Shown here one piece after another: positions 1 to 64,000 of a stretch of 64,000 bases of DNA. The notes under the pieces were generated by a model. It had not been told where the DNA came from and searched no databases. It saw only the letters and a list, made by a program, of their open reading frames with translations. A program made the position numbers and the translations under genes. Source of the stretch: Halichondria panicea (Eukaryota > Porifera > Demospongiae > Suberitida > Halichondriidae); assembly GCF_963675165.1 (NCBI RefSeq), contig NC_087385.1:6932912-6996911 (forward strand). Direction: 5' to 3'. Each line of letters opens with the position of its first letter. The first letter of the stretch is position 1.

Positions 1-276
1 TTAGCCATATACCTCTCACAGCAACACGAAGCGACCTCCACTTCCCTCTATCTTCTATTTCTTCAACCTCCTGTACTGTCAGTTTGTTACTGAAAAGACC
101 AAGGCAAAAATTATTATCTACAGGTGGGCGTGGTGGCCTAAAGAAGAGCCACGCCCATCTATTCAGCAGCTGTAAGCAGATGGGCGTGACAGTACAGTCA
201 CGCCCATCTATCTAGACATCAACAAGAACTGCTAAGCTGTCTACTAACACTAACAGTATACTGTGTTCGCTAGGCA
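1..276. other. Left-edge intergenic region, possible partial minus-strand exon
   Basis: No gene is assured here. On the minus strand, a TTTTCAG at about 89-95 is followed by a reading frame open to the window edge, so this could be an internal exon of a gene lying to the left. No family is recognised. The remainder is the upstream region of FBXO36 and contains a GGGCGTG-rich inverted repeat. Confidence 0.25.
178..209. promoter_or_regulatory. GGGCGTG inverted repeat upstream of FBXO36
   Basis: Two perfect 13-bp arms (AGATGGGCGTGAC and its complement) flank a 6-bp spacer, about 70 bp before the FBXO36 ATG. A third copy of the CACGCCCATCT core lies at 150-160. GGGCGTG resembles Sp/KLF-type GC boxes, so a promoter role is inferred. 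It could equally be the remnant of a small foldback element. Confidence 0.35.
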
Positions 277-995
277 ATGGCGTCTCTAGAGAGAGTGCTG
301 GCGAGCAGTGCAAGTGATGAGGTGGTACAGAGTATGTCCTGGAAACGCAAAGTGTGTAATGGGAGAAGGCTATTCGAGGTGACAGGCCAGGCACCCTCCC
401 CCTCCAAAGACTGGGTACAACTCAAGATTACTGACAGAGGTGTTGTCTGGCGCAAGTGGAGGATCAGCATAAGAGGAGTGACTCAGGGGAAAGCCCCTAC
501 ACCACAGCCATCTGAAGTGGTCCTCTCACATACTGACTTCCAATGTGATGACACCATGCAGGTACGGTACACCACTGTATCTAGTGTATCTATATCCATC
601 CACTACTCCAGGTTGAGGTGGAGAGAGTGTTTGGTCCCAGAGTGTTGCAACAAGTCCGGCGGATTGTTGCTGGTAACCATGACAACCTGAGTTGTCTCCC
701 CGATGCTGTCTTGATAGGGATCTGTCTGTACCTTGACCTGTCGTCACTCACTCAGTTATCTCGTGTTAGCTCTCATCTGCGTGAGGTGTGTGGTGGTGAG
801 GCTCTGTGGGAGAGACTGTATGAGCAGCATCAAGGTTGTCCCAGTCATGAGGTGGCCACTCTAGCAGCTGACATTGGATGGAAGGTTGTCTTCTTCATGA
901 ACAAGCTGCAACTACAGAAAGAGGTATCTCGAAGGAGGCGCCTGCAATCCCCACTACCACCTGCTGAACCAACCAACGCTTTCCTAACACAATAA
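277..995 (+). CDS. FBXO36: F-box only protein 36 (FBXO36)
   Basis: Two exons, 277-561 and 612-995, encode about 222 aa. The intron is GTACGG...CTCCAG and joins in phase. FBXO36 is a substrate adaptor of SCF cullin-RING ubiquitin ligases; its substrate is unknown. The middle shows an F-box-like stretch (LSCLPDAVLIGICLYLDLSS). It is followed by a tail close to vertebrate FBXO36: an ALAEDTGW-like segment (LAADIGW) and an FFMNKLQLQ motif matching FFTNKLQLQ. The N-terminal GQAPSPSKDWVQLKIT also matches the family. It is slightly longer than the roughly 188-aa human protein. The start is the first ATG in frame. It lies tail-to-tail with muscleblind. Confidence 0.88.
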
Positions 996-1217
996 CTTGA
1001 ATACGTCCGTTTGTATACAATTATGAACTTCTATCAACATGTCACTTATTAGAACACATCACTTATTAGAGCACTCCTTATATAATTATGAACATGCTCA
1101 TCATCTGTTCAGTTAACTGTACACTGGGGATCAACAATTATTTCATAAAAAATCAATAATACATAAAAATGTTATACACCAAATAACAAAAATTGTATGC
1201 AACAGATTGATTGACTG

Positions 1218-4200
1218 TTAGTGTTGAATAGTTTGATGGGACACAATGGTTTGTAAGAATGTTTCTCCACCTCCACTACTACTGGAGACCTACAAGGGAG
1301 ACAAACACACAGTCATGAGAGCAAGGAGTGGGGGTGGGCTAGTACAGTAGACAAACCACTTACTGATTGTGCTGGTAGTGGGGAGGGGAGGGGGAATATG
1401 TTAGTGGGATATGACACAGGGACGAAGACAGGAGAGCTCCCACCGGGGAATGACCCTACAGGGAGGGGAGGAACATACATGATTATAGTGGGGTAACATA
1501 TAATGGGTATAGGTCTCTGAGCACACAGGCTAACCACACTACACGAGGGGCTGGGTATAGGTCTCTGAGCACACAGGCTAACCACACTACACGAGGGGCT
1601 GGGTATAGGTCTCTGAGCACACAGGCTAACCACACTACACGAGGGGCTGGGTATAGGTCTCTGAGCACACAGGCTAACCACACTACACGAGGGGCTGGGT
1701 ATAGGTCTCTGAGCACACAGGCTAACCACACTACACGAGGGGCTGGGTATAGGTCTCTGAGCACACAGGCTAACCACACTACACGAGGGGCTGGGTATAG
1801 GTCTCTGAGCACACAGGCTAACCACACTACACGAGGGGCTGGGTATAGGTCTCTGAGCACACAGGCTAACCACACTACACGAGGGGCTGGGTATAGGTCT
1901 CTGAGCACACAGGCTAACCACACTACACGAGGGGCTGGGTATAGGTCTCTGAGCACACAGGCTAACCACACTACACGAGGGGCTGGGTATAGGTCTCTGA
2001 GCACACAGGCTAACCACACTACACGAGGGGCTGGGTATAGGTCTCAGAGTACACAGGCTAACCACACTACACGAGGGGCTGGGTATAGGTCTCTGAGCAC
2101 ACAGGCTAACCACATTACACGAGGGGCTGGGTATAGGTCTCAGAGCACACAGGCTAACCATACTACACGAGGGGCTGGGTATAGGTCTCTGAGCACACAG
2201 GCTAACCACACTACACGAGGGGCTGGGTATAGGTCTCTGAGCACACAGGCTAACCATACTACACGAGGGGCTGGGTATAGGTCTCAGAGTACACAGGCTA
2301 ACCATACTACACGAGGGGCTGGGTATAGGTCTCTGAGCACACAGGCTAACCACATTACACGAGGGGCTGGGTATAGGTCTCAGAGCACACAGGCTAACCA
2401 TACTACACGAGGGGCTGGGTATAGGTCTCTGAGCACACAGGCTAACCACACTACACGAGGGGCTGTGTATAGGTCTCTGAGCACACAGGCTAACCATACT
2501 ACACGAGGGGCTGGGTATAGGTCTCTGAGTACACAGGCTAACCACACTACACGAGGGGCTGTGTATAGGTCTCTGAGCACACAGGCTAACCATACTACAC
2601 GAGGGGCTGGGTATAGGTCTCTGAGCACACAGGCTAACCACACTACACGAGGGGCTTACCAGGTAAGTACATGAAAGTGGTGGTGGATGCAGTGGGTGAG
2701 TAGTAGAGGGGGGTGCTCTGCTGGAAGCCTGGGCCCATCAGTGTTGGCATAAACATGCTCTGTTGCATACCCTGCATAAAGACAACATACTGAAATGAAC
2801 CCATGTCAATGAATAGCCACACGCTGACATTCCTGAGGATTTGTTGACAGTATTCACAGTCACATGTCACAACCTTTGAACTATGCCTAGCATACAGCCA
2901 CAATCACATGCACCTAGTCTCATGCATCAGGGGCATGCTACCTCCCACCAGCTGGGAAACACAACAATAGTGCTACCACAGCAATAGTGAAAGTTACACA
3001 GACATAACAGTAGCTGTACAGGTTACAAGTCTACCATTTAATAATACATAATTAGTGTAATAATAATATTGCAGCAGTCAGCATAAGGGGAAGTCCAGGC
3101 TGGAGCCAGCTTGCTGTGTAATGCTCATTGATATGCCAACTCTCACCTGAGGTGGTGCAAAGAGTCCAGCTGGTCTAATCAGCTCTTGGATGTGGGCAGG
3201 GGGGTGGTAGAATCTACACTGTTCCCTCGGACAGCCAGTACTGCGAGCAAAGTCTCTACACATAGTCACCGTCCCATCATGGTTCCTACGCACATAGTGC
3301 TCTGTAGGAAGACAGTCATAATAAGCACTCAATGAGAGCCTGGGACTCCCCTAAACCCAGTATGCCCACACACCCCAGCCCAAACACAAGCTCACCAGGA
3401 TGCACAAGATGGCAGAGAGACTGACTGCATTGCCCAGTGAGGTAATCACGACAAATGGAGAGTTTGTCTCCAGTGAATTGAGCAGGGAGGACACCATACT
3501 CACCATACTGAGAAGGCATGCCAGGGGCCACCTACACACAACGGAGGCAGGAACAATCATGTCAACAAAACATTTCTCAGTGTTGCAATGCAGGGAATGT
3601 TACAGGGATTAAAAATGCACGTTTTAAAAAACAATTTATTGTTATTGCATTTCCTGGGTGATCTAATAAGTCGTTAATGATTCTATACAGCGTATAAGAG
3701 AGTGACTAAGCATTTCCCTATGGAGCCTGTTAACTAGATACCTACTAACACTTTGTATGGCTTGGGGGGACTCACTGGCAACGTTTGTTGATAGGCTGGG
3801 ACAGGGTAGAAACCAGACATCATTGCTCCAAACTGCTTCCCTGCAGTCACGAGTTGCTCTTTGATGTGGGGGGGAGGATGGAAGTACTTGCAGTGATCAC
3901 GATGGCAACGATCCTGCATAAATGTGTCCATGGCTACTAGCTATCTAAAACAATATTCACGTTATTATTTATAATACTAATTATATACTATATTATATTA
4001 TATTATATTATATTTTATCGCTCCATTCAACCTTTAAGAAGTCATAGCAGCAAGTGAGCTTTCCCCCCTGGTCTATCAGGGTGCCTTTGTGAGGGTGTGC
4101 AAAGCAACAGAGCTCTCCTCTGGGACAGCCTTGGTTTAGATACTCACTGCAGATCTCCAGCTCCAACCAGGATGAGTCACGATGACTAGAGCCTTTGCTG

Positions 4201-4364
4201 GTTGCGCTCACGTACACTGGCGGCGTGGTGGGTTGATACACAAGAGAGGGGTCCATCATCAGTGAGCTGGACAGACTGGCCATAGATAAGAGTGGACTAG
4301 CTGTGCTTGATTCTTCTGAGGTGGTCAGGTCTGAATTCGACGGTGTGCTCAATGGTTCGGGCAT
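1218..4364 (-). CDS. MBNL: Muscleblind-like CCCH zinc-finger splicing regulator
   Basis: Seven exons join in phase: 4364-4032, 3913-3776, 3531-3396, 3301-3147, 2771-2660, 1455-1364 and 1289-1218, giving about 345 aa. Muscleblind proteins bind YGCY RNA and control alternative splicing. Four CCCH fingers form two tandem pairs. The first pair contains WLELEIC, CCFAH, CHRDHCKYFHPPPH; the second contains LSICRDYL and CRFYHPPAH. The family linker (GKLTCCYDFLK) and the length also fit. Finger spacings differ from vertebrate MBNL: finger 1 reads CX7CX5CX3H, finger 3 CX7CX4CX3H, and finger 4 CX8CX4CX3H. The 1.2-kb intron between exons 5 and 6 is almost wholly a 48-bp minisatellite starting at its donor. 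Reading through the penultimate donor gives an alternative C-terminus ending at 1313. The promoter is shared head-to-head with IFT80. Confidence 0.9.
1504..2656. repeat. 48-bp minisatellite filling a muscleblind intron
   Basis: About 24 near-identical 48-bp copies with a few single-base variants fill the array. In transcript sense (minus strand) it begins within a few bases of the 5' splice site TTACCTG|GTAAGC at 2660/2659. Because 48 is divisible by three, long open frames cross it. The frame of the upstream exon meets a stop in the first unit, so the array reads as intron. Most units carry one TGCT in transcript sense; the three variants with AGTACAC on the plus strand lose it. Confidence 0.95.
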
Positions 4365-4690
4365 TATTGGAGCAGCTTTGTGGTCGAAAGCTCTTCAACT
4401 AGCTGCTGAGATTTCTGTGGGCTTGCATAAACTACTACACTATGCACACTGCTTTGCCTTGTTGTCATCTTGAGAAACGAACTTTGGGAACCAGCTTATC
4501 AGGTTTTACTTGCACAATCGCTTCTAGAACATTCCAATTCAACGGAAAGCAATAGCTGTGAAATCTACTTGTAATATTGAAAACAAAAAATGCCATAGCA
4601 ATTATCGAAACTAACAAAAACACTTCCTTGAGCAACTGCAAGAAAGCAGATCTGTGCACAGTGCTAGAGCCAGCTAGTGCAGGGGAGAGC
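4365..4690. promoter_or_regulatory. Divergent promoter region, muscleblind/IFT80
   Basis: These 326 bp separate the ATGs of two divergent genes, so they must hold both promoters and 5' UTRs. No clear TATA box or other named element is seen. An open frame crosses the right half but has no recognisable product. Confidence 0.5.
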
Positions 4691-7600
4691 ATGAAACTGA
4701 AGATTAGTCTACAGAAGGACAAGAAACATATCCTGTCAGCAATATGTGTGTGTCTAGCTGCCATAGATCTACACCTCCATTGTATGCAGTATATATATAC
4801 TATGATGATTTCATCCTTAACTCAGAGCACACATAGTGATATTGTGACCTGTGTGGGATGGGCAAGTTCTGATGAGCTCTATTCTGTCAGGTAGGCCCAC
4901 TCTACACCAGCCCCTCCCCCTCACACACACACACGCCCACACACACACAGTGATGACCATCAGATACTCCGCTGGGACTTCAACTCTGGGGAAACTCACC
5001 AGGTACACTCCTCACTCCACCCACTCACAGTCTATATCCTTACTCTGTGTACGTTGGTGTAGGTGGTTCAGTTGCCTCAGGAGACATATGCCACTGACAT
5101 CCACTGGGTCCCGAGTGGTGGTAAGAAGAGAGAGTTGTTTGTGTTGGCCTGTACTGACGGTCGCTTCCTCTTCATCTCACGACTGGGTCGAGTGGAGAAG
5201 AGTGTGGAGGCTCACAAGGGCGCTGTCCTAGGGGCTCAGTGGAGCTACGATACTACTGCACTACTTACTTGTGAGTTAGTGCACTACACAGATCAGCCTA
5301 TTAGATCATGTTTGCTGCAGTGTGGTTCTTTCTTTGGTGACCATGTTAGTAGTAAAGGAGCATTAAGTTAATAACTGCAATTCAGTGATTCCAGTCCCTG
5401 TCTACTTGTCAGTAGATCCATTCTCTTGCTCAGATGGTGAGGATGGTGCTGCCAAGATATGGTCCAGAGCAGGTATGCTACGGACTATCATTGCTCAGTC
5501 AACTGGTCCAATGTACGCTGCCTGTTGGTCACCTGACTCTGATGCCATAGCCTACACCAGTGGTCGGTCATTAGTCCTCAAGCCACTGCAGCCGGCGGTC
5601 AAACCCACTCAGTGGAAGGCACATGATGGTCTTATTCTCTGTCTGGACTGGAGCTCTGCCAACAGTCTCTTAGTGTCAGGAGGGGAGGACAGGAAATACA
5701 AGGTGAGGGATCTGCTGACTGTGTGTACTGCTAGAGTGATGCTCCCTCTCTCAGGTGTGGGATAGTTATGGACGTGGTCTCTATTCTTCCTACCTTCATG
5801 ACTCTCCCATCAGTTCAGTCAAGTGGGCACCAGATGGTGAGCTTACACAAATACAATACATGGTTTAGTACTCTTGTGTGTCTGCAGGTGACTTGTTTGC
5901 TGTGGGTTCATTCAACACTCTTAGACTGTGCGACAGGACAGGGGTACGTATCCACACACACCTCACACTGTCCCCCTCCACACCCACACACACCTCACAC
6001 TACACACACATACACAGTGGTCTCACAGTCTGGAGAAGCCCGCCAGTGGAACAGTTTTCAAACTAGCCTGGACACAGGACGGCACTCAATTCTCTGGAGC
6101 GTGTGGCAATGGACAAGTCATCTTTGCCCAAGTGGTGGACAGGTAAGTGTAGAAACCACCCCCCCCCCACCATCCCTCACCTCACCACTAGACATCTTGA
6201 GTGGGACTCTCTGGAGGCATGTGTGAACCATGACAACACTGTGGATGTGAGGGACGTCACTACTGATGCAAGAGAGCATCTTGAGTTCAGTGAACGTATT
6301 ATCAAGACCTCCCTTGGTTGGGGACACCTGATTGTCACCACATCCACTCAGGCCTACATCTACAAGTCAGTATACAACACTCTCATACATGTAACACTAT
6401 CTGTGTATGTACTGACTGTGTTGCAGCTCTCGTAACTGGACAACCCCTGTGACCCTGGACATGCGTGGCTCAGTGGGACTTATACAACAATCAGAGAGAC
6501 ACTTCCTACTCACAGACAGTGCCTCAGGAGTGCAGCTTGTCTCCTATGAGGTGAGGTACCACCACACATACACACAGGGTTTCATATATATAGGATTTGG
6601 GGACTCTTTCAGCTGCCATAACTTATCCAATTTCAATGATTTTCTGATTTTCTGAAAGCTTAGAAGAAGACCTTTCAAATGGTACCATCAATTGCCAATA
6701 TTGGCCATACCATGGATAATAGCCCATGGTCCAATGCCGAAAAATGACAAATTATGGCTCCAACGAAATTTTGGATTGAAACATTATTTGTTTCTAAGCT
6801 TTCAGAAAATTATAATTGTTTGACATTGGATCAATTTATGGCTGTTGAAAGACCCCCCCCCCCCTTCACATGCACACACACACAGGGTCGTGTTGTGAGC
6901 TCCATTAAGTCTCCGGGGGTCCAGTCGTCAATGCTGAGTCAGCAAACCACCTCCCTCAGCAGGGACACAGTCGTCATAAGAGACCATCGTGATGACAAAA
7001 GTAAGTGTGTTATATTTCTCTATGTGCACACTGACAGTGATGGATCGCACTGCAGGGGTTCATGCATTTGATGCTCTGACTGGCAAAGAGTTAGGTGAGG
7101 GGAAACCCCTAGTACACAAAACAGAGGTGGTGGGTGTGGCCTTGAGTCAATGTGGACCCCCCACTGAGCGCCTCCTGGCTCTACTGGACAAGAACAATGA
7201 CCTCTACATTACCACTGTGAGAGGACCTCTTGCTAACACCACACAGGCCCTCGGTAAGAGCCTCTGAGAAACATGTCATTTGTACTGAAACTAGAAGATT
7301 AAAAGAACTGCTCCACCAGGAATTGCATTGTAGATTGCTAATAGAACACCATTTATTTATAAGATGTGCTGTACATGCTTGTCCCTCAGGTACAATGGTG
7401 AGCAGTGTGGCCTGGAACAATGGCAGTAACATTCTGGTGGGCATGTGTGACACTAAGTTCATAGCATGGTATCACCCTGGTGTGGTGTACACAGACAAAG
7501 AGCTCCTTCCACAAACACTGCTCATCAAGCAAGGAAGGTAAGAGCAGTACTCCCCTCACTGGCAAGTATGGCACTCTGTGTGTGTGTGTGCTTGCAGTGA

Positions 7601-8502
7601 GTTCTCCAAGAGTCCTCAAGTGGTAGGGTTTGTAGGTAATCAATGCACTCTGAGGAGGTCTGACGGAGCTCTCATTAGAACCAGGTGAAGTCATACCACT
7701 AATGATTCTCCTGTTCTATACTGCCCCCTCCTGTGCAGCCTGTCTCCATTACCTGGTCTCCTGCACCAGCACACCTCTGCTAGGAGATGGGAGGCAGCTA
7801 CTAAACTATGTCGCTTTGTCAAGGACCCTGCATTGTGGGCGTGTCTGGCTGCCATGGCAACGGATGCCCGGGATCTTGGCACTGCTCAGACTGCCTACGC
7901 TGCTATCAACGAGGTGAGAGGTCAACTCAAGTTAGCAAGTGTGTGCTAACATTGTCTAAATTGTATTGTATTATTATTGTAAGCTATTTAACAAGCACAT
8001 GCCCCTGACCAGTGTGTATAATTATTGTCTCGTCAGGTGGACAAGGTTCAGTTCCTCTCTCGTATCAAAGAGCTATCTAGTAGGGAGCAAAGGAATACTG
8101 AGCTGGCACTGTTTTGTCACCAGCCTACTCAGGCAGAGGCTGCTTATCTGACAGCAGGACTTGTGTACAGAGCCATTGATCTCAACCTATCTCTCTTCAA
8201 CTGGGAGAGGTGAGTCTGTATGTTCACCATAGGTCATATCTAGATACCAGTCTCTGTGTATATAGGGCCCTTGAGATTGCAGTCAAGCACAAGACACACG
8301 TGGACACTGTGCTAGCATTTAGAGAGGTCTATCTCAAGGAGATTGGCTGCTCAGAAACACTCCAGCACTTCCAACAATACTCAGGGAAGGTATGTGGTCG
8401 TGTGAGTGTGTGTTCACTAACTGTTCTCCTTCTCTGCAGCTGAGCATTGACTGGGATAAGATTAGAGCCAAGATCTCACTAGAGGAAGGAGCCACCAACT
8501 GA
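4691..8502 (+). CDS. IFT80: Intraflagellar transport protein IFT80
   Basis: IFT80 is a WD40 and TPR-like subunit of the IFT-B complex, needed to build cilia. About 17 exons follow the vertebrate protein end to end: MKLKISLQK at the start, [57 protein letters not shown] and [20 protein letters not shown] near the C-terminus. Exons run 4691-4890, 4951-5002, 5063-5270, 5434-5702, 5755-5836, 5888-5943, 6018-6142, 6192-6365, 6427-6550, 6886-7000, 7056-7253, 7390-7537, 7598-7684, 7739-7913, 8037-8209, 8266-8389 and 8440-8502, about 790 aa. Exon 1 read through carries roughly 30 residues absent from relatives, so a small in-frame intron between about 4734 and 4821 is likely. The intron at 6551-6885 holds a palindromic repeat. 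Confidence 0.95.
6575..6872. repeat. Palindromic interspersed repeat in an IFT80 intron
   Basis: One copy of a dispersed inverted repeat. Arms contain GATTTTCTGAAAGCTTAGAA and its complement around CCATGGATAATAGCCCATGG. The outer ends read GGGGACTCTTTCAGCTGCCATAACTT and a complement-like counterpart. Related copies lie at 13620-14530 and 29860-30575. No open frame of note is present, so it looks like a non-autonomous foldback or MITE-type element. Confidence 0.75.
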
Positions 8503-8694
8503 CCAACACTGACACTGTCATTATAAACTCTCTTTGATTGTTTTGGACACTCTTATTATACCACTCTTTATTAGCGTTCATTCTCTTATGTCTTATGTCT
8601 TATGTCTTATGTATAATTATTACACATCAAAAACAACAGAATAGTCAAGGAGGATAAAAACGATAATAATTATGATTGTTAGTTGCGTATTATA
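8503..8694. other. Convergent intergenic gap, IFT80/CXorf58-like
   Basis: A short 3'-to-3' gap. The only visible structure is a small tandem repeat of CTTATGT at about 8584-8611 and AT-rich sequence. Confidence 0.5.
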
Positions 8695-10352
8695 TCATGT
8701 GATATCTTCAAATGAAAGTTCTTGTGTCCATTGGTACAAGTCATCTGCTTCTAGGTCCCAGTCATCATCTTCTGCTTCCTCTTTTTCTGCCTCCACATCT
8801 CCAGAAGTGTATAATTTTCGCATCTTGTCCGCCCTCTGCTTAGCCTGACGTGACCTTCGACCCCCGTCCTTGCTACTGCATGGAGTGGCAGTCGTCTTGC
8901 GATTGCTGCAGAACAAAACTAACTCTAAATACAACAATAGCGCAATAACTGGAGGATCCATATCAGCACACTAGTCATGGTGGTTGGTACTAACAATCTC
9001 TAGACAAAAATAACCACCTCTTAAGGCTTAGGCTATAGAGAACTGAAATTGTCACCACTTAGAACATTCTGTGGGACAACACTATATAATAGTCACCTGT
9101 GAGAGGAGACAGTTTTGATGCTGGCCACTTGTTCCCTCTGAGAGTGATGTTGTGTGAGGCTGGCAGTGAGTAGTCTCAGTGACTCTCTCCCTCTCCCACG
9201 CTCCTCTAGGAATGACACGAGGTTTGCTAGTGCACTGTGTCGAGGTAAGGCAGCCAGACTCAGTCTACGCCAGCTGTTGTCCTTGCCCCCAAGGTCAGCA
9301 GGAGTCTCATCCATGTTGGACACATACTGTACACATAGGTATGGGCTTAGGGTGTGAGCAATAGGCATAACATAAATTCAAGGAAAATTAAGCGTTAAAG
9401 AAGTTAGTCCTAAGGGAAAGCATACCGTATAGCATGTAATTTTCGTGGGGCAAAATATTCATGGTTTTCGTGGTTGGAGGTCTGACCACGAATATTTTAC
9501 CCACGAATGAAGCGACCTTGCCTACCTTTACCTGCAGTGCAAGCTCCAACCACTAAAATATTACCCACGAAATGTCTCAATATTGCTGAACCACGAATAT
9601 TTTGTCCCCCAAAAATTACCCGCTATACGGTAACTCATGGCATGAACCCTGTGAACCCTGTGTTAAAGTACAACACACATAGTGCAGTGAGGACACACAC
9701 CTGCATGTACTCCTTCATGGTGGAGACATCCACTTCATCAGTGACTCCCAACACCTCGTGGTGACAAGCATCACGATACATTTGATCATAGAACACACGA
9801 TTGCCCATCTGTCGACGTGCATCCTCAGCTGCCTGTGGGTGCAACTGTGTGTAATGAGTGGGGTACATAGATTACAGTCACCTCAGATGCTGGTTTAATC
9901 ATTTTCCTGCCACTGAGGTAACAGACTCCCCCAGCCCCCTGGCCAGCACTCTGAGTGGACGTGAATATCTTGAACAAAATAAAAGGAGGAAATTCAGGTC
10001 CACTAAATCTGAACTTGATTCTGGCTCTGATGGCAGGATCTTTGAGCAGCTCTGCCTCTAATGGACTTAGTTTACGCAGCACCTCATAAGTCAGAGAGTG
10101 CTCCTGCACAACACAGTACACTCGTAGTGAGTATAGACACACACACTCAGATCACGCACTTACAGCAGCACACACTGCCTCCTTGAGGAGCCGGAATATC
10201 CTCCTCCCTCGCATCCTGATCCACCATTGCTCAATGCGGTACACAGCTCTCAACATTTCCTCTGTCGTTGGTTGAGATGTAAAACTATTTACTGGGCCGA
10301 TGTATCCAGAGCGTGTGGCTGGAACTCCCTTGCCCTGTAGCTGGGCGGCCAT
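8695..10352 (-). CDS. CXorf58-like: CXorf58/C11orf65-family protein
   Basis: Five in-phase exons, 10352-10164, 10103-9882, 9832-9701, 9326-9097 and 8905-8695, give about 327 aa, close to human CXorf58. The family has no settled function; expression in ciliated or testis tissue is the usual report. Matches include an N-terminal IQ-like helix (RIEQWWIRMRGRRIFRLLK), the core SPLEAELLKDP and RFSGPEFPPFILFKIF, and an acidic C-terminal tail with MRKLYTSGDVEAE and LYQWTQELSFEDI, also found in C11orf65. The third intron carries a small inverted-repeat MITE. An X-box-like site sits just upstream of the ATG, consistent with but not proving a ciliary role. Confidence 0.8.
9423..9632. mobile_element. MITE with TACCGTATAGC terminal inverted repeats
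   Basis: A 210-bp element begins TACCGTATAGC and ends GCTATACGGTA, with AT-rich subterminal repeats of GAATATTTT and CCACGAA. It sits in an intron. Termini match those of the 2-kb element at 17293-19245, so it is probably a non-autonomous derivative of the same DNA-transposon family. A TA target duplication is possible but not certain. Confidence 0.8.
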
Positions 10353-10360
10353 CTTAGCTG

Positions 10361-10374
10361 GTCGCTACGGCAAC
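10361..10374. promoter_or_regulatory. X-box-like RFX site upstream of CXorf58-like gene
   Basis: GTCGCTACGGCAAC lies 9 bp upstream of the gene's ATG. The right half matches RGYAAC exactly and the left half GTNRCC at five of six positions, with a 2-bp spacer. RFX factors use X-boxes to drive ciliary genes in animals. Binding here is inference from the match alone. Confidence 0.4.
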
Positions 10375-10497
10375 AAAACAATAAAATGTTTAGTGTATCG
10401 ACCTTTACCATTTCTTATGGCTTTTTTCTGTGCCCCAAACAATTTCACAGTTGAATAGTTGAATCAATCCTACACTAGACACACACAAAATCCTAAT

Positions 10498-12090
10498 TCA
10501 TAAATTATGAAAGACAATAGCACGAATGAAAATAGCACCATTCTCTACAAAGTCTGAGTCCTCATTCATGAGCTTTGAGAGTGCGATGTATTTAGGGTAG
10601 CCATAGCCAACATTTCTGGGACTCTCTGGACGATGGAAGTAGTGTAATCTTGGGTCAGGATGGATATCCTTCAAGAGGGGCTGGTTGGGGATCCTGAAGG
10701 GTGGAGGGGGGGGTAGCAAGTCATATGAAGGGTGGGGGGGGGGGCAAGTCATATGAAGGGTGGAGGGGGGGGGGTAGCAAGTCATATGAAGGGTGGGGGA
10801 GGGGGGGGTAGCAAGTCATATGAAATAAATAATAAAATTTACTCTGAGGGGCCATTCATATATAATTATGAGCTGACCATTGTGTGCATTTTATAGTTGA
10901 GGATAATGGTAGTCATTTTCTGGGCCAAATGTTTTCTAGTTAACCTATCACAAAAGTTAATGATGTGTAGCTACTCAGTGTGTGTGTGTGTTCACCTGCA
11001 GTTGAGTAGGGAGAGGACCACCCTCTTCTGAAATGGCCAGGGCAACACTTCATCAAACTGGCCCTTCATGAGAACTAGGTAGAGAGAGAGGAAACCTTCG
11101 TTGTTGTCCCCCGCTGGATACACACACAAACACATCTTGTAGCCAGACTCAAACGAATAGAAGGATGGACTGTAAATGACTGAGGCCACAGGTTCACCGG
11201 CTTCAGCTGCTAGGATCTTGGAGCGGATCTCATCAATCCTCCAGGTAAACTGTCCAGAGCAAGGATACAGGGTGGTCTCCAGTGTGTGAGTGCTTTCTCC
11301 TTGAGCACCCACTCGCACTGACAGCTCAGCAACTTGTTTCTGTAGCTCCAGAAGAGCAGAGGCCATCTTGTGGGCATGTTTGGGTCCACAGGTCAATACA
11401 TGCTCTGGTAGATCACCCCTCTTCACCAGTTGTTCACAGCCAAACGGTGCCATTGTACAAGGGATTGGGTGGGAAGGACAACCTTGATAGTGCTTGTCTA
11501 TGTCTTTGCGAGGGATGGGACCAGAGGAGCAGGCATACTGACAGAGGAGTGGGTAGTTGGAGCATTGATCATGATGATGAGTTAGTTCAGAGCAGACAAC
11601 CTCCAGTCCACAGTGCTCACACACGACCTGGTCGGGAGTAATGTGTGCAATGAGGAATGTATGTAACGAGCAGTTAACGAACACCCACCTTCCGTTGAGG
11701 GCACACAGTTTTATGTGTGTCGAGGTCAGCTTTGCAGACAAGAGTGTTACAAAAGTCACAAGGTATGGGGGCGTAGGCACACTTGTGGTTCCCCTTGTCC
11801 GAGTACTCGCCCCTCCAATCACAGCCCTCGTTCAGACAGCGTATCTTGAGAGCATTGATCTGCAGTTTGGCAGCATTGTCAGGGAAGGTATTGGTGGCAT
11901 CGACTGGAGTGCGGTCCACTGGACACAGAGCAGTGCGCGAGTGCATTATAGGCAGGATACAGTCCTTACAGAATCGATGGCCACACGGAGTCTGATAGGG
12001 GTTGGTGAGACAACACAGACACACTGGACATCTGAGATAATCTGGCAGAGTGTCTATGAACATATCATCATTCTCAACATCAGCGGCCAT
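10498..12090 (-). CDS. TRAF: TNF receptor-associated factor (TRAF)
   Basis: Three in-phase exons, 12090-11689, 11627-10996 and 10693-10498, encode about 409 aa. TRAFs are adaptor ubiquitin ligases in TNF/Toll-type signalling. The N-terminal RING (CPVC...TPCGHRFCKDC...CPVD) ends in Asp rather than Cys, as in TRAF6. Zinc-finger TRAF repeats follow (about residues 95-225), then a short coiled coil (LLELQKQVAELSVRVG) and a C-terminal MATH/TRAF-C domain with YSPSFYSFESGYKMCLCVYP, LVLMKGQFDEVLPWPF and a final FIRAIVF strand. A GTG-initiated extension upstream was ignored in favour of the first ATG. The last intron ends in a G-rich minisatellite that includes the acceptor tract. It shares a 113-bp divergent promoter with BRCC36. 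Confidence 0.92.
10686..10820. repeat. Tandem copies of the TRAF last-intron acceptor tract
   Basis: About four imperfect copies of a roughly 31-bp unit combining CATATGACTTGC with a C-rich tract (transcript sense). The copy nearest the exon ends CCACCCTTCAG at the acceptor before 10693; the others read CCACCCTTCAT. The array is therefore a tandem amplification of the 3' splice-site region. Confidence 0.8.
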
Positions 12091-12203
12091 CACTTCTATA
12101 CACACAGAGAGAGATCAATAGCTTCCTTCAGTTCTCAGTCCATCTGTTTGGTATGCAGGTAGGTAGCCCCGCCCCTTCCTTTGCTAGCTAGTAAACACAC
12201 AAG

Positions 12204-13522
12204 ATGGTGCACTATGTGGAGCTGTTGTCTGATGCTTACCTAGTGTGTATGAGTCACGCTCTTTCCACTGAGAAGGAGGAGGTCATGGGACTGCTCATGG
12301 GAGAGGTGAGCTGCTTGCCTAGCTGTCATATAGATCTACTTGTACAATGAATCATTGCTTGTGATGATATCTGTCACACTCCACAGTTAATGGACAACAA
12401 GTTGATGTGTATTATTTCAGCGTATGCAATGCGTCGCTCTGATAAGCAGGCTGATCGTGTCGAGATCTCTCCAGAGCAGCTCTCAGCAGCAGCCATTGAG
12501 GCTGAGGTATGGAAGCCGGCGTGGTTTGTATGCCTTTACTGAATCGTAACGATAGTTCCATATCTAACTTGTTTCAGAGGCTCACAGTGAAGCTTGGGCG
12601 ACCAGTGCGGGTGGTTGGCTGGTACCACAGTCACCCCCACATCACAGTGTGGCCTTCTCATGTTGGTAAGACCTAGCTCTGTCACTGTACCCTCTCATTA
12701 TCTCCCTTCAGATGTGGGCACACAGGCAGACTACCAGATGATGGACCCTAACTTCATTGGACTTATTTTCTCATGTTTCAATGAGGCTGACAAAGTAAGT
12801 GAAACCCACTGACTTCTAACCCAAGCACTGTCACCCTCCTCTCATTGTACAGAAGCAGAGAGTGCAAGTGATTTGCTTCCAGTCTATTGCTACCAACTCC
12901 GAGCCAAGGCAAGTGCCTGCTCACATAATTCCAATCATTGAACTCTTGTCTCTAGGTACGAGCACATCCAGCTGCCACTACGAGTGCTGCCCACCCCTCG
13001 AGCCACAGTGGGTGCAGTTTGCCTCGAGGCACTCACACACCTGCCACAGATACTGCTCGAGGAGGAGAAGGAGGTCTACACCAAGAGTCAGGAGTGAGTC
13101 AACCATCAATTTTGACACAAGTAGCTATAAAAGCCTTACGTTTTTTTTTTTCGAAACTTCAGCCGTTTGGTAGCTAGCTTTGAAAGCCCTTAATTAGTCA
13201 TCCATTTTCTGATGCCTAACAATTACCTTTCCAATGATGTGCTAATATCCACTGCTCTCTTCTCAGGAATCAGAAGGATCTGCTGGCTCTGGTTCACAAT
13301 AGCGGAGGTAAACATTCAAACCTGCTAACTATATGAATGATCCCCTACTATATATATGCAGTGTACAGCCAGTCGCTGACACACATGCTGCAAGTAGTGG
13401 CCACACCTCTAATGCAAACTATGGAAAGAGAACTGGAGGCAAATAGAATCACTCTAGAGGAGCTTAGACGCAAGAAAGAGAAACTGTTGGAAACTCTACA
13501 GCAACTAGACTCATCATCTTAA
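12204..13522 (+). CDS. BRCC3: Lys63-specific deubiquitinase BRCC36
   Basis: Eight exons give about 262 aa: 12204-12305, 12387-12506, 12578-12665, 12712-12794, 12853-12908, 12956-13093, 13267-13307 and 13362-13522. BRCC36 is the JAMM/MPN+ zinc protease of the BRISC and BRCA1-A complexes and cleaves K63-linked ubiquitin. The catalytic set is intact: Glu in EKEEVMGLLMGE, then GWYHSHPHITVWPSHVDVGT (H-x-H-x7-S-x2-D). A C-terminal coiled coil (EELRRKKEKLLETL) fits the Abraxas-binding helix. The intron at 12909-12955 uses a GC donor (AAG|GCAAGT). The last few codons lie inside a duplication shared with the neighbouring CEP63-like gene. Confidence 0.95.
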
Positions 13523-13605
13523 TAGCATATGTCATTCAGAACATTCATGTGTGACTGACAACAATTGCTTAACAGAACTGTCCAAATGATCAAAGTGTTT
13601 GTATT
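13505..13605. repeat. Direct duplication, copy 1 (BRCC36 3' end)
   Basis: This copy carries the true end of BRCC36. It is repeated, with small indels, at about 14636-14760. On the minus strand it still encodes a degenerate version of the CEP63-like C-terminus (HFDHLDSSVKQLL). The two copies bracket about 1 kb of palindromic repeats. Confidence 0.85.
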
Positions 13606-13619
13606 CTATTAATGCCCCA

Positions 13620-13836
13620 GACCGCCCTCTCAAATATGATTTTTGAACGTTTGTTTCTAAGCTTTCAGAAAATCATTGATATTGGATGTTATGGCAGCTG
13701 GAATTCTCAAACCATTAATGAGGGGGGTGTACGTAGACATATTTAGAAAATGTTGATGAATTTTCTGAAAGGTTAGAAAGAGACCTTTCAAATGATGTGT
13801 TTCAATCCAAAATTTCCCTTTTTTCGGCCTTGGACC

Positions 13837-13873
<37 letters not shown>

Positions 13874-14530
13874 TCTCATTGTGATTGATTATTATTTTGC
13901 AGGTATTGGGTTGACCTGTTCATCAAAATGGTATCGCCAAAATGGTAAATACTTTAAAAGCTTTCAGAAAAATTTGACATTGGATCCACGAAATTATGGC
14001 AGCCAAAAGAATCTCCGAACCCATTGAATAAAAATGGGATGCATGTAGTTGAACATCTTTCAACAGCCTTAACTTAACTTCAGTACTGTTGATCCAATGT
14101 CAAAAATGTTATGATTTTCTGAAAGCTTAGAAAGAGACCTTTCAAATGATGTGTTTCAATCCAAAATTTCGTTGGGGCCATAATTTGTCATTTTTCGGCC
14201 TTGGACCATGGGCTATTATCCATGGTATCGCCAAATTGGTAAATACTTTAAGTATGATTTTGATGACACCATTTGAACTATATTTTTCTAACGTTTCAGA
14301 AAATCATAAAAAATTTGACATTGGATCCACAGAATTCAAGTTATGGCAGCCAAAAGAATCTCTCGAATAAAAACGGGATGTAGTTGAACATCTTTCAACA
14401 GCCTTAACTTCAGTACTGTTGATCCAATGTCAAAAATGTTATGATTTTCTGAAAGCTTAGAAAGAGACCTTTCAAATGATGTGTTGCAATCTAAAATTTA
14501 GTCAGAGCCCTAATTTGTCATTTTTCTGCC
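13620..14530. repeat. Cluster of palindromic interspersed repeats
   Basis: At least three partial or whole copies of the family seen at 6575 and 29860, in alternating orientation. Diagnostic stretches are GATTTTCTGAAAGCTTAGAA, CCTTTCAAATGATGTGTTTC, and CCATGGTATCGCCAAA. A short run of GGACTAT repeats is at about 13840-13870. No coding content is recognised. Confidence 0.8.
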
Positions 14531-14635
14531 ACACTCTGAGCTGAGGGTCAAATTATGTAGTTTAGTGCCCTATTATCTCGTTCCTAGAAGTCTCCCTATT
14601 ATTCTAATTATGCTAGCATAATTTTCCAAGCCCTA

Positions 14636-14760
14636 ACTAGACTCAGCATCTTAATATCCTGTCATTCAGAATAATAACATCATTAATAGTAATTCATGTG
14701 TGAGTATTGACTGACAACAATTGCTTAACAGAACTGTCCAAATGATCAAAGTGTTTGTCT
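14636..14760. repeat. Direct duplication, copy 2 (CEP63-like 3' end)
   Basis: This is the counterpart of 13505-13605 and contains the true stop of the CEP63-like gene at 14694. The plus strand retains a version of the BRCC36 tail (CTAGACTCAGCATCTTAATA). Small insertions near 14670-14695 distinguish it from copy 1. Confidence 0.85.
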
Positions 14761-15603
14761 ACTAACTGTTCCAATTCAATATCAAAGTTCTTGCTGCTTG
14801 GTTCAGCTGTGTTCATGTCAGAATGGTTGTTGGACTCCAAAGCTCTCACACGGTTGAGGAACAAGGCTGCCACTTCATTAGTCTCTTTCAGTCTCCCTAG
14901 CTCATCCCGCAGAGCTCTGTCTAGTGTGAGCTGTGATCTGAGTCGCTCCTGGCCACTCTGACAGACAGCAGCACTGGCTGTACTCTGAGCAAACGCAAGC
15001 TCTTCTTGCAACGTTCTGTATAGAGTTGTACACACACAGTACAGTAGTAATGGACACTCACCTGACTAGCTCATCTTTGCTGTGCAGTGTCTCCTGGAGT
15101 AGACACACACTCTCTCTCAACTCTCCATTCTCAGTGAGTTGAACCTCCCTATCACTATTACACTTGTCCAGCCCATCTCTTGACTGTCTCTTTGCTCTCA
15201 GGCAACTGTAGGCCTGGGTTAATCGTGACACCTCTCCTTTCAGAGCCTCCAGTTGGGCCTCATAGTCTGTGTAGCGAGCTTTGTACTCTCGTTCCAAGGC
15301 AGAGCTTTCCTGACGCAAGTGCTCCACCTGAGGAAGCGGGGGTGACTCTAATATACTATTGATAATCTGCCTACTTGAGTATTCCTCTCTCTGACTTGCA
15401 GCTTTAGAGCGGCTATATCTCTATCTCTCTGCTGCAGTTGGTTGGTCAACCCTCTGTTAGAACTCTCCCAGTTTCTCTGACGCTGAGATATCAGACTGTC
15501 TATCTGAGCCATGAGCTGTGTACAGAGCTAGAGGTTAGGGGGAGAGTACAAACAATCTATACCTCCTTCACCTCGGGTGCACAGGATGGCAGTAGAGTAC
15601 TGT

Positions 15604-15675
<72 letters not shown>

Positions 15676-15752
15676 TTTAATATATTCAGAGCTCACCCAT
15701 TCCTGGCACTGGTTTGGATCACAGACAGCAGCTCAGGACCAGTAGCAGCCAT
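14694..15752 (-). CDS. CEP63-like: CE63/DEUP1-like centriolar coiled-coil protein
   Basis: Five in-phase exons, 15752-15697, 15599-15563, 15515-15396, 15327-15062 and 15015-14694, encode about 266 aa. CEP63 (mother centriole) and DEUP1 (deuterosome) recruit CEP152 for centriole duplication. The N-terminus reads CAPEVKE-LMAQIDSLISQRQ followed by NWESSNRGL. This aligns with the CEP63 opening, in which a C-x-E-L-x-E-L-M-x-Q-I-D segment precedes an EW motif. The rest is coiled coil (HLRQESSALEREYKARY onward). It is far shorter than vertebrate CEP63, so only the N-terminal module is convincingly shared. Intron 1 holds a long TG microsatellite. Confidence 0.68.
15605..15674. repeat. (TG)n microsatellite
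   Basis: About 35 TG dinucleotides in intron 1 of the CEP63-like gene. In transcript sense it is (CA)n and directly precedes the acceptor CGAACAG. Confidence 0.97.
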
Positions 15753-15901
15753 CAACAGTAGTACAGAAATTGTCTTGGATCGAAGAGTTGAATAAAATAA
15801 AATGTGTTCTAAATAGAATAGCTGACCTTTGATCTCTTAGCAACAGGACTATAAGTGTGTGCTCTATTTAGAAATATTATTATGTGCTCTATTTGGAAAC
15901 T

Positions 15902-17107
15902 ATGGCCTCAGACAAGAAGAAACTCAATATCTTTCTCAACGACCTCCTAAAGTTGGGATGTGTCAAGGTGAGCCCGTAAAGAGGTACTCTAGTATACGCT
16001 ATAATATATGACGTCATGGTGCAGGGATTCCAATACTTTGCCACCCACCTGAGAGGTCGTGAGGAGATGGTTGTGAGTGTCATCAATGAACCATCTCTAC
16101 CTATCCTCCTATCAGCCACCAACTCTCCAGCAGCTTCCTTTGCAAGCAAGGACCCGTGAGTGGCTATAGTGTGAGACTGGTAGTGATAGCCTGGCAGTGA
16201 TAGCCTGGTAGTGATAGCCTGGCAGTGATAGCCTGGCAGTGATAGCCTGGCAGTGATAGCCTGCCTTTTAAGGGGTAGCTTGAGTGTGTGTGTGTACAGC
16301 TGGTGTCAGCAATACTGTGTGTGTGTTGTTACAGAGGCTCTGTGTTCATCAGTCAGAAGCGTCAGCGTCGACTCAGTGGATATGGGTTCATCAATGTTGG
16401 TCTCCCTCCAGCCAGTCCCAGTGGCTCTGAAGATGATGAGGAAAACTGTACACTCTTCTTGCTCGCTGGATATGCTCGGTACAGCTGTCCCTATGTCTGG
16501 GTGAGTGGGTCCTAATATAACATGGCCAGGATGGTTTTACAAAATATGTGGTACTTCAAATGTTTAACTCTTGTGCAGGTTCGAACCAACCACGATCGCA
16601 TAGTGAGACTGAGCAGTGAGGACTGTCCAGAGAGAGATTACCCTCTGGCCCTCAAGACCACCTCACAATGGCAGCACACAGGTAGGTATGTGAGTACTCT
16701 AACATCAGTTGTCACCACTGCACTATAGACGTGTGTGTGGTGGATGTAGTAGCTGAGTTGGTGAGGATCTGTACTGTGCCCTGCCCGCCCAACCCTTTTG
16801 CTGTGGATATGGATTACTTTGCTGCTCTTCCTGCTTCAGAGAGGATCCTTGCATCGGCTGCCATGATCAGTCTACTACAGCAAATACTCTCCACAGGGTC
16901 ACACTCGTATGACAGAAGAGGTGAGCTATAGTATAGCCTATACTCCACTGCATTGTGTGTATTGGACTACCCCCCCTCCCTCCATACACAGTCGCTGCTG
17001 ATCTGGGCAGAGTGGGACAGGCCCATTTCCAGGCTCTCTTGGAAGTGGTTCAGACTGAATCTCCACAAAGACCCTCATCATTAAATCAATCAACCATTTC
17101 ATCATAA
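15902..17107 (+). CDS. Uncharacterised 257-aa protein
   Basis: Six in-phase exons, 15902-15967, 16025-16155, 16335-16500, 16579-16681, 16729-16920 and 16992-17107. I do not recognise the family. Visible features are a basic N-terminus (MASDKKKLNIFLNDLLKLG), a globular region with conserved-looking hydrophobics (FQYFATHLRGREEMVVSVI; LFLLAGYARYSCPYVWV) and a helical C-terminal third. No signal peptide or membrane segment is seen. The exon-intron structure and clean frame argue that it is a real gene. The first intron-3-type donor region (16156 onward) carries seven 14-bp repeats. A 149-bp divergent promoter links it to the CEP63-like gene. Confidence 0.7.
16165..16270. repeat. 14-bp tandem repeat after a splice donor
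   Basis: About seven copies of CAGTGATAGCCTGG/TAGTGATAGCCTGG follow the donor GACCC|GTGAGTGGCTATAG at 16155/16156. The donor-side sequence resembles a diverged unit. Confidence 0.8.
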
Positions 17108-17196
17108 ACACAATCAATAACTTTGTGTTGTGCGGCCCAACCAACCTTAGAGGAGACAGTTCTAATATTTCCATTAATTTTTTCTCAAAAGAAAAC

Positions 17197-17246
17197 ATAG
17201 CCTCGATCCCAGCCCCTCTCACTAGAGGGGCTGGGATCGAGGCTAT
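17197..17246. repeat. Perfect 23-bp-arm hairpin
   Basis: ATAGCCTCGATCCCAGCCCC... and its exact complement flank the 4-bp loop CACT. It lies just downstream of the preceding gene's stop. A partial copy of the ATCGAGGCTA motif follows at about 17278. It is probably the tip of a foldback repeat; a terminator-like role is not implied. Confidence 0.85.
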
Positions 17247-17292
17247 GGGTTCGTCTTCAATTGAGAGCGGCCTGTAATCGAGGCTAAAGAAA

Positions 17293-19245
17293 ACCCTATA
17301 GCGCGAAATTTTCGAGGGGCTTAATTTTCGCGGATTTCGTGGGTTGGAATTCTACACCAAAATAATTAAACGAGCATGTTGGCTTTAAACGAGCATGTTG
17401 GCTTTAATTACCAGATTAGCCACTTCCGGATCCCGGAGCGAGTTTTGAGTATAAAAAGAGCTGCCCAGGACGCGACCTTTGACCCCCAAAATTTCATTCA
17501 AGCCTTAGTAACGAGCTGTTTTTTTCTCTTGCGCAAAAGCGCTCAGAACCCATTCATACACACCTTGAACACTAAAAAAAATACACAGAAGGGAAGGGAA
17601 TACATTCCTGGTGGGTTTTCTTCTTTACCAGAATCAAAAAGAAAAAAATAAAATTTATGATTATGGCTGACAAATAAATAATGCTTAGAGTACAGTAAAA
17701 GGCTATGTCTATTCAGCTCCAGGTTAGCTACAGTGAGCATTACTCCAGTGAACTCTTCCAAAGAGTTTTCCTTGCTTTCTTGCATATAAATAGATGGCAT
17801 TGAGACTACGCCATTGTGCATTGTAGAAAGTTGACGAAATTGATTCTGAAAAAGAATTTATATCAGCATTAATTAATGTCAGTATATCAAACAAATCTTT
17901 GCTATCATTTAGAGTTGTAGAGTGGGGTGCAAACAAGTGAGAGCTCTCCCGGGTAGGGGTTGGTAGTGCTGGCATAATTTTGAGCATAATTTTTGGGGAA
18001 GAATTATGCTGGTATCATGGGCACATTAGTGAGAATAATAGGCAGGTTTTGGAAATACAGGTCAGCCGAGTCAGTAGTATAAACATTTGTAGGCCTGATG
18101 AAAGTTGCGAGTACATGGGATGTGGTCTATGTTATGCTTTGGAGGAATAACGTGGGAATGAATAATAGAACTACCAACCCCTAGCAGTGAGTCTTCCTCC
18201 AGAAAAGAGGCCAGAGAGGTAACGATATAATTATTGCTTGATACAGTAGTAAGACTTACATTTTCTATATACATAGGTTGATGCCAGGATGACTGTCAAC
18301 AAGCGAGGGTAGTCCTTCAAAGCAACCTGAGAAAAGATGAACGTTATTAATAATAATGACTCCATGTATGAAGGTTATTATACAAATGTCATGGTGGCTA
18401 TGAGCATGATGACCCACTAGTAATTGAACGGAAAAAACACATGTCCATTTTGTCACTAGTCACCCTTCACCACAGCCACAACACCTAGCTGTTGTTTGTG
18501 CGATATTTTAAACTTACAATACTAGTACAATCAATTTCTGTTCTTCAGGAGGTACTTGGACGATACCCGAACCCACTAGGTGTTCCCTGGCCCTACAGAC
18601 TTTCAGCACTTCACTTTGTTACTTTATCCATGTAAAATGAAATGTTAATGTTAAAAAGCACTCGCAGGTTGATAAAGTCACATTACTGTATACTATATAT
18701 TATACTATAGACTAGACTACTTACCTTCTTCAACAACAACATCAGTTTGCCAAATCTTCATGTTTTCCAAGGCCAATGAACCTCTGGCAGCAAGAAAATT
18801 AAACGCTTAGCACTGTCAATTCTATCAACAAAGATCTGCTTGGTATCTTCAGTCTTGAACCAAAGCTCCTATGGAACCCCAGTAGGCTTCTTCTGAGGTT
18901 GAGAACGCTTCTTGAAAATAAACTTTTGACAGCCATTTTTTAGTTTATGTCATGTCTACTATCTCGTGAGAGCGCGGAAGAAGGCGTATCAAAAGAAGAC
19001 CGTAAGAATGTAATTATACTGTCAAGGGCGTCTTTTTGCAAGACTCAAGTAAATTCATTTTTTCATTTTCGCCATTTTCCCGTTGCATCCGGTCGGAGCT
19101 GTCCTGGGCACGCCTTTTTATAGTCAGCATGCTCGTTTAAGTCCAAGAAAAGTGTTCGTTAATAAGAATTATATTGTGCAACGAAATGGCTTTTAGAGGC
19201 CAATCCACGAAATATAAGTGCCTCGAAAATTTCGCGCTATACGGT
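17293..19245. mobile_element. 2-kb DNA transposon with long inverted termini
   Basis: Left end CCCTATAGCGCGAAATTTTCG and right end CGAAAATTTCGCGCTATACGG are inverted copies. Inversion continues inward through TAAACGAGCATG and TATAAAAAG...GCCCAGGAC, so the arms are about 150-190 bp with diverged spacers. Internal minus-strand frames (about 17724-17987, 18071-18274, 18265-18456, and an ATG at about 18944) look like gene fragments, but I recognise no transposase, nuclease or known host protein. Family assignment is open. It shares termini with the 210-bp MITE at 9423. It fills the gap between the 257-aa gene and TMEM254. Confidence 0.7.
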
Positions 19246-19346
19246 ATCTGATTATGGTAGTCTTTTTTTATTGTTCTTGGATGGGAGGGGCTGCTAATAC
19301 AGACCCACCCCACATTGTCTCCAGCTCCTATTAATTAAAGCAGACA

Positions 19347-19814
19347 ATGGCAAAGAGAAGCAACTTCAAGCTCTCCCCTATTTCCACTTGGCTGGTGGTG
19401 GGAGCTGGTATGGCCCTCACTGGGGTGAGACTGAGAACTAGTACTAATATTGCCTATTGACAAGTATATTATTCCTGCAGGTCCTGGCGTGCTGCCCTGA
19501 GGTGATCCCCTACCCCAGTCTGGGGCCAGTAGGAACATTTCTCCACTACATTGCGTATGATCATCCACTGCTCATCAGGGGAACGTGAGTCATGTTTCTG
19601 TAGTGCATGCTCACACTGACTGTGATTGTGCAGGTTCTTTGGTGCTGCCATTATACACTTTGTGGAAGGGATTGTGGCGTTCGTCATGTGTCGACGTATG
19701 AAGCTGAGTACTAGAGACACTCTACTGTGGACACTGCAGACAGTTGGTGTGGGATTTGGATCACTGCTTCCTCTTAGAGCATTGTACAAGAAAAACAAGA
19801 CAAAGTCGCAATAA
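19347..19814 (+). CDS. TMEM254: TMEM254-like membrane protein
   Basis: Three in-phase exons, 19347-19424, 19481-19584 and 19634-19814, encode 120 aa (human about 123). It is a small multi-pass membrane protein of unknown function. Family matches include IPYPSLGPVGTF in the first loop (IPYQNLGPLGPF in vertebrates), an IHFVEGIVAFVMC helix and LLWTLQTVGVGFGSLLPL, ending in a lysine-rich tail KKNKTKSQ. About three or four transmembrane segments are visible. The start is the only upstream ATG in frame. Confidence 0.88.
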
Positions 19815-20018
19815 CTATTTATATATAATTATGACCAAGAGTTCTAATGAACTCTTGATATGACTTACAGATGTGTGCACGAATAGTTAATGATGGAATT
19901 TTATCATAACAAGACAAAAAAAATTAGTAGTTGTTTAGTAATTATTGTCTATATACATGACTTTTGGAAGATTAATGTTTTTATTATTAACAACCAGACA
20001 AAAATAATTATATTGCAC

Positions 20019-21008
20019 TCATGATTGACTAATGTGTCTATCCAAGTTCAGTTCCTTCTCAGTGCTGAACCCTGGGTCACTGTCAGATGGCAGAGGGGCA
20101 TTGGCGACTTGGGTCTTGAACTGAGATGCCAGTGCTGTGATGAGTGCCTCTCTCTCTGCCCTCTTGATGGAGCTACCGTGACCATCTCCCAACAAACGCT
20201 CACCAGAGAACACTGCCACTTGAAAGGTAGGGAAGTGGGTGGCTCGTCCGCTCTCCTTGATAAGCCGGGACTCAGCTCTGGGAAGACCTTGACCTTTCAG
20301 AATACTCTGTAACATGAATCGAGGGTGCTCTAGCTTTATAAGTTCTTGAATGTCCTTGCCACTCAACTGGGACACCACAAAGTTATGCACAAACGATCGA
20401 GCGGCTCCGGGGCCTTGGTTCTCGTACACAGCTCCCACTACACTGCACAGGATGGTGGAAATGAACTTTGTATTTGATCCATTGTTGAATATTCGCTCTG
20501 TCTTGATGAGATCCGTGATTCCCAGATAGTCAGTCAGTTTGCAGAGTGCTGTGTCGTTGGTGAGATAATTGCTTAGATCCAGTAGCATGCTGCCCTCCAG
20601 TTTAGGGAACGTGAAGAATAGGTACTCGTGAACATAAAACTTGAGAGTTGCTCGTCCGAGGATAGAAAGTCGAGAGTATTCCTGTGGCTTCTCGTGGGTG
20701 GCCACCTTGCTGAAGAGGCGACGGTCAGTGAGTGCAGCCTGCAGTGAGGGAAGGCTCTCAATACTGTGCCCAATACGCCTGGCTAGTGCTGATAGCTCTG
20801 TAGGGTAGTTCCAGTTTGACCACGCTCTAGGTTCTCCTGTGCGTGGATCAGTCTCTGTCGTATCAATAACTTTGTCTTGAGATGTCTCGCAGGCCTGTTC
20901 GCTGGCTGGCTCAGGGCCCTTCTTCCATGGTGTCCATGATGAGAGCCGGACTGGCTGAATACTTCGCAATCGGTGAAACAGGAACGATCCTCTTAAGAAC
21001 AAGGCCAT
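20019..21008 (-). CDS. MRPL44: Mitochondrial large-subunit ribosomal protein mL44
   Basis: A single uninterrupted exon encodes 329 aa, as in the family. mL44 is an RNase III-like protein of the mitochondrial 54S/39S subunit. The N-terminus is basic and Ser/Arg-rich (MALFLRGSFLFHRLRS), consistent with a mitochondrial targeting peptide. A degenerate RNase III fold follows from NYPTELSALARRIG. A C-terminal dsRNA-binding domain includes ESRLIKESGRATHFPTF and ERLLGDGHGSSIKRAEREA. The family lacks RNase III catalytic acids, and none is evident here. It is one of few intronless genes in the window. The 135-bp upstream gap is shared with the FUN14 gene. Confidence 0.9.
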   Translation of the reverse strand: MALFLRGSFLFHRLRSIQPVRLSSWTPWKKGPEPASEQACETSQDKVIDTTETDPRTGEPRAWSNWNYPTELSALARRIGHSIESLPSLQAALTDRRLFSKVATHEKPQEYSRLSILGRATLKFYVHEYLFFTFPKLEGSMLLDLSNYLTNDTALCKLTDYLGITDLIKTERIFNNGSNTKFISTILCSVVGAVYENQGPGAARSFVHNFVVSQLSGKDIQELIKLEHPRFMLQSILKGQGLPRAESRLIKESGRATHFPTFQVAVFSGERLLGDGHGSSIKRAEREALITALASQFKTQVANAPLPSDSDPGFSTEKELNLDRHISQS

Positions 21009-21143
21009 CTCTTGGATCTTGACTCTCTTCTTTGTAATCCACGTGGGTGAGTGTGTTTCTGTTCAAAGAGCACCAGACACACCCCCACTGTTGTGATAAA
21101 TCTCTACAGTGTTCAGAGAGCTAGCTAGAGAGAGCTAGAGACA

Positions 21144-21882
21144 ATGAGTGAACCACTTGAGAGCAGTCTTCTGAGAAGATTGGACGAGGAGATGGTGGAA
21201 GGTAGTGGCACCACTTGATAAACACACATAGTTTATATCATAGCCCTAATACTAGATCTATCTGTGGTTATGTGATGATGACCTTGTTGCCTCCCCTCAG
21301 AGGCAGATGAGGTCATCTCCTCCCTGCGTATTGACAGAGCTCTAATGAGCAACACTTTGAACAGGGCCATGATGTTTGCTGTTCACACATCACCAGTCCG
21401 GCAGTTTGGTATTGGGTTTGGAGTGGGATGGTAAGCACACACATACCTTACACTTGACTATATTACGTGTTGTCCCAGGTTGTCTGGTTACCTGTTTCGT
21501 AGAGTAAGTAGAACTGCAGCATTTCTATTAGGCTGCTCTTTCATTGCTCTACAGGTAAGCCACCAGTCATTGGATGTGTTGTTGACATGTTCCTCCATAC
21601 ACAGGGAGCATCAGCACTGGGTATTATCAATGTGAACTGGGGGAGACTGTCAGTACTGGCTCAGAGGAGAGTCCAGAGAATGGCCAGCAATGTCACCAGC
21701 CGACCCTCTGACACACCTCTCACTCAACAGGTCAGCCCCACTTTCCTCTAACTCTTACATAGTACACCACACCTATTATATCATGCTCTCACTCTGTGTT
21801 GCAGGTGGTGGGTTTCTGTAGGAGACACGTGTACATAACAAGTGGGTTCACTAGTGGAGCAGTCATTGCATTGACATTCTAA
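21144..21882 (+). CDS. FUNDC-like: FUN14 domain-containing protein
   Basis: Five in-phase exons, 21144-21201, 21301-21430, 21479-21554, 21605-21730 and 21805-21882, encode 155 aa. FUNDC proteins sit in the outer mitochondrial membrane; FUNDC1 is a mitophagy receptor. The FUN14 domain is clear: FGIGFGVGWLSGYLFRRVS, a LLGCSFIALQGASALGIINVNW segment split by a splice, and a C-terminal ITSGFTSGAVIALTF helix (family ISSGFVGGFLLG). The typical YEVL LIR motif is not seen near the N-terminus, so mitophagy-receptor activity is not claimed. Confidence 0.88.
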
Positions 21883-21981
21883 ATTAGCTTCAGCTCATTT
21901 CATTTGTGTAATTGTTCTCCGTCATTGTTCAGTGAAATTATTTTGTTGTTTAATTTTAATATGAAGGTATGATAATAATAA

Positions 21982-22325
21982 TTAGACAAACTTGTAAACA
22001 AGGTTTTTCTTGCTTTGTACACACTGAATCTCTAGTCTAACATTGCACTTGAGTAAATGAGAGAGAAGAGTTTCTGAATAGCCTAAGAGGAAGTGCATGG
22101 TCTTGATGGAGGGCAGTGGGCAGACCATCCCACACACAGTCACGTTGTTGTGTACCCTCTTAATGACCACCTCTGACAGCCACATCTTATACCATGTGCC
22201 GGTGATGAACTTGCGGATGAACTTGTCTTCTATGGCCACTGACATCGGCCCTCTCGCTGGACCGTGGAGGGTAGCTGTGTATGGTGTGTGTGTGTGTGTG
22301 TGTGTGCGTGTGTGTGTGTGTATAC

Positions 22326-22356
<31 letters not shown>

Positions 22357-22613
22357 TGTGTGTGTGTGTGGAGGTACTTACTAGCGTTCCAAGATGTCCA
22401 TCCCTTTGTCACCCCGATACGATAAGGGGGGTGGGCCTGCTCATACGTCAAGGGAAAATCTCCTTTGGGGGTGATCTTAAAGTACCCAGCCTTCAATGCT
22501 GCAGTAGTGGTGTGGTAACCTCTAGCCAGCAGGGGACACGCCTGAGTGTGTGAGATATCATTACACACACACACACACATAATGGAGTTACTTGCCTTCC
22601 TACAGAGAGCCAT
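21982..22613 (-). CDS. MRPS24: Mitochondrial small-subunit ribosomal protein S24 (uS3m)
   Basis: Three in-phase exons, 22613-22596, 22541-22382 and 22274-21982, encode about 156 aa (human 167). It is the uS3 homologue of the mitochondrial small subunit. Matches are RGYHTTTAALKAGYFKITPK near the N-terminus, LTYEQAHPPYRIGVTKGW (family VTYEEAHAPHYIAHRKGW), DKFIRKFITGTW and HFLLGYSETLLSHL with NLVYKFV at the end. The first intron has a GC donor (AAG|GCAAGT). A TG/CA microsatellite occupies most of the second. It is convergent with the FUN14 gene. Confidence 0.92.
22284..22372. repeat. TG-rich microsatellite in MRPS24 intron 2
   Basis: Interrupted (TG)n with ACG and ATAC interruptions, spanning nearly the whole intron between exons 2 and 3. 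Confidence 0.95.
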
Positions 22614-22924
22614 GGTGTCTAGTCTGTCCTAGAGCTGCCTGAATAGAGCTTATTAATGGAGATGATCTTTACCGACAAGGCACATGGAAACTGAGATCAA
22701 AGGTCGTGCACTCTATATACAGCTCAGCAAGTCCAGTCGATCTATAGTCAACAGCTAGCAAATCAGGTTCTCTTCAAGTCAAGCATCTTGTGCAACTCCT
22801 CCTATAGTTGCAACTGTACTGACTGTACGCGAGCCTTTGCTCCGTGGAGTGCATTCCCAGCCGTTATTGGCGATTGTGTGAGCTAGCCGGCCAGCTTTGG
22901 ATGACTCTGATGCACTAAGATAAG
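22614..22924. promoter_or_regulatory. Divergent gap, MRPS24/86-aa gene
   Basis: This 311-bp gap must hold both promoters. A CTATATACAGCTCAGC tract at about 22711 is the only TATA-like sequence. No other element is recognised. Confidence 0.35.
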
Positions 22925-23341
22925 ATGGTGTTGACCCTAGCTTGGAAGGTGGTGCTGGTGGCTGCTGCTAAGAAGGCCACAGTGTATGCGTTGGGGAGGG
23001 TAAGTGCAGCAGTCACTATAGTAACCATGCCATTAGACCACCCCCTTACAGACATATGGTTTCCCCCGAATATATCGTCGTATGGTAGAGTTTAACAAGA
23101 GGAATTTATCTGATCGCTCGAGGAGAAAAACTATTCAGAGCAAAGTCAAGTACTTCTTTAGAATTCCTAACAAAGTTGGCAGCAGACTGGCTGTGTGGAT
23201 GTGGTAAGTGAACCTTGGCTGTGTAGATACCTCATAGTGTGTACAGTCCGTGTTCATACCGTCGTGTACCTTTAACAATTGTTCACATGCATTTGCTGTC
23301 ACTGCAGGGGAGAGGAGGGTTTGAGGTCTATCAAGAAATAG
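22925..23341 (+). CDS. Uncharacterised 86-aa basic protein
   Basis: Three exons, 22925-22999, 23052-23203 and 23308-23341, join in phase and end at TAG. The product starts with a hydrophobic helix (LAWKVVLVAAA) and is then strongly basic (RIYRRMVEFNKRNLSDRSRR). This could suit a mitochondrial or membrane-anchored small protein, which is inference only. No family is recognised. Support comes from consistent splicing and position in a gene-dense region. Confidence 0.55.
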
Positions 23342-23557
23342 ATATATCCAACCATCCCAACTGTCAGAACAAACCCTCATTACCAGTTAGCTGTTTCATC
23401 ACCCTCCCATATTGTTGTGTGTGTTACTATTGTGCGTGTACTGCATTTCTTGTTTGTTTATACTGTTGTTGATGAGGAGGTGACACGCCCCTTATTAGCT
23501 GCATGAATAGTATTGAGCCCCACCCACCTTAGAGCGCTAGTTAGCTAGCTTACAAAA

Positions 23558-26500
23558 ATGCCTGGAGCAAAGAGAAAGCTATTAGAGATATGCAGCGAAT
23601 GCAAGCACTCTTCCAAGCCTGCTATCAATGCAGCCAAGCTGGGGCATGCTCAATGCCTCACCACTGCTTACAGAGATCTGGGAGCCTTCAATGAAAGGGA
23701 TGACTTTGGTGCCACGCCCATACATTTTGCTGCAAGGTTTGGGAAACTGGAATGTCTTGAGTGGCTAGTTACAAGAAGTGGAGTCTCTCCTAACGCTGTC
23801 TCCAGGAATGGAGCTACAGCTGCACACGATGCAGCAGCAATGGGGCATTTAGGTTGTCTGCAATACCTGCTCAAGACCACCAAGTGCTCAGTGCATGACA
23901 CCACCTCTGAGGGAGCTACAGTACTACACATGGCGTGCAGGTTTGGGCGGCTGGACGTAGTCAAGTGGCTCATGGAGTTCTCAGACTGTACCTCTGGAGA
24001 GAAGGGAGCTAACAACGTCACACCAGTGCATCTCTGTGCGGCCAAAGGTAGCTGCACGAAAGGGGGAGGGGCTCGCTAGCTGCACACAAGGGAGGAGGGG
24101 CTCGCTAGCTGCAAATGCACGTGGCTGTAATGAGTGGGCGTAGGACAATGGCTGGCTAGCTAGCTGAATGGTGAATGAAACAATGATATTATGGCCTACC
24201 TGCAGATCACCTGGACTGTCTCAAGTACCTAACTGGTCACTCTAGCTATGTTGCCAATGAGCAGACTGTTCATGGTGCCACACCTCTCTACTTTGCTGCC
24301 CAGGAAGGATGGTGAGGATCAGTATCCATATATGGTAGTGGTGTATACAGAATGTTTTGCGAGCATCAAACATATGCAAACTTGTGCGAGTTTGATCATT
24401 TCGCAACAATATTATTACTAGTAAATATACACACGATCCTTGCCAGAACGCAATATGCAGATTGCAAAGGGTCAACTTTTGCTGATTCGCAAAGGTTTTT
24501 TTACCCGCAAATATTCTAATAATAATGAGTGAAGCTCTACCTGTGCTAACGTGTTGTCGTTAGTTGGCATGTATTTCTCCTGTAGTTATTCATGCACTCC
24601 TGCTTATGTGTACAATGCAGTCATTATGCCACGCCCACACTAATGCCCACACTAATGCGTAAGAAGTTTGCCAGTTTTCCAATTCCCTGAAGTAATTATA
24701 CCAATAATTATGTGTAACAGTGGTGTGTATTTGTGGTGGGTTGAGTTGTTTGAATGTAAACTGCTAGTCTTGTAAAAAGCAGGAAGTGATGTGTTTATTG
24801 TCAGTTGTTCAACAATGGCAGAGCCTTTAGAGCTAGCTAGTGTTTATGAGACTGACAGAGTGCTCAATAGCACACCTCTCTCTGTCAGTGTGGAGGTTCA
24901 GTACCATGGCCTCGGTTGCCTAGGAACTAGATACAAAGCACTAGGTCCTCTACAGCCACAGCAACTAGCACAAGTCTTGCAGCAACAACTGGACACTCTC
25001 TCTCGTGTAAGGCATCCAAACATTGTCCAGTTCCTTGGCCTGCACTCCTCGGCTCCTGACCTACCTCTCATTGTTCATGAGCTGCTGCCCAAATGCCTGA
25101 CACAATGTCTGGACCACCCTCTCCCCCTCAGGCACAGTCTCTCCATACTACATGATGTGGCTCTGGCCCTCAACTGTCTTCACCATCAGGCCATTGTGCA
25201 TGGAAGCATCTCAGCGGCTAACATTTACCTCACCAAAGATATGACTGCCAAACTATTTGAAGTTGGTACAGCCTTTGTATTGCGTGCAGTGCAATGTGAC
25301 TACCTCCAGCCCACGACTGTAACTGACATTCGCTCCTTTGGTACTGTAATGCAAACAGTTCTCAACTCTACAGAAGACATCTCCACTGCCTCAGTCAAGG
25401 AGCTGGTCTACAGTGTAGTGACACGGTGTTTACAAGCTGACCCTCTAGACACTATAACACTCCTCTCAAGTATAGCCTCCATACTGAGCAAGCTGCCCTC
25501 ACGAGATGTGTCAAGTCCTTTGGAGGCTCTGTTGAATAGACATCACAATAACTTTGTGTCCGTAGACTCGGCAATTGACCCAGACCCCCCACCAGGGTTG
25601 ACCCCCTACAGTGACGAGGAGAACCCCCCACTGCTAAATAGACAGTACAGCATTTCACAGGTACAGCACCACCACTCACTGTACATGTTGTGTGCATACT
25701 AGGACAGCTATTATCCTTGTAGAGGTTTCCTGTATAGGTGGGAGTAGATTGTAATTTTGCTCTTATCATATTCATTGCCTATAATAACATGTGATTACTT
25801 GCACTGTCTTGTCAGTTGCAGGACGGTTTTGTGGAGTGGAGGCGTTGTGCTGATCTCCCAGTGGCCGTGTTCCAAGCAGAGGCTACTCTTATCAATGGAC
25901 GTGTGTATGTGGGCGGAGGCAACACTGAGAGTGAGAGCACTGCAAACATTATCTACGAGTATGACCCTTGTTCTGACAATTGGAGGGGCCTCCCCCCTGT
26001 CAATGTTACATTGTTTGGACTCGGCCAATTGGAAGGGGAGTTGGTGATAGTGGGTGGTCGCTCTGGAGTGAGAGTATCTGATCTAGTGCTAGTGTTCAAT
26101 CATCTCACGCAACGTTGGAAGCTGTCTCTCCCCCCACTCATCACCCCTCGCTATTCAACCACCTGTCTCTGTCCCGAGGGTGCACTCATTGTTTCCGGGG
26201 GACTCTCTCAGGCCGGGCAGGTGGCCAATAGCATTGAGGTCCTGGCGGTGGACCAGTTCACTTGGACTGTGGTCGGATATTTGTCTCGTTCTGCTTCTCT
26301 CTGCTACCCCAGTGCAACTCGAGTGGCAGATTCCTTCTACCTCTTGGGTGGTTATACGTCCGACACAGCATGCAGTGTGTCTAGCTCCAGCCACTGTGCT
26401 GCCCTCTCCACCCTCCTTCCCTCTGGTGACCTCAATCCTTATATATGGCATGGCCTACCTGACACTCCTCACAAGCAAGCCACTGCTGCCACGCTGCATG

Positions 26501-29500
26501 GCTACCTCCTATCACTAGGTGGTTGCACACAACCTTACACTAAGCCAGTCCACAACTCCATACACGCTTTCTCCCCCTCGCTCAACTCATGGGAGCTGGT
26601 GGGTACACTACCTCATGCCGTATGTCACGCTACAGCTGTTGCCATGGGAGACGAGATCTTACTGATTGGAGGGTGGGTTGAACCCGGCAAGTTCAAGAGG
26701 TCAAACGCTATATACCGTGGACAGTTTGTCATGCAGAGATAACTTTAACTATAGTGTTGTATCAAGTTACATTGTCTTTTGAGTTAAATCTTTTTTGTAA
26801 TGAGATAATTATTTTGAGTAATGTTCCTGTGAGCTAGTCATTCCAATGCCATCAGTCAGCGCGTGTCTGCGTTGCTAGGGAACTGAATTCCATCCTGAGT
26901 GGGTGTAATGTTATGTTGACCCCCTGCAGTGTTTGACCTTGCGTGTTTACCCCCTGCAGTGTTTGCCCTTGTGTGCTTACCCCCTGCAGTGTTTGACCTT
27001 GTGTGTTTACCCCCTGCAGTGTGAATGCCCTCCAGTGGCTAGTGGAGGAGGGTGGGGCTGACCTCTACCTCACAGCTTCTGATGGGATGTGTCCAGTACA
27101 TGCAGCTGCTCAAGCTGGTCATATAGCGTGCCTAGAGTACCTCGTGGAGAAGGCCTCTGTCCCTGTGAGACACAAGGCCAACGATGGAGCAACTCCTGCT
27201 CACTTTGCTGCTGCCAGTGGACAGGTACATACATCACGACCCTGCATGTACATACGTCACGACCCTGCATGTACATACGTCACGACCCTGCATGTACATA
27301 CGTCACGACCCTGCATGTACATACGTCACGACCCTGCATGTACATACGTCACGACCCTGCATGTACATACGTCACGACCCTGCATGTACATACGTCACGA
27401 CCCTGCATGTACATACGTCACGACCCTGCATGTACATACGTCACGACCCTGCATGTACATACGTCACGACCCTGCATGTACATGTTTACTTTCTGTGTTG
27501 ATCTTTCTATAGCATATGTATCCGTGTGTGCCCAGATGTCAGCAGTCAGTATACAGTATATCATGTGTACATAACTGCAGGTAGAGTGCTTGGACTGGAT
27601 CATCAACCATGGCGGTGCCTTCTATGATCGGGACAACCTAGGTGGTACACCAGCTCATGATGCAGCTGAGCAGGGACAGGTAGGCTCAGTCAGTGTGTCA
27701 TGAGTGTGTCACATGACTATCACATGACTAGACCTCGGCACTCAAGCTCCTATTGGATCGTGGGGTGGACATGGACACGGTTGACTATGAAGGATTGAAA
27801 CCATTGGACCTAGCACGGGACAACAACCATGATGAATGTGTGCAACTGCTCTTTAGGACCATCAAGCCTAATCTACTAGTGAGTATAATTATAATTATAT
27901 AGCCATCACCCTTCCACCCACCACACACCCTCACAGGAGTCACTCACTCCACACCAGAGCCTTAGTCGAGGTGCCACACGTGACAGTCAGACATCAGTAA
28001 GAACATAGACCACCCCCTGTATATGTATTGACCCTTGACCCCCAGATGGAGCAGGCAGCTAAGCAACGAGCGTTTGAGCAAGCCATGTTAGCAGGCGTTC
28101 CAGTGGAGAAGAGGGAGGCTATCTGGCAGAGAGCTCAACAGAAGGCAGTGAGTGCATCTGCATATGTACTAGCAGTGTAGTACTACATGAAATATGGTGT
28201 GCAATTTGTCCGTTTCTGAGAAAAAGCGTGGGCTATATAATTATATATGGGTGATTTTTCTGGGAACATGTGCAGTCATTTGTTGAGCCTGGCTTGAAGC
28301 AGATCCTGGATGGAGGTCCGTTGTCTGCCCCGCCCCTTGAGAGCACCCCCTCCTCCGTACACCTCACACCAGTCAGCTCAATGAGACACTCCAGACACTC
28401 CACAAGGCTGGATAACAAGGTACACTAGCATGGGTTTAGAGATACTACAGTCAGATAATGCATGTCCTCTGTTACCAGGACGACCCGCTGAGTCTCAAGC
28501 CCCGCCTACCTCTCTCCCCCGAACTGTTTCAACACCCTCCAGCTAGTACTGGTGAGTGTGGTGTGTGGTGTGTGGTGTGGGTGTGGGTAGTGTGTGTGGT
28601 GTGGGTGGGTGTACTGTGTGTGATATTGATTGTACATTCACTGCAGGAAATGCTGTGTCAGCAGAGATGCAGAGTACAGCAAAGAAGGCTCCACCCACTC
28701 AACGGCCCACCTCCCCTCAAGCCAAGAAGCAACCACGAGCCACTGGACCCCCAGCAAAGGTGTCTGTAAAGAGACCCCCTCCCAAGAAACAAGTCAGGAG
28801 ACCAACATCACCACTCCCCAAGAAAGTCGCTACTAGACCAACATCTCCCCCCATAAAGAGGCCAACATCACCCCCTGGAAAGAGGCCAGTATCGAAGATA
28901 TCAACATCACCCCCCGCAAAGAGGCCAACATCACCCCCTGGAAAGAGGCCAGTATCGAAGATATCAACATCACCCCCCGCAAAGAGGCCAACATCACCCC
29001 CTGGAAAGAGGCCAGTATCGAAGATATCAACATCACCCCCCGCAAAGAGGCCAACATCACCCCCTGGAAAGAGGCCAGTATCGAAGATATCAACATCACC
29101 CCCCGCAAAGAGGCCAACATCACCCCCTGGAAAGAGGCCAGTATCAAAGATATCAACATCACCCCCCACAAAGAGGCCAACATCGCCCCCCGGAAAGAGG
29201 CCAGTATCGAAGATGTCAACGTCGCCCCCTGCAAAAAGACCAACATCAAAGAAGCCAACATCGCCCCCCATAAAGAGGCCAACGTCACCCCCCGGAAAAA
29301 AAATACAATCCCCCAAAGCTGTCAAAAGCCCTCCTATGAAACGAGAGGTGAAGCGACCAGCTCCCAGCAAACCCCCTGCTAAGAAACCCCCCACTACAAT
29401 GATCCCCACAAAGAGACCCCCCAGTAAGCGGCAGTCATCATCTTCCAAGGGGGAGAAGAAACGAACCTCTACGAACACTAAACCATCGCAGCAAACTGAA

Positions 29501-32500
29501 CTGGCGGTTGCCCTTAGCAACGTTCCTGGTGATGTCACAACACAGGCGGCCAATCAGAAGATCGAGCAGTTGCTCAATGACAGCTTGGTACCCCCTACCG
29601 CCGCAGAGGGGGGGGCACTATCTGAGGAGAGGCCACTATCTGATGGAGGGTCACTACCTCTAGGAGATGTGGAAGCATTTGCTGAGAAGATTGTGGAGCT
29701 AGTTATTGAAGAGTCCATTGGTAACCAAGGTAACCAAGGTGAGTGTGTGTGTAGCTATAAATGAAGACAAAGAGGGATTGGTAACGGAAGGAAGTGCCCT
29801 CGAGTATTATCCGTGATTCTCCGCAGTTTTAATTGAGGCTTACTTTAAACGTGGAAGCTATCACATGAGTTGAACATCAGCTTATTCTTTCAACAGCCAT
29901 TAACTTGAGTACCGTTGATCTAATATCATAAATTTTATGATTTTCTGAAAGATGTTTCAAATGATGTATTTCAATCCAAAATTTCGTTGGGACCATAATT
30001 TGTCATTTTTCGGCCTCGGACCATAGGCTATATATAATCCATGGTATCGCCAAATTGGCAAATACTTTTATCTCTCAAATACGAAGTTTGATGACACCAT
30101 TTGAAAGGTCTTTTTTTGAGCTTTCAGAAAATCATAAAATTGTTGACATTGGATCCACAGAATTCAAGTTATAGCAGCTGAAAGAGTCCCCGAACCATTG
30201 ATTAAATTGTGGAGGGGGAACATCTTTCAACAGCCATTAACTTGAGTACCGTTCATCCAATGTCAAAAATATTCTAATTTTCTGAAAGCTTAGAAAGAGA
30301 CCTTTCAAATGATGTGTTTCAATCCAAAATTTCGTTGGGGCCATAATTTGTAATTTTTCGGCCTCGGACCATGGGCTATTATTATCCATGGTATCGCCAA
30401 ATTGGCTCAAATATGAACTTTGATGACACCATTTGAAAGGTTTCTTTCTAAGCTCTCAATATTTAGATCAACGGCATGCGCACTGAAGCTATGGCTGTTG
30501 AAAGATGTTCAATTACCCCCCCCCCGGCCCCCCCTCCGTTTAATCAATGGTTCGGGGACTCTTTCAGCTGCCATAACTTGAACCCTTACAGATAACAGCG
30601 CAAAGGAAGTTTCCACTGGCCACCTTGAAGGGGAAATCCCTACTGTTGAAGGGGAAATCCCTGTCTTGGAGGGGGAGGTGGTGTTACGGAGCAACAGCAC
30701 GAGTGAGCAGCCTCCAGCGAGGAAGTCAGGGTTCAAGGAGGAGGCTGTCATCAGTAAACCCCCTCTCAGACAAAGCCTCAAGACAGGAGATGAAACGGTC
30801 ACAGTGACCTTTATTCCCAAAAGCTCTCATATCAAGACCCCCTTCCCTGTCACCCACCATCAGCTGTTGACAGCAAATGACCTTGAGTCCCCAGGGGCTA
30901 GTGATACTGAGGGAGATGCAAGGGACAGCTTCTTCACTACACCTGGATACGATCATCTTAATGCTGCTAACTTTGATGACTTTGGAACTGCTGTTAAAGT
31001 ACGACCTATGGAGGTAGACAAAGATAAGAGCGAAGATATGACACTTGATCTGGATGAAGACAAAGAAGCCACAGATTGTCCAGTTGATCTGGCCGATGGT
31101 ACTACCCACCAGATACCTGAGCCTAGTGGTGACCCCAACCAGCCCGCTCCAACCAACCAGCTGCCTAGTGGTGACCCCAACCAGCCAGCTCCAACCAACC
31201 AGCTGCCTAGTGGTGACCCCAACCAGCCAGCTCCAACCAACCAGCTGCCTAGTGGTGACCCCAATCTACCTGTAGATACACCCACCCCTACTGAGCCAGC
31301 TCAGCTGCTTAGTAGGTGGAGCAATACACATATCCTCGACAATATCGACTCCATGGGCAAGAAAAAGGCAGTAAATAACGACACGATTGAGCAAAAGAAA
31401 AACGTTGGTTCTGATGTGCTGAAGTTAATGAATCGTTTCCAAGACAACCGAAAATCACAAGCCAAAGACGAGGCTACCAAAGCAGCCAATCAGATTGTAG
31501 CCAGTTCAGTCAGCGATCGTCTCAAGATGTTTGGGGGTGGCGTCAGTTTCCGCTCTGAAAACCCCGCTGAGCCCCCCTCTGGGGGTCGTGGTCGCTCTGA
31601 ATCCCCCGGTGACTCCCCCTGTGCCAGTCGTGATGCCTCCCCCGGACACAGCAAGACACGACGTAGTTCCAGTGCACAGAGTGTGACAGCGTTTGAGACA
31701 ATAGCAGAGGAGAGTCCGAGTGGAGGAGAGGGGGAGGATAAAGTGACCCCCCTGCCCTCTATACAATCAACCCCCAGCAGGAGGCACTCTGAGGAAAAGC
31801 TGCGATTGGACGGACTCAAACTGGAAGATCTTGTCAGTAGTAACAAGAATGAGAGTAATGGAAATAAGAGCCCCTCTCCCCCGTCCCTGGGTCAGCGGCG
31901 GCACTCTGGGGGTGTGGTCAGTCCTCTCCTTATCTCCTCATCCCCTAAGACCAACAGAGCATCGATGCTATCCTACAGTGGCTCTGAGGCTATGGCAGTG
32001 TACATGAACTCAGCTAGACTACCACACCTCGACCATCTGAGAGAGAGGAATGACAGGGAGGTGGGCATCACCGTGGATACGAGGGTGGGGCTACTCCTGG
32101 CACAGCCTAGAATGACGGGGGACAAAGTTCCTGTCGAGTTCAGGTCTGTTGATTTTGGGGACAAAGGAAAACTTCATGTCTGGAAACAGAAGGTGAGCTA
32201 ATAGCTAGTGCATTCCACCATAGATACATACACTCAGGGTTTGTGTGTTGATGTATTGCCCACCCCCTCACAGGCTGGCAGTCTCAACAAGCTTGCTTCT
32301 CTCGACTCACTCTCTTTTGAACCCAAGGCAGTGTTCCTGTTCCTCCACACACCCACACACGGCCCACACATCCACACAGTGTATGTGTGGGTGGGTGCTG
32401 GTGTGAGTCACTTTGCTGTCCAGTCTGCCTACCAGCACACCATGAGGCTCATTCAGTGCACACCAGGGAGACCCCTCATCATCAAAGAAGTGTGTGACTG

Positions 32501-35500
32501 TGTCTGTGCTGCATGAGTATTGTATAGTAGGTTATCCTAGGTGTCCATTATTATGGCAGTAGAGTTGCAATGCAATGTGTGTGTGTGTGTGTGTGTAACA
32601 GCATCTCTAAGCCCTTCCCATCCCACCCCCGCTAGTTCCAAGGTCATGAGTCCGCTGGGTTCCTGGCGGCCTTGAGGAACGCAGGGAAACAACCATCTGA
32701 GTTCCATCAGAGCTACCTCAATGCTAACCTTAAGACCAGTGCACTTGTTGTGTATAAAGACTCCTCCTTTAAGACCCTCACTGCCCCCCTGGACAAGCTG
32801 ACCTCCCCTGCCCTCCTGGATACTGCCGTAGGGCTGTGGGTGTGGTTACCTGCCTCCTACTGGGGACAGTCCCCTCTAGAGATATCAGAGGTACGACATA
32901 ATGTTATACCATCATTCAAACTCAAAACCTTCACTGTACATGCATGTGTGTGCCTAACCCTGTGTGGTGTGTGTACGTGTGTGCAGCTTTACATATCACA
33001 AAATAACTACCCCAAGTGGACGCCCGTCACCGTGGTTACAGAGGGGGTGGAGGCCCAAGAATTTGCAGTTCACTTCTCATCATGGCCGTGGGTAGATCTG
33101 TCCAAGGGTCAAAGGTCGTCTGAGCTGCATCTACCAGATGTGCGACCTCCACTAGTCACCTATCCAGCCACTGGGCAAATCAAGGTAAAGGTGTTGTAGT
33201 GTCACAGTATTGGCACTATATTGATTGTAGGCATGGCGACTGGAGGGTGGTGGGCTGACTCCAGTGGACCTGGGAGAGCTGGGTGTGTTCCGGTCCACAT
33301 CACTCTACCTAGTTCAGTACTGTTACCTCAAGCAGAGTCAGCTGTACACCTGGATGGAGGGGGCGGTGTACGTGTGGGTGGGTGCGGGACTAGCAGGGAA
33401 CAGGAGGGCCCTCGTTAACCAGGCACTCAACAAAGTGGAGTCTGTTACAACCACTCAACTGGTTCGTTGATTGTCATGTGTAGACTAGCTATAATCTCAT
33501 TGGTTGCTCTCATGTACAGCCGGTGGTGATAGTGCCTGAAGGGTTGGAGACTGGACAACTGCTCAACCTCTTCAAGGGAAAGTGTATCATCCACAAGAGC
33601 ACACAGGTAACACCCACACACCTCACACACGCCCACACTCACACACACACGCCCACGCACACCTCTCAGGAGAATGGTGTTGGACTGTATCGTGTGTCAG
33701 GGACCAGTCTACTCACCATGAAGGCCGTGGAGGTAACTCCGCCCACTGTCACCTCACTCAACTCTAGCCACACCTTCATTCTTCGTGGCCGAGATGGGGT
33801 GTGGTTTGTGTGGGCGGGACAGTTCTCAAGTGCGGCCCAACGGAGAGGTGCCCTCATAATTGTCAAGACACTCGCTGCTGACTCAACAAAGTGAGTGACT
33901 AGAATCACTAGTAGTGTTGAGTGTTGATTGTCTCACAGGCCTGTTGTTAAACTAGCGGAGGGTTTGGAGACGGGAGAATTCTGGGCAGAGCTTGGAGGGA
34001 AAGGGAGACATGCGCACTTTGACCCCCAGTGCAGTCCCCCCTACCTCCTACCGCACTTGTATGACTGTGAGAGTAGTAAAGATACGACGCTCTTCATTAG
34101 CCAATCACCCACTAGCAGGGGGGACCTCAAGATTGACCACGCTTACTTACTCTCGTACAAGGAGCAGGTGGGTGGGGTTGTCACTATATAATATGCCGTG
34201 TGACTATATAACTCTCTGCGTACAGCTGTTTGTGTGGACAGGTGTTGACTGGAAGGGGAGATCCCCTCTTCTGTTGGTAGAGGCCTACCTGTGTCAGTAC
34301 AGGTCGCGTCAATCAGAAGAGCAGTGTTTGGTGACACTGGTCAGTGGAGGGAAGGAGGGAGAGACTTTCTGGAGGTGGTTTGATATACAGGTACAGAGGT
34401 CAGAGGTCATTATTTACCCTATCTAATCATGTGTTTAGATCAGGATTGTTTTGGGGTCAAATGTTGCGGAAAAAACCGTGTGCTGTTATAAATCACTAGC
34501 TAAGTTTCAGAGGCCATAACTTGTGTTGCGAATATTATGATTTCCAACAATAGATAATTATTATAATATTAATAAATTAATAGATAATTATTATGCATGT
34601 ATTTGGCAGATGAGTCATTTGAACGTAATTGGCGGTTTTTTATTTGGTGTCTCAGGCATGGCTACTACAGCACTGACGTTGTGTCCACTGGAAAAACTTT
34701 AAAGGGAAGGTACCATGAAAAAATTAGCTTAAAATGTTCTTTGTGAGGTAACTTCATTTTTTCATGGTACCTTCCCTTTAATTTTACAGTTATAAATTTG
34801 GCGATCTTCGGTAAATTCTGCCAAATTGCAACACTCACAAAAATTTTCCAGTTACATTTAATTGTACTACAATATTGGGCTTAGACCAGTAATTTGTTTC
34901 TGGTCCAAATTGTAAAAAAAGCGTGGAATGTAAGTGGATGTTTTTTCAAAATCAAGCCTGTTTTCGTAGCAAGTTTGAGAGGCCATAACTTTCCCCCGTT
35001 TGAAAGGTCTTGTTTATTAGCAGGAGTACATTGCTATTAGGAATCGTGCTGTCTATTCAAAATGAAAAAGCATGGGCTAACATTTTACAGTATATTTGAA
35101 TGCATGTCGGGATGGCTAACATTTGGTCTCCTCAGAATCCCGGAGTGACTCCGCCCCCTGAGGTTCCAGTCATGAATATAGCCCCGCCCCCCTCTGAGGA
35201 CTTTGACCCCTCAGACAGCATGGTGGCTGTTGAAGAGCACACAGAACACACACCAGCTCCTGTTGAAGACCTCCCACCAGGACCTGTTGAAGACCCCCCA
35301 CCAGGAACCTCAATGGAGGATGGGCGTCCATTGTCCCTCACACCATCGCAAGTGGTCACTGTTGAGAGAGTGGAGACTCTCCAATCAGAGCTGACAGACC
35401 TTGTAGAGGCTGAGGCTAGTGTGAGCTGTGATGGTGTGGAGGGGGAGGCTAGTGTGAGCTGTGATGGTGTGGAGGGCACCTCCCCCTTGAGAAGTGAGAC

Positions 35501-37228
35501 TATCCATTGTGGTGGAGTGTTTCATTACATCTCTCATGCATGCAGCGAGTGAGGCCATTCAGCAAATGTCTGAACTGGTCAATGGACTGGACAACATGAT
35601 ACAGATTAGTGCCACGCCTCCTCAAGAAGCCACACCCACTGGTATAGAGTGTGCGGAGGCAAGCTCTGTTTCACTGCAAGTACCACCTGTAGACAGTCTG
35701 CTGGATACTCCCGAAGGTGTGTGTGTGTGGGTGTGTGCATGTGTGTGTGTGATCAATCTATTGTTGTGTGCAGATGATAACTTGCCCACTCCACCGCCAG
35801 TCATCAAGGTAAGCTCCCACGTGTGTGTGTGTGTGTGTGTGGGTGTGTTGTTAGATCATGTGTCTCCTTTGTAGAAGAGTAAGAAGCAGTCCCTACCACC
35901 ATCTCCTGCCCCATCTCCTGCCACACCTCCTGCCACACCCCCACCACTCTCTGTGAGTTATATTGTGTGTACAGTATACAGACGTACTATACACATTATC
36001 ACAAATGTTAAAGCAAAAAAGCAAACACTGCAGAGCTTGTACAGTGGATTGTAGTGCACTTGCAAACCACAATTTTGATTGTTAGATATGAATAATATTA
36101 TCATTAATCAGGGCCAAAGACTGAAAGGGGAAATTATATTTAGCGTAGTTATTTCGGCCATTTCTGATTCTACAAAATGAATAATTCTAGCACATATCTG
36201 AGAACAAAAAAAGACAGAACCTAATCTACCAAAAAGGGTAAGTTGGGTTGTCGCCCGGTTTCTGTGAAACTTCGTTTCACAGAAACCGGGCGACAACCCA
36301 ACTTGATTATGTACTTAACAGGAGTATAATGCATTCAAAAGTTAGGGAAATTACTTATTGATTTGTAAAGAAATGAAGAAAAGTCCCCCAAGAGGGAATC
36401 GAACCCACGCCTTATCTATCATATGATCTACGAAGCCACCACCCTAACCACTAAGCCACTCCCAGTTTTAGGATTATCTAAAATGGTTTTGCTGTTAGGC
36501 AATTCTCTGTTGCAAGTGCACTGCAATTCACTATAGATAGTGGTCCCACAGTGACCAGTGACCACTGCAGAGCTTGTGTGGTCCCACAGTGACCACTGCA
36601 GAGCTTGTAGTGTGGTCCCACAGTGACCAGTGACCACTGCAGAGCTTGTGTGGTCCCACAGTGACCACTGCAGAGCTTGTAGTGTGGTTGAGTTTATACA
36701 GTCCTTGTGTGTATACACATGCACACTCCCTCAGATGTTGGTGGAGGTGGAGGTGGAGGCAAAGGGCGTGACAGTGGAGGTACGGGTGAGAGAGAAGGCT
36801 CCTGTCATCACTCTCATGTTTAGAGCTGCTCGCTCTGCAGGACTCTCCCTCACTACCAACTCTGCTCTCTTTGAGGTGGTCCCGTCTCTCAAACTATGTA
36901 AGTCCCACCCACCACACACTCACAGTGGCTAGTAGCCCCACCCACCACCCACTCACAGTGACTAGTAGCCACACCCACCACACACTCACAGTGACTAGTA
37001 GCACCACCCACTCACAGTGGCCAGTAGCCCCACCCACCACACACTCACAGTGACTAGTATTGACCCTCCCTCTACTATAGATCGCTCCCTAGAAGACCAT
37101 GTGCTGGTACGAGATGTGATAGCTGTCTGGCCTAAGAAAGATCGACCTAAATTACTTCTGAGGGAGTTTGCTACTAAGAATGTCCTGTGGAGTGACAACC
37201 CTCCAGTGAGTGTCCCTCCATACACACG

Positions 37229-37261
<33 letters not shown>

Positions 37262-37607
37262 AGATCTCAGGCAGAGATATCAGTGCTTATGTAAAGAAGG
37301 GGACTGTACCACAAGTGAGCTCCAAGCTGTTGTACAGCAATAAGGGGGCGGGGCGTCTTCCCTGGAAGGAGGGGAAGTTCTCATTGAGGACTCTTGGTAT
37401 CTACACTGTCACACAGTCCAAGGTACAGTGTGTGTGTGTGTACTTAGTGCACCTTTACATGACCTCCTATGTGTGCAGAGGAAGAACAGTAGCGAAGTGT
37501 CACTGATGACAAGTTTAGACCACACCCTCTACATCCCACTAGTGGTAGAGGGGAACTACTACACGACAGCTACACCCTACACCTTCATCATGAAGGTACC
37601 CATTACC

Positions 37608-37651
<44 letters not shown>

Positions 37652-37918
37652 ATCACTCTCTTTGTTTACAGCCTCCCAACTCTTGGCGTGAGAAAGACCT
37701 GACATTCTACAGTGCCCCCAGCCTGCCAGTCATGTCTCAGTGGATCCATGTCGGGAGGCTGTTCAAGGTAGCCCCCACCATGTGTGTGTGTGCATGTATG
37801 TGTGTGTGTGTGTAATCTCCCCTCCTTATCACAGCATGGGGTTCAGCTGAAGGCCAACTACATTGCCATGAAGACTAGAGTACAGAAACAAGACAGGAAG
37901 GAACAGGAACAACCATAA
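23558..37918 (+). CDS. ANK-gelsolin-RA-PH actin regulator (espin/supervillin/MRL-like fusion)
   Basis: Twenty-nine exons join in one phase-consistent frame of about 2368 aa. Residues 1-350 are ten ankyrin repeats ordered like espin (NGATAAHDAAAMGH, EGATVLHMACRFG, HGATPLYFAAQEG, LGGTPAHDAAEQG). A linker follows with 21-residue repeats (KRPTSPPGKRPVSK...) and 14-residue repeats (SGDPNQPAPTNQLP). At about 1355-1907 are at least four gelsolin-like domains with villin/supervillin signatures (VYVWVGAG twice, WFVWAGQFS, LFVWTGVDWKG). After a Pro-rich spacer, an RA domain (about 2121-2217, LEDHVLVRDVIAVW) and a PH domain (about 2220-2345, WKEGKFSLRTLGIYTV, SQWIHVGRLFKHG) resemble RIAM/lamellipodin. 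Exons: 23558-24047, 24206-24311, 27020-27224, 27581-27679, 27732-27878, 27937-27996, 28046-28147, 28276-28419, 28479-28551, 28647-29738, 30592-32192, 32274-32489, 32636-32890, 32987-33184, 33231-33461, 33520-33606, 33670-33890, 33939-34167, 34226-34390, 35136-35493, 35546-35716, 35774-35808, 35875-35952, 36735-36897, 37081-37205, 37264-37422, 37479-37595, 37672-37767, 37835-37918. Two adjacent genes remain possible. Confidence 0.78.
24312..24814. other. Left part of the nested-gene intron
   Basis: Intron 2 sequence ahead of the nested gene. A diverged inverted pair GCGAGCATCAAAC / GTTTGATCATTTCGC lies at about 24359-24407. It probably also contains the nested gene's promoter. Nothing else is recognised. 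Confidence 0.4.
24815..26742 (+). CDS. Pseudokinase-Kelch protein nested in an intron
   Basis: Two exons, 24815-25660 and 25816-26742, encode about 590 aa. The N-terminal half has a TKL-like protein kinase fold: RHPNIVQFLGL, a hinge HELLPKCLTQCL, and a catalytic-loop region VHGSISAANIYL. HRD is replaced by HGS and the DFG position reads FEVG, so it is predicted to be catalytically dead. The C-terminal half has about six Kelch repeats (GRVYVGGG...DNWRGLPPV; GELVIVGGRSG; GYLLSLGGC; EILLIGGW), a beta-propeller for protein binding. It lies wholly inside intron 2 of the ankyrin gene, same strand. The ankyrin frame resumes on the far side. ATG at 24815 was preferred to an upstream GTG-led frame. 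Confidence 0.85.
26925..27019 (+). repeat. 30-bp tandem copies of a 3' splice site
   Basis: Three to four copies of a 30-bp unit containing ACCCCCTGCAG|TGTTTGACC. Only the last, at 27018-27019, joins the ankyrin frame; using an upstream one brings an in-frame stop. Confidence 0.85.
27225..27482 (+). repeat. 23-bp tandem repeat starting at a splice donor
   Basis: About eleven copies of GTACATACGTCACGACCCTGCAT. The first begins exactly at the donor GGACAG|GTACAT of exon 3, so every copy repeats a GTACAT donor-like site. No spacers, so this is not a CRISPR array. Confidence 0.95.
28870..29290 (+). repeat. In-frame 63-bp coding repeats (Lys/Pro-rich)
   Basis: About six copies of a 21-codon unit (KRPTSPPGKRPVSKISTSPP) inside exon 10 of the ankyrin gene, the last ones diverged. 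The composition suggests a flexible, basic, possibly actin- or SH3-binding linker. That role is inference. Confidence 0.9.
29860..30575. repeat. Palindromic interspersed repeat next to exon 11
   Basis: Two or more copies of the family at 6575 and 13620, in inverted array. Its right end (GGTTCGGGGACTCTTTCAGC, CCATAACTTGAA) runs to within about 12 bp of the acceptor CCCTTACAG at 30591. The element therefore forms almost all of intron 10, including the likely branch-point region. Confidence 0.8.
31124..31275 (+). repeat. In-frame 42-bp coding repeats
   Basis: Four copies of a 14-codon unit (SGDPNQPAPTNQLP) in exon 11 of the ankyrin-gelsolin gene, forming a Pro-rich linker. Confidence 0.9.
34391..35135 (+). 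other. Long intron of the ANK-gelsolin gene
   Basis: A 745-bp intron between the gelsolin and linker exons. It contains the perfect hairpin at 34699-34781 and AT-rich sequence with fragments resembling the palindromic family (GAGGCCATAACTT, TTTGAAAGGTCTT at about 34979-35010). No exon is seen. Confidence 0.5.
34699..34781. repeat. Perfect 25-bp inverted repeat
   Basis: Arms TTAAAGGGAAGGTACCATGA... and its complement flank about 33 bp, probably a tiny foldback element. Confidence 0.85.
36040..36535. repeat. Foldback element with tRNA-like insert
   Basis: Bounded by inverted GTGCACTTGCAA / TTGCAAGTGCAC. The left half ends in a perfect hairpin with 31-bp arms and a TTC loop at 36240-36304; the right half carries a tRNA-like sequence. 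A related copy at 43370-43580 shares the CCGGGCGAC...CCCAACTT arm, the TTTTGTAGAATCAGAAA stretch and ATCTAAA.TGGTTTTGCTGTT. Confidence 0.7.
36384..36466 (-). ncRNA. tRNA-like sequence, probably SINE head
   Basis: The minus strand has a perfect A box (TGGCTTAGTGG) and B box (GGTTCGATTCC) at tRNA spacing, followed by TTTT. The putative acceptor arms (CTGGGAG and TTGGGGG) do not pair, so a functional tRNA is unlikely. A tRNA-derived SINE head or tRNA pseudogene fits better. Confidence 0.6.
36540..36690. repeat. Short tandem repeats, CACTGCAGAGCTTGT unit
   Basis: Alternating copies of GTGGTCCCACAGTGACC and ACTGCAGAGCTTGT, four rounds, in the intron before the RA exon. A further partial match (CACTGCAGAGCTTGT) lies at about 36028. 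Confidence 0.8.
36898..37076 (+). repeat. Tandem repeat starting at a splice donor
   Basis: About five copies of a 33-36 bp unit (GTAGCCCCACCCACCACACA...). The first is the donor itself, AAACTAT|GTAAGTCCCACCCACC. The repeat fills the intron between the two RA exons. Confidence 0.85.
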
Positions 37919-38084
37919 CCTAGCACAAACTAATTAACCATGCAACCTATGTATAACTAAGTAATAATAATTATTATGACATGCATTATAATTATGATTA
38001 TTTTACTTGACATTACGTGTTCCAAAACTTTTATAATAATTATTGCTATTGTGTGAAGAGTTATGCATGCAAAGGTCGTTTAGT

Positions 38085-41000
38085 TCATTTCTTCTTTTTC
38101 TTTCCTTTCTTTCCTTTCTTTCCCTTCTTGCCTTTCTTTCCTTTCTTGCCTTTCTTTTTCTTGGAGTAGGGTCCCAACTGTTTCCTCACCATCACTCCCT
38201 TCCACCAGGCCTGTACCTGCACACACAAGTACAAAGTACAATCAGCTACACACACAACACCTGGCAGAGTGGTGGACTGGGTACCTTAGTGGCAGCTTTG
38301 GCCTCTCTCTCTGCTTGCTCTGCCTTGAGTCGCAGCTTCTCCTTGAGCAGTCGATGTTCCACCACCACTTCATTGAACTCATTGTACTGTAATATAGGGG
38401 CCGTGGTATAACACAAGCTAGTGTATATATCCCTAACCTGCTGAGTCAGCTCCTCTAGTTTCATTAGACCACTTGCCTTGCTTTGCTACATGTACACACA
38501 ATAGTTATAACATTGCATTAGCCACACCCACCTTGAGTTCGTGAAGATCGCGTCCCTTCATCTCGATGTCTTGTTCGTGTCTGGTCATCCAGTGATCAAC
38601 CTTCTCTGCCAACTCTTCGTAATGTTTCTTGAGGTAGGCCTCAATACGCCCACTCACACACGCCTCCTCTGCTAACTGTTGCTCTAGAGTCCCCTCACTC
38701 TCACGCAGTGACCCCTCACTGTTGCCATGCCGACGCTGCAACACCTCCACTGTCACCTGTACACACACACACACACACACACAATGGAGGGGGGATAGCA
38801 AAATAATTATTTCAAAAAACTTTTTAGAAAGATAGAAATAGGCCAGAATGTGGACCAAGGACCCACAATCACCTCACCCTTGTGCTACATACATAGCTAT
38901 TACCTGTGACTCTTTCTTGACATACTTAGCCTCAAGGCTTGTCTTGGCTTTGAGCTCTTGTAGCTGGTCCCTGAGGTGAGCAATCTGCTCACTCAGCTCC
39001 TGTGTGGGTGAAGAGAACAACGTGAGGGTGGTATCAGTGAGAACCACTGAGCCACAACCATCACCTAGTGTGCATACTCCCACAATAAGGTAATTGCAGC
39101 AATGAACACAATCAATCAATCAGTGGTCATTATAAAAACAACTGTACCATAATATTATTATATTGAATAAGTGAATAGTTATTATGAACAAACACAGTCA
39201 CTAAATACACAATTCACTTGACGTATAGTTCAATTCTCTCGAGGGGCACATCTTCTTCACCTCTATTCCCGGCACAGATACGCACCTCCAGATCATCACA
39301 CGAGGCGGTGGGGAGGGCAGCACTGAAGTATGGTGGGTTGTTGCGAGCACAGCAGTTGTTGGTGGACCGACAGCCAGTACCATCCCATAGTGGGTCATCC
39401 TTATACAGCTGGATCCTTGTGTTATCATGACTCACTACACCACTCTCACAGAAATAGTTACTCCCTACGAATGGTGGCACTTCTGGCATAGAGCTGACAC
39501 AGGGACACACTTCATCTGTGTCATGTACTTCACCAAGGCCCGCAGCAAATGTCCACACATGTTCTCTTTGTGTCACACCACCTCGACTGATAACAACACC
39601 ATCCATGAATGCATCGTCTAAAGTCAGATCTTGGTTGAGGGTATACTTCTGAAATGCATCCGTGCTACCGTACTGATAAGCTCTGACCAGGCCACAAACT
39701 TGATTATATTGAAGTTCTTGAGTAGAGAAGAAGACAGAGGTACATTCAAAGCCAGCAGGCCGTCGACACAGCCTTTTATTACTGCCAGGAATGGAGTCAT
39801 TGACCCAGCCTTGAGGACAAGAGTGAGAGGAATTAGTCATGTCGAGATTAGCCACTTGTGTCCAGCCAAGTCCTTCACAAGGAGAAGGGGAGAGAGAGGC
39901 TTGCAACTGAGGCAGGAGGGAATCGATAATGGTGTCTAGATCAGCACTGACTTGGTTCACGGCTTCTTGGGTGGATGGACAAGAGCCGGCTGTGTTAGTG
40001 AGTACTTGTCCAGGGTGTCTCCTAGGCAAGCTATGACAAGTGGTGCACTCGCCAGCTACCAACACACTTAGTAGGTACGTAATAATGAGAGCTACACACT
40101 TCATGATGGAGCTAGTTACTGAATTATAATGTGCGTGTGTGTGTGAGTGAGTGAGTGGCTTAAATACATGCTGCTAGGGGGACATGGCTCATTGGCATGG
40201 GAATGGTAATAAAGGCAGGTGCAGAGATGATGCCATGGGAAGGAAATTTAAAAGCCTCACAGTTAAGTACTAATATGTATGTGGCCTATTCAGCAGCTCA
40301 TTAACCAGCACCGTACAAGGGTCCAGTCATCACATTCCCAGACTGTAATTAGATTATGAGAGGAGTCATCACTCACACTCAGTTGGTCCTCCTTGTCCCT
40401 CCGCAGCTCCACCAGTTGTTTCTTGAGCTGACGCACCCTCCTCCGACACTCCTCTTCCCTGCCACAACACACAGCAAGAATCATGAGAGGCCATACACTG
40501 ATCTTATTATATCAATAAATCATGATACACCACCGATCTTAAATCAGTGATAAACTTCTCTAAGAATAACTTGACTTGAAGTATCCACATTAGAAATGCT
40601 CCCATCAACACGGTCACCCATTAGTATTAGTGACAGCAGTCTGTTTCTCACCTGAGTATGGTTTGCTCCTTGTGATGCTTGTCCTCATGACACTGTCTGA
40701 GTCTGGTTGTGAGCTGTGTAAAGGTCCCCTCACATGACACCTCTCTCAGAGCCTCAGTCATAAGGTCCTCCAGAAACTCACGATCACCCTGTAACTTGGC
40801 CATGTTCTCCTGTACAGCCTTGGAGGTCTTGGCAGCTACACACAAGGTGGGCCGGGGTACTCAGAGGGTTATTATACGCATGTACACTCACCTTGAGCAG
40901 TGGCATTGAGGCTATGTGCATGGTCTCTCAGACTACCACCCTCCAAACCCATCCCTTCAAATTCTGCCTCTAAATGACGCTGGCTCTCCAGAATCTGTTT

Positions 41001-41217
41001 CAGCTCATCACCCATCACCTGGTGAAACCATAATTATCATGTCAAGTGTGTAGTTGTGTGTGTGTGTGTGTTATCTTACAGTGTCCACAGCAGAGGGCTT
41101 GTTATGGGAGGGCATGATTCCACCCAGGATGGCCAGTTGATCTACACAGTCTTGTAGGACGGCCACCGCAGCCTCGCGGTCAGCAGGAGACAATCGCAGA
41201 CTTTTAGAAGTCGCCAT
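38085..41217 (-). CDS. IQCG: Dynein regulatory complex subunit 9 (IQCG)
   Basis: Nine in-phase exons, 41217-41080, 41018-40892, 40835-40652, 40458-40377, 38999-38904, 38756-38532, 38485-38438, 38386-38285 and 38216-38085, encode about 377 aa. DRC9 is part of the nexin-dynein regulatory complex of motile cilia and binds calmodulin through an IQ motif. Matches to human IQCG: VDQLAILGGIMP, AHLRDQLQELKAKTSLEAKYV, EKVDHWMTRHEQDIEMK, SKASGLMKLEEL, NEFNEVVVEHRLLKEK and the IQ segment VQAWWKGVMVRKQLG, ending in a (GKK)n tail. The intron at 39000-40376 houses a complete secreted-protein gene on the same strand. Its promoter is shared with the smoothelin-like gene. Confidence 0.93.
39214..40104 (-). 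CDS. Secreted cysteine-rich protein nested in IQCG intron
   Basis: A single exon encodes 296 aa with a clear signal peptide (MKCVALIITYLLSVLVAGEC). The mature part is Cys-rich, with GLGWTQVANLDMTNSSHSCP, GFECTSVFFST, VCGLVRAYQYGSTDAF and paired cysteines near the end (CRSTNNCCARNN). I recall similar extracellular proteins expanded in sponges and cnidarians but cannot name the family with certainty. It has its own ATG, signal peptide and stop. It lies entirely inside the intron between DRC9 exons 4 and 5, same strand. The lack of introns could reflect retroposition or simple compactness. Confidence 0.8.
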   Translation of the reverse strand: MKCVALIITYLLSVLVAGECTTCHSLPRRHPGQVLTNTAGSCPSTQEAVNQVSADLDTIIDSLLPQLQASLSPSPCEGLGWTQVANLDMTNSSHSCPQGWVNDSIPGSNKRLCRRPAGFECTSVFFSTQELQYNQVCGLVRAYQYGSTDAFQKYTLNQDLTLDDAFMDGVVISRGGVTQREHVWTFAAGLGEVHDTDEVCPCVSSMPEVPPFVGSNYFCESGVVSHDNTRIQLYKDDPLWDGTGCRSTNNCCARNNPPYFSAALPTASCDDLEVRICAGNRGEEDVPLERIELYVK

Positions 41218-41400
41218 TTGCATTGTTGTACAGTCACCATAGAGACCACTTCAGCTTTGAAGCTTCTTCCAATAGACTACCTTTCCCCTATTTCACTAGC
41301 AACAGATTATTTTTAAGACGACCTTTCCCCTACTTTCACTAGCAAAACACTGCATGCACATAAACAACCAGAAAGCTTCTCCTAAAAGCAAACTACTACA
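41218..41400. promoter_or_regulatory. Divergent promoter with duplicated element, IQCG/smoothelin-like
   Basis: A segment of about 24 bp, CCTTTCCCCTA(C)TTTCACTAGCAA, occurs twice (about 41279-41301 and 41321-41345) between the two ATGs. It is a candidate shared regulatory site; alternatively the duplication is neutral. Confidence 0.4.
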
Positions 41401-44091
41401 ATGGCGAGCTATGCGGATATGGATGAGGAGACTCTACAAGCAAAGGTAAGATGCTATGAATGTTACACTAGCTCATGTATGCCTGTCTTCAGTTGAGTGA
41501 TGCAGAATCGTATGAAGAGCGATCACTCATTCGACAAGCCCTTCGTCAGAAGAAAAAGGAACGTGGTGAGCTAGTCAAGAGATCACGAGGTGGAGGTTCT
41601 GTCTATAACAGGTTCGCTTCAACCACAAGGTCCACGGCACCGTCCCCCAAGAACTATGTGGCTTCTGCCCAGTCCGTGGTGAGCTGCCATCTCCTAATTA
41701 GGTGTTTACAATTGTGTGGAATTTGAGCCAATGTGTTTACTGTCTGTGGAATGCAATGCCCCCACATACAATAATAACCACATACATGCAATAGAAACCC
41801 AACACTGGGACCCCCCCACGCCGTGCTACTCCAGTAGAGCAAGTGGATGTGCCACCACATGTTGAGGAAGACCCTCAGCCATCACCCCCTCCACGAGAGC
41901 CTACGCCCCCTCCTAGAGAACCCACACCCCCTCCACAAGAGCCCACACCCCCTCCACAAGAGCCCACTCCCCCTCCACAAGAGCCCACACCCCCTCCACA
42001 AGAGCCTACTCCAACTCCACCAGATACACCCCCTTCAGAAGAGGAGGTGGAGGAGTTGGATGGATGTATTGACCCAGGTGTGGGGGAGGAGGGTGTGTCC
42101 CAGTCACCACCCCCTGCAGAGATGGAGGAGGAGGAGGAGAGTGTAGAGACCCCCCACAAGACTAGAGATAGGACCATTGAGGAGGACACTGATGGTGACT
42201 GTGTGTACCTAGCATATACAATAATTATATGATACTGTGTATTGCAGATGTCAGGTCAGGAGCTCAGACTAAGGGAGGCAACTTTGGAGTCAAGCTCAAA
42301 GCAACAGTAAGTGCAGCATCAGCTGACAACGTCTGTACAGCCTCTGATAGCCCATGGTGTTGTATCAAAATAGGCTTCCAAAACTTTGATCTGAGCATGT
42401 CATGTGATAGGCCTTGTCTAGAGCTACAGAATACATATTCTTTTGTTAGTTATGGCCTCCCCGAAGTAGCCTGCCAAATTGTTCGTTTTACATAAGGCTA
42501 TAAAATTAATTATAGTCTTTAGTGTATGGTCTTTGTTGAAATATACAGCCTCCCAAGACTCAGAGCAAGCCTCCCACTCGGCCATCTCCCAGTGCTGCTC
42601 CACGCACACTGAGGGACTATCAGGAACTGTCTGCTCGCTCCAAGGCTTCACGACCTTTGACCCCTGATGACCGCCCCATTGTAGGGGGTGAGCTGCAACA
42701 GTATCTGGTGGCATATGTCAACAGAGAGTTGGGACTCCGCCCACCATTACCAGCCAGGGGGAGGGCACTATTTGAGACTGCTGCTGACCCTGCTAACCTC
42801 TGGTGAGTGAGTGGGTGTGTGTAGTGATGTTACCAGTACAGGAGAGCAATTAGCACAGTAGTGGTTTCAGTGACAATTTTAAGGCTATTATAGTTTTGGC
42901 CCTGACTATGTTGCAAGTGCACTGCTAATAGCTCTCAGGATGACCTTTCCAATGATAGATACTCAATATACTGTATGTTGTGTCATTGTAGTAAGCTGAT
43001 CAACAAGTCTGTGAGGGACACAGTGGACCTGAGGGCTCTCACCAAGATGCCCACCAGAGGTTCAGCCACTGCCAAGAAAGAGGCTCTAGAGGAGAACATG
43101 ATGTTAGCAGTTGAGTCAGCTCGTGCTATTGGGTGCAGAGTGAGTGATGACACAGGGAGCAAGATACTCAGTGGGGACCCGGACATCATACGTGCCTTCC
43201 TTGTGGACCTTATCAGAGTGAGTTGGTTTCATTGTTTTTGTGGGGCTTCATAGTTGATGCAGAAACAGCCAAACCACAATTAGACAATAATTTCTTGGCC
43301 TGCCGATAGTTCTAGCTTGAACTTGACTACAGATACATGTAGAAAGTATAAGAAATGTACCATTTTTCACCGGGCGACGACCCAACTTGCCCTTTTTAGT
43401 TCTGTCTCTTTATTTTAAAATTTTACTCTCTGCTTCATTTTGTAGAATCAGAAAGTGACGGAAATACTAGGCTAAATAAATATGTTAAATAATTATTCCC
43501 ATTTCATTTTCATTTTGACCCTGATAGTGATATATGAATATCTGGCAATCTAAATTGGTTTTGCTGTTTGCCAGCCAGACTCTTGTCTCTCCCCTGTAGG
43601 CTAGAGTGGTCCACATGCCTGCCATGGATGATGAGCCTAGCTCCACATTCACCAATCTGCCACTACTCTTCTCTAAGCTGGATATCTGCCTCGAGTCAGT
43701 GGATGGCGGGGGAGATGTGGGGGAGGAGGCCACACCCACGGACACACCCCCTAGTCAAGAGAAAGAGGCTGTGACATATGAAGAGAGAGCAGCAATGAGG
43801 AAAGAGGAGAGAGAGAGGAAGCGCAGTGGTGAACCAGCAGACCAGGGGTGAGTGTGTGTGTAGGAGTATGTTGTTCTGATGTGTGTAGCAGAGAAAATAA
43901 TTATGTCTAAAATTACACACAAAATAAGGTTACATGTAATGCAATAGCCCCAATATTGCCTCTAAATCACTTCCCAACAATCGGTTCTCATACCTTTCTA
44001 TAGACAAGAAATGACTTATGAGGAGAGAGCTGCCAAGAGGAGGTTGGAAAGAGAGAGACGAAGAAAGGAGCGAGAGGCTCTGGCAAAGTGA
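41401..44091 (+). CDS. Smoothelin-motif, calponin-homology domain protein
   Basis: Eight in-phase exons, 41401-41445, 41493-41678, 41795-42194, 42248-42306, 42549-42802, 42992-43217, 43600-43847 and 44004-44091, give about 501 aa. The N-terminus (LSDAESYEERSLIRQALRQK) matches the smoothelin motif. A Pro-rich spacer has PTPPPQE repeats. A CH domain follows: LCKLINKSVRDTVDLRAL and SARAIGCRVSDDTGSKILSG, most like plastin/fimbrin CH repeats. The C-terminus is charged, with two copies of TYEERAA[MK]RKEE/RRLE-type helices. The family binds actin. Pairing a smoothelin motif with a plastin-like rather than smoothelin-type CH is unusual. Confidence 0.8.
43370..43580. repeat. Second copy of the CCGGGCGAC foldback element
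   Basis: In an intron of the smoothelin-like gene; shares CACCGGGCGACGACCCAACTT, TTTTGTAGAATCAGAAA and CAATCTAAATTGGTTTTGCT with the element at 36040-36535, without the tRNA-like part. Confidence 0.7.
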
Positions 44092-44207
44092 ACTTCATTT
44101 TAGAATCATTTCCCACAATCTAATTTGTGCTAGCAACTAAATCAGTTTTTACACACAGTGTATGCATAGCCTCACTTGTTGAACAATATAGTTTTTTGAG
44201 ACAGTCA

Positions 44208-46554
44208 TTAAATGTCAATAATGATTCTAATAGCAGATGAAAAACAAGTTAAACTGTAACCATGCCAACCAGAACTTAAAAAAGGGGCAATAAAATCGTC
44301 TAAAAATCTTGTATTGATATGGATGTTGACTAGTAATGTTGGGTGAGTTCTTATGAGAGCCATTATCAACACTGGCAGTAGGTCATCACAGCACACAGCA
44401 CTCGACTGTAGAGCACTCAGTGATGTCATAGTCTTGCGGAATGCTGATGTCAGCAGTTGTAGCTTCTCCAAAGGTGCGTGGGCGTGTGATAGACACTCAA
44501 GGTCGAAGGTCATTCCACCAAAGTACTCCATATAGTTCTGTGAGCATGTTGATTGCCATGGCAACGGTGTAGCGTCTCCTTTGATCTCCTGATAGCGTTG
44601 CATGACAAGTTCAAAGTTCAGTGGTGGGAATAGTGCAGCAATAGAAGGGGGCGTGTTGGGGTCAGGGGTCAACAGAGAAGCTCCCAGAGAGTTGAATTGA
44701 AGACGTTCACACAACTTGCTCTCTAAGCTCTGCAACAATACACGTGGTGTGTATGTAAGGGTAAGGGGAGTATTCTTACTGTGTACATTGTAGTGAAGTC
44801 TTTGTGGAAGCTGTCAAAGAAGACCTTCTCATAAGCCAGCTGCATCCTCTGAGCAAAGTCTGTGTCATGGTTATTGAAGTGGTCAGCTATCACCTCAAGC
44901 ATCTACACACACAATAATTATGATGATAACCTTATTAGCTGTGTAATTATACACATGCACCTTGTCAAAGTGTCTCTTGACTGTCTGCACGAGGAGATGA
45001 GAGGTGTCTCCATTACCCAGCCATACACTAGATGGTGGTGGGGAAGAGGTGGCAGAGGGAACATTCACTAACACAAACTCATCAAACCAGGTGCTGTGGA
45101 ATTCTGAGCAGAATTCAGAGTGCAGCTTTGCCACTGGTGTATCAGGCATGCTGAGTACCTGAGGGGGGGGTTGAGATTAGGGGGGTTGGGGGAACACAAG
45201 AGAGCGGTACTCTTACAATGTTGAGCTTGTCTCTGCTGGTCTGATAGTCTAATGTGGTGAGACCGTGCTCTTGTTGATGCTGTCCCATACATGTCCCCAG
45301 GGTCCCCACACCACGCTGAGCCTGGGAGAGACACTCCCGCACACTCAGAGCAAGCAACTGCAAGATAAGGAAGTTAGAAGCCCAGGGAATTAATACACAC
45401 ACATGCACACCTTCTTGTCAGAGTAGGCAGTTGCAATGTGTCTGAGTGAGTCGAGCTCCTCGTGTAGACGAATGTAAGTGCCTTGTGTGTCAGGGACTCC
45501 CCCCACTGGCCCCTCCCCCAGTGATACCAGGCACTCAACCAACTGAGAACGTATTGTCAACATGTCCACTAGCAGTTGCTCACTGTCAGTAGTGGACTTC
45601 CTCCCAGTGGCCAGCACGGGGCTCTGACAGGAGCGCTTGATCTGTACACAACACAGTGTTACACACAGCCTGTCAGAGCCGGCATAGCTCACCTTTGACC
45701 TTGCCTTGTCCTCTACTAGTTTGATGTCTGCTATAAGGTGCTCTAGGAATGAGGGAGAGGCTTGTCCAGTCTCTGCCCACTCCACAGCTTGAGGTAGCAA
45801 CACAGTACGTAGCTCTGAGAGACGTCCCTTCACCTGTGTACTGCTAACTAGGTACTGCATACACACACACAGAGTGTACCTGCATCAGTGTGGTGGTAGT
45901 CTCAGAGATGGTGGTGTCTAGATGAGATATAGCCTCCACCTGTCTAGATAGTGCCTCTTGTAAGGAGGGACGGTCAGAGGTCATAAAGGTCACTAGAGGG
46001 AGGACATAGGACTGGAGCAGGCGACCCCACGTCCTTTGTTCCTATAATTATAGGAGATATTGACATGAAGCTCTCATCCTGCATCATGCAGTACCTACCA
46101 CTTTGTGTCTACGATGGTTGTCCGTGTGAGAGTGTCCAGCTTCAAACAACGCCTCTGCCAACTCAAACACGCTAGCCAAGTCATCCGTCCATGATGGAGG
46201 GGAGGTCCCTTGGTGGGGGGCCATTAGACAACACTGTCGCGAGTCACCTAGTGTACGTGTAGGAGTGGGTGGGTGGGTGTGTGGGTGTGTGGGGTGGGTG
46301 GGAGACTTACTGGATAGGAAGGTCCATGAGATTACACTCTGAGCACAGTCGATACTGACACACCTCAGGGAGGCCACCTAGAGTACGGCAGTCTAGGAAT
46401 CATTAGTTTATTAATAATAGAATACCTTGAACCAGACAGCTGGGTCTGGGGTCATCTCTGACAGCACACGGCCGTCAATAGCGGGCCAACAACCATCCAT
46501 TAGCTCAACTCTCACACTCCGCCAGTCTCCATGCACCCCCAGTCGAAGCTGCAT
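44208..46554 (-). CDS. VPS9-domain protein (putative Rab5-type GEF)
   Basis: Ten in-phase exons, 46554-46426, 46377-46311, 46247-46099, 46041-45880, 45833-45693, 45641-45411, 45357-45217, 45158-44961, 44902-44780 and 44729-44208, encode about 620 aa. The C-terminus resembles a VPS9 domain: APLEKLQLLTSAFRKTM, then DDLLPVLIMALIRTHPTLL and GWHGYSLTCFSSAIRII. The catalytic VPS9 Asp and a Tyr equivalent appear present (DDLLP; GYSLT). VPS9 proteins load GTP onto Rab5-family GTPases on endosomes. The N-terminal 450 residues are mainly helical, and I cannot match them to RABGEF1, RIN, ALS2, ANKRD27 or VPS9D1. Shares a 167-bp promoter with the phosphoesterase. Confidence 0.7.
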
Positions 46555-46721
46555 GGCCGTACAACTACCTTATAGGCAGTGGCTAGCTAGCTAGAGCAGC
46601 TAGCTTGCTTCATATCTTTACCAGCCCCTCCCCTTTGCTGGAGGTGTAGTTAGCCCCTCCCCCTTAGGCTAATTATCCTGTACTGAGTGCTTCTGGTACT
46701 AAGATAAAGGTGGTAGAAGCG

Positions 46722-48888
46722 ATGGAGGAGATGGAAGCATCAGATGAGGTCCCTGCAGAGTTAGTCATATGTGAGTCAAGTACAATCTATATGATGGATA
46801 TTCTGCATGTTCTGATATTACAATAGCCTTGATACTGGCTTTCTTCTAATCACAGCGCCACTAAAATAGAAGTACCAAGTTCACATTATTTTACTCGATC
46901 TAATTGAGCGCCAAGTAAATTCTAGTTTTGCTGGCGCCTTAGTAGAATTTTTTATATAACGCAACCTTTAATTAATCGAGGCTCTACATACAACTGATCC
47001 ATGACAGCCTCGTGGAAACAGCTACTCCACGTTCCATTGCTATAGCGGCAAACTGCTTTTTTCTTGTTGTTGTGTGCCACTGAACATTTTTTGTAATTAG
47101 AAGAAAGACGTAGCTATAAATTGAGTTTAGAATTTTGTATTTTCTCACTAATAAATGATTGTTAGTGCCTCCCTCTCTCTCTCACTGCTTGCTGTGTTAG
47201 TGCCTCCCTCTCTCTCTCACTGCTTGCTAAATGATTGTTAGTGCCTCCCTCTCTCTCTCACTGCTTGCTGTGTTAGTGCCTCCCTCTCTCTCTCACTGCT
47301 TGCTGTGTTAGTGCCTCCCTCTCTCTCTCATTGCTTGCTGTGTTAGTGCCTCCCTCTCTCTCTCACTGCTTGCTGTGTTAGTGCCTCCCTCTCTCTCTCA
47401 TTGCTTGCTGTGTTAGTGCCTCCCTCTCTCTCTCACTGCTTGCTGTGTTAGTGCCTCCCTCTCTCTCTCACTGCTTGCTGTGTTAGTGCCTCCCTCTCTC
47501 TCTCACTGCTTGCTGTGTTAGTGCCTCCCTCTCTCTCTCATTGCTTGCTGTGTTAGTGCCTCCCTCTCTCTCTCTCATTGCTTGCTGTGTTAGTGCCTCC
47601 CTCTCTCTCTCACTGCTTGCTAAATGATTGTTTGTGCCTCCCTCTCTCTCTCTCACTGCTTGCTGTGTTAGTGCCTCCCTCTCTCTCTCACTGCTTGCTG
47701 TGTTAGTGCCTCCCTCTCTCTCTCATTGCTTGCTGTGTTAGTGCCTCCCTCTCTCTCTCACTGCTTGCTGTGTTAGTGCCTCCCTCTCTCTCTCACTGCT
47801 TGCTGTGTTAGTGCCTCCCTCTCTCTCTCACTGCTTGCTAAATGATTGTTTGTGCCTCCCTCTCTCTCTCTCACTGCTTGCTGTGTAGTGCACGCCACAG
47901 ATATCCATGTGTCCTTTGACAACATACACAGGCTCAAGGACCACCTAGTGTCCACCAACCAGAGGTGAGTCAGTGTGACGATGCTAGCTGATACCCCAGT
48001 GTCATGGTATAGGGTGGATGTGGTGCTATTATCAGGTGACCTGGCCAACGTCCCTATGGAGAACATGACCTCACTCACTACGCTAGAGCTAGAGGAGCAA
48101 CATGCTCTAGTCCACAAGGTGGTCTCTGAATTCCTTCCCATCTCTAAACACATCTACTTCATTCCAGGAAATGTAAGCTCTCGTGTTTTGCTTGTCCTCA
48201 GCTGTTTGTATAGCGTCAAAACTAACCATAGCTCTCTCCAATACAGGCTTTATTTTATAGAATTCAGCCGTTGTGGTAACTTGTGTTCAGGTTGTAACAA
48301 TAATGTAACAATGTACAATTTCATGATGCATTTATTAGCTCTCAGAATTAACCTTTCCAATGATGTGCAGATATGATTGGTTGTAATTTTAACAAGAGCA
48401 AAGGCTATTACCTTGCGAGTTTCTTGAATATAAGTGTCTGTTTGCAGCATGATGTGATCACTACATACAGTGTCAGTGCCTCCATGGAGTCTCCTGTCAA
48501 TGTCCACTTGAGGTGTGTGGAGATAGCCCCTGCCTTACATCTGGTGGGGGCAGGGGGGAGTGTACCTGGGTATAGGAATGGGGCTCAGTGCTGGGACTCA
48601 TTCCCATATCCAAGCGACGAGGCTTTTGCTGCTGATTTGACCAAGATCCTGGATCCAGTGTTTATGGAGGAGGGGGCTCTGAGCCACACTGATGCTGTCA
48701 TCCTGATGACCCACAATGGCCCTGACCAGTCAAGTGAGTCAATACCCATGGCCACTCCTAATATGCTAACATGTCCATATTGTAGGTACTACTGTAGCCA
48801 GAGCAGACCCAGCCAACCCGGTCCTCTCTGGCAGTACTGCGCTCTACAAGGCACTATGTAGGCAGCAGTTGGTGAGGGGTGACTAGTG

Positions 48889-48922
<34 letters not shown>

Positions 48923-49271
48923 TATGTGATGTTGTGTTCCCCACAGCAACAACATGTTGTGTTGAATATCCACGGGCACACTCATGATGCGCCAGGCAGC
49001 ACTCGACTGGGCAAGACAGCCATTGTGAACCCAGGGGCTCTGGTGTAAGCAACCATAGTAGCCCTCATGTTCTAGAGTCTAGTCAGTGTTAGCCATCAAG
49101 GTTGTCCTCTACTATCTATGGTTGTACTGTAGTATGGTCACTCATATGGTATGTGTGTATGTGTGTCTCTGCAGAGAGGAGCGATATGGACTGTACACAC
49201 TGAGCCGCCAAGGCAGCAGAGTTGCTCCAGCATGGAAGCTGTCCTCCATAACATTACTGAACTTGCCATAA
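46722..49271 (+). CDS. Calcineurin-like metallophosphoesterase
   Basis: Seven in-phase exons, 46722-46770, 47889-47964, 48013-48172, 48448-48733, 48786-48871, 48947-49044 and 49175-49271, encode about 283 aa. All metal-binding motifs are seen in order: D-x-H (TDIHVS), GD (LLSGDLAN), GNHD (IPGN|HDV across an intron), TH (LMTHNG) and GHTH (NIHGHTHD). A di-metal phosphodiesterase or phosphatase is therefore likely, with an unknown substrate. No signal peptide is present, so it is probably cytosolic. Intron 1 is 1.1 kb and ends in about 20 tandem copies of its own 3' splice-site region. I cannot place it in a named animal subfamily. Confidence 0.82.
46845..47108. repeat. Inverted-repeat (MITE-like) element in phosphoesterase intron 1
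   Basis: TTTCTTCTAATCACAGCGCCACT at the left and GTAATTAGAAGAAAG at the right are inverted. An inner TTCTAGTTTTGCTGGCGCC is a diverged complement of the left arm. No coding content. Confidence 0.5.
47166..47888 (+). repeat. 35-bp minisatellite ending at a splice acceptor
   Basis: About 20 copies of a unit with a CT-rich tract and TGCTTGCTGTGTTAG|TGCC. The final copy becomes the acceptor TGCTTGCTGTGTAG|TGCACGCC at 47888/47889. Each unit therefore repeats a polypyrimidine tract plus AG. Confidence 0.95.
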
Positions 49272-49476
49272 TGACATTGTTGATGTTATGTCATCTTGTG
49301 TGTGGGTGTCTCTGAGCATGCGTGAATTGTTGATGACGTCATTATACAGCGAGTATAAAAGGTTCAATTATTGGCCATTCTCTCAACTGCACAGAGCGTG
49401 TGCAGGACACAAGCGGAAAATGGCCGGCTCTTTGGGCAACCCCTTGTGTGTGTTTTGTAGCTAGGTGGCAGTGATA

Positions 49477-50533
49477 ATGGGTATCATATTGTTTTTGGTA
49501 GATACGAGCGCTTCCATGAACCAAAAGACCTACTTAGGTACCTCATGTCTGGATGTAGCCAAGGTAGCAATAGAAACATTCATGAAGGTAAGGTTGGTGA
49601 GCGGAGGTGGAGCTTCCTGTGTTAGAGGAAGTGACACTTGTTTCCTGTGCATTGTTATCTCCTGTATATACCACAATGACAATACATGCCCCCCCCCCCC
49701 CCTACACAGTATCGTATGAGGGATCCGGCCAGCAGAGGGGACCGCTATATGTTAGTGTCTTTTGATGAACCCCCAAATGCCGTTAAGGTACTCCCTCACT
49801 CTCACTCGTACCCTCGTATGTGTACTGTGTGTGGGCGTGTGTGCTGTGTGTAGGCTGGCTGGAAGGAGAATCATGCTACCTTTGTGAGCCAACTCAAGAC
49901 TCTGGAGGCAACTGGACTATCAACATTTGGTCGCTCCCTCAAAGAAGCTTTTGATCTGCTCAATATCCATCGACTCCACACAAGCATAGACCACTATGGA
50001 CAGGTACATCCATTGTGTGTGTGTGTGTGTGTGTAGACTCCCGCCCACCCACACACACACACAGGGCAGGAATCCATTCTACCTGGAGCCAGCTGTGATC
50101 ATAGCTCTGACGGATGGTGGGAAGCTCAGCAATGAAGCCTGTGTAGAGAGAGAGGTGAGATCCTAATATGTCTGAGCTCCTTAACTTCCTCCCCTCTAGC
50201 TGGCTCTACCCATGCACCACGGCTCTAGTGAGGGAAGGGAGTTGACCAAGGAACCATTCCGGTGGGATCAAAGACTATTCTCCATTCTCCTCCAGCTCCC
50301 TGGACTATCTGGTGGTGTAGAGGTGACCTCTGAGAGCTGCCATGTGTCCGCCATGTGTGAGGCTACTGGAGGGAAGAGCTATGTTGTGACTAGTCATAAG
50401 TCCTTGGTGCAGAGTATGGAATCACTCACACAGAAACTGCATCCAGGAGTCGTGGTTAACTTTCAGAAGACGAGTGTTTTGAATGGCCAGTCAGAACCTA
50501 TTCCCATGGAACTGGATGGTGTGTATGTTGTAT

Positions 50534-50576
<43 letters not shown>

Positions 50577-53500
50577 TGTGTGATTGTGTGTGTGTGTGTG
50601 TGTGTTGTTTGCAGGGGATGACAGTAATGACAGGGACAGTCTCCTGCTCTCCACTGACTGGCACAACACTAGGAAGATGCTGTATGTTAAGAGCAACCCT
50701 AAGACTAATGTACCCTCTGGATTCTGGCCTATTCCTGAGGAGTTCTGGGCAGACCTCACTAGCACTGCACTCGTGAGTCACTCCGTCAGTACAGCCAGTG
50801 ATCATTAACCGCCTCCCCACTATTGTAGACACCTCGTGACGCTCACCCCGTCGTGTGGTTTGATCCTATTGACAAAGATCCAATGCTTGTGGAAAATTTT
50901 CCCTTTGATAAATATGAATTAGAGCCATCTCCGCTGACTCAGCACATCCTCTCTCGCAGGACACCCAATCACTGCTGGCAGGTAAGGACTCAACCTCACC
51001 CATTTCACTTCACTTGAAAGGCAAACCTTAATAAGTCAACCACTAGCTACAGTGTACACACACACACCACAGGCCCTGCACACTAGTCTAAGAGTCTGTA
51101 TACATACAGTGTTATCATTGTGTGTGTGCAGGTGTACATATCCAACAGCAGCAGGACTAATGGACTAGTACACTCGTTTGGTTACCTCAAGGCCAGCAGC
51201 AGTCTAACACATGTCACACTGTTTGTGATGCCCTTCAACTACCCTCACCTCCTGCCCCTCATAGGTAAGTAACCTCTAACCTCTAACCTCTCACCTCTCA
51301 CTCCTGACCTTGTCTATGTTCAGAGGAGCTGACTAGATCCCGGATGAGACCTTCTCCTAAGTGGAGGGCAGAGTTTGCTGAATACATAGCCTCTGTGCCT
51401 AGCTACTATGCAGCAGTGAGTGTGTGTGTGCATCCCCTAACCTCTAACCATAATTATGTCCTCACAGCCGCTACGCAATGCTCTGCGATTGATGGGAGCT
51501 CCGGGTAACCTCATCACGGAATCATTTGATGGGCAGATGAGCTATTCTGTTACTAGCTATCTCAGGAAACTTAAGAAGCAGGTACTGGTACACTGACTGC
51601 TGTGTGTAACTGTACACACGTGTGTCATGCAGGCCAAGGCTGAGAGTGAGAGGGTAGTGATAGCTGTGAGTAAGAGCAAAGTACCACAACTGCCTGATAA
51701 GAAGCTTCCAGTCATGTGAGTTCCCCCCCCCTCTATTACCCCCCACAATTACCCCCCACCATCACCCCCTTGTAGTGTTGAGTTGGGTGATGGTGTGAGT
51801 ATGGCCATAGGCTCCACAGACGAGGGACTTACCTCACAGAGCTTCAGGAATCCATTTGATATCACTCGCACTGGACTCCTCCCTCAGATACTGCGCATGA
51901 GAACCAACCTCCTCCACACAACACCCACCACACCCAATCTCATACAAGAAAGTGAGTACTAATAAATGTCTTCATACCTTAGTCCATAAGCACTACCTCC
52001 CTTAGTCCATAAGCACTACCTCCCTTAGTTCATAAGCACTACCTCCCTTAGTTCATAAGCACGAGTTGCCAGTGGGCCAGATGGGCAACTATCAAGAGCA
52101 CCTGAAGCGCGTCAGTCCTCTGAGGGAGTTGGGCTCTGGGGCTGTTCGGACACAACTGTTTGGAAACCCCTTCAAATTAGAGAGACCTGCAGATAGCAAG
52201 GTAAGCAGTGTGACCACACCCACATACATTGCTAACCACACCCCCTACAGTTAAAGGTGGACGAAGGTCTCGATGTGTTTGCTGATGAGCATATGGTGGA
52301 AATGAATAAACGAATTCTCCCTCGTGAGAAGCGCCGCTCCCGCCCCCTCACTCCACCCAGAGTCAACAAGACATCACCTCCCACAGAGGATGAAATGCCC
52401 CCCACATTGCAAGCAGAACCAACCAATCACAATGAAGAACAACTGCCTGTGTTTGTGTCTACCTCCCTACCTGAAGAGCCAGTGGATAAGACTCCAGTGG
52501 ACAAGACTCCAGTGGACAAGACTCCAGTGGATAAGACTCCAATGGACAAGACTCCAGTGGATAAGACTACTCCAGTGGATAAGGATAAGACTCCAATGGA
52601 CAAGACTACTCTAGTGGACAAGACTACTCCAGTGGATAAGACTACTCTAGTGGACAAACTGACAAGCAGCTCACGCAAGAGAGAGAGGACTCCCTCCCCC
52701 ACATACAACACTTCCAAGAGACCTGCTCTCTCTAACAGTAGCCTCACTAAGTTCACCAGCTCAGCACTACCAGGGTCAAAGGTCACTGCAGGGGTCAAGT
52801 CGTATGCATCAAAAGTGCTGACTGAGGAGCTACAGAAACAACAAGGTGTGGAGAATAGTCGCCTCAAGTCCCTCATAGTGAAGGAGGTCAGGAAACCAGG
52901 GAAAAGTAAGTTATAGCACTCCTTATGATATCATTATTATAGAGGATATTGAGGCCGGTATCTCCAGCCATTATCATAGAGGATATTGAGGCCGGTATCT
53001 CCAGCCATTATCATAGAGGATATGAGGCCGGTATCTCCAGCCATTATCATAGAGGATATTGAGGCCGGTATCTCCAGCCATTATCATAGAGGATATTGAG
53101 GCCGGTATCTCCAGCCATTATCATAGAGGATATGAGGCCGGTATCTCCAGCCATTATCATAGAGGATATTGAGGCCGGTATCTCCAGCCATTATCATAGA
53201 GGATATTGAGGCCGGTATCTCCAGCCATTATCATAGAGGATATTGAGGCCGGTATCTCCAGCCATTATCATAGAGGATATTGAAGCCGGTATCTCCAGCC
53301 ATTATCATAGAGGATATGAGGCCGGTATCTCCAGCCATTATCATAGAGGATATGAGGCCGGTATCTCCAGCCATTATCATAGAGGATATTGAAGCCGGTA
53401 TCTCTATCCATTATCATAGAGGATATGAGGCCGGTATCTCCAGCCATTATCATAGAGGATATGAGGCCGGTATCTCCAGCCATTATTATAGAGGATATGA

Positions 53501-53897
53501 GGCCGGTATCTCCAGCCATTATCATAGAGGATATGAGGCCGGTATCTCCAGCCATTATCATAGAGGATATGAGGCCGGTATCTCCAGCCATTTATTGCTG
53601 ATATTATAATTATATGTACTGTCATTATGTACTGTGTGTGTATACTCATAATTATACTATGCCCCTGGCCTTACAGACTATGATGTCATATTGGGTAATC
53701 TGGATGGTGTGCGTGGATCAATGGAGTTACGAGAAGCTTTTGTGGCAGAGGTGATAAAGGAGGCAACAAAGTTCAAGAAGTGGAAGCTGGTTGAGCAACT
53801 AGAGCATTGGACCAACTCTCTCAAGGCATCGGCTCCTCTTAAGAATGATTCCAGCAAACCACTCAAATTGAAACATTCTCAAAGACTTTATAACTAA
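49477..53897 (+). CDS. INTS6: Integrator complex subunit 6 (INTS6)
   Basis: Fifteen in-phase exons encode about 893 aa (human 887): 49477-49587, 49710-49787, 49854-50003, 50065-50154, 50200-50518, 50615-50772, 50829-50981, 51132-51264, 51324-51415, 51468-51581, 51633-51715, 51776-51951, 52052-52200, 52251-52905, 53677-53897. INTS6 links Integrator to PP2A and controls transcription termination and snRNA processing. The VWA domain opens ILFLVDTSASMNQKTYLGT with an intact MIDAS DxSxS. PASRGDRYMLVSFDEPP, ELTKEPFRWDQRLF, FPFDKYELEPSPLTQHIL and MGNYQEHLKRVSPLREL are near identical to vertebrates. The C-terminal Integrator module has KEVRKPGK and VIKEATKFKK. A lineage-specific run of TPVDK pentapeptides lies in exon 14. 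Intron 14 is a minisatellite. Confidence 0.96.
50538..50604. repeat. (TG)n microsatellite in INTS6
   Basis: Interrupted TG tract occupying most of the intron before exon 6. Confidence 0.95.
51981..52051 (+). repeat. 23-bp tandem copies of an INTS6 splice acceptor
   Basis: Four CCTTAG|TYCATAAGCAC acceptor-like sites spaced 23 bp apart. The last, at 52050-52051, gives the correct phase; the others would shift frame. Confidence 0.85.
52485..52660 (+). repeat. In-frame 15-bp coding repeats (TPVDK)
   Basis: About ten copies of a five-codon unit encoding TPVDK/TPMDK/TLVDK in exon 14 of INTS6, a disordered and probably fast-changing segment. Confidence 0.9.
52936..53592. repeat. 36/37-bp minisatellite in INTS6 intron 14
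   Basis: About 18 copies of GAGGATAT(T)GAGGCCGGTATCTCCAGCC.... Units of 36 bp keep a frame open (EDMRPVSPAIII), while 37-bp units break it. It begins about 30 bp after the donor GGAAAA|GTAAGT. Confidence 0.95.
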
Positions 53898-54134
53898 CAA
53901 ATTCTGTACAGATTTAATTTGTGCAATAATTTATATAATTATAATAATTAATTGTCAATAATAATTACTTGTCAGATCAGGTCACACAACAACACATTGG
54001 ATGGGTAAAGATCACCACTAAAACAATTCAATAACGGAAAAAATTGTTTAGTAGTTATAATTATATATAGCGGTTAACTAATACACTGCAACAAACACAC
54101 ACACACAAACAATTAATGATATTAATATCATATT

Positions 54135-55003
54135 TCAGTCTGCCAGCATTTGCCTAGCATCGTAGACCTGTAAGGTTGCTATGGTAACAGTGGTTGTCAT
54201 GGTAATGATACTTACCCTGATGACCTTGTCTGTATCTGTGGTAACCATTAAGCCACGCCCCTCGTCCATCGCCATGTACAATATACTGAATGGTAGTGTC
54301 ACAAAACTGGCCAATGGGTTGCGACTATTAAGAGAGAGGATATAATGTGCATGGCTGTCATGACAACACTCACTCGTCAGTGGAGACATCAGCATGACAG
54401 TCCTCACACATGCGTACTGGTATCTCAAATCCCATTGGTGGAAATGTTGACTCATGGTGTGAGCAAGTAGCACACACAGCACGTCCACATCGACGACAAT
54501 GATGCTACACACCCACACACACACACAGAGGGGGTGAGTACTACACAAACACATAAGGGGAGGCACTAGGGGATGATGCTACACACAGAGGGGGGTGGGG
54601 TAGTCAGTACACACATAAGGGGAGGCACTAGGGGATGATGCTACACACAGAGGGGGGTGGGGTAGTCAGTACACACATAAGGGGAGGCACTAGGGGATGA
54701 TGCTACACACAGAGGGGGGTGGGGTAGTCAGTACACACATAAGGGGAGGCACTAGGGGATGATGCTACACACAGAGGGGGGTGGGGTAGTCAGTACACAC
54801 ATAAGGGGAGGCACTAGGGGATGATGCTACACACAGAGGGGGGTGGGGTAGTCAGTACACACATAAGGGGAGGCACTAGGGGATGATGCTACACACACTC
54901 ACTTGTCGTACACCCACTGTCTTCTGAGCCCACATTTCCTTGACGTTCCAGAAGAAAGGTACTCCACACTTTTCACAAGCACTGCCAGCCCCCCACTCTG
55001 CCG

Positions 55004-55050
<47 letters not shown>

Positions 55051-56333
55051 CAATGGCATAGCTGACAAGAATGTAGCTACATCAAAATAAAGAAGCTGGA
55101 TAAGATGCTTTACCTCCTGTCTCTCAGAGTCCAGGTCCCAGAGGCCAACTACTTTGTCTTCAGAGGCTGACAATAGTTTATGAGTGTGTGAGAAGTAGAG
55201 TGCTCTGATCTTGCTCCTGTGAAGGGGGGGGCATGTGCGTATGTGAGTGTGTGTGTGTGTGGGGGGGGGGCATGTGCGTATGTGAGTGTGTGTGTGTGTG
55301 GGGGGGGGATGTGTGTATGTGTGTGTGTGTGTGTGTGGGGGGGGCATGTGTGAGTGTGTGTGTGTGTGGGGGGGCATGTGTGTATGTGTGTGTGTGTGTG
55401 GGGGGGGGCATGTGTGAGTGTGTGTGTGTGTGGGGGGGGCATGTGCGTATGTGAGTGTGTGTGTGTGTGGGGGGGGGGGCATGTGTGTATGTGAGTGTGT
55501 GTGTGGGGGGGGGCAGTATTTACTTGTGCCCTGTGAGTTCAAAGGCAGTTCCTTGTTGAGAGCCAATGTCCCAGACTACAATGATCTGATCAAACCCTCC
55601 AGAATAGAGGATCCTCTTCTCACTGTCATAACACAGACACCGCACACTACCTGTGAGGGGGTGGGGTTGGGGGTTACACACAGAGGGGTGGGGGGACTCA
55701 CTCTGATGTCCCTTGAGAGTAGTGACAAAGCTGATACCAGTAGTGTCCAGTTTGAGCACATTAATCTGACCACTGTAGTCTGACACAAAGCCATAGTTAT
55801 TCTTGGGGTCATACGTACACACAGTCAGTCAAGGATCACAACAATCAATGTTATTCAGTAGGTTACTCTAAACATAGTGAACTCTAGCTATGGATAATGA
55901 AGGGAGGATATTGTACAGCCAGACACCAAGCGTGGGCCTCAAAGCTTCCCAGTTTCCTGCCAGTCTTGGTGCAGTACCATTGGAAGGACTTGTCTCTGCT
56001 CACACTCAACAACCAATCCTGCTCATCTACACAATGGAGACCAGTCACCCGGCCAGCGTGGGCTACAAGGGGGCAGTAAGGTGAGGGGGTCATACAGGGA
56101 TGGGGGGCAGTAAGGTGAGGGAGGAGGGGCTTACCAAGGTAGGTTCTCTTGGGGTCCAGTCGGTTGAGGTCCCTAGACAACTTGTACTCCTGCAACAATG
56201 TCAGTGAATACATACAAGTGTCACACAGTGTAAACATTACATGAATAGTTCCGTTTGAAAGACCCACAAAAAGCTTCATGGATGAGTGGTGATAGCAGAG
56301 GGAGCTGGCCGCAGCTATGTGAGGGTACATGAG

Positions 56334-56370
<37 letters not shown>

Positions 56371-56700
56371 GCAGACTCACCTTGGTAGACCTGGCAGATG
56401 GTGGGCCAGTACTGACCACTGTCTCGCTTCACCCACACTCGCATTGTCCTATAGGGAGGGGGAGAGGGTGTGAGCACACACACTGGCTAGAGGGGGGAAC
56501 ACACCCACTAAGGGGCCGGAGGGGGGGGGGGGGGGGTGGCACACTGGCCCATGGCTAGCTAGACCAGCTTACTTGTCATCTGCCACACTGATGATGGCAT
56601 CCTCCCCTGGGATGGGCACTGCTTGGTTGATGGTGTCAGTGTGCCCCTCTAGCTTACCCACCAAGCTAGGCTGCTTGCTCTTGGGTAGACTGGCAGCCAT
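54135..56700 (-). CDS. WDFY2: WD repeat and FYVE domain protein (WDFY1/2)
   Basis: Twelve exons, 56700-56573, 56448-56381, 56314-56241, 56189-56135, 56062-55912, 55814-55702, 55650-55524, 55216-55114, 55004-54903, 54504-54374, 54324-54216 and 54167-54135, encode 397 aa (human 400). It is an endosomal scaffold whose FYVE finger binds PI3P and whose seven WD repeats bind kinases. Matches: MRVWVKRDSGQYWP, IVVWDIGSQQGTAFELTGH, then FYVE with CEKCGVPFFWNVKEMW, RQHHCRRCGRAVC (R+HHCR ligand motif) and VRMCEDCH, and a last WD blade VTTDTDKVIRVYD. The intron between exons 5 and 6 is AT-AC. Two other introns are nearly pure minisatellite. It shares a 161-bp promoter with FXR. Confidence 0.96.
54545..54895. 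repeat. 62-bp minisatellite copying a WDFY splice acceptor
   Basis: Five to six copies of a 62-bp unit. In transcript sense each ends CTCTGTGTGTAG|CATCATCC, matching the true acceptor GTGTGTAG|CATCATTG of exon 10 (54505/54504). The unit therefore includes the acceptor and the first exon bases. Confidence 0.9.
55217..55523. repeat. G/T minisatellite filling a WDFY intron
   Basis: About eight copies of a 35-40 bp unit (CATGTGCGTATGTGAG(TG)n then poly-G on the plus strand) occupy the whole intron between exons 7 and 8. The C-rich runs end at the acceptor CCCCTTCACAG. Confidence 0.95.
55815..55911 (-). other. U12-type AT-AC intron
   Basis: In transcript sense the donor is GTACA|ATATCCTCC, a branch-point match TCCTTGAC lies 12 bases before the end, and the intron ends GTGTGTAC|G. 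Joining restores LAVQ-YDPKNNYGF in the WD repeat. No GT-AG pair gives this frame, because a stop precedes exon 6 and no AG lies between. Confidence 0.85.
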
Positions 56701-56861
56701 CGATGATCTTGATTATAGCTTTAAGTATCGCTTCGCTTCTTGGCTTCCATGTGAATGATCATATGATAGTGGCAAAAGCACATGACAGTAGAGTACTAAT
56801 GGCCGGGGCAGACTGGATATCCCCCACAGCAGCGAGTTAAGTGGGCCTGCCGTTAGAAGTC
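56701..56861. promoter_or_regulatory. Divergent promoter, WDFY/FXR
   Basis: Only 161 bp separate the two ATGs. No named element is recognised. Confidence 0.5.
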
Positions 56862-57344
56862 ATGGAGGTGGAGGTTGTGTTTCCTCAAGTGTGTGGAGCC
56901 TTCTATAAGGTGAGCAAACCAACTACATGTACTCGTGGTCATAGCCTTGTCCCCCCTCCTACTGCAGGCATTCCTACTAGAGGTGGATCTGTCCAACAGT
57001 AAGGCAAAGGTTGGATTCCCTAAAAAGTAAGATCTGAGTTGTCGTGTACACGGCCAGTGATGACTCTTCTCTTGTGTTTAGCTGGCGAGCTGTCTCGTGG
57101 ACTGAGTTAGGACAGATACGCTGTCCGGACAGTGGCGATGGTGGCCGTACCTTGATTCCTGGATGCAAGGTGGAGGTATGTAGTGTACCCCCCCACATAG
57201 CCTGTGAGAACCCCCCACATTGCAGGCACTCCTGCCTCACCATGACAACGAGTACCCAGGCTGGTGGACTGGAGTCCTCATAAAGTCAAAGGGAGAGGTA
57301 AGTGGGCACACACACACCCACACACACACACACACACACACCCT

Positions 57345-57381
<37 letters not shown>

Positions 57382-59622
57382 CCACACACACACACGCACA
57401 CACACACACACACTGTACAGCTGAATGTGGTAGAGTTCCAGTCAGGTAGTGAGAAGTACCAGGACATTGTGGAACAAGAGAAACTGCGTCTACCCAACAA
57501 CAGGTAAGTCCCGCCCCCTCCACACACAAACTGACTACATCCCTCCCCCTCCACACAGTCCACCATTATCCAAGATGGATCTCCTCACCAAGAGCTACGA
57601 TGTCCCTCCCGAGCTACAAGACTAGTGAGTGGATGTCTCTATGTGTGTGGTGTGGGTGTTGACCACACCCCCTCTCTCTCAGTTGCAGTAGAACTGCTGT
57701 TCATGAGAACTTTCGTGCCAAAATCCGTGCTCTGTGTGTCATGTTCTGTGATGGCTCCCTCACTGTCCTCGTGAGTGCACTAGGGAGACGTGTGTGTAGT
57801 GTGAATCCACTGTTGCTAGGAGACACACTATTCATAGCCTAAGGAATATTCACTAGTTTCAGGAACTGATAATTTCCCTAATGTATTATTCCTGATAACA
57901 CAATTGAAAGCTGCTTCATGCTTACATGCTTATAGTAATGTTCCTATAGACATGTGACGATGACTGCCTGGAGAGAGCGGATATCCTCATAGACATGCAC
58001 CTCAAGGACCTCAACACTCAGAAGTCCCTATTAGCCAGGAATGATATGGTGGCTCATAAAGTAAGCAGCTCTCTGTCTCTCTAAGACTGTGCACACTTGT
58101 GTTCCTTGCTGTACAACAGATGTCCCAGTCGATGGTTCGGGAGAGGCGCTCTGAGGGAGGGGCCAGTTTAGTAGAGGTCATAAGGTTCATAGTGCCTCAG
58201 GATTTGGTGGGACTAGCTATTGGAAGAGAAGGCTCCAATGTGAATGAGGCGCGGAGGATCCAGGGGGTAATATCGATAGAGTACAATGATGATGACTCCA
58301 TGTTTGAGATCAAGGGAGAGGTGAGTACACACTCATCATCCATTGTCATGCATGAGCTCTCACAGACTAAGGAAGCGGTCCTCAAGGCCAGGGATCAAAT
58401 AGAGTACTCCAAGGATACTATGCTCATCCCCAGGGGACTGGCAGGTGGGCGTCTGTGTGTAGTGTGTATAGTGTGGGATGGTAGGTGGGCGTATATGTGT
58501 GTATAATGTGTACTGTGTGTGTTGTGTGCAGGCAAGGTGATTGGTCGCGGAGGTAACGTCATTACAGATATTTTAGAGAAGTCTCAAGTGAACAACGTGA
58601 AGGTGGTGGGAGATGAAGAAGCTCGCAAGAGAGATATTGATACTGGAGAGAGTGTAAGTGGGCGTGGCTAAGGATGAGTCTGATCATGTGGCTCTTATTG
58701 CAGGTGGCCTTTGATTTCATTGGACGCAGGAGATGTATAGATAATGCCAAGCTCATGATGGAGTATCATGTTGATCACCTCAAGGATGTGGAGAGTATCC
58801 TAGCAACACGGAGGGAGATGGGACCAGACGAGGACACACCCACTTATTACCCTCGTCCCAGTGATGATAGGCGTAGAGGGGGGCGTGGTGCACGTGGGAG
58901 AAGAGGTCGCGGGGGTCACAGACCAAACACTGACACTGCGTGAGTTCATCCCCCCTCTGTATTAGTGTAGTACCCTGTGTGTGTGTGTGTGTGCAGTGTT
59001 GATGAACGTGAACGTGGTGAGGATAGTCACATGTCTGACTCTAGTTCAAGTGTGGAAGATGTGGACACTGACAATGACAATAGAGTAAGTCTTGTCTGAC
59101 CTCTAACCTCTGACACACTGTACCCCCCAATCACAGAAGAGCTCCTCTGAGGAAGAACCACCGCCCCCTGATCGTAGACGAACAAGGGGACCCCCCAGAG
59201 GGGGTGGACGTGGCAGAGGGCGTGGTGGCTACAGACGCTCTCGACAGGGAAGGGGTGGGGCCAGAGGAGGAGGACGACCTTCAGCACCTCAGGTACCAAT
59301 ATATGCAAACGCTATAGCCATTGTTTAGAATCCAGCTGTTCTTTGAGAGCCCGTAATTTAGCTCATGGTGTGCTTAGATACAAGGTTAGTGATTGGTTGA
59401 CTGTTGTTTGCACAGAGTGAGTCCCAGGAGGCAGTAAAGGAGGAGAGCAATGATGGCGAGTCCCCCAAGCCTCAGCGACAGACTACACGTAGAGGTGGTG
59501 GAAGGGGGCGTGGTCAGCGTCACCAGGAACAGGAGGTTGCTACAGAAGCTCCTCCTCCCTCTGAGGATAAGACCCCCCCCCAGGAACCAGCGGACACTAG
59601 CCAACCCCCCAGGGAGTCTTAG
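56862..59622 (+). CDS. FXR/FMR1: Fragile X family RNA-binding protein (FMR1/FXR)
   Basis: Fifteen in-phase exons encode about 569 aa: 56862-56909, 56968-57026, 57082-57175, 57226-57297, 57421-57503, 57559-57624, 57683-57770, 57950-58060, 58120-58320, 58366-58444, 58532-58653, 58704-58939, 58997-59084, 59137-59292, 59416-59622. FMRP-family proteins bind mRNA and ribosomes and repress translation. Two N-terminal Agenet/Tudor domains include MEVEVVFPQVCGAFYKA and YPGWWTGVLIKSKGE. KH1 has VGLAIGREGSNVNEAR. KH2 has GLAGKVIGRGGNVITDILEKS with its GxxG loop. RGG-rich tails follow (RRGGRGARGRRGRGG; GGGRGRGRGGYRR). The C-terminus is acidic. Vertebrate FMRP's CGG repeat is not present. Confidence 0.96.
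57304..57415. repeat. (CA)n microsatellite in an FXR intron
   Basis: CA tracts interrupted by CCTCCA fill the intron and run up to the acceptor TGTACAG. Confidence 0.95.
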
Positions 59623-59850
59623 TAACTGTCATTATGACACGCCTCTCTTACATGAGCTATCAACTTTCTAGTTATCGTTTTGTCATGTGATTGATCTGCT
59701 TTGCTATTTACATAATAATTATTGTGATTAATATTTAATAATAATTATTGTTTATAATTATTCTAATTAATTGCAAGTGCAGCGTATGAAAACACACAAA
59801 AAATAGTGATAATTATAATGTCGTGATTTTTATAATACGAATTCATTAGT

Positions 59851-60924
59851 TCAGACAGCTCCATAACGATTATTGTCAGAGTCCAGAAGAAGACTTTCAT
59901 CATTAGAGGGCGTGATAACAACATATATAGCCCCTCCCCCTCCTCTGGGTACAGGGGTCTTACAGAGGGGACACAGGGAACTATGGCGACCCAACCATTC
60001 GTCAATACACACAGAATGAAAGCAATGCTGACAAGGCAGCCAGCGTAGGGACTCTCCCCTAGTGAAGTCCTCCACACATATCACACATGTGTCAGTCTTA
60101 CTCTCCTCAGGAACATATGGGCGAATGGGCAGTCGTTGTGTTTCAGTCTCACCCAGCGGGATCTGGGTGCGAAGGTCAACATGCAGGTCCTGTAATTGTC
60201 TGAGAATGCTCTCAATCAGTTCTTGTCGAGCGTTTCTATCTCTTCTCTGAATCTGCTCAAAGTTACGTTGTCTGTCTCTATATTCTCTGAACTGGACCTC
60301 CTCTCGTCGTTCAGACCTCCGACTCTTGCAGTGGTAACACCCACAACATCCCACACAACAACACATACAGCACACAGCAAATGAGAACACCACCACAAAC
60401 ACAGATAGCCCCAGCGATGCCGCCACCTCCACACTCACTCCAGGGTGCTCTGGAAATATTGTATATGAAGCGTTCTCTTTGAGTAGAAGAGCGTACCATT
60501 CTGTAACCAAGACGACAGGGAAACCATTGTCACTGACATTCCTAGAGATAGTACACACAGTGTCGTTGGTGTTGCCGTAAGCAATGGCTAGCCTATAACC
60601 AGCGGCTTGTACATTGACCACCATCTCTCCAGGGCAAGCAGGGTAGTCAGACACCAGGGCAAACCAGGAGCCATTGAGACCAGCGGGCAGGGGTGGGATG
60701 AAGGCACAACCATTGTTGGGAACAGGAATGTGAATATAGCCACTCATCATGTCATTAAGGTTCAAGTATCTCTGACTGAAGATTGTGTCGTCCTTATATT
60801 GCAGCTCATCAGACAACTGGTCCTGGGTGCTGCTGTTATAGACACTCACATACAGTTGGGCATCTGCACACAACAGGCACAGCCCCACCATCACAGCACA
60901 CACGAGTACACTTCTTTCGGCCAT
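59851..60924 (-). CDS. PA-TM-RING E3 ubiquitin ligase (RNF13/RNF167-like)
   Basis: One uninterrupted exon encodes 357 aa. A signal peptide (MAERSVLVCAVMVGLCLLC) precedes a luminal protease-associated domain (about 25-160) with GSWFALVSDYPACPGE and several N-glycosylation sites. One transmembrane helix follows (ASLGLSVFVVVFSFAVCC) with a Cys-rich juxtamembrane run. The cytosolic RING-H2 is complete: CVICVEDF, then W-LPCQHCFHSVCIDEWL and CPLCK. This family ubiquitinates cargo on endosomes and lysosomes. The intronless state contrasts with its neighbours. Confidence 0.9.
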   Translation of the reverse strand: MAERSVLVCAVMVGLCLLCADAQLYVSVYNSSTQDQLSDELQYKDDTIFSQRYLNLNDMMSGYIHIPVPNNGCAFIPPLPAGLNGSWFALVSDYPACPGEMVVNVQAAGYRLAIAYGNTNDTVCTISRNVSDNGFPVVLVTEWYALLLKENASYTIFPEHPGVSVEVAASLGLSVFVVVFSFAVCCMCCCVGCCGCYHCKSRRSERREEVQFREYRDRQRNFEQIQRRDRNARQELIESILRQLQDLHVDLRTQIPLGETETQRLPIRPYVPEESKTDTCVICVEDFTRGESLRWLPCQHCFHSVCIDEWLGRHSSLCPLCKTPVPRGGGGAIYVVITPSNDESLLLDSDNNRYGAV

Positions 60925-61046
60925 TTGATACTATACTGCTGAATCAGCAGGCCCAGCTGGGCGAGGTCAATAGGTGGCTGTTGAAAGGGGGTGGGGCTCG
61001 TTCTGCAAGATTTAATCTCTGAACTAGAAATCAACCACTGACCACA
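60925..61046. promoter_or_regulatory. Divergent promoter, RING ligase/Ig receptor
   Basis: A 122-bp gap between two divergent ATGs. GCCCAGCTGGGC at about 60950-60961 is a short perfect palindrome. Confidence 0.4.
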
Positions 61047-63660
61047 ATGTCCAGATCATTGTGGCTGCTCCTGTCTCTCTGTGGCCTCACAGGTAATTAT
61101 CACAATATATAGTTAGTGTACTGAGCTCTCTGTCTCTGCAGCTGCTGAGTATGTGTGCTACAGAGATGACACCTGCTCAGTGGAGGATCCTAGACCAGTG
61201 TTTAGCCTGGCTGACAGTCTGGAGCAGTGCTGCAGCATGCCCAACATTGCTGGAGGAAGACCTCATGAGTTAACCAACTGCACTTCTTGTGGTAGGGCCT
61301 TTGCAGTACCACCATGCATGATGGTGACCTCCCCCATGCAGGTCCCGTCCTTGCAAGAGCAGTGGGTCCAGTCAACGTGATACTCACACCTCCCCACACA
61401 CTGGTACTGGAGGTGGAGGCCAGAGCCTTTGCAGCCATCACATGGCTTATCAATGGTACTGCTATGCATGCCTTTCCCCGACTCTCTCTAGAGATGTTCT
61501 CCAAGCGTCTGTTGTTAGTCAACACTACCTCAGAGGATGGTGGTGTCTATGAGGCTGATGTCTACCCCATTGGAGGAGGTCCACCATTGGTGGTCCAGTT
61601 TACTGTACTCCTTCCCCCCAGTGAGTACACCATTACACTGTACTGAGATTGCACCATATTTCCCACACTCTAGCTCCTACAGTGACTGCATGGCCTCCGA
61701 TCATAGAGCTAAACACTTACCAACCTGACACTACCATCACTTTCATGTGTGAAGGAACACAGGTATATATATATATACAGTCTAATAATTATGTTTCACT
61801 GTCAACACTTCGCTCCATGCTAATGCAGATGCTAACCTGGACCAACAGTTTGATTCCAGGCTTGCTGAATGATTACTGTGAGAGTGATCCAGTGGATGGA
61901 GAGGCCCCCCTGGAAACCACCACGCTCCAGCCTAGTACCACTGACATGTTGGGAGAGGCCCCACTCTTCACCCAGTCACCTCCTAGCTCTGGTAGGAGGA
62001 GGAGAAGGAACTTCAACACACTCCCCTCCACTCATTGCAGTGTGTTCAGCTCAGAGCCAGTCAACGGCACTCTGCTCTCCATGCTCGTCATCAATGGAGA
62101 GCTGTTAGAACAATCACTATATTTCACTTGTCATGGGAATGAAAGTGGTAGCTCTTCAGTTCAACTACTAGTTACAAGTGAGTCAGTTGTTGTGTGTGCG
62201 TGTGATTACCCCCCCCCCCCCCCCTTCAGATGAGCCATACTTCACTACAAGGCCACGATCTCTTTGTCCCATTGTATCTCAGGACCTGGTGTTAGTGTGT
62301 GGGGCTAGAGCAGACTCTCCTCCCACTCTCCTCTGGTTAAGGAGGGTGGGAAATGAGACCACACCCATATCTCCCTCCCTACGCCTCAACGTAACTATGG
62401 ATACTGTGAGTACCACGGCAACAGAGTCGACGCTGAGAGTGGAGGGTGTGGCTACGACAGATGGTGGGGAGTATATCTGTCAAGTCAGCAGTAATGGTTC
62501 TACCAGTGAGACAGCAACACTGGTGACTGTGAGAGGTGAATAGCATTATCACCTCATTACCCAGTCCATGAATACAGAGCTGTGCATTACTGAACACACA
62601 CACCTCTGTGCAGTGCCTGCCAACATCTCAGAGGGTCCAGTAGACACAGAGTTCCCTGTGGGGTCAGTAGCTTGGTTAGTGTGTTATGCGACTGGTGTAC
62701 CCCTCCCTCTGCTCACTTGGTCTCTTGTGAAGGAGAATGGATCTCAGCAACTCCTAGATGATCTCTCACTCACCAACAAATACACCATCACGACTATACA
62801 GGACACAGAGGGCAACGTTGCCAGTAGCAACCTGACCTTCCCACACTTTCAGCCCTCTGATATTGGCCGATATGCTTGCAACGCTATGAATGGAGTTACC
62901 CTCCCCCAAGGGTACACTCAATACCAGCAAGCTTACCTTGACTTACAACCAGGTGCATGTCATGTATACTATCTTGCCCGCCATGCAGTCCTTAATTCTA
63001 GCTCCCTATGTATACCCAGGAACACCAGCTGTGTTTTGTATATCTACCTGTTGTATGAATATTTATATCCCAATAATTTATGGTGTTCAGACAGCAGTAT
63101 TCCTATTCATGCATATACCTATCTCTACCCTGCATGTGTGCAGTTGAGTGCAGCGCTGATGAGGTGCTGTGCTCTAGTCGTGTTGAGTGTGTACTCTTCA
63201 CTCTGACCTGTGACCTTACAGCGGACTGCTCTGATGGCAGTGATGAAGACTGCACTACATGTATGCTAGCACGTCATGACCGTTTGACCTCTGTTCATTG
63301 AGTGCATGCATGTATTCCTTACAGTTGCAGCGTCCATCATAAGAGCACCAGAGGATACCATGGTTACAGCATATAGTAACACCTCACTCAACTGTCAGAG
63401 CTTTGGTGAGGGTACTAACATCACGTGGTCCTTCAATGGTCGTCCCCTTGTGTTGAATGAGATGACACTGATACAAGAGAGCTATGATCCTGATACTAGC
63501 ATCACCAGCAGCTACCTCACATTAATCAGTCCTTCTCTGGAGGAGGCTGGTGTCTATCACTGCACTGTCAGCAATGGTGTCCCTATCACTAGCCCAAGAA
63601 CACTCCATACTGCCAACGCTTCCCTCCTGATTCTGCCCAGTAAGTACACACACACACACG

Positions 63661-63698
<38 letters not shown>

Positions 63699-64000
63699 AC
63701 ACACACACACACACACTATTATATGCGAATGCATGACATTCCAACACCATATAAACAGACCACCCATGCATGTCAATAAATGTTATTCATGTTGTGTTGA
63801 AACTTGAAGTCCAACCAACCAGCCCATCAGTAAAGTCAACATAAGCGTTGTTCATTTGGTTGCTCTTCAATGTTGTCAGTAATATAACTCATCAACCAAC
63901 CACAGTGGCGTAGCCAGGATTTTGGGAACGGCAGGGCTCGATCAAATTGGTTGAGCATAAGCGCTGAATTTCAGTCTAAAAATAAGGTCATCACTTTTCC
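61047..64000 (+). CDS. Ig-domain and LDLa receptor, 5' part
   Basis: Exons 61047-61092, 61142-61291, 61342-61620, 61674-61762, 61829-62177, 62230-62535, 62614-62952, 63144-63260 and 63325-63639 join in phase; the gene continues past the right edge. A signal peptide (SLWLLLSLCGLTAAEY) is followed by a Cys-rich N-terminal module. About four Ig-like domains follow (one ending TTDGGEYICQVSSNGS, one SDIGRYACNAMNG). Next is an LDL-receptor class A repeat (CDLTADCSDGSDEDC), then another Ig domain (LEEAGVYHCTVSNG). It is a cell-surface or secreted protein. Its transmembrane and cytoplasmic parts, if any, lie outside. Intron 2 (61292-61341) is only 50 bp. Confidence 0.82.
63647..63714. repeat. (CA)n microsatellite
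   Basis: CA tract starting a few bases after the donor GCCCA|GTAAGT of the last visible Ig exon. Confidence 0.95.
63903..64000 (+). mobile_element. Start of a DNA transposon or MITE
   Basis: CAGTGGCGTAGCCAGGATTT is a terminus I recall from several invertebrate DNA-transposon (possibly hAT-type) and MITE families. The element runs off the window, so its type and length cannot be judged. Confidence 0.5.

Follow-up and report, generated by a model that had tools for sequence, protein, structure and literature searches.

A candidate espin-gelsolin-RA-PH chimeric gene in the sponge Halichondria panicea

Results

Gene model and modules

The window analyzed here is a 64,000-nucleotide stretch of the Halichondria panicea genome (NC_087385.1, positions 6,932,912 to 6,996,911). 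Rebuilt from the raw sequence, the gene model occupies 23558-37918 on the plus strand and consists of 29 exons that encode 2368 amino acids, with a single, terminal stop. All 28 introns have GT-AG borders and the exon phases are compatible throughout; placing the exon 25 donor at 37205 keeps the frame. We therefore reproduced the in-phase model of the first-pass annotation, which ran from the ankyrin ATG to the PH stop with no internal stop. The module identities proposed there, an espin-type ankyrin (ANK) head, a gelsolin-family body and an RA-PH tail, were each matched far beyond chance by domain search of the 2368-residue model. ARAGORN reported 0 tRNAs.

Exons 1-5 (23558-27878, plus strand) encode the espin-type ankyrin domain, residues 1-349. 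Using phmmer, residues 21-364 matched espin (5et0_A) over one 344-residue stretch that runs into exon 6 and scores 263.5 bits, compared with 121.0 bits for the best single stretch of ankyrin-1. The espin match stays in register across intron 2 (24312-27019, 2708 bp). This intron also holds a complete nested open frame on the same strand (24815-26742), a kinase-like plus kelch gene of 590 amino acids that has one intron at about 25661-25818 and lies outside the chimera (Pfam PK_Tyr_Ser-Thr, 2.4e-11; Kelch_1, 8.9e-23). N69, S103 and L110 are named as Myo3-pocket residues of espin in the excerpt of PMC4758956. On the 5et0_A alignment, with an inferred chain offset of 2, N69 is kept, S103 is replaced by E and L110 by M, so that one of the three sites is clearly changed.

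Actin bundling had been among the activities suggested for this protein. When compared with the 2368-residue model, the human espin bundling module reached only 1.5 bits, and the pattern P.W[KR]R was absent. Pfam WH2 was not found in residues 1-451, 401-1203, 1072-1373 or 1271-2368, and a single loose WH2-like pattern, LKQILDGGPL at residue 410, lacks the LKK end. Espins bundle actin through a C-terminal module, according to the excerpts of PMC13322139 and PMC3953818, and large espins have an additional actin site, xAB, and an ankyrin-binding peptide (PMC3953818, excerpt). With that C-terminal module not found in the model, its sequence does not support actin bundling by the chimera. PMC4818920 was set aside as an espin source, as its excerpted text concerns Espinas.

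Following the head, exons 6-10 (27937-29738, plus strand) encode a linker of low-complexity composition that is probably disordered. Residues 476-839 have a net charge of +58, and the part encoded by exon 10 is strongly basic and contains six copies of RPTSPPGKRPVSK[IM]STSPP. No Pfam family was found in residues 401-1203.

Exons 11-19 (30592-34390, plus strand) begin with a low-complexity part and continue into gelsolin-like domains. Residues ~1364-1904 match gelsolin (1d0n, 3.9e-30), villin (9jw0) and adseverin (5a1k) among 39 PDB matches, none of which is to a chain named supervillin. Two Pfam families score above their cut-offs on the body: DUF7904 (54.1 bits) and Gelsolin PF00626 (47.5 bits against a cut-off of 21, in one stretch). 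The domain order can be read as G1-like, G3-like, G4, G5 and G6. At the positions taken as the type-II calcium sites of G4, G5 and G6, the aspartates are replaced by S, H and H, respectively (3 of 3 aligned sites). The villin headpiece (Pfam VHP) was found neither in the three modules (E up to 1) nor in the linker. In the excerpt of PMC4944918, the gelsolin domains plus headpiece of supervillin are described as having no F-actin affinity in cell culture models.

The C-terminal part begins with a proline-rich linker in which no Pfam family was found at E up to 1 (exons 20-23, 35136-35952, plus strand), followed by the RA-PH module and a short tail (exons 24-29, 36735-37918, plus strand), where exon 24 starts with an ATG at 36735 in weak context. 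RA-PH structures matched over residues ~2157-2351, and by eye the RA domain starts near residue 2122. The highest scores were to lamellipodin (6.6e-12, 48.2 bits), RIAM (45.2 bits), Grb14 (43.2 bits) and Grb10 (30.4 bits), so MRL-type and Grb7-type RA-PH are not clearly separated by these matches. An RA-PH profile matched at 7.1e-19 (one sequence searched). At E up to 1, RA_2 was the single Pfam family in residues 1908-2368 and fell below its cut-off; neither Pfam PH in the tail nor an SH2 domain in residues 1908-2368 was found. A GTPase and lipid input through RA-PH is plausible, but the WKRRYF of RIAM reads WKEGKF here. The FPPPP-type Ena/VASP motif, [FLYW]PPPP, had 0 matches in the 2368 residues. 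A candidate RIAM talin-binding helix in exon 21 (SEAIQQM, compared with SEDIDQM) was dropped, since 243 of 2000 shuffles scored as well and a PDB search with the stretch gave nothing at E up to 10.

Related loci in the same genome

Elsewhere, the Halichondria panicea genome has RA-PH loci that stand apart from this gene, a second gene with an espin-type ANK domain and a locus that combines gelsolin with a headpiece. Searching the genome with the lamellipodin PH domain recovered the C14 and C16 loci and not the window (6 matches, E up to 10), which indicates that the RA-PH of the window is a diverged copy. As a genome query, the window RA-PH found only itself (5 matches); given that lamellipodin PH recovers both C14 and C16, this self-only result reflects a limit of sensitivity. 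VHP exceeded its cut-off once on C6 and twice on C2. The exons of the window were not among the 12 matches of a whole-genome search with Pfam Gelsolin. Similarly, the window gelsolin module had no match at E 0.1 among 927 ORFs from six loci of this genome, and gave three weak matches (4e-4 to 1.3e-3) to the C6 gelsolin-plus-headpiece locus.

Joins between the modules

Whether the three modules belong to one gene depends on two joins. At the first, intron 10 (29739-30591, 853 bp, plus strand) has the best-scoring donor of the 28 introns, and no other of the 1022 GTs in the gene reaches its score; its acceptor ranks 7th of 28. No in-frame ATG is contiguous with exon 11, which runs for 139 residues before its first methionine (residue 979), and a scan of intron 10 for alternative first exons turned up none whose donor exceeds the 10th percentile. 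Splice-site, ATG and first-exon scans thus all support the proposed placement of ANK and gelsolin in a single frame, and from the DNA alone the exon 10-11 join is very probably genuine.

At the second join, intron 19 (34391-35135, 745 bp, plus strand) could instead be an intergenic gap. Its donor ranks 21st of 28, with 5.6% of the 1022 GTs in the gene scoring as well, and its acceptor ranks 25th, with 22% of 1049 AGs scoring as well. Exon 20 has an open in-frame extension (35100-35135, plus strand) that contains two ATGs, a weak-context one at 35100 and a strong-context one at 35112. The first-pass annotation had held that no obvious new start is needed; this stands at exon 11 and fails at exon 20 and at the exon 24 ATG. 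We rejected intron size as a marker of gene borders, since introns 10 and 19 consist largely of repeats: one at ~29886-30458, weaker to 30575, with copies at many genomic places, and repeat pieces within 34493-34991. Overall, we consider the join of RA-PH to the ANK-gelsolin body fairly likely.

The main alternative, which we regard as possible and the less probable reading, is two tandem genes: an ANK-gelsolin gene ending in or after exon 19, and an RA-PH adaptor starting at 35112, 35100 or 36735. The weak sites of intron 19 and the strong-context ATG contiguous with exon 20 favor it. Contiguous in-frame ATGs are nonetheless not rare, occurring ahead of 4 of the 28 exons from 2 to 29 (exons 9, 19, 20 and 21), although strong context is seen in exon 20 alone; exon 19 has one and yet lies inside the gelsolin match. 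The ATG that opens exon 24, together with an intron 23 donor that is second weakest (rank 27 of 28), also points to a separate start, and intron 23 contains four short candidates for an alternative first exon that pass the filter. The gelsolin match stops at residue 1904, which is 3 residues short of the exon 19 border, and read-through of exon 19 meets a stop at 34424-34426, 11 codons beyond the donor, with an AATAAA at 34571 inside the intron. Because no AATAAA occurs on the plus strand between the gene end at 37918 and 40208, this motif is a poor marker here. Against two genes, the phases of exons 19 and 20 match, and an adjacent, same-strand pair of actin and membrane adaptors would be a coincidence.

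A single locus with several products, in which alternative promoters or poly(A) sites yield ANK-gelsolin, RA-PH alone and the full-length protein, would draw on both the splice path and the alternative starts described above. It has a precedent in vertebrate espin, with isoforms differing at the N-terminus (PMC3953818, excerpt). We consider this arrangement improbable for the locus. Three neighboring genes (espin-like, gelsolin-like and RA-PH) would fit the separate genes that carry these modules in other animals and the other RA-PH loci of this genome, but are very improbable given the 139 residues of exon 11 that precede its first methionine, the lack of a passing alternative first exon in intron 10 and the top rank of the intron 10 donor among the 28.

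Discussion

We lean toward a single gene that encodes a 2368-residue espin-gelsolin-RA-PH chimeric scaffold. With slightly more reserve, we favor a protein whose espin head continues into a gelsolin body devoid of calcium ligands and then into a diverged RA-PH tail of the lamellipodin type. This single molecule would connect a motor-cargo-type ankyrin groove through pseudo-gelsolin to GTPase and membrane, as a lineage-specific alternative to espin, supervillin and MRL proteins. The ankyrin head, identified by homology, would bind a partner peptide. As with espin-1, this is probably a tail of the class III myosin type. At the cortex, the basic linker and the gelsolin-like body may have an actin-side or docking role and not that of a severing enzyme, and the C-terminal RA-PH could link the scaffold to the membrane and to a GTPase of the Ras/Rap type. 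Such a scaffold would probably serve membrane-linked actin protrusions, for example microvilli.

The three-part chimera would be a new combination of already known parts. ANK, gelsolin, RA and PH in one protein were not found in the titles and abstracts of the open-licence literature, in searches that did not all target this combination. Searches with a 592-residue query from exons 18-29 confirmed no relatives among 74 pattern matches in the prokaryote contigs of GTDB and found none among 2 matches in the viral contigs of IMG/VR; these scans cover prokaryotes and viruses and say nothing on other animals.

In both Ephydatia species, Villin and Espin are choanocyte-enriched and the four Espin homologs are expressed at relatively low levels, according to the excerpt of PMC4942974. 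The chimera is a candidate for work on the choanocyte or filopodial cytoskeleton. If the single-gene reading is true, an early-branching animal joined membrane and GTPase input with an espin-type groove in one actin-cortex protein, and roles split elsewhere among espin, supervillin and MRL proteins can be held by one molecule. It would also warn against carrying "espin = bundler" over to a protein whose only espin part is the ankyrin head.

Comparison with known proteins places each part beside a familiar relative. Like espin-1 (ESPN), the chimera has an N-terminal ankyrin domain followed by a linker that is proline-rich in composition, whereas gelsolin and RA-PH modules stand in place of a detected bundling module or Pfam WH2. 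Within the gelsolin/villin superfamily, the chimera resembles supervillin in its long low-complexity part ahead of a run of gelsolin-like domains and in its replaced calcium aspartates of G4-G6, differing in its espin head, its RA-PH tail and the absence of a villin headpiece. The order RA then PH is common to the MRL adaptors (lamellipodin, RIAM and MIG-10) and to Grb7/10/14; unlike the former, the chimera ends just past PH without FPPPP-type motifs, and unlike the latter it has no C-terminal SH2. Lastly, villidin of Dictyostelium, which differs in having WD repeats and a headpiece and neither ankyrin nor RA, likewise brings PH and gelsolin-type domains together in a single protein.

Gene model and exon junctions

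Rebuilt from the raw sequence, with GT-AG borders and the reading frame used to define the exons, the gene of the first-pass annotation (23558..37918, + strand) again comprised 29 exons and 28 introns encoding 2368 residues with one terminal stop. The proposed junctions at 29738/30592 and 34390/35136 were recovered identically. Exon 25 ends at donor 37205, which keeps the frame; use of 37209 breaks it. The 28 introns were scored with leave-one-out position matrices made from those same introns.

The ankyrin head and the gelsolin body are very probably joined in one product. At the exon 10-11 junction, the intron 10 donor ranks 1/28 with a score that it alone reaches among the 1022 GTs of the gene, and the acceptor ranks 7/28. 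Read upstream, the frame of exon 11 is closed by a stop codon whose first base lies 13 bases 5' of the exon; the interval contains no ATG. The first Met comes 139 residues into the exon. No alternative first exon within intron 10 rose above the donor filter. Together, these ranks and the lack of an upstream ATG, an alternative first exon or an early Met support this join well.

We favor, with moderate confidence, a join of the RA-PH module to the gelsolin part. The intron 19 donor and acceptor rank 21/28 and 25/28, respectively, and upstream of exon 20 its open frame reaches two ATGs, one in strong context (35112) and one in weak context (35100). As a control, a contiguous in-frame upstream ATG was found at 4/28 of exons 2-29 (exons 9, 19, 20 and 21), with strong context only at exon 20. 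Additionally, the intron 23 donor ranks 27/28, intron 23 contains four short alternative first exons that pass the filter, and exon 24 opens with a weak-context ATG. The weak splice sites and the possible separate starts count against this join.

Introns 10 and 19 are largely genomic repeat (at least 308 matches with 40 of 1581 candidates scored, and at least 111 with 40 of 212 scored), and thus their length says little. An AATAAA lies at 34571; this motif is a poor guide here since the + strand from the gene end at 37918 to 40208 contains none. The repeat at 29886-30575, which takes up most of intron 10, occurs at many genomic places in copies ∼340 bp apart, and among the matches listed many copies adjoin one another on contig C11. 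Intron 23 carries a perfect inverted repeat (36240-36304; 31-nt arms, 3-nt loop) beside a stretch that is tRNA-like by eye (∼36385-36470), for which ARAGORN makes no call.

Domains of the predicted protein

The espin ankyrin domain (5et0_A) aligned with residues 21-364 in a single stretch of 263.5 bits; ankyrin-1 gave a larger total score, summed from four overlapping stretches, the best at 121.0 bits. Because the espin match crosses the exon 2/exon 3 junction in register, the 2.7-kb intron 2 is best read as an intron. It contains a complete kinase-kelch open frame on the same strand (24815-26742, +; 590 aa, one intron). By eye, both HRD (HGSISAAN instead) and DFG are missing, so the product may be a pseudokinase. 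A short tandem repeat (CATGTACATACGTCACGACCCTG-like) was seen by eye in intron 3 at 27224-27480.

In Pfam, the linker (residues 401-1203) had no match with an E-value of 10 or less. The linker part encoded by exon 10 is strongly basic (+58 across residues 476-839), and the part from exon 11 is acidic (-19 across residues 840-1352). The gelsolin superfamily match spans residues ∼1364-1904: residues 1364-1464 align with adseverin 11-112 (5a1k, 3.2e-5), 1493-1567 with villin 274-356 (9jw0) and 1529-1904 with gelsolin 309-707 (1d0n, 3.9e-30). Judged from these alignments, the body would comprise five domains, G1-like, G3-like, G4, G5 and G6. Two Pfam families exceeded cut-off: DUF7904 at 54.1 bits, over three stretches, and Gelsolin at 47.5 bits, in a single stretch. 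At the presumed positions of the calcium aspartates of gelsolin G4-G6, the aligned residues are S, H and H, and calcium-controlled severing therefore appears unlikely. The long basic linker seems a better candidate for actin contact than the gelsolin fold.

The first-pass annotation had placed ankyrin, gelsolin and RA-PH modules in one frame. Pfam bore out the gelsolin assignment; RA fell below cut-off and PH was not found in the model, indicating that the RA-PH module has diverged. Residues ∼2157-2351 nevertheless match the RA-PH pairs of lamellipodin (6.6e-12), RIAM (5.4e-11), Grb14 (2.3e-10) and Grb10 (1.6e-6). A profile built from two further RA-PH loci of this genome together with lamellipodin matched residues 2162-2350 (7.1e-19 with a search space of one sequence).

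Related loci and novelty

The genome comprises 131.5 Mb in 39 contigs. On C17 there is a second ankyrin gene of espin type (5108975-5113215; 4976-9216 of locus L048), with 41% identity over query residues 1-247 (167.6 bits); the next match outside the window reached 32% and 125.3 bits. Downstream of it, open frames seem low-complexity, with a sub-threshold CH match beyond them; espin heads may therefore be attached to different tails in this genome. The lamellipodin PH query found RA-PH loci on C16 (41%/75 residues, 1.9e-14; L059 4250-6096) and C14 (67%/43 residues, 4.1e-10; L060 3892-6569), and the window RA-PH was not among its matches. In the C14 locus, SH2 scores 18.4 bits, below cut-off, on pieces joined by hand. 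Both loci are candidate MRL/Grb7 relatives of this animal.

With a presumed sequence of the human espin bundling module as query, a gene on C10 was matched (3.8e-5; L061 2909-4906). The open frame there, 666 aa long, repeats an xPxWK motif and matches Phostensin_N weakly, below cut-off. Pfam Gelsolin gave 12 matches genome-wide, on C6, C8, C15 and C17, with the window absent from them. VHP exceeded cut-off once on C6, the same contig as Gelsolin, and twice on C2.

The combination of ANK, gelsolin, RA and PH appears to be new; its individual parts are known. Among the open-licence papers listed in a literature search, no title or abstract placed the four in one protein, and we know of no such combination. 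The three-way fusion is the most striking part and depends on weakly supported splices.

Proposed working and comparison with known systems

We read the product as neither a bundler nor a severer but a cortical scaffold, in which the head would hold a motor peptide or cargo, the body would lie on the actin side and the tail on the membrane side. The C-terminal module of espin bundles actin (PMC3953818, PMC13322139), and espin has an extra actin site, xAB (PMC3953818); the C-terminal bundling module was not found in the model. The myosin III tail is a ligand of the vertebrate espin-1 ankyrin domain (PMC4758956, PMC3953818). Of three Myo3-pocket residues named in PMC4758956, N69 is kept in the window, while L110 is M and S103 is E (5et0_A alignment, with the chain offset inferred). 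According to PMC3327698, the RIAM RA domain binds Rap1, the lamellipodin RA does not, and the lamellipodin PH domain binds a phosphoinositide. Where RIAM has WKRRYF, the window has WKEGKF at the aligned place.
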